Assembly: GCA_004292695.1 (NCBI GenBank)
Contig: RDXV01000032.1
Location: forward strand, 1 to 35,970
Direction: 5' to 3'
Length of the DNA stretch: 35,970 bases
Source: Nostocales cyanobacterium
GTDB lineage: Bacteria > Cyanobacteriota > Cyanobacteriia > Cyanobacteriales > Nostocaceae
Part shown: positions 1 to 35,970 of the stretch, one piece after another
How positions within the stretch are numbered: the first letter of the stretch is position 1
Layout of the letters: each line of letters begins with the position of its first letter
Translations under genes and position numbers: made by a program
The notes under the pieces: model-generated
Database searches by the model: none
Seen by the model: only the letters and a program-made list of their open reading frames with translations
Told to the model about the DNA's origin: nothing

Positions 1-145
1 GAGGATTAAGTTTGTTATGTATGAGAACCTGCTGACAAAGTGCTAAACCTTGATTCCAAGCGTGTCTAGCTACTCCTGCGTGTTGTGCCAGTAGTAGTCG
101 TTGCTGCTTGCTTACCTTCAGTTGGGTCTTGAATCCTAGTAGCAT
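1..145 (-). CDS. tnpB: TnpB / IS605 OrfB-family protein, N-terminal part (cut by window edge)
   Basis: Reading the minus strand from an ATG at 145 to the left edge gives 48 uninterrupted codons. They begin MLLGFKTQLKV and contain the AGVARHAWNQGL stretch typical of the N-terminal helix-turn-helix region of cyanobacterial IS200/IS605-family OrfB (TnpB) proteins. TnpB proteins are RNA-guided nucleases encoded by these insertion sequences. The rest of the gene, including the RuvC-like and zinc-ribbon parts, lies outside the window, so it cannot be said whether the element is intact. No tnpA-like gene is seen on the right side, so this could be a TnpB-only element. The family call rests on recognising the N-terminal sequence only. 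Confidence 0.75.
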   Translation of the reverse strand, partial: MLLGFKTQLKVSKQQRLLLAQHAGVARHAWNQGLALCQQVLIHNKLNP

Positions 146-393
146 AATTGTATTTTACAGCCAAAGAAGCACACATAACAAGAGCCGATGACTTTAACTG
201 GCAGCATAAGTCAGCAATTGTTAGTAATTGTTAGCTTTTGGCTTACTGTTAATTAACCCTACAAGGTAATATTAATCCAGCAATTGAAAATCTGTAAATA
301 GCTATTTGGGAAGATACCCGACTTCTTTGGTTATTCTTTTCATAAATTGTTAATTGATCGCAGAAGTCGAGGATATCATTGGGTTTTAATTAA
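146..393. other. Intergenic region between tnpB start and aldo/keto reductase end
   Basis: No gene is recognised here. The stretch is A+T-rich and contains a short direct duplication, AATTGTTAG, near 217-234. It should contain the outer end of the insertion sequence upstream of tnpB, but no clear subterminal hairpin or target site could be assigned. Confidence 0.4.
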
Positions 394-1410
394 CTATCTT
401 CTATACTCATCTCCACAGTCACCAATTAACTGATATAAGTCCTGTGACTGTTGGGAAATCTTATCTATTTTTTCTATGTCTTCCCCATCTAAATTAAACC
501 CAAATACCCGCGCGTTATCTGCTAAATGTTCGGCAATTCCTAACCTTGCACCCACAATTACACCACCTACTGCGGGTTGATTTAAAATGTAATTTACTGC
601 AACATTTGCAATACTCACATTATGTTTATCTGCGATTTGTTTCAGGGTAGAAAGTAACTCTTGAAATAATTTCCAACCACCCCAAGCATTAATCATATTT
701 TTGTATTTCTTTAAGCTGGTTGTGTTTAAATCAAAACCACTGGGTTCAGGTTTTCCTAAATATTTTTCTGATAACAAACCACCACACACACTACCATAAG
801 TAAATAATTTGATGTCATGTTCTTGACAAAATTTAGCCATATTTACCTGTGGTCTTCTGTCAACTAAGGAATACTGCACTTGGTTGGAAACAATCTTAAT
901 TCCCGCTTCTGTGATAATTTGCAAATGTTCTGTGTCAAAGTTAGTTAAAGCTAAATGTTTAATTTTGCCCTCTGTTTGCAATTCTGCCATATATTTGAGA
1001 GCATCTAAATAATTTGGATCACGATATTCCCACCAGTGAAACTGCATTAAATCTAATGATTTCACATCCATTCTTCTGAGAGAAATATTAATATTTTCCT
1101 CTACTATTTGTTTCGTCATTCTCCCAGGACGGGGGACCCATTTTGTAAATGTTTGAATATTATTAACCGCTGCTTCTGTGCGAGTTGCGATTAATTGACG
1201 ACGAAATTCACCAATAAAATCCTCCGCAGGTCCATAATGATCTGCTAAGTCCCAAGTTGTAAAACCAGCGTCTACATATTCAAACATAGACTCAATGGCA
1301 GTTTTGGGATTTATCCTACCATGACCACCGGACACTTGCCACATTCCATTTAAAATGCGGCAGATTTTCAAATCAGGAGTAAATTGTAAATAACTTGTTT
1401 CAGGTAACAT
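394..1410 (-). CDS. Aldo/keto reductase
   Basis: A 338-residue aldo/keto reductase that should reduce aldehydes or ketones with NAD(P)H in the cytoplasm; the substrate is unknown. The family's catalytic tetrad can be read (numbering from the start chosen here): Asp54 and Tyr59 in TWDLADHYG, Lys90 in FTKWVP, and His125 in MQFHWW. The (beta/alpha)8 barrel appears complete. The frame stays open to 1473, but those 21 extra codons overlap the upstream cytochrome gene and encode Lys/Asn-rich sequence with no family likeness. The ATG at 1410 (MLPETSYLQ) is therefore preferred. It lies 28 bases after the cytochrome c6-like stop, so the two may be cotranscribed. Confidence 0.9.
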   Translation of the reverse strand: MLPETSYLQFTPDLKICRILNGMWQVSGGHGRINPKTAIESMFEYVDAGFTTWDLADHYGPAEDFIGEFRRQLIATRTEAAVNNIQTFTKWVPRPGRMTKQIVEENINISLRRMDVKSLDLMQFHWWEYRDPNYLDALKYMAELQTEGKIKHLALTNFDTEHLQIITEAGIKIVSNQVQYSLVDRRPQVNMAKFCQEHDIKLFTYGSVCGGLLSEKYLGKPEPSGFDLNTTSLKKYKNMINAWGGWKLFQELLSTLKQIADKHNVSIANVAVNYILNQPAVGGVIVGARLGIAEHLADNARVFGFNLDGEDIEKIDKISQQSQDLYQLIGDCGDEYRR

Positions 1411-1438
1411 GATATTTTTAATGTTATTGTTTGTTTGC

Positions 1439-1774
1439 TTATTTCCAGTCTTTTTCTGCTTGTTCCAAAACATAAGCTGCTACATTTTCAATTTCTGGAG
1501 ATGTCAACTTTTCTTTATATGCTGACATATTATTTTTACCATTAGTGACGATATTTTGAATCGCCTCTAGGGAATCCATACCGTATCTTTTTAAAGCATT
1601 CTTTTTTAAATTTTTACCCCTCCTAATAATGTTACCACCATTGATATGACATCCGGCACAATGAAAGCTAAAAATTTCTGCGCCATTTTGGATATCAACA
1701 GCATAGACTGGAGAAGTAAGGTTAACTATCCACAAACAGAATGTGAATAATATCAAAAGTGTGATTTTTTTCAT
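1439..1774 (-). CDS. petJ: Cytochrome c6-like protein
   Basis: A 111-residue exported haem protein. An N-terminal signal peptide ends near Ala25 (PVYA before VDIQNGAEIF). The c-type haem motif is C39-A-G-C-H43 and the distal ligand is probably Met83 in NNMSAY. The C terminus AAYVLEQAEKDWK is characteristic of cytochrome c6, which carries electrons in the thylakoid lumen from cytochrome b6f to photosystem I or to oxidase. It departs from usual c6 in having SAY where most have PAF after the Met, and a basic IIRRGKNLKK stretch after the haem motif. It may therefore be one of the c6-like paralogues (c6B/c6C) rather than the main PetJ. It sits between a small unknown gene and an aldo/keto reductase on the same strand. 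Confidence 0.85.
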   Translation of the reverse strand: MKKITLLILFTFCLWIVNLTSPVYAVDIQNGAEIFSFHCAGCHINGGNIIRRGKNLKKNALKRYGMDSLEAIQNIVTNGKNNMSAYKEKLTSPEIENVAAYVLEQAEKDWK

Positions 1775-1813
1775 ATTTTCATAATGTAATTATAAATTGT
1801 CATCTTTCCACAT

Positions 1814-2038
1814 TTACAAAGATTCAAAATCAGCAGTAAACCCAGAGAAAGTAGCACATTGTTCTGAAAATTCTTCCGCATCACTGACATCTTCAATTTT
1901 ATATGCCATAATTCTAGTTCCATCAGGTAATTTCTTAGAAGATATGACTTCACTTTGATAGTTTTCTGCCATTGTTTTAAATTCAGCACTGTGAATTTTC
2001 CAAGCATCTCCAGAACAGGTAATATTGATACGCCACAT
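1814..2038 (-). CDS. Small hypothetical protein (74 aa)
   Basis: A 74-residue acidic soluble protein with no signal or membrane segment and no recognised family. Its composition looks genuinely coding (for example DAEEFSEQCATFSGFTADFESL). The competing 78-residue reading of the same strand at 1771-2007 is Leu/Lys-rich and would run into the cytochrome gene, so this frame is preferred. It ends 39 bases before the cytochrome c6-like start, which suggests cotranscription. No function can be assigned. Confidence 0.6.
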   Translation of the reverse strand: MWRINITCSGDAWKIHSAEFKTMAENYQSEVISSKKLPDGTRIMAYKIEDVSDAEEFSEQCATFSGFTADFESL

Positions 2039-2093
2039 AATAATTGATTGTTACTTAACTCAACTTTAATTATTTATCATCTCACAATTTGAA

Positions 2094-2123
2094 GATTTTT
2101 GATCTTATTTTTGATCTTATTTC
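2094..2123. repeat. Short direct repeat, 12-mer x2
   Basis: The 12-mer TTTTTGATCTTA occurs twice in tandem between the glycosyltransferase and the 74-aa gene. It is a local microduplication with no known role. Confidence 0.5.
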
Positions 2124-2163
2124 TAACTTACTTTGAAATTACCTTGAAATCATGTTTTAATAT

Positions 2164-3813
2164 TTACTGAGGTAAAATTTTAATTAGTTCATAGTCGTTA
2201 ATGCTATCAATTACTTTATGTTTGTAGTTTAAGTTGCCAGGGTTCTGTGTATAAATCCAGGCATATTCAGAAGGTGATAATTCTGATATTTCATTAACAT
2301 TTTTGCCGGGAATGGGGGTGTAAAAATAGATTAATTCTGCATATTTACTAGCCCATCTGACAAAGTGAATAGGCTGATTTTTAGTAATATTTGTAATTGT
2401 CTCTTGTTGAAAAAATGTTTTAAAATCAGGATTAAAATTGCCCAATAAACCTAAAATACCAGCACTAGCTATAGACAACCAAGCGGAAAATAACCATGCA
2501 CATATCCAAGCATCAGCATTGAGATTTTTATAATTAAAATGATGGCGTAATATCCAAATTGCAGGAATAGTTAAACAACTCAATCCAGCAATAATCGCTA
2601 AGATAATATAACTTTCAATATTCTGAATACCTAAGAGTGTATCTAACAACAGAGCGATTAAACCGAATAGGAAAAATACTAACCCAAGTATCCCAAAACC
2701 ATAACTAAAATTTCGAGGTAGAGAAGATTGTAAATATCCGAGTCTACTTATTTGATACATTTTACCTAACCACTCCAAACCCAGAGATGCAAACATGGCA
2801 ATAAAGGGATAAATTCCTAAACTGTAATGTGAGAATCGAGTAGGAAATAAACTAATTTCTATAAACAAAACAAGGGGGAAACCAACTAATAATAATTGGT
2901 ATTTACGAATCGGGTAACGAATTACTGATACTACTCCTAAAATTGCAAATAAAAACCAAGGAAAAGATTTTAAAGGAATATTCCAAATATAAAAAAGTAT
3001 ATTATTTCCATGTTGTTCACGACTACCAAGATGTAACACAAATTCTAATAACTGTCCGATACTACTACCACCATAACTACGCCAACTTAACAACAACCAA
3101 ATGAATGTAGGAATTAAACCAACTAGAAAACCCACATATAACATCGGTTTACTAAGATGACGATGGCGGTAATTTTCGCCAATTAAATAGGGTAATAAAG
3201 CTATCATTGGTAAGAAAATCATAAAACTTCTCATCAAGAAACCTAAACCAAAACATAAACCCACAATAAAGTGATAATTGATCTGAGATTTAACTTGATA
3301 TCTATATCTTGGTGTAGATTCAGATTTTAATAGATAGAGAATTGCCGTAAACACTAATAATAATGTAGGAATATCAGGAGCAACTAAGCGACTATATTGT
3401 AACCAGAGAAATTCCACACTTAAAATTGCTGCGGAGAAATAACCTAATTTTTCACCTAATAATATTTTCCCGATTTCATAGATAACAAATATGATTAATA
3501 TTCCTGCGATCATTGCGGGTATTCTGGCGGTAATTTCACTTACGCCAAATAACTGATAAAAAATAGCAATGATCCAATAAAAACCAGGGGTTTTATGATG
3601 GGCATTTTCCCAAGGAGAAATCCAATTTCCTGATTCAAACATTAACCGCGCCCTAGCTGCATAAAGAGACTCATCATGAGCCATTAAGCTAATTTCCCCA
3701 GAATTAAATAACAATAAAGGAATTAACCAAAGGCATATACTGACATAAGGAAACCTAAATATCTGATGTTGTAAATTCCAAAGTAAAGGTGATTTGTAAA
3801 ACATTGCTATCAT
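2164..3813 (-). CDS. GT-C membrane glycosyltransferase (ArnT/PMT-like)
   Basis: A polytopic membrane protein of about 549 residues resembling the PMT/ArnT family, which transfers sugars from polyprenyl-phosphate donors on the periplasmic side. The first luminal loop has the acidic AHDESLYAARARLM motif and then GNWISPWENAHHKTPGFYW, both typical of this family. About ten further hydrophobic segments follow and there is a soluble C-terminal tail. The frame is open up to 3963, but those extra 50 codons are hydrophilic and overlap a dispersed repeat at 3869-3902 also seen at 24141-24176. The start was therefore placed at the ATG at 3813 (3804 is equally possible). The acceptor is unknown. The gene is transcribed away from the methyltransferase at 4003. 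Confidence 0.85.
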   Translation of the reverse strand: MIAMFYKSPLLWNLQHQIFRFPYVSICLWLIPLLLFNSGEISLMAHDESLYAARARLMFESGNWISPWENAHHKTPGFYWIIAIFYQLFGVSEITARIPAMIAGILIIFVIYEIGKILLGEKLGYFSAAILSVEFLWLQYSRLVAPDIPTLLLVFTAILYLLKSESTPRYRYQVKSQINYHFIVGLCFGLGFLMRSFMIFLPMIALLPYLIGENYRHRHLSKPMLYVGFLVGLIPTFIWLLLSWRSYGGSSIGQLLEFVLHLGSREQHGNNILFYIWNIPLKSFPWFLFAILGVVSVIRYPIRKYQLLLVGFPLVLFIEISLFPTRFSHYSLGIYPFIAMFASLGLEWLGKMYQISRLGYLQSSLPRNFSYGFGILGLVFFLFGLIALLLDTLLGIQNIESYIILAIIAGLSCLTIPAIWILRHHFNYKNLNADAWICAWLFSAWLSIASAGILGLLGNFNPDFKTFFQQETITNITKNQPIHFVRWASKYAELIYFYTPIPGKNVNEISELSPSEYAWIYTQNPGNLNYKHKVIDSINDYELIKILPQ

Positions 3814-3868
3814 TAAATAATTTGTTAAATGACCCTGAAAATACCTAATCTCTTGTCTTTTTACTTCT

Positions 3869-3902
3869 TCTCTCCTTGTCTTCTGTGCCTCTGTGGTTCG
3901 TT
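3869..3902 (+). repeat. Dispersed repeat, copy 1
   Basis: A pyrimidine-rich stretch containing TTCTGTGCCTCTGTGGTTCG matches, with a few changes, a second copy at 24141-24176 (GTTCTCTGCGTCTCTGCGGTTCG) in the same orientation. It lies between divergent genes, where it extends the upstream open frame of the glycosyltransferase without being likely coding sequence. Confidence 0.55.
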
Positions 3903-4002
3903 GATCATAAAAATCAGGTCTAAACTTCCTTTGAAATGCAAAATCACCTAAATTAGTATACAAAAATAGTAGAGTTAAAAAAAATTTTTTCAGTAGATAC
4001 CT

Positions 4003-4647
4003 ATGCTATTACGTCCAGATCACCGTCTCAAATTAGATGACACAGATGATAGACTATTCTACGATTATCCGCGCTTCGTTACTCATGTTGATGAAGGTTT
4101 CATTCAACAATTAACAGACTTGTATCATCAGCGACTAAAACCCAACACTCGGATTTTTGATATGATGAGTAGTTGGGTGTCTCATCTACCGGAAGACATG
4201 GAATTTGATCATGTAGAAGGTCATGGATTAAATGCAGAAGAATTAGCACGCAACCCTAGATTAAACCATTACTTTGTGCAGAATATCAATACACAGCCTC
4301 AGTTACCCTTAGCAGATCAAAGTTTTGATGCGGTTATTAACTGTGTTTCTGTACAATACATTCAATATCCAGAAGCGGTGTTTACAGAAATTCACCGCAT
4401 CCTTAAACCTGGTGGTGTGGCTATTTTTAGCTTTTCTAACCGGATGTTTTATCAAAAAGCTATTCAAATTTGGCGAGATGCTTCTGAACCGTCTAGAGTT
4501 GAGTTAGTTAAGGGTTATTTTGCTTCTGTTCACGGTTTTACCAATATTGAAACTATTGTTAACCGTTCTACAGCACCGAATTTTTTACAATGGTTGGGTT
4601 TACCAGGGGGAGATCCTTTTTATGCGGTGATCGCTTACCGTCAATAA
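4003..4647 (+). CDS. SAM-dependent methyltransferase (type 11)
   Basis: A 214-residue class I methyltransferase-like protein. The central strand-loop motifs are visible: motif I is altered to IFDMMSSWVSHLPE where the usual glycine-rich loop would be, followed by FDAVINCVSVQYI (the strand-4 acidic motif) and the family hallmark HRILKPGGVAIFSFSNR. The protein should bind S-adenosylmethionine, but the atypical motif I leaves room for a changed cofactor mode. The substrate is unknown. It starts at an ATG with no evident Shine-Dalgarno, and shares the upstream region with the divergent glycosyltransferase. Confidence 0.85.
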   Translation: MLLRPDHRLKLDDTDDRLFYDYPRFVTHVDEGFIQQLTDLYHQRLKPNTRIFDMMSSWVSHLPEDMEFDHVEGHGLNAEELARNPRLNHYFVQNINTQPQLPLADQSFDAVINCVSVQYIQYPEAVFTEIHRILKPGGVAIFSFSNRMFYQKAIQIWRDASEPSRVELVKGYFASVHGFTNIETIVNRSTAPNFLQWLGLPGGDPFYAVIAYRQ

Positions 4648-4772
4648 TATATCTACCAAAAACTAAGTGTTTCTGAATACCAATCATGATCAAAAGTTAA
4701 ATTTTTTGGTGTTAAGAATAGTTTGAAGCGGATAATTGCCTCAAGTCTCAACCATAACAGGAGAAAGAAGAC

Positions 4773-5282
4773 ATGATTTTATTTCGTGGGCGAAGAATTT
4801 TAGCTAGTTTATTACTATGTCTGTTATTGCTGACTACTGCTTGTGCCACTAAAGCACCTAGTCGTTTTGATCAAGTGCAACAGGAAAGCACTAAACAAAA
4901 AAGCGGTCAGGCGGTTGCTAAAAATGCTACCCAGGGAAGTGAGTTAAACAAGTTCTTTCCTGAAAGTGATGATGGTTATGAACGGGTTTATACTCAGGAG
5001 AAAAAAGGCTTTTCAGGAGCAAATTTGAAGAAAGATGGTAAGGTTGTGGCTCAATTAGCTATTTCTGATACCAGTAGCGATGCCACAATTGCTTCTAAAT
5101 ATGCCAACAGTACCAAAAAAATTGAGGGTTATCCAGCGGTAGAACTGGGTAAAACCCAAACTTCTATTTTGGTGGGTAAGTATCAAGTGAAGGTGATTTC
5201 TAAAGATCCATTATTTAACGCTAGTGATAGGGAAGATTGGATTGAAAAGTTTGATCTTGATGGTTTGGCAGATTTGAAATAG
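4773..5282 (+). CDS. Predicted lipoprotein of unknown function (169 aa)
   Basis: A 169-residue exported protein. Two arginines (FRGRR) precede a hydrophobic segment ending in the lipobox LTTAC, with the lipidated cysteine at residue 24. This is followed by a Ser/Gln/Lys-rich linker and a soluble domain from about residue 55 to the end. A good ribosome binding site (AGGAGAAAG) precedes the ATG. No known domain is recognised. It is 51 bases upstream of the 295-residue unknown on the same strand, so the two are probably cotranscribed. It is likely anchored to a membrane facing the periplasm or thylakoid lumen. Confidence 0.8.
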   Translation: MILFRGRRILASLLLCLLLLTTACATKAPSRFDQVQQESTKQKSGQAVAKNATQGSELNKFFPESDDGYERVYTQEKKGFSGANLKKDGKVVAQLAISDTSSDATIASKYANSTKKIEGYPAVELGKTQTSILVGKYQVKVISKDPLFNASDREDWIEKFDLDGLADLK

Positions 5283-5333
5283 CCAGTTCTTGAACTTACA
5301 AACAAGTCAAAAAATATTGAGGAATAGAATTTT

Positions 5334-6221
5334 ATGAGTAAGCCAATTTTTGAATTAGTTGATGAATTACCAACTAGCGGTTTGACAGTTTCTATGTTAA
5401 ATGCTTTGGATTTTATCGCTCCCGGTGAATGGCAAAATACTGTGGGTTTTGTAAATACAATCAAAACTGTTACTGGGGAAGATGATGAAAGTTTAATTCA
5501 AACCATTGGTGAACGAGCAATTTATTTATTTAATGATAAGTCTCAAGGTTATCAAACTGCTTTGTGGCTTTATCAAACTGTGGATGGTACAGATAAGGCT
5601 TTGGGTGCAGCAGCTTTAGCTAATAAGGTGGGTCAAAGTATTCCTTTGTTGGGTTTTTTAAATTCTATTACCCCTAAAGCCGATAAAGCCCAAGCGATTG
5701 ATTTAACTTTAAAAATTGTGGCTGAATTAGTCGCTTTTTGCCAAATTAATGGGATTCCTGGTGATAGTATTGGGGATTTTGTGGGTGCTTTGGGAGAATA
5801 CAGTGGTGAGTCAATGATTCGTATGGCTGCGCTAATTGCTGTAGATGGTTTAATTCCCCTGGGTCCTGATTTTATCGAAACATCTTTATCTATGCTCAGT
5901 AATATGAAGCCAGAAGATTTACAGGGGAATGCCACTTTTAAAACCATGAAAGATGCTATTCCTGGTAATGGTATCGGTGGAAAACTGGACTTTCTTGGTA
6001 ATAGTTTAGATTCTGTGAAAGGATGGATGAATGGTATTGTTAGTGCTAATGCTTTAACAGCACAAAAAGTCCTGAATAATTTTGGTGGATTTTTAGATTT
6101 TGCTGATGACAAATTAGATTATGTGGCAGCATTTCTCGATGTGTCTACTAATTACTATGAACACACTGGTACGCAAACTTTGGCTAAACGTCTCATAGAA
6201 AGAGCTTTTGCGGAAATTTAG
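5334..6221 (+). CDS. Conserved hypothetical protein (295 aa)
   Basis: A 295-residue acidic, mostly helical protein with no signal peptide and no recognised domain. It is rich in Gly-Asp-Ser-Leu turns (IPGDSIGDFVGALGEYSG) and ends in a helical segment (TLAKRLIERAFAEI). It lies 51 bases after the lipoprotein and about 74 bases before the CHAT protease gene, separated from the latter by a 7-bp-stem hairpin. Membership in the protease module is possible on position alone. No function is proposed. Confidence 0.75.
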   Translation: MSKPIFELVDELPTSGLTVSMLNALDFIAPGEWQNTVGFVNTIKTVTGEDDESLIQTIGERAIYLFNDKSQGYQTALWLYQTVDGTDKALGAAALANKVGQSIPLLGFLNSITPKADKAQAIDLTLKIVAELVAFCQINGIPGDSIGDFVGALGEYSGESMIRMAALIAVDGLIPLGPDFIETSLSMLSNMKPEDLQGNATFKTMKDAIPGNGIGGKLDFLGNSLDSVKGWMNGIVSANALTAQKVLNNFGGFLDFADDKLDYVAAFLDVSTNYYEHTGTQTLAKRLIERAFAEI

Positions 6222-6248
6222 CTATTAGCTTTTGTAGTTATTTGTGAT

Positions 6249-6265
6249 GCGGGCATTTTGCCCGC
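6249..6265. repeat. Perfect inverted repeat GCGGGCA-TTT-TGCCCGC
   Basis: A 7-bp perfect stem with a 3-base loop lies between the 295-aa gene and the CHAT gene. A hairpin of similar design (one mismatch) occurs at 13781-13801. It has no following T-run, so it looks like a dispersed palindrome rather than an intrinsic terminator, though it could attenuate readthrough into the CHAT gene. Confidence 0.6.
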
Positions 6266-6295
6266 TATTACAAGGGCTGAATTTTGGTAAAAGTG

Positions 6296-7534
6296 ATGAT
6301 GACAAAATACTCTACCTATCGGATAAAAGTTGCTAACCGTGATCGTGTTCAAGTTGAAAAATGGAATCATGAACATCAAGATCAAGGGCAACCGTTTGGT
6401 AAATTTCAATATGAAAAGTTAACAGAAATTACTCCTCTTTTGTTAACAGCTAAAAATAATGAATTAAATGATGGAAATGTAACGCGAAATCTGGGAGAGG
6501 CGTTATTTAATATTCTGTTTGATGATGTATTACGGCAAGATTTTATTAATTTTTACTATCAAGTAGTTCAGCAAGAAAAACAACTTTTGCGAGTGGAAAT
6601 TGATATTGATGAACAAGTTATACCAGAAATTGCGGCTTTACCTTGGGAATTTATGTGTGTACCAGCACAGGCTAATTCGGGTATAATTTGGATGGTAACA
6701 TTGCCTAATATCGTATTTTCCCGGAGGCGATCGCAATGGCAACCAGCACCACCAATTCAATTAGAACCCGATGAAAAACTCAGAATTGCATTAGTTATAT
6801 CCGCCCCTTCTGATTTACCACCGGTTGTCTATGCACCAGTACAAACAGCTTTAGAAAAACTGGCAACGGAACAATCAGAAAAAATAGAATTATTACCAAT
6901 TTTAAATGCAGCAAACCCAGAAACAATTGATAAAATTCTTACCAAAGCACCCCATATTTTTCACTTCATCGGCCACGGGAGAATGGAAAATGACAATCAA
7001 CAAGAAATCGGGGAAATTGCTTTAGTAGATCCCGATTTTGACGAAACAATGTGGGTGGATGCAAATTATTTTAGTGAATTATTTAATCAACATCGTCCCG
7101 GTGTTGTGGTTTTACAAGCTTGTGAAGGGGGAATGTTATCCGCTTCTCAATCATTTGTCGGGGTAGCTTCTAAAATTGTCCAACAAAATATTCCCGTTGT
7201 GATTGCGATGCAATATGAAATTTCTAATACTACAGCTACACGCTTTTCTAAGAAATTTTATGAAAGTCTAGCAAATGATGCACCAGTTGATATATCAGCG
7301 CAAAATGGTAGAAGGGGAATTGCATTAGGACCAACTCAATATAAAAAACGTGATTTTGCTACTCCTGTGGTGTTTATGCGGGTAGAAAATGGATTTTTGT
7401 TTACCAGAAATTCTCAAGATTCTACATCAATAAATACTCCTACTCAAGAGAGAAGTAATGTCTTTATCATTAGTGGTTCTCAAGTAGGAAGTATTGCACC
7501 AGATGGCACAATTATTCATAATCATTTTCGCTAA
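6296..7534 (+). CDS. CHAT-domain caspase-like protease
   Basis: A 412-residue protein of the CHAT family (caspase-like peptidases, clan CD). The catalytic dyad is visible as His in FHFIGHGRM and Cys in VVVLQACEGG, with the conserved SFVGVASKIVQQNIPVVIAMQ stretch after it. The first 150 residues are a non-catalytic region common in cyanobacterial CHAT proteins (PEIAALPWEFM). The last 25 residues hold a short motif (NVFIISGSQVGSIA) that matches one in the pentapeptide-repeat protein at 8972. The frame opens at a TTG at 6284; the ATG at 6296 (or 6299) is more likely. CHAT proteases act as effectors that cut partner proteins in several bacterial defence systems. It converges on the trypsin-like gene with only two bases between the stop codons. 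Confidence 0.9.
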   Translation: MMTKYSTYRIKVANRDRVQVEKWNHEHQDQGQPFGKFQYEKLTEITPLLLTAKNNELNDGNVTRNLGEALFNILFDDVLRQDFINFYYQVVQQEKQLLRVEIDIDEQVIPEIAALPWEFMCVPAQANSGIIWMVTLPNIVFSRRRSQWQPAPPIQLEPDEKLRIALVISAPSDLPPVVYAPVQTALEKLATEQSEKIELLPILNAANPETIDKILTKAPHIFHFIGHGRMENDNQQEIGEIALVDPDFDETMWVDANYFSELFNQHRPGVVVLQACEGGMLSASQSFVGVASKIVQQNIPVVIAMQYEISNTTATRFSKKFYESLANDAPVDISAQNGRRGIALGPTQYKKRDFATPVVFMRVENGFLFTRNSQDSTSINTPTQERSNVFIISGSQVGSIAPDGTIIHNHFR

Positions 7535-7536
7535 AA

Positions 7537-8943
7537 TCACTCAGATAGAGGGAAATAATTACGTAGATCATTAATTTTTGCATTTTGGTTTATCTTTGAA
7601 TATTGGCGTATGGGCGATGAAGTACCATTTTTATTCTGAAGATTCATCTCTTGCAAAATTTCCGGTTCTAATTTTAATATTAAATCATCAGTAATTTGAC
7701 AAATTCTAATTCCTTCATATCCAATTAGTGTAGACTCTTGTGGCTTTGTTGACTGTTGTTGATTTTCTGTTATATATACTGCTGCACGATTCATACCCAC
7801 TAATTCCCATTTTTGATTAAAGACTGGACTTCCTGAAGAACCATTATCTGAATCAGTTTCATAATAAAGAAAATCTTTATTAATTTTAATAATTCTATTA
7901 TTTGTTAAAACAATTTGTTTATATTCTCCTTGTGGATGTTGAATCATAATTGCTGGTTCTCCTAGTAATATATTTGGAATCCAATCAAAATCTTGAGGAT
8001 CAATATCTCTGATTTTATTTGATTTATTTAATGTTTCTTCAATTTGTTTTTGTATCTCTTGATCATCATCAATAGGGATCTGATATTTACTTAATATTTT
8101 TTGACTAATAGGAGGTGAAATAATATTTTGGTCAGAGTTAAGTTGAATAAAGCCAAATAAATTCCCAGCTTCTTTTTCAATCGGTTTACCCAATGATAGT
8201 TTTTCACTTTTTGATTGTAATTTTATCAAGGCATAATCTAATTTATTATTAGTGGCTTCAATCTTAGTTAATTGATAATTAATTTGTTCGCTCTTCCGTC
8301 CTAATGAGTCATATTCATATCCAAATTCTGCAAACATATAACTAATATATTTTAAATCAATTATATCTATAATATGATAATTTGTTAATAAATAACTACG
8401 CCCTACTAAAAACCCTGTACCAAGAGGAATCTCTTGTTTTAAATTAAAAATCCTCTTGATTTGTTCATAATTTTCTTGAATTAATTCATAATTTTCTCCG
8501 TCTTCAGCTAAATGTAATATTTTTCTCAAGTGATTTGTAGTAATAGGTTCTTGACCTGCATTTTTTAACCTCTCATTTTCATCTAGTAATAAATTTATTA
8601 ATTTATCGAAAATTTTATCTTCTTTTCTTTCAGAATTAGTTTTTAATAAAATCCTACAAACCGCCAATCCTTTTTCAATTCCTGCCTGTAAAGTAGAAAA
8701 AGGTAAATAATCACTTTCCCCTACTGCTAACATGGGTTTAGTTTCTGTCGTTGGCAAAGGTTTATTTTTGTTTAATCTTTGTTTGATTAGGTCTTTAAAA
8801 TCTTTCCAAGGTAATTCTTGTTCTTTATCCTTCCAATAAGTGTTATGATTAGGATTAGTAACTAACCCAAGAAGAGGAAATAATGGGAATCCCAGTAATG
8901 TAATTCCCTGAAAATCGTGATCGGTTAGTTGATTGGTTGTCAT
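7537..8943 (-). CDS. Trypsin-like serine protease with N-terminal unknown region
   Basis: A 468-residue protein. Residues 1-170 are an unrecognised, mainly helical region that might be an adaptor. Residues 172-420 form a trypsin-like (S1/S7-type) fold with His190 in LLTNYHII, Asp236 in KLDYALIKL and Ser370 in DNGSSGSPVF, so the catalytic triad is intact. There is no secretion signal, which points to an intracellular protease. It is packed between two genes of the opposite strand: two bases from the end of the CHAT gene and 28 bases from the start of the pentapeptide-repeat gene. Intracellular trypsin-like domains paired with CHAT proteases are known from predicted bacterial conflict/effector systems; the role here is inferred from that. 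Confidence 0.85.
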   Translation of the reverse strand: MTTNQLTDHDFQGITLLGFPLFPLLGLVTNPNHNTYWKDKEQELPWKDFKDLIKQRLNKNKPLPTTETKPMLAVGESDYLPFSTLQAGIEKGLAVCRILLKTNSERKEDKIFDKLINLLLDENERLKNAGQEPITTNHLRKILHLAEDGENYELIQENYEQIKRIFNLKQEIPLGTGFLVGRSYLLTNYHIIDIIDLKYISYMFAEFGYEYDSLGRKSEQINYQLTKIEATNNKLDYALIKLQSKSEKLSLGKPIEKEAGNLFGFIQLNSDQNIISPPISQKILSKYQIPIDDDQEIQKQIEETLNKSNKIRDIDPQDFDWIPNILLGEPAIMIQHPQGEYKQIVLTNNRIIKINKDFLYYETDSDNGSSGSPVFNQKWELVGMNRAAVYITENQQQSTKPQESTLIGYEGIRICQITDDLILKLEPEILQEMNLQNKNGTSSPIRQYSKINQNAKINDLRNYFPLSE

Positions 8944-8971
8944 CTGTGTTTACCTAAATAAATAACTTTTT

Positions 8972-11002
8972 ATGAATCAACATAAGACTAAAGATATCTT
9001 AGGCAAAAAATTTTCTCAACAATCTCTAATACAAATGTTGGACAATTCAAGAGCAGGGCAGCCTTTGTTGCCAAAAACGCTACTTGTAGTCTTAATGATA
9101 TTATTCATAACAATATCAGCTTTTTTTGTCGCTTCTCTAAGTTATATAGTAATTCTTAATATTTTAATTCCAAGTCATTATGAGAAGTCAGTATCCTTAT
9201 CTGCACTTAACTCAAATCTGGAATTAAAATCATGGATTATAGTCAGTGTTGCCTTTATTGCTATTATTTTACTAACAGTTACAACTATCCTCCAAAATAT
9301 TGCTCAAGGATTAAAAATAACAATTTTATTTTTCGGTATATTTTTTAGTTTATCTATGATCTTTAGATGGCTAGACACAACATATATCATCGTTACTCTA
9401 TTTATCAATTTAATTTGTCTTATATTATTTATAGTTAGCTTTTTATCTGTAGGTCTATTTTTTAAATTGAATTATGTGTTAAATCAAAAAAAATATCTAA
9501 TCTTTTATAATCTATTGTATTTATCAATATCTTATATTTCAATTGATGCCATTTTTAATTTAAGATTATTAGATAATCCACAAACGATATATCTGAGAGA
9601 CAAAGGTATTCTGCCTAATTATATACTACTATATATATTAGTAGGAGACACTTTATTTAGTTTATTTATATTAATTCTTAGTTATTTAGCTACCCATTAT
9701 AAAAATAATTTCAATTTTTTCCATACTTGGGCGCTAACAATCGGAACATGGGGTGGAACATCTTTTTACAATTTAGACCTCAGCAATGTTAACTTCCAAA
9801 ATTCTCAACTTCACAACACAGATTTACGAGCAAAAAAACTCTATCGTACCTGTTTTCAAGAAGTCAAAGGATTAGAAACAGCAAGAGTAGATAATCGTTA
9901 TTTAGATTTAGATATTCCCAAAGTAAAAAAACTACTAACAACTGTTGAATATTCTCAAGAATACCAAGATAAAGACTTTAGTAACTTAAACCTCAGAGGT
10001 GCTTTTTTACAAGGTGCTGATTTAAGAAACTTAAACTTTACTGATACAGACTTAACAGGTGCAGATTTAACAGATGCAAAATTACAAGGAGCAATTTTCA
10101 TCCGTACAAAAGTCATTGATGTTAACTTTACCAGAGCAGATTTGACAGGTACTTGTATTAAAGATTGGAGTTACAACCATGAAACTGACTTTACAGAAGT
10201 CAAATGTCAATATTATTATCGAGATATCAACTATGAAGGTAAACCAATCAATAAATATCCTGGACATAAAAATTTTGAAGAAAGAGAATTTGAATCCCTA
10301 TATCAAGATGTAGAAGAAGTAATTGAATTAATTTTTAAAGAAGGAGAAAATTGGCAAACAACCCTATTTAGCATCAAAAAATTACAATTTGAAGATGAAA
10401 ATTTAGGTATAGAATTAAAAGGTTTAGAAAAAAAGGGAGATTACTGGGTTGTCAAAGTTACCTATAATCCTCAATACCTGAAACCAGAAGTTGAAAAAAT
10501 TCTCAATAACACAATAGATGAACTAAAATTACAATTAGCAGATAAAGCTCAAGAATTTAAACAATTAGAACAACGTATTGACAAATTAGTAGATATTTCT
10601 CATCATCAAGCTGAAGCTATAAAAACATTGAGTAAAAAATTTGGTAATAGCTTCTTAATTGTAGGTAGTAAAATTACTAATTTAGCCGGAAAAGGCAATA
10701 TTGAATATCAAGAAGCATCCGCACAAATTCGTAATTTAATGACAAGTACAGATACTGCTGATCAAAATCATGATCTTGTTCAAAAACTCCTATCTGAACT
10801 AAAAAACGAAGGAGTAGTTGCCCCCACAACCCAAACACAAGTAGAATTAATTCAGGAAATAATTATTACAGAAGCAAATCAAAAAACCGACTTTAAACAA
10901 GCACTCCTAGAAAACCAAGAGAATATTCTCAATATGATTACAGAATCAACAGTTAAAAAAGCCATAGAAAACGCCATTAACAGTTTATCTACATCAGATT
11001 AA
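8972..11002 (+). CDS. Membrane pentapeptide-repeat protein with coiled-coil C terminus
   Basis: A 676-residue protein. Five or six membrane segments span about residues 36-240. Pentapeptide repeats of the A(D/N)LXX type follow at about 263-300 and 333-395 (LRGAFLQGADLRNLNFTD), giving a right-handed beta-helix. Then come an alpha/beta domain (about 440-505), a coiled coil (about 508-555), the motif NSFLIVGSKITNLAGKGNI at 559-577 and a helical tail. That motif matches the C-terminal tail of the CHAT protein. The architecture suggests a membrane-anchored scaffold or sensor. The 306-aa gene starts 25 bases downstream, so they form an operon; the divergent protease begins 28 bases upstream. A later start at Met22 (9035) is possible. 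The membrane-coding part is notably A+T-rich. Confidence 0.85.
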   Translation: MNQHKTKDILGKKFSQQSLIQMLDNSRAGQPLLPKTLLVVLMILFITISAFFVASLSYIVILNILIPSHYEKSVSLSALNSNLELKSWIIVSVAFIAIILLTVTTILQNIAQGLKITILFFGIFFSLSMIFRWLDTTYIIVTLFINLICLILFIVSFLSVGLFFKLNYVLNQKKYLIFYNLLYLSISYISIDAIFNLRLLDNPQTIYLRDKGILPNYILLYILVGDTLFSLFILILSYLATHYKNNFNFFHTWALTIGTWGGTSFYNLDLSNVNFQNSQLHNTDLRAKKLYRTCFQEVKGLETARVDNRYLDLDIPKVKKLLTTVEYSQEYQDKDFSNLNLRGAFLQGADLRNLNFTDTDLTGADLTDAKLQGAIFIRTKVIDVNFTRADLTGTCIKDWSYNHETDFTEVKCQYYYRDINYEGKPINKYPGHKNFEEREFESLYQDVEEVIELIFKEGENWQTTLFSIKKLQFEDENLGIELKGLEKKGDYWVVKVTYNPQYLKPEVEKILNNTIDELKLQLADKAQEFKQLEQRIDKLVDISHHQAEAIKTLSKKFGNSFLIVGSKITNLAGKGNIEYQEASAQIRNLMTSTDTADQNHDLVQKLLSELKNEGVVAPTTQTQVELIQEIIITEANQKTDFKQALLENQENILNMITESTVKKAIENAINSLSTSD

Positions 11003-11027
11003 TTAACTAAACCAGGAAGATAAAAGC

Positions 11028-11948
11028 ATGAATAATGAAATTATCAAACCCAATTTATCAGAAAACAATCAACTTCTATCTGAACTACTTCAAGAAGTAA
11101 AAACATGGGAAGGAACATTATCAGGAGGGCAAAAACTAGGAATAAATGCCGAAAAAATAGATGGTTTATTTCATACTAAAGTGAGTTTTGGTAATCCTAA
11201 AAACCAACTAATTAAACTTACAGAGAATACATTTAAGGATATAGGTATTGAACTCAACAGCATCTATAAACAACAGATGCAGCAGCAATTTGACTTTTAT
11301 TATCTCACTCTCACCGTTGATTTACGTCCAGAAAGAGGAACAAAATTTTGGCGCTTAACCTGTGAACTAGATTTTAGTCTTAACAGTGACAGCGAACCAA
11401 TTATTACTAACTTATTTCCTACCCAAAAATGGCAATCAGTCATGAATTTTGGCTTAGGTATGAATGTAGGATTAAATGGTAACTTAGACTGGAATATAGG
11501 TATAGATTCCTCTCATTTAGCAGACATATTAAAATCTATCCCAGAAGATATTCAAGCCAATATCAACAGTAAAAACAACTTCCAAGGATTCCTAGCAATT
11601 CCTGGCTATAAATATAATCTTGGACATACTGAAATATTAACAACAGGTGAAGGTAATTCTACCTGTTACTGGCAAATTCAAGATCCCAAATTACAGGAAA
11701 TGGGTACAGCAAAATTTGGAATTATCTTTAAATTACCCAAAGGTACTCAATCAGTCACATTACAAGGTACAGTTTGGGTTGAACCTGATATGAATTGGTT
11801 AACAGCGGATATTCGGGATGTTTTCGCCAATTTATCGGCAAATTTTCAACAGCTATTAAAGCAAAAAAATCAAACAGCAAAACAATTTGCACAGGGTGAT
11901 GTAGAGAAATGGGAGCTAAATTTGCTCCCACTAAAAAACTATTCTTAA
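11028..11948 (+). CDS. Hypothetical protein (306 aa), partner of the pentapeptide-repeat gene
   Basis: A 306-residue soluble protein without signal or membrane segments and with no recognised family. The N-terminal 40 residues are helical. The rest looks beta-rich, with alternating segments such as FYYLTLTVDLRPERG and SVTLQGTVWVEPDMNWL. A ribosome binding site (AGGAAG) precedes the ATG, 25 bases after the pentapeptide-repeat stop, so cotranscription is very likely. A hairpin with a 7-bp stem (TGGGAGC...GCTCCCA, 11910-11930) lies inside its last codons. The function is unknown; a role tied to the membrane protein is inferred from the operon. Confidence 0.8.
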   Translation: MNNEIIKPNLSENNQLLSELLQEVKTWEGTLSGGQKLGINAEKIDGLFHTKVSFGNPKNQLIKLTENTFKDIGIELNSIYKQQMQQQFDFYYLTLTVDLRPERGTKFWRLTCELDFSLNSDSEPIITNLFPTQKWQSVMNFGLGMNVGLNGNLDWNIGIDSSHLADILKSIPEDIQANINSKNNFQGFLAIPGYKYNLGHTEILTTGEGNSTCYWQIQDPKLQEMGTAKFGIIFKLPKGTQSVTLQGTVWVEPDMNWLTADIRDVFANLSANFQQLLKQKNQTAKQFAQGDVEKWELNLLPLKNYS

Positions 11949-12056
11949 TATTGACATCGAAATGCCGTGAAGGTTGGCTGATTCACACTCAAATCTTTCT
12001 GTATAATGAAGAGGTAAAAACTGGATTTCCAACCACAAAGAATATTAATGAGGTTC

Positions 12057-12251
12057 TTATTTAAACCGAGAACGTTGTTGACGACGTTGCTTATGTCTAG
12101 CTATTGCTTTCCGCTTCTCTTTTTCTAAAGGTGTTTCAAAATGGCGATTTTTACGCATATCTTGAAAAATTCCAGCTTTTGATACTTCACGCTTAAATCT
12201 TCTTAAAGCTGATTCTATGCCTTCATTTTCACCTAAAACTACTTGTGTCAT
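12057..12251 (-). CDS. rpsU: 30S ribosomal protein S21
   Basis: A 64-residue, strongly basic protein with the S21 hallmark [16 protein letters not shown] and a basic tail ([13 protein letters not shown]). S21 binds the 30S platform near the 3' end of 16S rRNA and helps initiation. It lies 120 bases downstream of an RRM protein gene on the same strand. The rbpA-rpsU pairing is a known, cold-responsive arrangement in Anabaena. The intergenic space holds a long imperfect hairpin, and a strong Shine-Dalgarno precedes the start. Confidence 0.97.
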
Positions 12252-12257
12252 TCCTAT

Positions 12258-12265
12258 TCCTCCTT
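12258..12265 (-). promoter_or_regulatory. Strong Shine-Dalgarno of rpsU
   Basis: On the minus strand AAGGAGGA stands six bases before the rpsU ATG, an unusually complete match to the anti-Shine-Dalgarno compared with most genes in this window. Confidence 0.85.
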
Positions 12266-12286
12266 AGACGGTTTCATACTTGTAAA

Positions 12287-12341
12287 CTAGAGTAAAACAT
12301 CAACAGGTATAACATTTAGTTATATCTGCTGAATACTCTAG
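12287..12341 (-). promoter_or_regulatory. Long imperfect hairpin between rbpA and rpsU
   Basis: Outer arms CTAGAGTA / TACTCTAG pair perfectly (8 bp). A middle stem CAGCAG / CTGTTG (minus-strand sense) includes one G-U pair, and the inner stem TATAAC / GTTATA closes a five-base loop. The G-U pair is legal only in the minus-strand transcript, the direction of rbpA-rpsU. No T-run follows, so it may be a processing or stability element rather than an intrinsic terminator. Confidence 0.6.
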
Positions 12342-12371
12342 ATTTAATATTTATTTTGTTTGAGAACAGGA

Positions 12372-12677
12372 TTAATAACGGCGATTGCCACGATTATTTC
12401 CCCAGCTACCACCACCACCACGATTTCCTCTCTCTTCACGGGGTTTTGCTTTATTTACTCTTAGATCCCTCCCCATCCATTCCGCACCATCTAGTGCTTC
12501 AATAGCTGCTGCTTCTTGATCTTCAGATTCCATTTCCACAAAACCGAAACCACGTGGGCGGCCTGTTTCCCTATCAGTTGGTAACTGTACACGGCTGACT
12601 GTACCATAATCAGAAAAAACTGCTTTTAGTTCTTCTTCGGTGACTTGATAGGATAAATTTCCAACGTAAATCGACAT
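12372..12677 (-). CDS. rbpA: RRM RNA-binding protein (cyanobacterial Rbp type)
   Basis: A protein of about 101 residues with one RNA recognition motif and a short glycine-rich tail (GNRGGGGSWGNNRGNRRY). RNP2 is IYVGNL (residues 3-8) and RNP1 is RGFGFVEM (42-49). Proteins of this kind are cold-induced RNA-binding proteins of filamentous cyanobacteria. A start at 12695 is open, but the ATG at 12677 (MSIYVGNL) fits the family and leaves a 6-bp-stem hairpin (12685-12699) in the leader. The downstream neighbour rpsU supports the RbpA group. The exact paralogue number is not assignable. Confidence 0.92.
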   Translation of the reverse strand: MSIYVGNLSYQVTEEELKAVFSDYGTVSRVQLPTDRETGRPRGFGFVEMESEDQEAAAIEALDGAEWMGRDLRVNKAKPREERGNRGGGGSWGNNRGNRRY

Positions 12678-12684
12678 AAACGGA

Positions 12685-12699
12685 TGGTTTTCCAAACCA
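12685..12699 (-). promoter_or_regulatory. Hairpin just upstream of the rbpA start
   Basis: TGGTTT-GGA-AAACCA (minus-strand sense) forms a perfect 6-bp stem with a 3-base loop ending eight bases before the ATG at 12677. It could mask or position the initiation region in the long leader. Confidence 0.45.
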
Positions 12700-12785
12700 G
12701 ATTGTGTAGAGTGTTATATCCGGGCAAGCGCATTTAAAGTAACTTAAAACGAACTACTCAACCGAAGATAATCCTTATATTGGCG

Positions 12786-12791
12786 AGTATA
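12786..12791 (-). promoter_or_regulatory. Candidate -10 box for rbpA
   Basis: TATACT (minus-strand sense) about 110 bases upstream of the rbpA ATG would give a leader of about 100 bases, as expected for a cold-regulated gene. No convincing -35 box is seen at standard spacing. Confidence 0.35.
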
Positions 12792-12858
12792 GCACAGTCA
12801 GGGAGGATAAACTCATAACGAGTAACATTTTGTGAAAAAACTCTCTTTTGCCTACACC

Positions 12859-13722
12859 CTACTTTTGACTAGCTGCAAATTCTTCTAAAGCCTGTTCTGC
12901 TTGCTGACACAACATCTCATGATCTTGAGAACTGCTGGCCAGTAAACCACCCCACTGATTTACGTCACCAGTGTTGTACTGTAGCGGGCTGCCATCAAAA
13001 TGAGTAAATTTACCACCTGCTTCTATTAAAATTAACTCAGGTGCTGCCATATCCCAATCCTTGGGTGCTGATTTCCCAGATAAAGAAATATAAATATCTG
13101 CCTGTTGTTCAACTATGGTTGTTACCTTACAACCTACACTACCAATAGATTTTTGATTTTGACAGGGTAGACTTTTGAGCAAGTATTCTAATCTTTCATT
13201 ACGGTGAGAACGACTCACCACCAAAGTTAAATCTTTTACAGGTTTATTTTTTGCTACCTGCAAGGGTTGAGAGTCACCATTGACAGTTGCCACAAAAGTA
13301 CCACCACCCTTAGTGGCATAATATAACTTCTCTGCTTCGGGAATTGCTACCACCGCTAAGATTGGTCTGGTATCTTGCACTAAAGCGATATGAATGGCAT
13401 ATTCCCCAGTTTTTTCAATAAAATCTCTTGTTCCATCTAAAGGATCAATGATCCAAACCAATTTAGCTGGATTTCTACCATGTTTAGATTGATATGTTTC
13501 CTCACAGACATAACCAAAATCTTGATCACCAAAGTTAGAATTAAGATGAAATAGTATATACTCGCTCACAGCTTTATCAGCAACTGTGACTGGTTCATTT
13601 TGCTTATATTCTATATTTAAGTGGGAATTATCAGCTTTTCCTTGATAGTAGGAGCGTAATAACTGAGATGCACCCCAACCTACTTGGCGAGTAACTTTTA
13701 ATACTTCTTGTAAATCTGGCAT
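12859..13722 (-). CDS. cysQ: Inositol monophosphatase-family phosphatase, CysQ-like 3'(2'),5'-bisphosphate nucleotidase
   Basis: A 287-residue cytoplasmic phosphatase of the lithium-sensitive, Mg-dependent family. Metal-binding motifs are intact: Glu74-Glu75 in VCEET, WIIDPLDGTRDF at 90-101, and Asp224 in DWDMAAPELIL. The DPLDGTRDF form with FI after it is typical of CysQ-like enzymes, which hydrolyse 3'-phosphoadenosine 5'-phosphate left over from sulfate assimilation. An inositol monophosphatase role cannot be excluded from sequence alone. It is followed upstream by ilvC on the same strand across a 138-base gap that holds a palindrome. Confidence 0.88.
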   Translation of the reverse strand: MPDLQEVLKVTRQVGWGASQLLRSYYQGKADNSHLNIEYKQNEPVTVADKAVSEYILFHLNSNFGDQDFGYVCEETYQSKHGRNPAKLVWIIDPLDGTRDFIEKTGEYAIHIALVQDTRPILAVVAIPEAEKLYYATKGGGTFVATVNGDSQPLQVAKNKPVKDLTLVVSRSHRNERLEYLLKSLPCQNQKSIGSVGCKVTTIVEQQADIYISLSGKSAPKDWDMAAPELILIEAGGKFTHFDGSPLQYNTGDVNQWGGLLASSSQDHEMLCQQAEQALEEFAASQK

Positions 13723-13780
13723 TTGATTAATTTGATTATTTAATTTCTACAAACTAAATATATTTTTGGATTCGCAAATA

Positions 13781-13801
13781 GGGTGGACAAAATGCCCACC
13801 C
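13781..13801. repeat. Near-perfect palindrome GGGTGGACA-AAA-TGCCCACCC
   Basis: Nine-base arms with one mismatch and a 3-base loop lie between cysQ and ilvC. In design (a loop of three identical bases flanked by CA/TG) it resembles the palindrome at 6249-6265 and is probably a member of a dispersed family. Confidence 0.5.
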
Positions 13802-13860
13802 CACAACACTTTCTAATTTTTACCCCTATATTATGGCTAGAAAGTGTCTAGTGTTAATGT

Positions 13861-14871
<1,011 letters not shown>

Positions 14872-14923
14872 TCAAAATAGTTGTTAAGAAATTTGCAGAT
14901 TTATGATTGTATCGTAAATTGGG

Positions 14924-14954
14924 CATTAGTCATTAGTCATTAGTCATTAGTCAT
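14924..14954. repeat. Heptamer tandem repeat (CATTAGT)x4
   Basis: Four perfect copies of CATTAGT plus a partial fifth lie between ilvC and the NADH dehydrogenase gene. Heptamer short tandem repeats (STRRs) are characteristic of filamentous heterocystous cyanobacteria. Confidence 0.9.
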
Positions 14955-14994
14955 GGGGCATTGGTAAAAATCTTCTCCCCCTCACCCACTCTCC

Positions 14995-15041
14995 CCCTGT
15001 TCCCTGTTCCCTGTTCCCTGTTCCCTGTTCCCTGTTCCCTG
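14995..15041. repeat. Heptamer tandem repeat (CCCTGTT)x6
   Basis: Six perfect copies of CCCTGTT followed by a partial CCCTG. It is a second STRR within 100 bases of the CATTAGT array. The short open frame that crosses it is a by-product of the repeat. Confidence 0.92.
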
Positions 15042-15153
15042 CTACTTAATAATTTTTACCAAAAGTTTATAATTAACAGAAAAATTTGTGACAATTTTGA
15101 TACAAAAATGTTAAGAATAGTTACAGCACCTGTAGTACGAGGAAACATTTCTT

Positions 15154-16512
15154 ATGGTTGATTTACATGACAATAAACCACCCCATCAAGTAGTTATCGT
15201 TGGTGGGGGTTTTGGTGGACTATATGCAGCTAAGGCTCTATCTAAGGCTAATGTGAATGTGACGCTGATAGATAAGCGGAATTTCCACTTATTTCAACCT
15301 CTGTTGTACCAAGTAGCTACAGGTGCTTTGTCTCCTGCGGATATTTCTTCACCCCTGCGCTCTGTTCTCAGTAAGAGTAAAAATACTAAAGTTTTGTTGG
15401 GTGAGGTCAATGACATCAATACCACAGAACAAAATGTGATTGTAGGTGATGAAACTGTACCTTATGATACTCTGATTGTGGCCACTGGTGCAAAGCATTC
15501 TTACTTTGGTAAAGATAACTGGGAAGAATTCGCACCCGGTTTGAAGACTGTAGAAGATGCCTTAGAAATGCGTCGGCGGATTTTTATGGCGTTTGAAGCA
15601 GCAGAGAAAGAAAGTGATCCGGCTAAACGTCGAGCTTTGTTAACCTTTGTGGTGGTTGGTGGTGGTCCGACAGGGGTAGAATTAGCTGGGGCGATCGCCG
15701 AATTAGCTGGTAAGACCTTAAAAGAAGATTTCCGCAACATAGACACTTCCGAAACTAAGGTTTTACTGTTAGAAGGTATGGACAGAGTTCTACCACCCTT
15801 TGCACCAGAATTATCCCAAGAAGCACAAGCATCTTTAGAGGCTTTGGGTGTGGATGTGCAGACAAAAACCCTTGTTACCAATATTGAAAATGATATTGTT
15901 ACCATGAAGCAAGGTGAAGAAGTCAAAACCTTAGCTTCTAAAACCGTATTGTGGGCGGCTGGTGTGAAAGCCTCTGCAATGGGTAAAGTATTAATGGAAA
16001 AGACTGGAGCAGAATGTGATCGCGCTGGCCGTGTGATCGTTGAACCAGACCTAAGTATTAAAGGACACTCTAATATTTTTGTCGTAGGAGACTTAGCGAA
16101 TTTTGCCCATCAGAACGGTAAACCCTTACCTGGTGTTGCACCAGTAGCGATGCAAGAAGGGGAATATGTCGCTAAACTCATCCAAAAACGCCTTAAAGGT
16201 GAAACCCTACCACAATTTAACTATGTGGATAGAGGCAGTTTAGCAATGATTGGTCAACACGCTGCCGTTGTAGACTTAGGCTTTATCAAACTCAAAGGTT
16301 TCCTAGCTTGGTTCTTCTGGTTATTTATTCACATCTACTTCCTGATTGAATTTGATAACAAGCTAGTTGTGATGATTCAATGGGTATGGAGTTATTTTAC
16401 CCGCAATCGTGGCGCGAGATTAATTACCGGTAAAGACACCCTCAAACCTACACAAGTGGAAAATAAAGCACACTATCAAGCTGTGAACTCAAGGCAACCA
16501 TTGAACGTGTAA
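15154..16512 (+). CDS. ndh: Type II NAD(P)H dehydrogenase (NDH-2)
   Basis: A 452-residue flavoprotein that oxidises NAD(P)H and reduces quinone without pumping protons. An FAD-binding GGGFGG lies at residues 17-22. A second dinucleotide motif VVVGGGPTGVELAG lies near 167-179, and the FAD-contacting NIFVVGDLANF near 308-318. The C terminus carries aromatic, hydrophobic segments (LAWFFWLFIHIYFL) that should anchor it to the membrane. A GAGG ribosome binding site precedes the ATG. Cyanobacteria usually hold several ndb paralogues; which one this is cannot be decided. A two-hairpin repeat follows the stop. Confidence 0.93.
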   Translation: MVDLHDNKPPHQVVIVGGGFGGLYAAKALSKANVNVTLIDKRNFHLFQPLLYQVATGALSPADISSPLRSVLSKSKNTKVLLGEVNDINTTEQNVIVGDETVPYDTLIVATGAKHSYFGKDNWEEFAPGLKTVEDALEMRRRIFMAFEAAEKESDPAKRRALLTFVVVGGGPTGVELAGAIAELAGKTLKEDFRNIDTSETKVLLLEGMDRVLPPFAPELSQEAQASLEALGVDVQTKTLVTNIENDIVTMKQGEEVKTLASKTVLWAAGVKASAMGKVLMEKTGAECDRAGRVIVEPDLSIKGHSNIFVVGDLANFAHQNGKPLPGVAPVAMQEGEYVAKLIQKRLKGETLPQFNYVDRGSLAMIGQHAAVVDLGFIKLKGFLAWFFWLFIHIYFLIEFDNKLVVMIQWVWSYFTRNRGARLITGKDTLKPTQVENKAHYQAVNSRQPLNV

Positions 16513-16533
16513 CTTTCTAGTTACTTCTCGTTT

Positions 16534-16576
16534 CTCGTTCCCAGTCTCTGACTGGGAATGTCATCAGGAGTAACTG
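16534..16576 (+). repeat. Two-hairpin REP-like element, copy A
   Basis: CTCGTTCCCAGTC-TCT-GACTGGGAATG forms a 9-bp perfect stem (16538-16546 with 16550-16558, extendable by a wobble and a C-G pair). It is followed by a degenerate second palindrome (GGAG...CTCC). Same orientation as copies B and D. The remaining bases up to 16812 hold no recognised gene and should contain the promoter of the next gene. Confidence 0.8.
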
Positions 16577-16812
16577 CCTCCAAAAATTGAGAAAACTTTA
16601 AAATAACTTTAACAACATAAAATCTGTAGATATTGCACTGCTATCTGTATATGAGTTAACATCATTAACTGGATAAGCTACCTGAGCGAAATAAGTTAGT
16701 CAATAAAAAATCAAACCAACAAAATAGTTATTTATCCGGTACATCCAAACAAAATTAGCTTATTCAGTCTTGATAGTATATATGTTAATTTCATATCACA
16801 GAGGTACAATAT

Positions 16813-17757
16813 ATGAATTCTCCTAGCTGTTCACTGTGGATCTTGGCAGCGCGAACCGATTTGCCATTTATGATGCACACAATACCTCATCTGGTGAAGA
16901 TGAGCAAATTTAACTTTAGTGAGCGAGTATTAGCCATAGATACAGCGCCCTTATCTGGGGATAAACTGCTTAGGCCAGGAATTGGAACATTAGAAGAACT
17001 ACGTGCTTGTTGTGAAAAATTAGTAAATGATGGGGTTATAGATAAGGTAGTTGATATTAATTATTCCCCAGAATATCACGATCAAGTATATACAAAACAT
17101 TTTGGTAGTCCTATTCGCAAAACCCATAATTACAAAGGTTATCCAATTTTAGGAACTATTTTTCACATTGAATCTGCAAAAAGTGATTATATGCTCCATT
17201 ATGATAGTGATATGTTGCTTCACCAGCAATCAAATCATAGTTGGATAGACGAAGGGATCAAATTATTAAAAAATCATCCCGAAGTAATGGCAGTCAGACC
17301 ATTAACTGGACCACCAACAGAAGATGGTAGCATATATCAAAAATTTCCTTATGAACATGATCCAGATGGATTTTTTAAGTTTAAGTTTTTTGGTAGTCGT
17401 GTTTATTTAATTGATCGCCAACGTTTTGATCAATTACTACCTTTGAATGTTTTATGGCGTAGTTACAAAAATACCATTCTTAATAACTTACCCACCAAAA
17501 TTAAAACCATTTTAAATAATGCTACTGGCAAGGGTAAATTAGATTCATGGGAAATTATGGTATCTGACAAGTTAGAACAAACATCTTATGTGAGAGCAGT
17601 TCTAGACTCACCATTAGGATGGACATTGCACCCTACAGATCGTAGTCCTGAATTTCTGCAAAACTTACCAGAAATTATAGCCAAAATTGAATCTGGTTGG
17701 TATCCTTCAGAGCAAGCCGGTCACTATGACTTAATGCTTAAACACTGGCTGGAATAA
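16813..17757 (+). CDS. Glycosyltransferase-like protein (GT-A type)
   Basis: A 314-residue soluble protein with features of a GT-A glycosyltransferase: an N-terminal alpha/beta region starting LWILAARTDLPFM, and a DxD-type motif in MLHYDSDMLLH (Asp131-Ser-Asp133) that would bind a metal and nucleotide sugar. The motif-based call is moderate because no exact family was recognised. An AGAGGT ribosome binding site precedes the ATG. The downstream gene encodes a nucleotide-sugar epimerase/dehydratase on the same strand 120 bases away, which supports a role in cell-surface polysaccharide or glycolipid synthesis. Confidence 0.72.
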   Translation: MNSPSCSLWILAARTDLPFMMHTIPHLVKMSKFNFSERVLAIDTAPLSGDKLLRPGIGTLEELRACCEKLVNDGVIDKVVDINYSPEYHDQVYTKHFGSPIRKTHNYKGYPILGTIFHIESAKSDYMLHYDSDMLLHQQSNHSWIDEGIKLLKNHPEVMAVRPLTGPPTEDGSIYQKFPYEHDPDGFFKFKFFGSRVYLIDRQRFDQLLPLNVLWRSYKNTILNNLPTKIKTILNNATGKGKLDSWEIMVSDKLEQTSYVRAVLDSPLGWTLHPTDRSPEFLQNLPEIIAKIESGWYPSEQAGHYDLMLKHWLE

Positions 17758-17878
17758 ACCCTATTTGATTAAAAAAGTGAGAATTTGAGTATTAAACATA
17801 ACTCTTGGTTAGAATAGTATTGCGGAAGAAATACCGAGAAATAGCAAATAATTATCAAACCATCAAAAAATCAAAAAC

Positions 17879-18826
17879 ATGACTAAAATTATCGTCACTG
17901 GAGCGGCTGGTTTTATAGGTTCTAACCTAGTAAATGCGTTGTTAGAAAGAGGTGAAGAAGTAATTGCTATTGATGAATTTAATGATTACTATGATCCTGA
18001 ATTAAAACAGAAAAATGCTGACACTTTTGCTAATTCACCAAACTTAACTTTAATTGAAGATAACATTCAAAGTTTAGATTTACCACAACTTTTTCAAGAT
18101 GTAGAAATAATTTATCATCAAGCTGCCCAAGCTGGAGTTAGAAATTCTTGGGGTGATGGTTTTCGAGCTTATACAGAAAGAAATATCAACACTACACAAG
18201 TTTTGTTAGAAGCTGCTAAGGATGCTCCTAAATTGAAAAGGTTAGTCTTTGCATCTACTTCTAGTGTTTACGGTGATGCGGAAACTTTACCTACCCATGA
18301 GGAAATTGCCCCTCAACCAGTGTCACCCTATGGTATTACTAAGTTGGCTGCGGAAAGGTTGTGTGGACTGTATTATAAAAACTTTGGTGTACCTTTTGTT
18401 TCCTTGAGGTATTTTACTGTTTACGGACCAAGACAAAGACCGGATATGGCATTTCATAAGTTTTTTAAAGCTGTTTTACAAGATGAAGCCATTCCTGTTT
18501 ATGGTGATGGTCAGCAAACTAGAGATTTTACATTTATCAATGATATTATTGCTGCTAATTTAGCTGCTGCTACAGTACCGGAAGCGGTAGGGGAAATTTT
18601 CAATATTGGTGGTGGTAGTAGGGTGGTTTTGACTGAAGTTTTGGACACTATGGAAGCAATTGTTGGTAAGTCAATTCAACGTAACCACATTGGTAAAGCT
18701 ATGGGTGATGCACGTCATACCGCTGCGGATATTTCTAAGGCGAAAAAAATTCTTGGTTATCAACCACAGGTTTCTTTAAAAGAGGGTTTGCAGCGAGAAT
18801 GGGAGTGGGTTAAGTCTTTATATTAA
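17879..18826 (+). CDS. NAD-dependent nucleotide-sugar epimerase/dehydratase (extended SDR)
   Basis: A 315-residue extended short-chain dehydrogenase. The NAD-binding GAAGFIGS is at residues 8-15, the catalytic Ser/Thr cluster STSSVYG near 126-132 and YxxxK at Tyr151-Lys155 (YGITK). LRYFTVYGPRQRPDMAF and YGDGQQTRDFTFINDI are typical of UDP-glucuronate/UDP-glucose 4-epimerase-like enzymes. The product sugar cannot be told from sequence alone. It follows the glycosyltransferase-like gene and likely supplies its sugar donor. A GC-rich hairpin lies after the stop. Confidence 0.93.
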   Translation: MTKIIVTGAAGFIGSNLVNALLERGEEVIAIDEFNDYYDPELKQKNADTFANSPNLTLIEDNIQSLDLPQLFQDVEIIYHQAAQAGVRNSWGDGFRAYTERNINTTQVLLEAAKDAPKLKRLVFASTSSVYGDAETLPTHEEIAPQPVSPYGITKLAAERLCGLYYKNFGVPFVSLRYFTVYGPRQRPDMAFHKFFKAVLQDEAIPVYGDGQQTRDFTFINDIIAANLAAATVPEAVGEIFNIGGGSRVVLTEVLDTMEAIVGKSIQRNHIGKAMGDARHTAADISKAKKILGYQPQVSLKEGLQREWEWVKSLY

Positions 18827-18856
18827 TTGGGGTTAAATAGGTTTTGATCCCCCCAA

Positions 18857-18875
18857 CCCCCCTTAAAAAGGGGGG
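18857..18875 (+). terminator. CCCCCCTT-AAA-AAGGGGGG hairpin after the epimerase gene
   Basis: An 8-bp perfect stem with a 3-base loop, 31 bases after the epimerase stop. A run of nine T residues follows within about ten bases (18885-18894). It could act as a terminator. The same hairpin design also occurs as a dispersed repeat in many cyanobacterial genomes, so both readings are possible. Confidence 0.6.
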
Positions 18876-18923
18876 CTAATATGTCTTTTTTTTTCCCTAG
18901 TTCCCAGTTTCCAACATCCTTAG

Positions 18924-18970
18924 TTCCCAGTCTCCAGACTGGGAATTTTTAATATGAGGCTCTGCCTCAT
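18924..18970 (+). repeat. Two-hairpin REP-like element, copy B (left flank of RAYT)
   Basis: Hairpin 1 pairs TTCCCAGTCT (18924-18933) with AGACTGGGAA (18936-18945). Hairpin 2 is ATGAGGC-TCT-GCCTCAT (18954-18970), a perfect 7-bp stem. It stands 127 bases before the transposase start and in opposite orientation to copy C on the other side. Confidence 0.85.
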
Positions 18971-19097
18971 AAATTGATATATTAAAGGCGATAAAATATG
19001 TATCTGATATTTTGGCATAATCCATAATTCTACGATGTATAATTTCTGCCTCTCAGCGTAAAATCAAATCACTACATCTACTAAGCAAAATCAAACA

Positions 19098-19631
19098 ATG
19101 GGACGCAGCCGCTATCACGTATTAGGCACTCAACCACATTTTATAACCAGCACAATAGTTAATTGGATGCCATTATTTGGACAAACTGAACTCGTGCAAA
19201 TTATCATAGATTCACTCAAATTCATGCAGCAAAAACAGAGGTTGACTTTGTATGGTTATGTGATTATGGAAAATCATTTACATTTGATTGCTGCATCTGC
19301 AAACTTATCTAAAGAAATAGGAAATTTTAAATCATTTACTGCCCGTTCTATTATTGATTTACTGCATAAAAAGAAAGCTGAATATATACTTGGTCAGTTG
19401 GAATTTTATAAGTTAAGACATAAGATTAAACAAGATTATCAATTGTGGCAGGAAGGTTTTCATCCCCAGGCAATTTTAAATGAGGAAATTTTTAGACAGA
19501 AGTTAGAGTATATGCACAATAATCCTGTCAGACGTGGTTATGTTGATGAACCGGCTCATTGGCGTTATTCTAGCTATCGTAATTATATGGGTTTACCGAG
19601 TTTGTTGGATGTGGAGTTGATTGATTTTTGA
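19098..19631 (+). CDS. REP-associated tyrosine transposase (RAYT), Y1_Tnp/IS200-like
   Basis: A 177-residue HUH-type single-strand nuclease of the IS200/COG1943 superfamily. The HUH motif is His60-Leu-His62 in VIMENHLHLI. The nucleophilic tyrosine is probably Tyr138 in LEYMHNNPVRRGYV, by alignment from memory with E. coli TnpA-REP. The family signature NNPV...HWRYSSYRNY near the C terminus is complete. RAYTs are usually domesticated single-copy genes that cut and move REP hairpins. That fits the placement here: inverted copies of the same two-hairpin element bracket the gene at 18924-18970 and 19637-19687. The reading frame looks intact. Confidence 0.9.
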   Translation: MGRSRYHVLGTQPHFITSTIVNWMPLFGQTELVQIIIDSLKFMQQKQRLTLYGYVIMENHLHLIAASANLSKEIGNFKSFTARSIIDLLHKKKAEYILGQLEFYKLRHKIKQDYQLWQEGFHPQAILNEEIFRQKLEYMHNNPVRRGYVDEPAHWRYSSYRNYMGLPSLLDVELIDF

Positions 19632-19636
19632 ATGGT

Positions 19637-19687
19637 TGAGTCGGAGACTCATGATCGCATTCCCAGTCGGAGACTGGGAACGAGGAA
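19637..19687 (-). repeat. Two-hairpin REP-like element, copy C (right flank of RAYT, inverted)
   Basis: Hairpin 2 comes first (TGAGTC-GGA-GACTCA, 19637-19651), then hairpin 1 (TTCCCAGTC-GGA-GACTGGGAA, 19660-19680), then CGAGGAACGAGG. Its reverse complement lines up with copies A, B and D, so it is inverted relative to copy B. It lies just after the transposase stop. Confidence 0.87.
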
Positions 19688-19724
19688 CGAGGAAATACAT
19701 ATATTACATTAAGGATTTAAAGCG

Positions 19725-21122
19725 ATGGACATTCTTACCTATATTCAAAACAGACACTTTACGTACAAGGTAGATGAAGGAACAATTTTTGTTAGTGGGT
19801 TGTGTTTTGAAGAACTAGACGATATTTGTAGCACTAAAGAATTCTATGGAATTGATTTCTATGAACCATACGATTTAAGAGAACCAGGACAACCATTCGA
19901 CTCAGGAGTACAAATTCTCTTGACGGCTGATCACCCAATGTACAATTATAAATCAATAGATCAGCAAATAGATCCAGCTACAGAAAAACAACCAAATGAA
20001 TATGATGCTGTGCTTAGTGAGCAAACTTCACCATTAGCGAGTGCAGCAGTTTTAGGGGGGATTGAAGGCATAAAATTAAGATTAGAAAATCCAGATGTAA
20101 CCATGAAAATTGCTGCACTTTATGAATGCAGTCAATATGGAGAAGAAGGTTTCGACTTATTAATTCAATATTTAAATAATGAATATTGGCAGGTTCAAAA
20201 AGCAGCTTATTTAATATTGAACTCTAGTTTAGATTATTTAATATTTAACTCTAGTTCAAAGCAAAAAATCAAGGAAATATTACAACAAACTAATCAACAG
20301 GGTTTTAAAATAGAACAAATTAAAGAAGTAACAGTTAACGAATATGGAAGAACTATCTACACTGGTTCGCAGATAGTTAAATATTTTATTGAAGATTTAG
20401 GTAAAGGTGTAACTTTAGAAATGGCTGTAATTCCTGGTGGTACTTTTATGATGGGTTCACCAGAATATGAGCAAGGTAGATCATCAAATGAAAATCCTCA
20501 ACATTTAGTAACAGTTCCTGATTTTTTGATTGGGAAATATCCCATAACACAAGCACAATATAAGGCTATTATAGGCAGAAGAGTTTCTAAATTTAAAGGC
20601 AATGATCGCCCTGTTGATAATGTTAGTTGGTGTGATGCGCTGGAATTTTGTCAAGTTTTAAGCCAAATAACAGGTAAAAATTACAAATTACCCAGTGAGG
20701 CACAATGGGAGTATGCTTGTAGGGCAGGAACAGGTACACCGTTTTATTTTGGTAAAACTATTACCACCAATTTAGTAAATTTTTATGGTGAGGCTGATTA
20801 TCCCTACGCTTTTGCTTCAAAAGGAGAATACAGGAAACAAACTACAGATGTTGGCAGTTTTCCACCCAACGCTTTTGGATTATATGATATGCACGGGAAT
20901 GTATGGGAATGGTGTGAAGATGTTTGGCGCAGAAATTACGATAATGCACCTACAGATGGTAGTGCTTTTCTCAGTCGTACTAGGGGCGATATGAAAGTAA
21001 TTCGGGGTGGTAGTTGGCGAATTATACCACATTATTGTCGTTCTGCAAAACGTAGTAGATGCGGAAAAGAATTTAAGGACAACGAACTAGGTTTCCGTGT
21101 AGTTTTATCGGAAATGCCTTAA
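19725..21122 (+). CDS. HEAT-repeat / FGE-sulfatase (SUMF1-like) domain protein
   Basis: A 465-residue protein. Residues 1-100 are unrecognised. About 100-180 resembles HEAT/PBS-lyase-type helical repeats (AVLGGIEGIKLRLENPDV, QVQKAAYLIL). About 233-462 is a formylglycine-generating-enzyme-like domain with MAVIPGGTFMMGS, NVSWCDALEFC, KLPSEAQWEYACRAGT, FGLYDMHGNVWEWCEDVW and VIRGGSWR. Only one of the two cysteines of true FGE is seen in the final motif (HYCRSAKRS), so oxidase activity is doubtful and a ligand-binding C-type-lectin-like role is more likely. It starts 94 bases after the transposase stop. The C-terminal RGGSW...GFRVV segment is the kind diversified by retroelements in other cyanobacteria, but no reverse transcriptase is seen here. 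Confidence 0.85.
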   Translation: MDILTYIQNRHFTYKVDEGTIFVSGLCFEELDDICSTKEFYGIDFYEPYDLREPGQPFDSGVQILLTADHPMYNYKSIDQQIDPATEKQPNEYDAVLSEQTSPLASAAVLGGIEGIKLRLENPDVTMKIAALYECSQYGEEGFDLLIQYLNNEYWQVQKAAYLILNSSLDYLIFNSSSKQKIKEILQQTNQQGFKIEQIKEVTVNEYGRTIYTGSQIVKYFIEDLGKGVTLEMAVIPGGTFMMGSPEYEQGRSSNENPQHLVTVPDFLIGKYPITQAQYKAIIGRRVSKFKGNDRPVDNVSWCDALEFCQVLSQITGKNYKLPSEAQWEYACRAGTGTPFYFGKTITTNLVNFYGEADYPYAFASKGEYRKQTTDVGSFPPNAFGLYDMHGNVWEWCEDVWRRNYDNAPTDGSAFLSRTRGDMKVIRGGSWRIIPHYCRSAKRSRCGKEFKDNELGFRVVLSEMP

Positions 21123-21131
21123 TCATTTTAA

Positions 21132-21611
21132 TTATTCTGCATCAGCATTTTCTGCTGAAGAAATATTCACATCTTCATCAGGTGAAGCAATAAGTTCTGA
21201 TGTTTTCTTAGCTTTCTTGATCTTATCAAGGGTAGTATAACGATGACCCTGCACAAAAGCGCAAGGCTTACCATTTTTGTCCAGTGTATCATTGACTATT
21301 GGATCAACTTCCAGAAAGGGCTTAATATATATTACTTGGCGCGGTTCTTGTGGAATGTCGAGTTGATCAAGAGTTCGTAAAATTGGCGTATTTTCTAACG
21401 TACAATTATTATAAGGAGCATCCACAATTTCGTAGATATGCTCGATTCTGCCATCACTGTAGAACGCGATATAGCCGGAGGATTTAAAATGACGGTTATT
21501 TTGGCAGATGTACATACGATGTTTCAATGCTATTGATTCTGCCCAACTTGCAGCAACAATCAGAACTTGATCATTATTTAAGTCCCAGTTTTTATTTTTT
21601 ACTAATTGCAT
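21132..21611 (-). CDS. Hypothetical protein (159 aa)
   Basis: A 159-residue soluble protein with an alpha/beta N-terminal region (QVLIVAASWAESIALKHRM, YIAFYSDGRIEHIYEI) and an acidic, Ser/Ala-rich tail that may be disordered. No family is recognised. It converges on the HEAT/FGE gene with nine bases between the stops, so it is transcribed independently. The YIAFYSDGRIEH strand-turn-strand recalls nuclease-like folds but is too weak to call. Confidence 0.7.
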   Translation of the reverse strand: MQLVKNKNWDLNNDQVLIVAASWAESIALKHRMYICQNNRHFKSSGYIAFYSDGRIEHIYEIVDAPYNNCTLENTPILRTLDQLDIPQEPRQVIYIKPFLEVDPIVNDTLDKNGKPCAFVQGHRYTTLDKIKKAKKTSELIASPDEDVNISSAENADAE

Positions 21612-21670
21612 AAATTTTTTGATTCTAGTTAGTAATAGTATTTATGATACCATTATTATTCTCGTTATCC

Positions 21671-21719
21671 TCGTTCCCAGTCTGAGACTGGGAATGCAAT
21701 TTTAGAGTCTCTGACTCTA
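21671..21719 (+). repeat. Two-hairpin REP-like element, copy D
   Basis: Hairpin 1 is TTCCCAGTC-TGA-GACTGGGAA (21674-21694). Hairpin 2 is TAGAGTC-TCT-GACTCTA (21703-21719), a perfect 7-bp stem. The element begins TCGTTCCC as copy A does. The rest of this 289-base gap holds only the possible repeat noted next and the leader of the Uma2 gene. Confidence 0.87.
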
Positions 21720-21765
21720 CTGTAAATGTTTTTTATCTAAAAACTTAGATCAATCTTCAAGAATT

Positions 21766-21808
21766 ATCCTGTTCATCCTCAAATCCTGGACATCCTGATT
21801 CAGACAAA
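21766..21808. repeat. Possible dispersed repeat (TCCTGGACATCCTGATTCAG)
   Basis: The stretch around TCCTGTTCATCC...CCTGGACATCCTGATTC has internally repeated CATCCT/ATCCTG words and resembles intergenic repeats of filamentous cyanobacteria recalled from general knowledge. There is no second copy in the window, so this is tentative. Confidence 0.3.
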
Positions 21809-21900
21809 AGACAATTTATAAAAATATCCAGTAATCTTCAAATACCATATCATCTTGCTACATAATAGAAATAAAAGTTGTATCTTTAGGACTAACAATA

Positions 21901-22752
21901 ATGTATCAAACAGATCCACCACTTTCCCCTAAAGAAACATTACCAACAATGTATGATCTTCCCAGCGAGGACCCGGAGGAGAAAGGTTTGCCAGATCAAT
22001 TTCATTTATTACAACCACAATTATTAGCAGACACATTTCGTCCACCTAACTATCCTAGCGACCAAATATTTACAGCTAGTGATATGAATTTATATTATGA
22101 TGGTCGTCATCCATTGTGGCATAAACGCCCAGATTGGTTTGCGGTTGTTGGTGTTTCTTCTCTCTATGAAAAAAGAGATTTAAGATTAAGTTATGTAGTT
22201 TGGCAAGAATTTGTAAATCCTTATATTGTGGTTGAATTACTATCACCAGGAACAGAAAAAGAAGATTTAGGTCAAACTTTGCGAGACGTGGAAAAACCCC
22301 CAACTAAATGGGAAGTTTATGAGCAAGTTTTAAGAGTTCCCTATTACGCAATTTTTGATAGGTATAAATCTGAATTTAAAATGTTTGAGTTAAAGGGCGC
22401 TCATTATGTTGAAGTAAATTTATCAGATTTACGTTTTTGGATTCCTGAATTAGAATTAGGTTTGGGTGTTTGGCAAGGCAGTTATAAAAATGTGAATATG
22501 CCTTGGTTACGTTGGTATGATAAAGATGGTAATTGGGTGTTAACTCCTGTGGAAGAAGAACGCCAAAAAGTTGAACAGGAACGACAAAAAGTTGAACAAG
22601 AACGCCAAAAAGCTGAACAGGAACGCCAAAAAGCTGAACAAGAACGACAAAAAGCTGAACAGGAACGACAAAAAGCTGAACAGGAACGACAAAAAACAGA
22701 AAAATTAATTGCCCAATTGCGAGCGCTTGGTGTTGAACCTGAATTAGATTAA
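21901..22752 (+). CDS. Uma2-family (DUF820) PD-(D/E)XK endonuclease-like protein with coiled-coil tail
   Basis: A 283-residue protein. Residues about 45-190 form the Uma2 domain typical of expanded cyanobacterial families: RPDWFAVVGV, NPYIVVELLSPGTEKED and a Lys-Trp-Glu-Val-Tyr-Glu segment supply the expected Asp, Glu and Lys of the PD-(D/E)XK core, followed by VPYYAIFDRY. Residues about 216-270 are seven-residue repeats RQKxEQE, encoded by 21-bp tandem repeats, which should make a long charged coiled coil. A clear intrinsic terminator follows the stop. The biological role of Uma2 proteins is poorly known; nuclease activity is inferred from the fold family. Confidence 0.9.
   Translation: MYQTDPPLSPKETLPTMYDLPSEDPEEKGLPDQFHLLQPQLLADTFRPPNYPSDQIFTASDMNLYYDGRHPLWHKRPDWFAVVGVSSLYEKRDLRLSYVVWQEFVNPYIVVELLSPGTEKEDLGQTLRDVEKPPTKWEVYEQVLRVPYYAIFDRYKSEFKMFELKGAHYVEVNLSDLRFWIPELELGLGVWQGSYKNVNMPWLRWYDKDGNWVLTPVEEERQKVEQERQKVEQERQKAEQERQKAEQERQKAEQERQKAEQERQKTEKLIAQLRALGVEPELD
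22558..22704 (+). repeat. 21-bp tandem repeat coding for a coiled coil (6 units plus a degenerate seventh)
   Basis: Units of 21 bases of the form GAACGMCAAAAAGYTGAACAR start at 22558, 22579, 22600, 22621, 22642 and 22663. A seventh at 22684 is diverged. Each codes one heptad of the Uma2 protein's tail. Differences are mostly C/A or T/C and partly silent, suggesting recent expansion and turnover. Confidence 0.93.
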
Positions 22753-22777
22753 ATCAAAAAATTTATGATGTTTGTTT

Positions 22778-22804
22778 ACCACATTTTATAAATGTGGTTT
22801 TTTT
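22778..22804 (+). terminator. Intrinsic terminator after the Uma2 gene
   Basis: ACCACATTT-TAT-AAATGTGGT forms a perfect 9-bp stem with a 3-base loop, followed at once by six T residues. It lies 26 bases after the stop codon. Confidence 0.9.
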
Positions 22805-22844
22805 ATGTTTTTAGTTAGTATTTAATAGCCAGATTTATGAACAA

Positions 22845-24029
22845 CTAAATTTTCAAAAACCAACGCTGACGATACATAAAATAAAGCACTATCCACCATA
22901 ATAAAAGATTAGCTATAGCAAACAATAAAGAACCATTCAAATTTCCCGCCCACGCACTAAACAAATTATTATAAATCCAGGTTTTTGTAGAGATAGCATC
23001 TTTACCACTATCCACAGAAGTTTTAACTAAAATTCTCCCCACAACCCCAGAACCAACAAAGAGAAAAATGGCATTTAAACCCATCACTTCCCAAGGAAAA
23101 CCCCATTTTTTTAAACCCCGCACTTCTACCATTTCATAACACAAAGCTAAGACTAATAAAGCCCAACCAGCAGTATAAACTACATAAGAACTTGTCCACA
23201 AAGATTTATTAATAGGAAATACAAAACCCCAAAATATACCAATAATTAAACACCCCAAACCCCAAATTACTAAATTAATACTTGTCCTACTTTTCACCTG
23301 CTGTTTTTGCAACCATAAACCAGTAAAATAACCAATTAAAACTGTTACCACTGCGGGAATAGTGCTAAATAAACCTTCAGGCTCAAATGGTCCACCTTGA
23401 TAAAGATGTTGACTTCCTAAAATCATCCGATCAATATAACCAGCTAAATTTCCTTCAGCAGATAAATTACCCGCACCAAAACCAGGAACAGGTATTAATT
23501 GCATTGCAACCCAATAACCTAAAAGTGATATTCCTGAAAATATCCATAAACCACGTTGGGAAATTTGTAAAACCAAAAAAGCAGCTATTACATAAGCTAA
23601 ACTGATCCGCTGCAACACTCCCATAATTCTAATTTTACTTAAATCAATGGCTATTTCTTTTAAAGTAAAATCGAGAAAAATAGTAAATAAAGTTAGAAAT
23701 AAACCTAATGCAAATAACACCAAACCTCGGCGAATTATTCGTAAATAAACTTGATAAGTGGGACGTTTTTCTAGTGTGTTTCCTGGTGTATATTTAGCCA
23801 AAGAAAAAGGCATTGCTACACCAACAATAAATAAAAAGAACGGGAAAATTAAATCTGTTGGTGTGCAACCATGCCATTTTGCGTGTTCCAATGGTGGATA
23901 AATGTAACTCCAACTACCGGGGTTATTAGCTAATATCATAGAGGCGATCGCAATTCCCCGAAATACATCCAGGGAAACAAGACGGGGAAACGAATTTTTA
24001 ATTAATGGATCTTTCATTACTGTTGACAC
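22845..24029 (-). CDS. COG4299 membrane protein (DUF5009 / heparan-alpha-glucosaminide N-acetyltransferase-like)
   Basis: A 394-residue polytopic membrane protein with about ten hydrophobic segments. The family hallmark is the N-terminal SLDVFRGIAIASMIL followed by an aromatic loop and WHGCTPTDLIFPFFLFIVGVAMPFSL. Relatives include human HGSNAT and bacterial NagX-like proteins thought to transfer acyl groups to sugars across the membrane. The acyl acceptor here is unknown. ATGs at 24029 and 24017 are both plausible starts. The upstream gap to tex carries several dispersed repeats. Confidence 0.87.
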   Translation of the reverse strand: MSTVMKDPLIKNSFPRLVSLDVFRGIAIASMILANNPGSWSYIYPPLEHAKWHGCTPTDLIFPFFLFIVGVAMPFSLAKYTPGNTLEKRPTYQVYLRIIRRGLVLFALGLFLTLFTIFLDFTLKEIAIDLSKIRIMGVLQRISLAYVIAAFLVLQISQRGLWIFSGISLLGYWVAMQLIPVPGFGAGNLSAEGNLAGYIDRMILGSQHLYQGGPFEPEGLFSTIPAVVTVLIGYFTGLWLQKQQVKSRTSINLVIWGLGCLIIGIFWGFVFPINKSLWTSSYVVYTAGWALLVLALCYEMVEVRGLKKWGFPWEVMGLNAIFLFVGSGVVGRILVKTSVDSGKDAISTKTWIYNNLFSAWAGNLNGSLLFAIANLLLWWIVLYFMYRQRWFLKI

Positions 24030-24089
24030 AAAAAATTTCCTATGAGTTTAAAAACATAATAAACGAATGAGCATTTAATTAATAAAATA

Positions 24090-24107
24090 TCAGGGTTAAA
24101 ACCCTGA
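24090..24107. repeat. Palindrome TCAGGGTT-AA-AACCCTGA
   Basis: A perfect 8-bp-arm palindrome in the gap between the membrane acyltransferase-like gene and tex, next to two other repeats. No T-run follows. It is likely a dispersed palindrome. Confidence 0.55.
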
Positions 24108-24140
24108 CTACGAGCTAACGTGAAAATATCTATTAAAAAT

Positions 24141-24176
24141 CTCTTTCTCTGTGTTCTCTGCGTCTCTGCGGTTCGT
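24141..24176 (+). repeat. Dispersed repeat, copy 2
   Basis: Matches the repeat at 3869-3902 in the same orientation (core TCTCTGCGGTTCGTT against CCTCTGTGGTTCGTT). Confidence 0.55.
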
Positions 24177-24183
24177 TATTTTC

Positions 24184-24230
24184 TGAGTCAGAGACTCAAG
24201 ATAAAATTCCCAGTCTGAGACTGGGAACGA
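24184..24230 (-). repeat. Two-hairpin REP-like element, copy E (inverted)
   Basis: Hairpin 2 is TGAGTC-AGA-GACTCA (24184-24198). Hairpin 1 is TTCCCAGTC-TGA-GACTGGGAA (24207-24227), followed by CGAGG. Orientation is as for copy C. It ends five bases from the tex stop codon. Confidence 0.87.
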
Positions 24231-24234
24231 GGGG

Positions 24235-26397
24235 TTATTGTTTAACTGCTTTCATTGATAAACCTATCCGTTTTAATTTTTCATTCACTTCTAAAACTCT
24301 CACTTTTACAACTTGTCCAACTTTCACAACCTTCTTAGGATCATCAATAAATCTATCAGCTAATTGTGATATGTGAACTAAACCATCTTGATGAACTCCA
24401 ATATCTACAAATGCACCAAAATTAGCCACATTAGTAATAATTCCTTCTAATTCCATTCCCTCTTTTAAATCACTAATTTCCTTAATTCCCTCTTTAAATG
24501 TCGCATACTTAAATTCTGCGCGGGGATCTCTACCGGGTTTTTCTAATTCACTGAGAATATCTCTCAAAGTTGGTTCACCAATGGTATCAGTAACGTATTT
24601 TTTCAGGTTGGTTTTTTGCAGTTTTTCCGCTATTTGTGTTACCTGTTTTAAGGGTACTTGTAAATCTTTGGCGATGGTTTCAACTACTTGATAACTTTCT
24701 GGATGTACTGCGGTATTATCTAATGGATTTTCTCCATCTCTAATTCTTAAAAAACCTGCTGCTTGTTCAAAGGCTTTTGGTCCCAGTTTCGCTACTTTTA
24801 GCAGTTGTTTTCGATTTTTAAAAGCACCATTTTGATTACGGTAGGCAATAATATTATTAGCAACTGTGGGGGTAATTCCCGATACAAATGTCAGCAATTC
24901 TTTAGATGCTGTATTCAAATCTACACCCACATAGTTAACACAACTTTCTACGGTTTCATCAAGTTTCTTTTTCAAAAGTTTTTGATCTACATCATGTTGA
25001 TATTGTCCCACACCAATTGATTTAGGATCAATTTTCACTAATTCCGCTAGGGGATCTTGTAATCTTCTCCCGATACTAATTGCACCCCTAACAGTCACAT
25101 CTAAATCGGGAAATTCTTCTAATGCTAATTTACTAGCTGAATAGATAGAAGCACCTGATTCATTTACCATCACTTTGATAGGTTTTCTGTCACAGTTTGC
25201 TAATACTTCTGTAACAAATTCATCGGTTTCACGGGATGCAGTACCATTACCAATTGCTATTAATTGAATGTTGTATTTTTCAATTAATTTTTTAAGAGTT
25301 TGGGCGGCTTTTTGGCGTTGTTCTGCTGCTTGATGGGGGAATACGGCTTGATATTCTAAGAATTTACCTGTTTGATCTAAAACTGCAACTTTACAACCAG
25401 TTCTAAAACCTGGATCTATGGCTAATGTGGGTTTCATTCCTGCGGGTGCAGATAGTAATAATTCCCGCAAGTTTGTTTCAAAGGTTTTGATAGATTCAAT
25501 ATCAGAATAGGTTTTCTTTTCGGAAATTACTTCACTAATTAATGATGTTTTCATCAAGCGGTTAAAGGCATCTTTTAACATTGCTTGATAGAAGTCTCTG
25601 ATGTTTCTAACTTTGGTTTTGATTTCTTGAGATTCTAAATAGGAAAGTACAAAATCTTCATCAAAGGAAACATCAAAGGTGAGTATTTTTTCCGCTTCTC
25701 CTCGACATAAGGCTAACATATTATGAGGAGCTATTTTATTAACTTTGATTTGGTAATTACGGTACATTTCAAATTTGGTTGTACCTTGGGGGTGTTTTTC
25801 TTCTTTGATTTGGGAAATAAATACACCTTCATCTAATAAGTATTCTCGTAAATATGCCCTGAGTTCAGCTTTTTCTGCTACTTCTTCTGCTAAAATATCC
25901 GATGCGCCTTTTAATGCTTCTTCGGCATTTTTGACACCTTTTTCTTCAGATATATATTTTGCTGCTTCTGTTTCTAAATTCGCAGATGCACCATTTTTGA
26001 TGTTTAATGATTTGATAAATGCTGCTAAAGGTTCTAGTCCTTTTTCTCTAGCAATGGTAGCACGGGTACGGCGTTTGGGTTTGTAGGGTAGGTATAAATC
26101 TTCTAGTTCTGTTTTTTGTAGACAGTTGGTAATTTTTTGTTCTAGTTCTTCTGTGAGTTTACCTTGTTCGGCGATCGCATTGATAATCACCTTTTTTCTG
26201 TCTTCTAATTCTGTTAAGTATGTGTACCGATCAGATAAGTCCCTTAATTGTACTTCGTTCATTTCTCCGGTACGTTCTTTTCGATACCGAGCAACAAAGG
26301 GAATAGTTGCACCTTCTGAAAATAATTCTAGTGCATTTTGGATTTGGTAGGGTTTTAGTTCTAGTTCAGTAGCGAGTAATTGAGTAATATTTAACAT
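24235..26397 (-). CDS. tex: Tex-family RNA-binding transcription accessory protein
   Basis: A 720-residue protein with full Tex architecture: a helical N-terminal domain (EGATIPFVARYRKERTG near residues 29-45), a YqgF/RuvC-like domain (about 320-450, LAIDPGFRTGCKVAVLD), helix-hairpin-helix motifs (about 490-560, VGVDLNTASKELLTFVSGI) and a C-terminal S1 RNA-binding domain (about 645-715, GIITNVANFGAFVDIGVHQDG). Tex binds nucleic acids and is linked to transcription fidelity and RNA turnover in bacteria. The length matches the family. The start MLNITQLLATEL is the only reasonable one. Confidence 0.96.
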   Translation of the reverse strand: MLNITQLLATELELKPYQIQNALELFSEGATIPFVARYRKERTGEMNEVQLRDLSDRYTYLTELEDRKKVIINAIAEQGKLTEELEQKITNCLQKTELEDLYLPYKPKRRTRATIAREKGLEPLAAFIKSLNIKNGASANLETEAAKYISEEKGVKNAEEALKGASDILAEEVAEKAELRAYLREYLLDEGVFISQIKEEKHPQGTTKFEMYRNYQIKVNKIAPHNMLALCRGEAEKILTFDVSFDEDFVLSYLESQEIKTKVRNIRDFYQAMLKDAFNRLMKTSLISEVISEKKTYSDIESIKTFETNLRELLLSAPAGMKPTLAIDPGFRTGCKVAVLDQTGKFLEYQAVFPHQAAEQRQKAAQTLKKLIEKYNIQLIAIGNGTASRETDEFVTEVLANCDRKPIKVMVNESGASIYSASKLALEEFPDLDVTVRGAISIGRRLQDPLAELVKIDPKSIGVGQYQHDVDQKLLKKKLDETVESCVNYVGVDLNTASKELLTFVSGITPTVANNIIAYRNQNGAFKNRKQLLKVAKLGPKAFEQAAGFLRIRDGENPLDNTAVHPESYQVVETIAKDLQVPLKQVTQIAEKLQKTNLKKYVTDTIGEPTLRDILSELEKPGRDPRAEFKYATFKEGIKEISDLKEGMELEGIITNVANFGAFVDIGVHQDGLVHISQLADRFIDDPKKVVKVGQVVKVRVLEVNEKLKRIGLSMKAVKQ

Positions 26398-26668
26398 TCG
26401 ATGTTTAAATGCAGAATACTATTTAAAAATGGAAGATTATTAACCAATATGCCAATAATAGCCCATTCACACAAGATAGCATATCACTAAATAAGAAATG
26501 CTTGTGACCTGGGGGATGATTGGGTATAGGAAAACCATAGATTTGGTAATAATGATTTTAACATTTTCAAGTAGTACATAACTTTAACACATTCTTAGAT
26601 GATCTGAATCACCTATATTAAAACCTATTAGGTACATGATGAATTAGTAAACTTCTACTCAAATTATT

Positions 26669-27049
26669 ATGATTGTTATAATTTTAATAATTGGGCAATT
26701 AATTCTCATAGCAATTGCGCTAAAAATCATCTTTTCTCTCATAGATAAAATGATTTATCTTTGCAGAAGAAAAGGGTTGTTACCAAGATATTGGCAAAAC
26801 CCAACAAAAATATCTGCAATCAGAAAGTCTGAAAAAGTTAATAATAGACGTTCCAAAATAGAACGTAAAGCAATTAAAATTTCTGGTTCATCTACTTCAT
26901 GGAAAAAGTTAGTATCCCTGCTACACGGTGATACAGCAACAGCAGAAAGATTAATTGCAGGTTTGATGTTGAAATTTCCAGGGAAAAGCGACAGATGGTA
27001 TATCGAAAAAGCTATTTACGACTTGGATAGAGACAGAAGACGCGGTTAA
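26669..27049 (+). CDS. Small membrane-anchored hypothetical protein (126 aa)
   Basis: A 126-residue protein with one N-terminal hydrophobic segment (IVIILIIGQLILIAIALKIIFSL, about 2-24), a very basic linker and a conserved-looking C-terminal helical part (LVSLLHGDTATAERLIAGLMLKFPGKSDRWYIEKAIYDLDRDRRR). No family name is known to me. It probably sits with its C terminus in the cytoplasm. It is followed on the same strand by another small membrane protein that has its own promoter. Confidence 0.8.
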   Translation: MIVIILIIGQLILIAIALKIIFSLIDKMIYLCRRKGLLPRYWQNPTKISAIRKSEKVNNRRSKIERKAIKISGSSTSWKKLVSLLHGDTATAERLIAGLMLKFPGKSDRWYIEKAIYDLDRDRRRG

Positions 27050-27091
27050 TAAGATCATCATCTATGCCAAAAATGAAAAATCTGTAAACTC

Positions 27092-27121
27092 TTGTAAAGA
27101 AAATTCATTTATGTGTATAAT
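27092..27121 (+). promoter_or_regulatory. Sigma-70-type promoter upstream of the 78-aa membrane protein
   Basis: TTGTAA at 27092-27097 and a perfect TATAAT at 27116-27121 are separated by 18 bases. The first ATG of the downstream gene is 47 bases further on. Confidence 0.7.
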
Positions 27122-27167
27122 CTACTATTAGAAAGAAAGTAGCTAGAAAGATACCAATTCTAGCTTG

Positions 27168-27404
27168 ATGAATGTGATTTCAGGATTTAAAACAATGCCT
27201 TTGCTTTTTTTGATTCCACTATTTACTGGTGTGGTTACTGGTTACTTTTGGAACAAACGCAACGATGAAGTGGCCTACATTGCAGGTGTTTTCACAGCTG
27301 TAACCTTAGTATTAAGTTTAATGGTAGCACCTTGGCAAATACAGTTAGGTTTGTTGGTTTTTGTACTGTTCTTTTCTAATCAACTGTTGCGGAAGTTCTA
27401 TTAG
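27168..27404 (+). CDS. Small integral membrane protein (about 78 aa)
   Basis: A short protein with two or three hydrophobic segments: PLLFLIPLFTGVVTGYF, YIAGVFTAVTLVLSLMVA and QLGLLVFVLFF. The frame opens at a TTG at 27165; the ATG at 27168 is taken as the start, and the ATG at 27195 (MPLLFLIP) is also possible. It is preceded by a good promoter and followed by a hairpin with a T-run, so it is a single-gene transcription unit. No function is recognised. Confidence 0.75.
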   Translation: MNVISGFKTMPLLFLIPLFTGVVTGYFWNKRNDEVAYIAGVFTAVTLVLSLMVAPWQIQLGLLVFVLFFSNQLLRKFY

Positions 27405-27490
27405 AATTCACTATCAAACAATTTACATCAAATTATTGTATCAATATGAAAAATTACTGGTTTTGATCGGGAATAATGTATAATTTTTTG

Positions 27491-27524
27491 GGGCGACGCT
27501 TTTTAAGGTGTATCGCTCTTTTTT
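27491..27524 (+). terminator. Probable intrinsic terminator
   Basis: GGGCGA (27491-27496) pairs with TCGCTC (27513-27518) with one G-U pair, and six T residues follow. It is placed 87 bases after the small membrane protein gene and just before the end of the oppositely transcribed DUF4435 gene. Confidence 0.55.
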
Positions 27525-27537
27525 ATGAGATGTCTAA

Positions 27538-28548
27538 CTAATTTAGCTCTCTAGCTAATTTTGCTTTAATTTTTTCCATATTTTGATCAACACTATAAAC
27601 AATCAAATATTTAAAGCTATCACTTAACTTAGTATCAATATCTTTTCCTGCAATATTTTCAATTCTACAAATTGTTTCCCTAATCACTTGTTCCGTAGCT
27701 GTACTTAAAGATTCTCTTACTTCATTTACCTTTAAGTTTGTTAATATTCTAATAATTGTTTCCAGAAAGGGTTGAACAAATTCTTCTAATACACTATGTC
27801 CATAATAAAAGTCTAAAATTTTATCTTCCTGAATTGAATATTGTTCTAATAATCGGCTTTTTATTTCTGGAATATCATGTTCAAAGGTAGCATCATACCA
27901 ACCTTCACCCATTTGATTTTTCAGGGTTTCTAATATATCATTTACCCTCTCTTCAATCTTTTGATATACAATATTCTCATCGCCAATATTACCAAATTCA
28001 GTTCTTTGAAAACGCACAACTTTTTTGAATGTTTCTTTATTGATAACAGTATTATCAAAATCTTTAATTTTATTTTCTTTTAAATAAACCCAAATATAAA
28101 ATAAAGGTGCTACTTTCAGAGAAATATTTTCTAGCAAAGTCTGGAAATTATCATATCTTTTGGTAGTTAAATCTTTACATATTTCATTTAATGATAAGTG
28201 ATGACAGTGGAAATTTTCTTTACTATAAACAACAGTGTGATAAATATATTTAGCAATATACCAAACTTGATTATCATAAAGATATTCACAATCACTATCA
28301 ACACAAATAATTAGTTTTTTATTGACACAATCTTTAAATTTTTTTAAGATATCTTTTCCGCGAGTTCCTTTAGCTACAGGATTAGGAAAATCAATTTTAT
28401 CTCTTAATTCTGGTTTGACATTTTGAATAATATATTCCCAAATTCTTTGATCATAAATATCTTCAACTAATACAGAAATATCACATCCTTTCATAAAGGC
28501 ATCTTCAATCATTCTTGTAGCTAACATTTCATAATCTTGATCTTTCAT
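27538..28548 (-). CDS. DUF4435 TOPRIM-like protein, AriB-like (PARIS-type effector)
   Basis: A 336-residue protein of the DUF4435 type. TOPRIM-like acidic residues are visible: Glu29 in ISVLVEDIYD and the DxD pair Asp84/Asp86 in LIICVDSDCEYL. The rest is helical and unrecognised. It starts four bases after the stop of the ATPase gene, so the two are translationally close and must act together. An ATPase followed by a DUF4435 protein is the makeup of the PARIS antiphage system (AriA-AriB), where AriB is a TOPRIM nuclease released on phage triggering that cuts tRNA. Lengths agree with that pair. The assignment is by motif and gene order only. The locus is very A+T-rich, which fits horizontal acquisition. 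Confidence 0.8.
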   Translation of the reverse strand: MKDQDYEMLATRMIEDAFMKGCDISVLVEDIYDQRIWEYIIQNVKPELRDKIDFPNPVAKGTRGKDILKKFKDCVNKKLIICVDSDCEYLYDNQVWYIAKYIYHTVVYSKENFHCHHLSLNEICKDLTTKRYDNFQTLLENISLKVAPLFYIWVYLKENKIKDFDNTVINKETFKKVVRFQRTEFGNIGDENIVYQKIEERVNDILETLKNQMGEGWYDATFEHDIPEIKSRLLEQYSIQEDKILDFYYGHSVLEEFVQPFLETIIRILTNLKVNEVRESLSTATEQVIRETICRIENIAGKDIDTKLSDSFKYLIVYSVDQNMEKIKAKLARELN

Positions 28549-28552
28549 TATT

Positions 28553-29974
28553 TTACCTTTTAAATTTTAATTTATTTAAGTATCTATAATTTGGTTTTAT
28601 TTTATAATACTCTCGCATTTCTTCCAGTAAATGAATTTCATCTGTGTTTTTAGCTTTACCTAGCAAGGTGCTAAAAGTGATTATATCAGGATATAATTGC
28701 AGTTTTTCGTGATTACTGACATTTTGAATAAGCTCTAATCCCTCTTCAACAGTATTAACTTTTTTGATCAAAGTATTAAGTGTGATTTCATTAGGCTTAA
28801 CATGAGTCAGTTTTGTGTAAGTTTCTGCTAATATTGAATCAAAAATATCTTTTGCATCAGGATAATTAGTAAGTTTGGAAATTAGGGTAGTAAAAGTGAT
28901 GACATCAGGAACAATATGGTTTTCTTGAAGAAAATCTAACAATTCCAGACATTCATCTTTTGTGAATGAAGTATATGTTTTGATATGACGATTAAATTGG
29001 TAGAGTTTAGTAAAGTTACTACCATAAAAACGTCTAAAATCATTTTTTATCTTTTCCACACGACCTTGTAATTGTGCATTTTTTCCTATAATTGTCGCAG
29101 TTTCTGGTGCAGATTCAACAGCAGATTTAATTTCTTCAATTCTTATCGTTTTTTCAATCCATCCTTGATAAAATATAGTAGGTGAATGGGTTGCAATAAT
29201 AATTTGACAATTGGGATTTATTTGTCTGATATGTTCTATCAAACTTCTTTGCCAGTCAATGTGTAATGATATTTCTGGCTCATCCATTGATAATATATAA
29301 GGTTGTTTATCTTGTAATAGTGTTTTTAATAAAATAATCAGTATTTGTTTTTCTCCAGATGACAAATCCTGTGGGAAAATTGGGGTTTGAATACCATTTT
29401 TAATAAAATTAAACTCCTTTTCATTAAATTTTTTATCTGTATGAATAAATAGTTTATTAATTATTTCAATAAATGTTTTTTTGGGTTCATATATAGCTTC
29501 AATCTTAGCTAATTGATTTAGTCTACTTTCTCCATCATCTTGTTTTAAAATTGTTTCAACTTTATTTGATAAGTCTCTCTGATAAGTTACAAATTCTAGT
29601 TTTAACTTATCCAGTTGGTAATCCAGTAATGTAATAGTTGCGTCTAAACTTTTTTCAACTACATCAAAAGTGTTAACAAATGATGTATTTAATGTATAGT
29701 TGACACCTTCTTTGTTACCAGTAATACTTCTATTTTCACTATCAATTCTAATCACGATATCGTTTTCTAAGGCAATGATCATTTCATCAATAGGATCAAA
29801 TAATCTAAAATTTAGTTGACTATCTTCTATTGGCTGAATTGCTTCATTAAGCATTTTTAGTATAGTTGATTTCCCTGAACCATTTTTACCAATCAGAACA
29901 TTTACATCCTGATTGAGTGTCCAGTAAAAATTATTTCCCCACAGATTTTTAATTTCTATTTTTCGTATGTACAT
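28553..29974 (-). CDS. ABC/SMC-type AAA ATPase with C-terminal pentatricopeptide repeats, AriA-like
   Basis: A 473-residue protein. Residues 1-285 form an ABC-type ATPase: Walker A GKNGSGKST at 29-37, a coiled-coil insertion at about 105-160, signature LSSGEKQ at 204-210, Walker B ILSMDEPE at 227-234 and the switch histidine His263 in ATHSP. After a linker, residues about 324-462 read as four PPR (pentatricopeptide) units ending HIVPD, HVKPN, LYPD and IKPN, with helix-A starts YQFNRHI, ITFTTLI, ITLNTLI and ITFSTLL. The helices and the Pro-Asp/Asn ends match the plant-type PPR consensus closely. PPR proteins bind single-stranded RNA. The gene is followed at four bases by the DUF4435 gene. The ATPase part fits AriA of PARIS or an OLD-like relative; the PPR tail is unexpected. 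Confidence 0.88.
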   Translation of the reverse strand: MYIRKIEIKNLWGNNFYWTLNQDVNVLIGKNGSGKSTILKMLNEAIQPIEDSQLNFRLFDPIDEMIIALENDIVIRIDSENRSITGNKEGVNYTLNTSFVNTFDVVEKSLDATITLLDYQLDKLKLEFVTYQRDLSNKVETILKQDDGESRLNQLAKIEAIYEPKKTFIEIINKLFIHTDKKFNEKEFNFIKNGIQTPIFPQDLSSGEKQILIILLKTLLQDKQPYILSMDEPEISLHIDWQRSLIEHIRQINPNCQIIIATHSPTIFYQGWIEKTIRIEEIKSAVESAPETATIIGKNAQLQGRVEKIKNDFRRFYGSNFTKLYQFNRHIKTYTSFTKDECLELLDFLQENHIVPDVITFTTLISKLTNYPDAKDIFDSILAETYTKLTHVKPNEITLNTLIKKVNTVEEGLELIQNVSNHEKLQLYPDIITFSTLLGKAKNTDEIHLLEEMREYYKIKPNYRYLNKLKFKR

Positions 29975-30131
29975 AGTGTTTTATTCGATGATTTAACTGC
30001 AAGTTTTGGTTAATAAAATTTAGATTTTTTATTTATAAAGTGATTTTAATTTAAGATTAAATCTTATCTAATAATAAGAATTAAATCAATGTCCAAATAA
30101 ATTTGACCTTTATCTCCAAATCTCCCCTCAA

Positions 30132-30449
30132 TCATATTCTGCCACTAACTCCCGTTTCATTAATGCCATAAATATGATGAATTAAATGGGGATACTTTTC
30201 CCTAGCCATTTTACTAGCTACTTCTTGATCCTGATCAATAAAATAATCACCACTATCAGGTTCAATAGCAATATACCAACCATAGTATTTATCTAATATC
30301 TCTGGTTTTAACCGCTCAAAAATTACCCAACAACGCTCAGAAAATGCCTCTCTTCTGGCTCTATCTTGGGCTTTTTGTTCTTCAGTCCACTGAATTTCAG
30401 GAAATACTCGACCACGCCTTACAACTCTTTGGGGTGTAGATTCTTTCAT
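30132..30449 (-). CDS. Hypothetical protein (105 aa)
   Basis: A 105-residue soluble protein with a basic N terminus, a charged helical middle and a C-terminal segment (YYGWYIAIEPDSGDYFIDQD, then KYPHLIHHIYGINETGVSGRI) that I recognise from small cyanobacterial proteins often paired with a second small gene, sometimes an aspartic-protease-like one. No partner gene is present here. No function can be assigned; a toxin-antitoxin-like role is only a guess from gene size. Confidence 0.72.
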   Translation of the reverse strand: MKESTPQRVVRRGRVFPEIQWTEEQKAQDRARREAFSERCWVIFERLKPEILDKYYGWYIAIEPDSGDYFIDQDQEVASKMAREKYPHLIHHIYGINETGVSGRI

Positions 30450-30521
30450 GTTAATTACCTGATCAAATTTACTTATCTATCTTAACATATATTTATTAAA
30501 CTATCAATTACAAATTACCAA

Positions 30522-33143
30522 TTAAGAATCAATTTTTCCCCTTACTAAAATCACTGTACTATCAACACCAGAAGCGATAGTTTCCGGGATATTTCCTTGT
30601 ATAGCTTGTTGTAATAAACCCTCACGGGAAGCACCCAAAATCACCACATCATAATGCCTTCTCTTCACCAAATTAATCACACCTTCAGTCACAGAATCAG
30701 CTTGAATAGGTATTGCATCAACTTTATTTTCTGAACTTAAATAACGCATTAACTGTTTACTAGATTCTTCTAAAACCTTGAGATTTGCTTCAGAATTTAA
30801 AGGTGTTAATACTTGAGTTAGGCGAATTTGAGGATTATTTCCTAAAGTAATTAAAGCAGGTAATAATTTAATCGCCATCGGTATATTTGGACCACCTCCC
30901 ATTGGTACTAACCAACGATCAAAATGGAGATTTTCGCCATAACTACCTAATTTGACAACCACCACATCACAGGTAGCTTGACGAATTATACTATCTACAA
31001 CCGTGCCAAAAATTCTCCCAGGGGTGAAAGTATTTCCTTTCCAACCCATAAAAATTAAATCTATATGTCGTTCTTTAACTGTTTCTAAAATTGCCTGGGC
31101 CACATCATGGGCGACTCGTATTTGTGTATGCACAGGAATATGTAATTTTTTCGCTAATGCTTCGGCCTTCCTTAATAAACGCCGACTTTTAGCAGTTCTC
31201 ACTTGCGTTTCTGAAGGTGAACTATGACGAGATACTAAAATAATTTGCAGACATTCTAATTCATAATGGCGATCGCGTGCGATTGTCGCAGCCATTTTTA
31301 ATATAGTTTCTGCTGTATCTGGGTTAGCTAATGTAACTAATAATCTACCTCTACCAATACTAGGAGATCGGGTTTGATAAACCACATAAGAAGGTTCTGG
31401 TTGGGGTCCAGAAACATTATTTTTACAATTGAGGTGATCTGCTTCTGCTCTAATAATATCTGCACGGGTAATAATCCCAATTAATTTTTTCTTATCCACC
31501 ACTGGTAAACGACTAATTTGATAGCGATCCAACAAATACAGCACATCACCCAAGGTTTGATGAGGTTTCACAGTCACCGGTTTATGAGTCATAATTTCTC
31601 CCACTAACCGATGATTTGATGAATAACGATTTTGTAAATCTGATTGGGTAATAATCCCCACTAACTTATTTTTTTCTACCACTGGAAAACCACGATGATG
31701 GGAACTAGAAAAAGCCTGAATTAATTCTTCAATAGGCATTTCCACATCTAAAGTTTCTACCCTACACTGCATCACATCTTGGGCAGTTAATTTATTTAAA
31801 ACACCATCAATTGGTGCATCTTTTTGTAATTTAATTCCATTAAGTTGTAACAATTTATCATATAAAGAACCAGGAACAATTTGTTCTGCCACAAAATAAG
31901 AAGTCACAGAAACAATCATTAAAGGTAACACCAAATTAAAATCTGTCGTCATTTCAAAAACAATGACAATAGCAGTAATAGGAACTTTAGAAACAGCACT
32001 AAAAAAACCACCCATTCCAGCTAATGAATAGGTAGTTAAAGAAGCACTACCCCATAATTGAGATCCCAAAACTCCGACAATATGACCTAAACAAGAACCT
32101 AAAATCAAACTAGGAGCAAATAAACCTCCAGGCGCACCAGAACCAAAAGCCACTAACGTTAAAATAAACTGAGCAATAAAAGTAATTATTGCTAATAAAA
32201 GATTGGGATCACTAGCAATTAAATATTCTCGCAAACCCGTATTATCTCGATAATATTCCGGCAGAAAAGCCACAATTAACCCAGAAATTAAACCAGCCAA
32301 AGCTACACGCAGAGGTAAACTAATATGTAACCTGCGATAAACTTTAATACTGAAAATTAAACCATGATGAAATACCGAACTTAATAACCCAATCAAAACA
32401 CCTAAAAATAAATAGATGGGAATATCTAACAAAGCAAACTGAGTAGAATAATTCATTAATTCTAAATTCAGTTGCAAACTACCACCACCCAACCACCGAG
32501 AAATTACCCCACCAATAAAACAGGCGATAATTGCAGTTCCTAAAGTTACCCCTGATAAATCTTTAAGTAATTCTTCAATAATAAATAATACTCCTGCCAA
32601 GGGAGCATTAAAAGCCGCAGATAAACCCGCACCCGCACCAGCAGCGATCATTTGTCGGCGATGTTCTGGAGACGTGGGAACTAAATTACTCATTCCCGCA
32701 GCTAACCCCGCCCCAACTTGTACAGTCGGTCCTTGTCTTCCCAAAGTTAAACCAGCGCCTAAAGTCATCATGGCACTGATCAGTTTAACTGCGGCTACCC
32801 GCCAAGATAAATTAATGGGAAAATTTGCTAAGGTAGCTTTAACTTGGGGAATACCACTACCTGATGCTTCCGCTGCTAACCGCTGTACCAACAACCCAGC
32901 TAAAAACCCGAAACACATCCCGATAGCTGGTAAAACTAACCAGACTGGTAGTACGTGGGTAGTGTGAACTCGCCATGTACCTAACCATCCTGAACCTTGT
33001 TTCAGTAAGACTGCTGAGAGGGCAGCAACAATACCAATAATGGCAGCTTCAGCGTTAGCGTAACCCGTTGAAGATATGGCTAATCTTTGTTGTAGTTGCC
33101 GTAGGTTACGAAACTTTTGGATTAGCTGTTGGGAAAGCAGCAT
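30522..33143 (-). CDS. ClC-family chloride channel/transporter with CBS and UspA domains
   Basis: An 873-residue membrane protein. Residues about 30-425 are the ClC core with the ion-path motifs GSGIP (95-99), GRQGP (135-139) and GSGAPGGLFAP (334-344). Two CBS domains follow (about 454-505 and 515-565), then two UspA-like domains (about 600-725 and 740-870) that may bind nucleotides. Position 137, the external gating glutamate in most ClC proteins (GREGP), is glutamine, while the internal Glu190-Glu191 (FIIEE) is kept. In E. coli ClC the Glu-to-Gln change uncouples proton exchange, so this protein may be a passive chloride path; this may be lineage-typical. The start is the ATG at 33143. Confidence 0.95.
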   Translation of the reverse strand: MLLSQQLIQKFRNLRQLQQRLAISSTGYANAEAAIIGIVAALSAVLLKQGSGWLGTWRVHTTHVLPVWLVLPAIGMCFGFLAGLLVQRLAAEASGSGIPQVKATLANFPINLSWRVAAVKLISAMMTLGAGLTLGRQGPTVQVGAGLAAGMSNLVPTSPEHRRQMIAAGAGAGLSAAFNAPLAGVLFIIEELLKDLSGVTLGTAIIACFIGGVISRWLGGGSLQLNLELMNYSTQFALLDIPIYLFLGVLIGLLSSVFHHGLIFSIKVYRRLHISLPLRVALAGLISGLIVAFLPEYYRDNTGLREYLIASDPNLLLAIITFIAQFILTLVAFGSGAPGGLFAPSLILGSCLGHIVGVLGSQLWGSASLTTYSLAGMGGFFSAVSKVPITAIVIVFEMTTDFNLVLPLMIVSVTSYFVAEQIVPGSLYDKLLQLNGIKLQKDAPIDGVLNKLTAQDVMQCRVETLDVEMPIEELIQAFSSSHHRGFPVVEKNKLVGIITQSDLQNRYSSNHRLVGEIMTHKPVTVKPHQTLGDVLYLLDRYQISRLPVVDKKKLIGIITRADIIRAEADHLNCKNNVSGPQPEPSYVVYQTRSPSIGRGRLLVTLANPDTAETILKMAATIARDRHYELECLQIILVSRHSSPSETQVRTAKSRRLLRKAEALAKKLHIPVHTQIRVAHDVAQAILETVKERHIDLIFMGWKGNTFTPGRIFGTVVDSIIRQATCDVVVVKLGSYGENLHFDRWLVPMGGGPNIPMAIKLLPALITLGNNPQIRLTQVLTPLNSEANLKVLEESSKQLMRYLSSENKVDAIPIQADSVTEGVINLVKRRHYDVVILGASREGLLQQAIQGNIPETIASGVDSTVILVRGKIDS

Positions 33144-33257
33144 ATATATACAAATTTAATTCTCAGAATTTTAGCGTATTTGCGCTATCAATCATGATTT
33201 TCTATAATTGCTCCTTAGTCAAATTAGATTTTTTTAACTTTGAAATTACAGATGTGG

Positions 33258-34574
33258 CTATTCACCACTTTTACCAGTGATATTCAGTCCTTCTAAGATC
33301 AGTGATGGAGTGTAACAAGATCCATTCCATTCTGGATCGCCACCTAATTTGACGATTTGTTTAAGGGTGTTGTAAACGTTGCCAGCCACCATTGTATCTT
33401 TGACTCTACCAACGATTTTTCCTTTTTTTACCCAATACCCTAAGTCTACGTTAATGGAAAAATCACCAGATATACCACTACCACCCCCTAACATTTGATC
33501 CACAATTAAACCTTCATCCATAGTTTGAATTAGTTCTTGTAAAGATGCTGTTCCTGGTTGAATGAGGAAATTAAATAAGCCGGGAGTGGGATAACTACCC
33601 AAACCAGGACGAAAACCGTTACCTGTACTCCCCATTTCTAATTGTCTACCGGTAGTGTGATCGCTGTAGAAGTTACGTAAAATGCCGTTTTCTATAAATA
33701 CTAAGGACTTGGTAGGGTTGCCTTCGTCGTCAAAGGGACAACTATAGGGTCCTGCTTCTGGATCTTGGTAAAGTGTAAGAATAGGACTAACTACCTCTGT
33801 ACCTATCCTTTCAGCCCAAGGAGAGGCTTTTTCTAGGACGTGTTTTCCGTTTAATGCTGCCTGTACTGTTCCCCAAAGCATATCAGCCGCCTTGGAAGTA
33901 AACAATACGGGAAATTTACCTCTAGGGGTAGTAACATTTTCTTTTGCCCAGGTTAATCGTTGTAAGATTTGGTAAGCTAATTTCTCTGGATCAAGTTCTC
34001 CTCGTTTGGTTTGTCCATCAGCAACACTGAGAAAATCATCACCCCTGATCCATTCTGCGGACATATAACAACTGAGGGTAGTGTCGGTGTAGTGACAGTC
34101 TAAACCTTGACTATTAATTAACCGAGTATTTTCTACATCACATTCCCAGTCACTGGTACAGAGTACATCAGGGTAAACATCCCGAATGATGGCGATCGCC
34201 TCTTTAGACCAATCTATCAAGGTTTGCACCGGAACATCTTCACCCAGATCAGGATATTGAGGCTGAGAATTACTGACTAATTCTACAGGTTCAGGTTCAT
34301 TCAACTGACTTAAAGTCAAAGCTCTTTCTACCATTCCCTGGGGATCTACAGCACCATAAGCTACTGTCAGTCCTGGACAACCATCAAGCCACAGTCGTAG
34401 TGCAGTACCTTCAGATTGACTGGTTTCTATTTGTTTGAGGCGGTTAGCTTCAAAAAAAATCGGCTTTGAAAGCGATCTAGACTGATACACTTCCGCCGCC
34501 TCCGCACCAGATTTTAAGGCAATTTCTAGCAGTTGTTCCGCTAGTGTATCTTGTGAAAAATTTACAGAACCCAT
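33258..34574 (-). CDS. pmbA: TldE/PmbA-family protein
   Basis: A 438-residue protein of the TldD/PmbA family. The C-terminal half carries the typical SPILTLYQDPEAGPYSCPFDDEGNPTKSLVFIENG segment and later LGGGSGISGDFSINVDLGYWVKKGKIVGRVKDTMVAGN. The HExxxH zinc motif of TldD is not present, so it is the non-catalytic TldE (PmbA) partner. TldD-TldE digests unfolded peptides and matures some modified peptides and toxins; the TldD partner is not in this window. A heptamer-repeat region lies upstream. Confidence 0.93.
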   Translation of the reverse strand: MGSVNFSQDTLAEQLLEIALKSGAEAAEVYQSRSLSKPIFFEANRLKQIETSQSEGTALRLWLDGCPGLTVAYGAVDPQGMVERALTLSQLNEPEPVELVSNSQPQYPDLGEDVPVQTLIDWSKEAIAIIRDVYPDVLCTSDWECDVENTRLINSQGLDCHYTDTTLSCYMSAEWIRGDDFLSVADGQTKRGELDPEKLAYQILQRLTWAKENVTTPRGKFPVLFTSKAADMLWGTVQAALNGKHVLEKASPWAERIGTEVVSPILTLYQDPEAGPYSCPFDDEGNPTKSLVFIENGILRNFYSDHTTGRQLEMGSTGNGFRPGLGSYPTPGLFNFLIQPGTASLQELIQTMDEGLIVDQMLGGGSGISGDFSINVDLGYWVKKGKIVGRVKDTMVAGNVYNTLKQIVKLGGDPEWNGSCYTPSLILEGLNITGKSGE

Positions 34575-34650
34575 TTCCCTTGATAATTTGTGAACTTTAC
34601 GGAGTCAGCACCAGCTAGACCCTGTTATTATCTCATTAGTTAGGGTTTAG

Positions 34651-34686
34651 GAGATGGGAGATGGGAGATGGGGTGATGGGGTGATG
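34651..34686. repeat. Tandem repeats (GAGATGG)x3 and (GGGTGATG)x2
   Basis: Three perfect heptamers GAGATGG at 34651-34671 run into two octamers GGGTGATG (34671-34686). This is STRR-type sequence in the gap between the pmbA and Tab2-family genes. Confidence 0.85.
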
Positions 34687-34712
34687 GGGAAGAAAAGATT
34701 TTTACTAAATTA

Positions 34713-34761
34713 ATTCCCCATTCCCCATTCTTCATTCTAAATTCTAAATTCTAAATTCCCA
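34713..34761. repeat. Seven heptamers in register, ATTCNNN
   Basis: Units ATTCCCC x2, ATTCTTC, ATTCTAA x3 and ATTCCCA follow one another without a break, keeping a seven-base register while the last three bases change. This is STRR-type sequence. Confidence 0.85.
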
Positions 34762-34769
34762 ATGCCCCA

Positions 34770-35630
34770 TTACAAATTCACTTCTTGTAATAGCCAAAAA
34801 CCTTCAAAAGATTGGGCTTGAGGATCTGACTGTACACCAACAAAATGTACACCGTTTGCCTGTTGTTTGGCTTGTTCAAACCCTTGAGCTTCTTTAAGTA
34901 ATTCGGGTGTTCTGATATTCGCCACTACCCAACTTTCCGTAGCCCCAGTTTCTAAAATTAATCTGTTTTCCCTACCTTCCTCAAATCGCAAATAAGCCAA
35001 CTCTAAACCAGACATCCACCCAGCAATAGGTAAAGCCCTGGGGGAAAAAATCAAAATTCCCGGAATACGCGCTTCTGGTGATAATTGTGCCAGTTCTAGG
35101 GGAAATGCTTCACCAAAACCTATTTCCCATTCTGGCATATCTGCAAAATCACTGGCTTGTAATGTCACAAATACCCATTGTTTTCCTTCCAGTGCATCTG
35201 GTAAACGTTGGGGTAAAGGTCTTTCTAATCTGACTGAGGGGTTAGTTTTGCCCTGATATCCTGGTTCTTGGGGATACACTTCTGCCATTCTTTGCTGTAT
35301 CCATTGATTCAGAACCAAAGTTTTCCGACTTGGTAAAGCGGGAATACCCAAATCTTGACAACCTTTAGTAATCATATTATTCATTTGCCGACGGAAGAAA
35401 CGAATTTTCAGGGGTGTTTCTCCCGCTTTGTTAATAGCTTCTTGTAAAGCTGTCCGCAACCATACTGAGTTTACCTCTGTACTGGGGCAATATTGAGCGT
35501 AACGAAACAGAGAATTAGTGTCTGCACGAACATCTGAAGGACTTTCACAGACTAATAATTCCCACACTTTTTTCTGGTTTTCGTCCAAAATTGGACGTGA
35601 GTAAAAATCTAGTTCCCAAATACTGCCCAT
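34770..35630 (-). CDS. Tab2/Atab2-family RNA-binding protein (DUF1092)
   Basis: A 286-residue soluble protein with the family's N-terminal signature IWELDFYSRPILDENQKKVWELLVC and the internal KIRFFRRQMNNMI and ALPSRKTLVLNQWI. Plant and algal relatives (Tab2, Atab2) bind the psaB leader and are needed for translation of photosystem subunits; the cyanobacterial proteins are conserved but less studied. The start at 35630 (MGSIWELDFY) agrees with the family. No operon partner is seen. Confidence 0.93.
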   Translation of the reverse strand: MGSIWELDFYSRPILDENQKKVWELLVCESPSDVRADTNSLFRYAQYCPSTEVNSVWLRTALQEAINKAGETPLKIRFFRRQMNNMITKGCQDLGIPALPSRKTLVLNQWIQQRMAEVYPQEPGYQGKTNPSVRLERPLPQRLPDALEGKQWVFVTLQASDFADMPEWEIGFGEAFPLELAQLSPEARIPGILIFSPRALPIAGWMSGLELAYLRFEEGRENRLILETGATESWVVANIRTPELLKEAQGFEQAKQQANGVHFVGVQSDPQAQSFEGFWLLQEVNL

Positions 35631-35748
35631 GTTATACGATGAAACCTAGTTATTTGACTTTTTCTTATATTTTTACTCTACCAGTTCAATGTTTTTGACG
35701 CTCTTATTGCAAGAGTACGTTTTGCCTAAATTATTAGCAGTAAATAAC

Positions 35749-35776
35749 CCCCGTCAAACCATCAGTTTAACAGGGG
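35749..35776 (-). terminator. Candidate terminator hairpin of the right-edge gene
   Basis: In the minus-strand sense CCCC, a bulge, then GTTAAAC pairs with GTTTGAC (one mismatch) and GGGG around a five-base loop, followed by a modest T-rich tail. A second hairpin (CAGAGGT...ACCTCTG, 35783-35818) stands between it and the end of the partial gene, with an A-run before it. Confidence 0.5.
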
Positions 35777-35855
35777 AATTGTCAGAGGTGCGATTTTACA
35801 TCTAAAATTTTACCTCTGAATATTTTTTTTTAGGAACTTAGGTTTAGCCTCCGTA

Positions 35856-35970
35856 TTAAACGTTATCTGCCAGACCAAGACCATTGTTGTAATTATCTAA
35901 GGCGGTATTAATTACACTACCAGAATCTAAGGGATAGAGAACGTTGGTATTGGAGTTATAGGGGCTTGGT
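35856..35970 (-). CDS. C terminus of an unknown protein (cut by window edge)
   Basis: The minus strand from the right edge reads 37 codons to a TAA at 35856. The peptide contains SPYNSNTNVLYPLDSG and ends in NNGLGLADNV. The composition is rich in Asn, Gly, Ser and Leu and looks coding. Two hairpins after the stop support a real gene end. The family cannot be told from this fragment; an exported or surface protein would fit the composition, but this is a guess. Confidence 0.5.
   Translation of the reverse strand, partial: PSPYNSNTNVLYPLDSGSVINTALDNYNNGLGLADNV

Follow-up and report, generated by a model that had tools for sequence, protein, structure and literature searches.

RAYTs (REP-associated tyrosine transposases), REPtrons, REPINs and cyanobacterial REPs of the GTAG type have all been described before. 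In E. coli TnpA-REP, residues W94, Q95, E100, H101 and R104 have been linked to the GTAG foot, the role of W94 being unclear, as presented in the available portions of PMC6006769 and PMC8266576. In one REPtron the cut dinucleotide tracked changes of the foot by cross-pairing, and like attempts failed in two others (PMC8266576, available portion). TnpA-Y1 proteins without GT[AG]G are also on record, namely subclass 2.6, which corresponds to Bertels group 5 and occurs mostly in Bacteroidetes, and class 3 (PMC6006769, available portion). Here we describe a two-hairpin unit with the foot CTCG, which joins the non-GTAG and double-palindromic relatives already in print. It was found in a stretch of 35,970 nucleotides, analysed as a whole and called the window below. 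Positions 18924-19687 of the window are very probably a REPtron of a CTCG-footed kind, whose RAYT would bind, cut and move or copy the unit. The features concerned are the following.

18894-18913, + strand: incomplete direct copy of the left unit's beginning (90% over 20 nt, family D2)
18920-18969, + strand: left two-hairpin unit, decayed, foot TTAG (R2 47.1 bits; fold z -5.58), with hairpin 1 at 18924-18945 and hairpin 2 at 18953-18971, ending 2 nt past the R2 match
19098-19631, + strand: RAYT (HuH Y1 nuclease), an ORF of 177 aa, assigned from NF047646, fold and residues
19637-19684, - strand: right two-hairpin unit, intact, inverted (R2 64.7 bits, E 6.8e-15; fold z -4.65), with hairpin 2 at 19637-19651, hairpin 1 at 19660-19680 and the foot CGAG at 19681-19684 (CTCG on the - strand)
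16534-16581, + strand: further unit, intergenic, 3′ of the gene 15154-16512 (R2 47.4 bits)
21670-21718, + strand: further unit, intergenic (R2 64.7 bits; fold z -4.68)
24184-24231, - strand: further unit, intergenic (R2 60 bits; fold z -4.14)

Two models of the unit were used. R1, whose structure line is shifted by one column in hairpin 1, acts mainly as a sequence profile; R2 has the correct register and was applied to four sources.

The gene at 19098-19631 is a RAYT with the TnpA-REP fold. Its product scores 103.9 bits with NCBIfam NF047646 (REP_Tyr_transpos; cut-off 80), and Pfam returned no match at E 0.001. It carries the motifs N59-H60-L61-H62 and W117-Q118 and the catalytic Tyr138; N59, H60, H62 and Y138 are invariant among 29 aligned orthologues. 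An AF2 model built on this 29-sequence alignment (pLDDT 90, pTM 0.85) has its best structural match in 4er8_A, E. coli TnpA-REP with a REP hairpin (Foldseek E 3.7e-09; Z 15.5, rmsd 2.5 over 140 aligned residues). IS200-type transposases reach Z 9-11, IS608 and ISDra2 coming next after 4er8 at Z 10-11. Within the source assembly (5.39 Mb in 324 contigs, the window being contig C174) the ORF is the sole close copy, and three other loci match it at 26-36% identity.

Folded as single strands, both the left and the right unit are more stable than all of 200 shuffled versions. Allowing at most one mismatch, the window contains 21 occurrences of TTCCCAGTC versus 6.04 expected, none of 100 shuffles reaching 21, and a strict form of the hairpin is found at 24 places in the genome versus 0 for the reversed control. 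The unit at 16534-16581 lines up with the unit to the left of the RAYT in Trichormus sp. NMC-1 (locus L022), BLAST matching L022 4280-5779 to window 15072-16586. The initial annotation had proposed a Y1 transposase with an intact HLH motif and a candidate Tyr138, flanked by units in opposite orientation whose foot is other than GTAG. The transposase is borne out by NF047646 and by the invariant residues of the 29 orthologues, the opposite orientation by the located hairpins and R2, and the foot by the CTCG of the right copy. The left copy, said to begin with CTCGTTCCC, did not live up to this description: its foot is TTAG and the customary (T/C)GC after hairpin 1 is gone, and it is therefore considered decayed.

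The anatomy of the unit was derived from 61 aligned copies, selected because they have a CTCG foot and pair in both hairpins. Their consensus is CTCG, a 9-bp hairpin, (T/C)G, a spacer some 6-10 nt long and a 5-6-bp hairpin. Hairpin 1 starts with TTCC in nearly all of them, and the loop is TCN in 53/61 and 56/61 for the two hairpins. Within the foot, CG can form pairs with the (T/C)G following hairpin 1 (G4 with T in 42/61 and with C in 18/61), so that only the CT of the foot is clearly unpaired. Twelve of 17 pairs changed on both sides and 99.5% of cells are paired; since the units were preselected for pairing, only the outer pairs C3-G28 and G4-Y27 (formed in 59/61 and 60/61), where pairing was no selection criterion, are free of selection bias in this covariation count. 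With the foot left free and only the hairpin preset as TTCC...GGAA, the nearest hairpins beside RAYT genes were collected on 68 sides, six of which lacked such a hairpin. The foot was CTCG in 48 of the remaining 62, ATCG in 3 and CTAG in 2. A second hairpin lay on the gene side in 48/62 and on the outer side in 7/62 (shuffles, 2.6%). The apical bases of the two hairpins are identical at 2.37 of 3 positions versus 1.92 after re-pairing (28 loci; 0/5000), the values being 2.29 versus 2.25 for the 20 cyanobacterial loci alone (2702/5000) and 2.56 versus 2.24 for the 8 others (142/5000). This likeness may be a lineage signal alone.

The CTCG unit may resemble the CGTC REP sequences of other bacteria. 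Common to both are a stem of 8-9 bp with A/T in the first two pairs, a non-GTAG tag and inverted doublets, whereas CGTC REPs, as described in the available portion of PMC3733652, have the tag CGTC, loops of 4-5, the tail CCA and no adjacent transposase gene. Identity with them is ruled out by the foot CTCG and the adjoining RAYT. GT[AG]G REPtrons share the HuH Y1 fold, the low copy number, the inverted, dispersed palindromic flanks and the partly inverted doublets (PMC6006769 and PMC8266576, available portions). Here, in contrast, the foot is CTCG, each unit has two hairpins, and WQEG(F/S)HP stands where these REPtrons have WQxRFW(E/D)H, the equivalents of E100, H101 and R104 being replaced (comparison with the available portion of PMC6006769). 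The replaced residues, the CTCG foot of 48/62 nearest hairpins and the occurrence of GT[AG]G hairpins at 0/24 loci rule out a GTAG REPtron.

Likenesses are also found among systems without GT[AG]G. Subclass 2.6, as far as the available portion of PMC6006769 describes it, shares NH(L/I/V)H, WQ, a length of about 179 aa, the lack of GT[AG]G, a guide-reading region that is not conserved and atypical flanking structures; compared by description, its structures are weaker and its tyrosine motif is YIH(Q/N)NP, whereas many proteins here have YMHNNP. Set against this motif line, the CTCG clade agrees in NH(L/V)H, in WQ (28/29) and in its 177 aa, and partly in Y(I/M)H(N/Y/Q)NP. TIRtrons and their double palindromic TIRs (Di Nocera 2013, PMC3733652, available portion) likewise combine a RAYT-like gene with inverted, partly self-complementary non-GTAG flanks, some of which form repeat families, but by their text description several carry the motif GGGGWSAS and not CTCG. 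The CTCG clade may belong in subclass 2.6 or among the TIRtrons. Class 3 TnpA-Y1 proteins also have a non-GTAG foot (CnGA) and possibly many copies per genome, but their tyrosine motif is Y----Q in place of the Y(I/M)H(N/Y/Q)NP seen here (PMC6006769, available portion). Searches of open-access papers, subscription papers being outside their scope, for CTCG with 'tyrosine transposase' and palindrome, and for the hairpin letters with Anabaena, returned nothing. Among the matches listed for open-access titles on RAYT and cyanobacteria, on RAYT and REPIN, and on the hairpin letters, none concerned the unit.

To what extent gene and unit go together was examined at many loci. Scanning a species-level genome collection yielded 40 loci, comprising 23 cyanobacterial loci, 10 other loci with an orthologue and 7 more distant or partial matches (L053-L059); the last are outside the 23- and 10-locus totals, and one of the 7 (L056) carries the unit. 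In cyanobacteria, a unit lies within 600 bp of the RAYT at 22/23 loci, at 2.20/kb versus 0.050/kb further out (44x), and 16/23 loci have the arrangement left + / right -. The one locus without a unit, L026, has a CTAG-footed hairpin. The 10 non-cyanobacterial RAYTs, at 52-61% protein identity, come from SAR324, Myxococcota, Planctomycetota, Methylococcaceae and one further bacterium. Eight of their loci have a unit within 600 bp and seven have the outward arrangement, the density near the RAYT being 129x that further out, a ratio resting on 1 far match; the two loci without the pattern, both from SAR324, carry an ATCG-footed version. All 13 genomes to which orthologue loci led, 10 being non-cyanobacterial, contain copies of the unit, the poorest having 5; the gene of L056 is partial.

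Within the family of the window, 23/24 orthologue loci carry the unit and 0/24 a GT[AG]G hairpin; at the locus without a pattern unit, L093, R2 detects divergent units on the left. Distant RAYT paralogues, drawn from G000, G001 and 24 genomes rich in the repeat but lacking the orthologue, present another picture: among their 34 loci the unit occurs at 1 and GT[AG]G hairpins at 12 (L097, a RAYT remnant, is in neither list). The family loci and the collection loci overlap in kin, and the two sets are not independent. Both systems coexist in the window's own genome, which has the CTCG locus and a GTAG RAYT locus (L003). In a tree with long branches, a single branch (97/98, 96% of bootstrap trees) separates the CTCG group from the rest; the group had been picked by likeness to the query, and L053, L055 and L058, without a usable frame, were left out. 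The pairing of RAYT and repeat is thus strongly supported, and it is wider than cyanobacteria.

Copy numbers were then compared in 155 genomes drawn evenly from the family, with an orthologue at E 1e-40 in 24 (three of these being partial matches and one containing an internal stop) and absent in 131. Pattern counts sum the forward and reverse strands, so that fully palindromic copies count twice. The median is 61 copies with the orthologue and 1 without it (Mann-Whitney p 3e-11, kinship ignored), and at least 20 copies are found in 22/24 versus 21/131 genomes, 43/155 in all. In 11 of the 13 genera with mixed content, copies are higher with the orthologue (within-genus permutation p 3e-5); genus g28 has nearly no difference, and g29 and g21 go in the opposite direction. 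Counting the best ~39 per genome, R1 matched 16 times or more in every one of the 24 orthologue genomes and at least once in 67/131 others. One orthologue genome, G068, has 0 pattern matches, with divergent units to the left of its RAYT only. The initial annotation had named two observations that would refute its REPtron, and neither was made. Orthologues do sit beside the repeat (22/23, 8/10 and 23/24 loci), and together with the copy-number link these flanking units support the REPtron reading of 18924-19687. The repeat is far from equally common without the RAYT at the median, with the qualification that 21/131 such genomes have at least 20 copies. The epithet 'cyanobacterial' has proved too narrow, in view of Planctomycetota, Myxococcota, Methylococcaceae and, with the foot ATCG, SAR324.

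The most serious alternative is that the RAYT is a passenger, the repeats being spread or kept by other means and the gene happening to lie in intergenic DNA that is rich in repeats, much as certain insertion sequences are found within REPs. What speaks for it are the copy-rich genomes without the orthologue (G152 with 170 copies, G042 with 101, G076 with 54 and G032 with 46), whose best RAYT matches are distant or absent; in G152 the RAYT-like matches are partial only, 31% and 40% identical to other RAYTs. We nevertheless judge it unlikely, as units face outward on both sides of the gene at 16/23 cyanobacterial and 7/10 other loci, distant RAYTs of the family have the unit at only 1/34 loci, and copy number tracks the gene in 11/13 genera. 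The 21/131 genomes imply that the repeat either persists after the gene is lost or is moved by something else. Gene loss does happen and has left direct evidence. In G001, the sole other genome of the genus searched, some 30 nt of the gene survive at the RAYT locus together with the leader and the left unit, and different DNA follows; in G073, 71 residues from near the end of the gene remain behind other sequence, with the right unit. Past gene loss is the simplest account of the repeat-rich genomes without an orthologue. Related genomes with and without the RAYT offer a natural experiment on whether such a repeat depends on its transposase for its persistence.

We return to the CTCG REPtron, in which mobilisation of the unit by the RAYT is likely and would provide a likely origin for a repeat present at 20 copies or more in 43/155 genomes of the family. 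In the mechanism that we propose, the RAYT acts as a low-copy HuH nuclease and would most likely bind the exposed single-stranded unit CT-CG-hairpin 1-(T/C)GC-spacer-hairpin 2, for example on the lagging-strand template. Tyr138 would cut beside the foot, and the unit would be moved or copied. About half of the genomic sites consist of a REPIN-like doublet, feet outward and second hairpins inward, placed after the pyrimidine-rich T-N-(C/T). The RAYT gene itself is for the most part passed on within one neighbourhood. Deletions within doublets produce single hairpins that are footed at both ends, and genomes from which the RAYT is gone tend to have lower copy numbers. Single-stranded DNA binding, the cut site and transposition are what we infer for this RAYT.

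How the foot might be read is suggested by an alignment to 4er8, from which the residue equivalences are taken. The equivalents of W94 and Q95 are retained (W117 in 29/29 and Q118 in 28/29 orthologues). That of E100 is P123 in 28/29, that of H101 is Q/E/K/V124, and that of R104 is R127 in 1/29. The motif WQxRFW(E/D)(H/Y)xI(R/K) is retained in 9/11 GT[AG]G-flanked paralogues with a readable frame. Foot and loop thus differ together between the two groups, which is a correlation and does not prove that they touch. From these sequences, the changed loop would be a candidate for reading CTCG directly, and by analogy the published guide model, applied to CTCG, would predict a cut at CG or CA. Going further, the CTCG two-hairpin unit and a RAYT clade of its own, spread over five lineages (Cyanobacteriota, Planctomycetota, Myxococcota, Pseudomonadota and, as ATCG, SAR324), with foot and reading loop changed together, could constitute a third class of REP tag beside GTAG and CGTC, a proposal that we hold tentatively and with slightly less than even confidence. 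If it is true, the cut moves from CT to CG or CA under the guide model, and both hairpins, with their common loop TCN, are read by one protein. Within one enzyme fold, the CTCG system combines a changed tag with a changed candidate loop for its recognition, which makes RAYT specificity testable by swapping foot or loop.

Genomic sites were analysed in G000, where at least 86 R1 matches fall into 51 sites, among the best 150 of 661 candidates. On this same basis, 27/51 sites are doublets with the feet outward (+-), 24/51 are single and 0 have the feet inward, and the 35 adjacent unit pairs divide into 27 +-, 8 pointing the same way and 0 -+. Doublets (25 measured) are 106-118 nt long, 107 and 113 being the commonest lengths. 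Upstream of the foot in 155 cyanobacterial units, many of them related to one another, the base at -1 is C/T in 90% and that at -3 is T in 70%, and G accounts for 1% at each of -1 and -2. In 20 units from outside the cyanobacteria the bias is lower, with 75% C/T at -1 and 40% T at -3. It may reflect a target preference. Around the gene, 3 other sites lie within about 10 kb versus 0.09 expected (P ~1e-4); two of these are apparently common with Trichormus, and the clustering may therefore be old local structure and not hopping. Left of the RAYT in two Scytonema genomes, units are repeated at 87-nt spacing, three at L039 5758-5932 and four at L048 5670-5931, which is tandem growth beside the RAYT. 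In G152, a CTCG doublet lies within a longer palindromic element at L127 14798-14990, with ends TTGGTGTCAACTTAA and TTAAGTTGACACCAA.

Two stretches of G152 were compared with relatives in a search for empty sites, four to five doublet sites being inspected. At one orthologous site, G152 and G111 have a full doublet, G160 and G156 a single hairpin remnant, and G141 neither, the site being replaced. The remnant has clearly a foot at both ends in G160 and is decayed in G156. Central deletion of an inverted dimer would yield the double-foot form of GTAG REPs (PMC6006769, available portion). At another site, doublets occupy two different nearby places in G152 and G111. The compared sites had changed in several ways, and no clean empty/filled pair that would fix the cut points or reveal a target duplication was found among the doublet sites inspected.

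These sites bear on a second alternative, in which the units are retained for a host role, such as stopping transcription or forming RNA 3′ ends, and the RAYT is no more than their historical source. The five units of the window all lie outside ORFs of at least 80 aa, their hairpins are stable and many units persist in some genomes without the gene, all of which would fit. We find this role quite improbable, however. The variation of one orthologous site from doublet to hairpin remnant to nothing across five related genomes is unlike a conserved host function, and no Rfam family reached threshold over 16400-24400. In addition, G001, with its gene remnant, has far fewer copies than G000, 9 versus 64 by pattern, and at least 18 (best 150 of 576) versus at least 86 (best 150 of 661) by R1.

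Further RAYT sequences were found in two genomes: in G129, an internally deleted remnant lies between inverted CTCG units at L132 10934-11319, about 2.5 kb from the intact gene, and G111 has a second fragment elsewhere in its genome. Although these second places and the HuH Y1 fold common with the IS608 and ISDra2 transposases (Z 10-11) might recall an ordinary mobile IS200/IS605 element with subterminal hairpins as its ends, such an element is highly improbable, because 23/24 genomes have one RAYT match at E 1e-40 (G111 has two) in place of many near-identical copies, TnpA-REP outranks the IS transposases at Z 15.5, and the window, Trichormus and Anabaena loci have one RAYT neighbourhood in common, with two extra genes intervening in the window.

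Elsewhere in the window, a 21-nt repeat is present in about 6.6 copies (93% matches) at 22558-22695, within the end of a Uma2 gene, where it encodes a repeated charged tail. Neighbouring genes at 6284-11002 encode a CHAT-domain protein with a weak match to SAVED_CHAT, a pentapeptide-repeat protein and, from the opposite strand, a trypsin-like protease. On the - strand at 27538-29974, two genes match AriA (172.8 bits over residues 2-283) and AriB (83.6 bits; Pfam DUF4435) and form a PARIS-like defence pair, of which the AriA-like protein has an extra C-terminal part with weak PPR-repeat matches.
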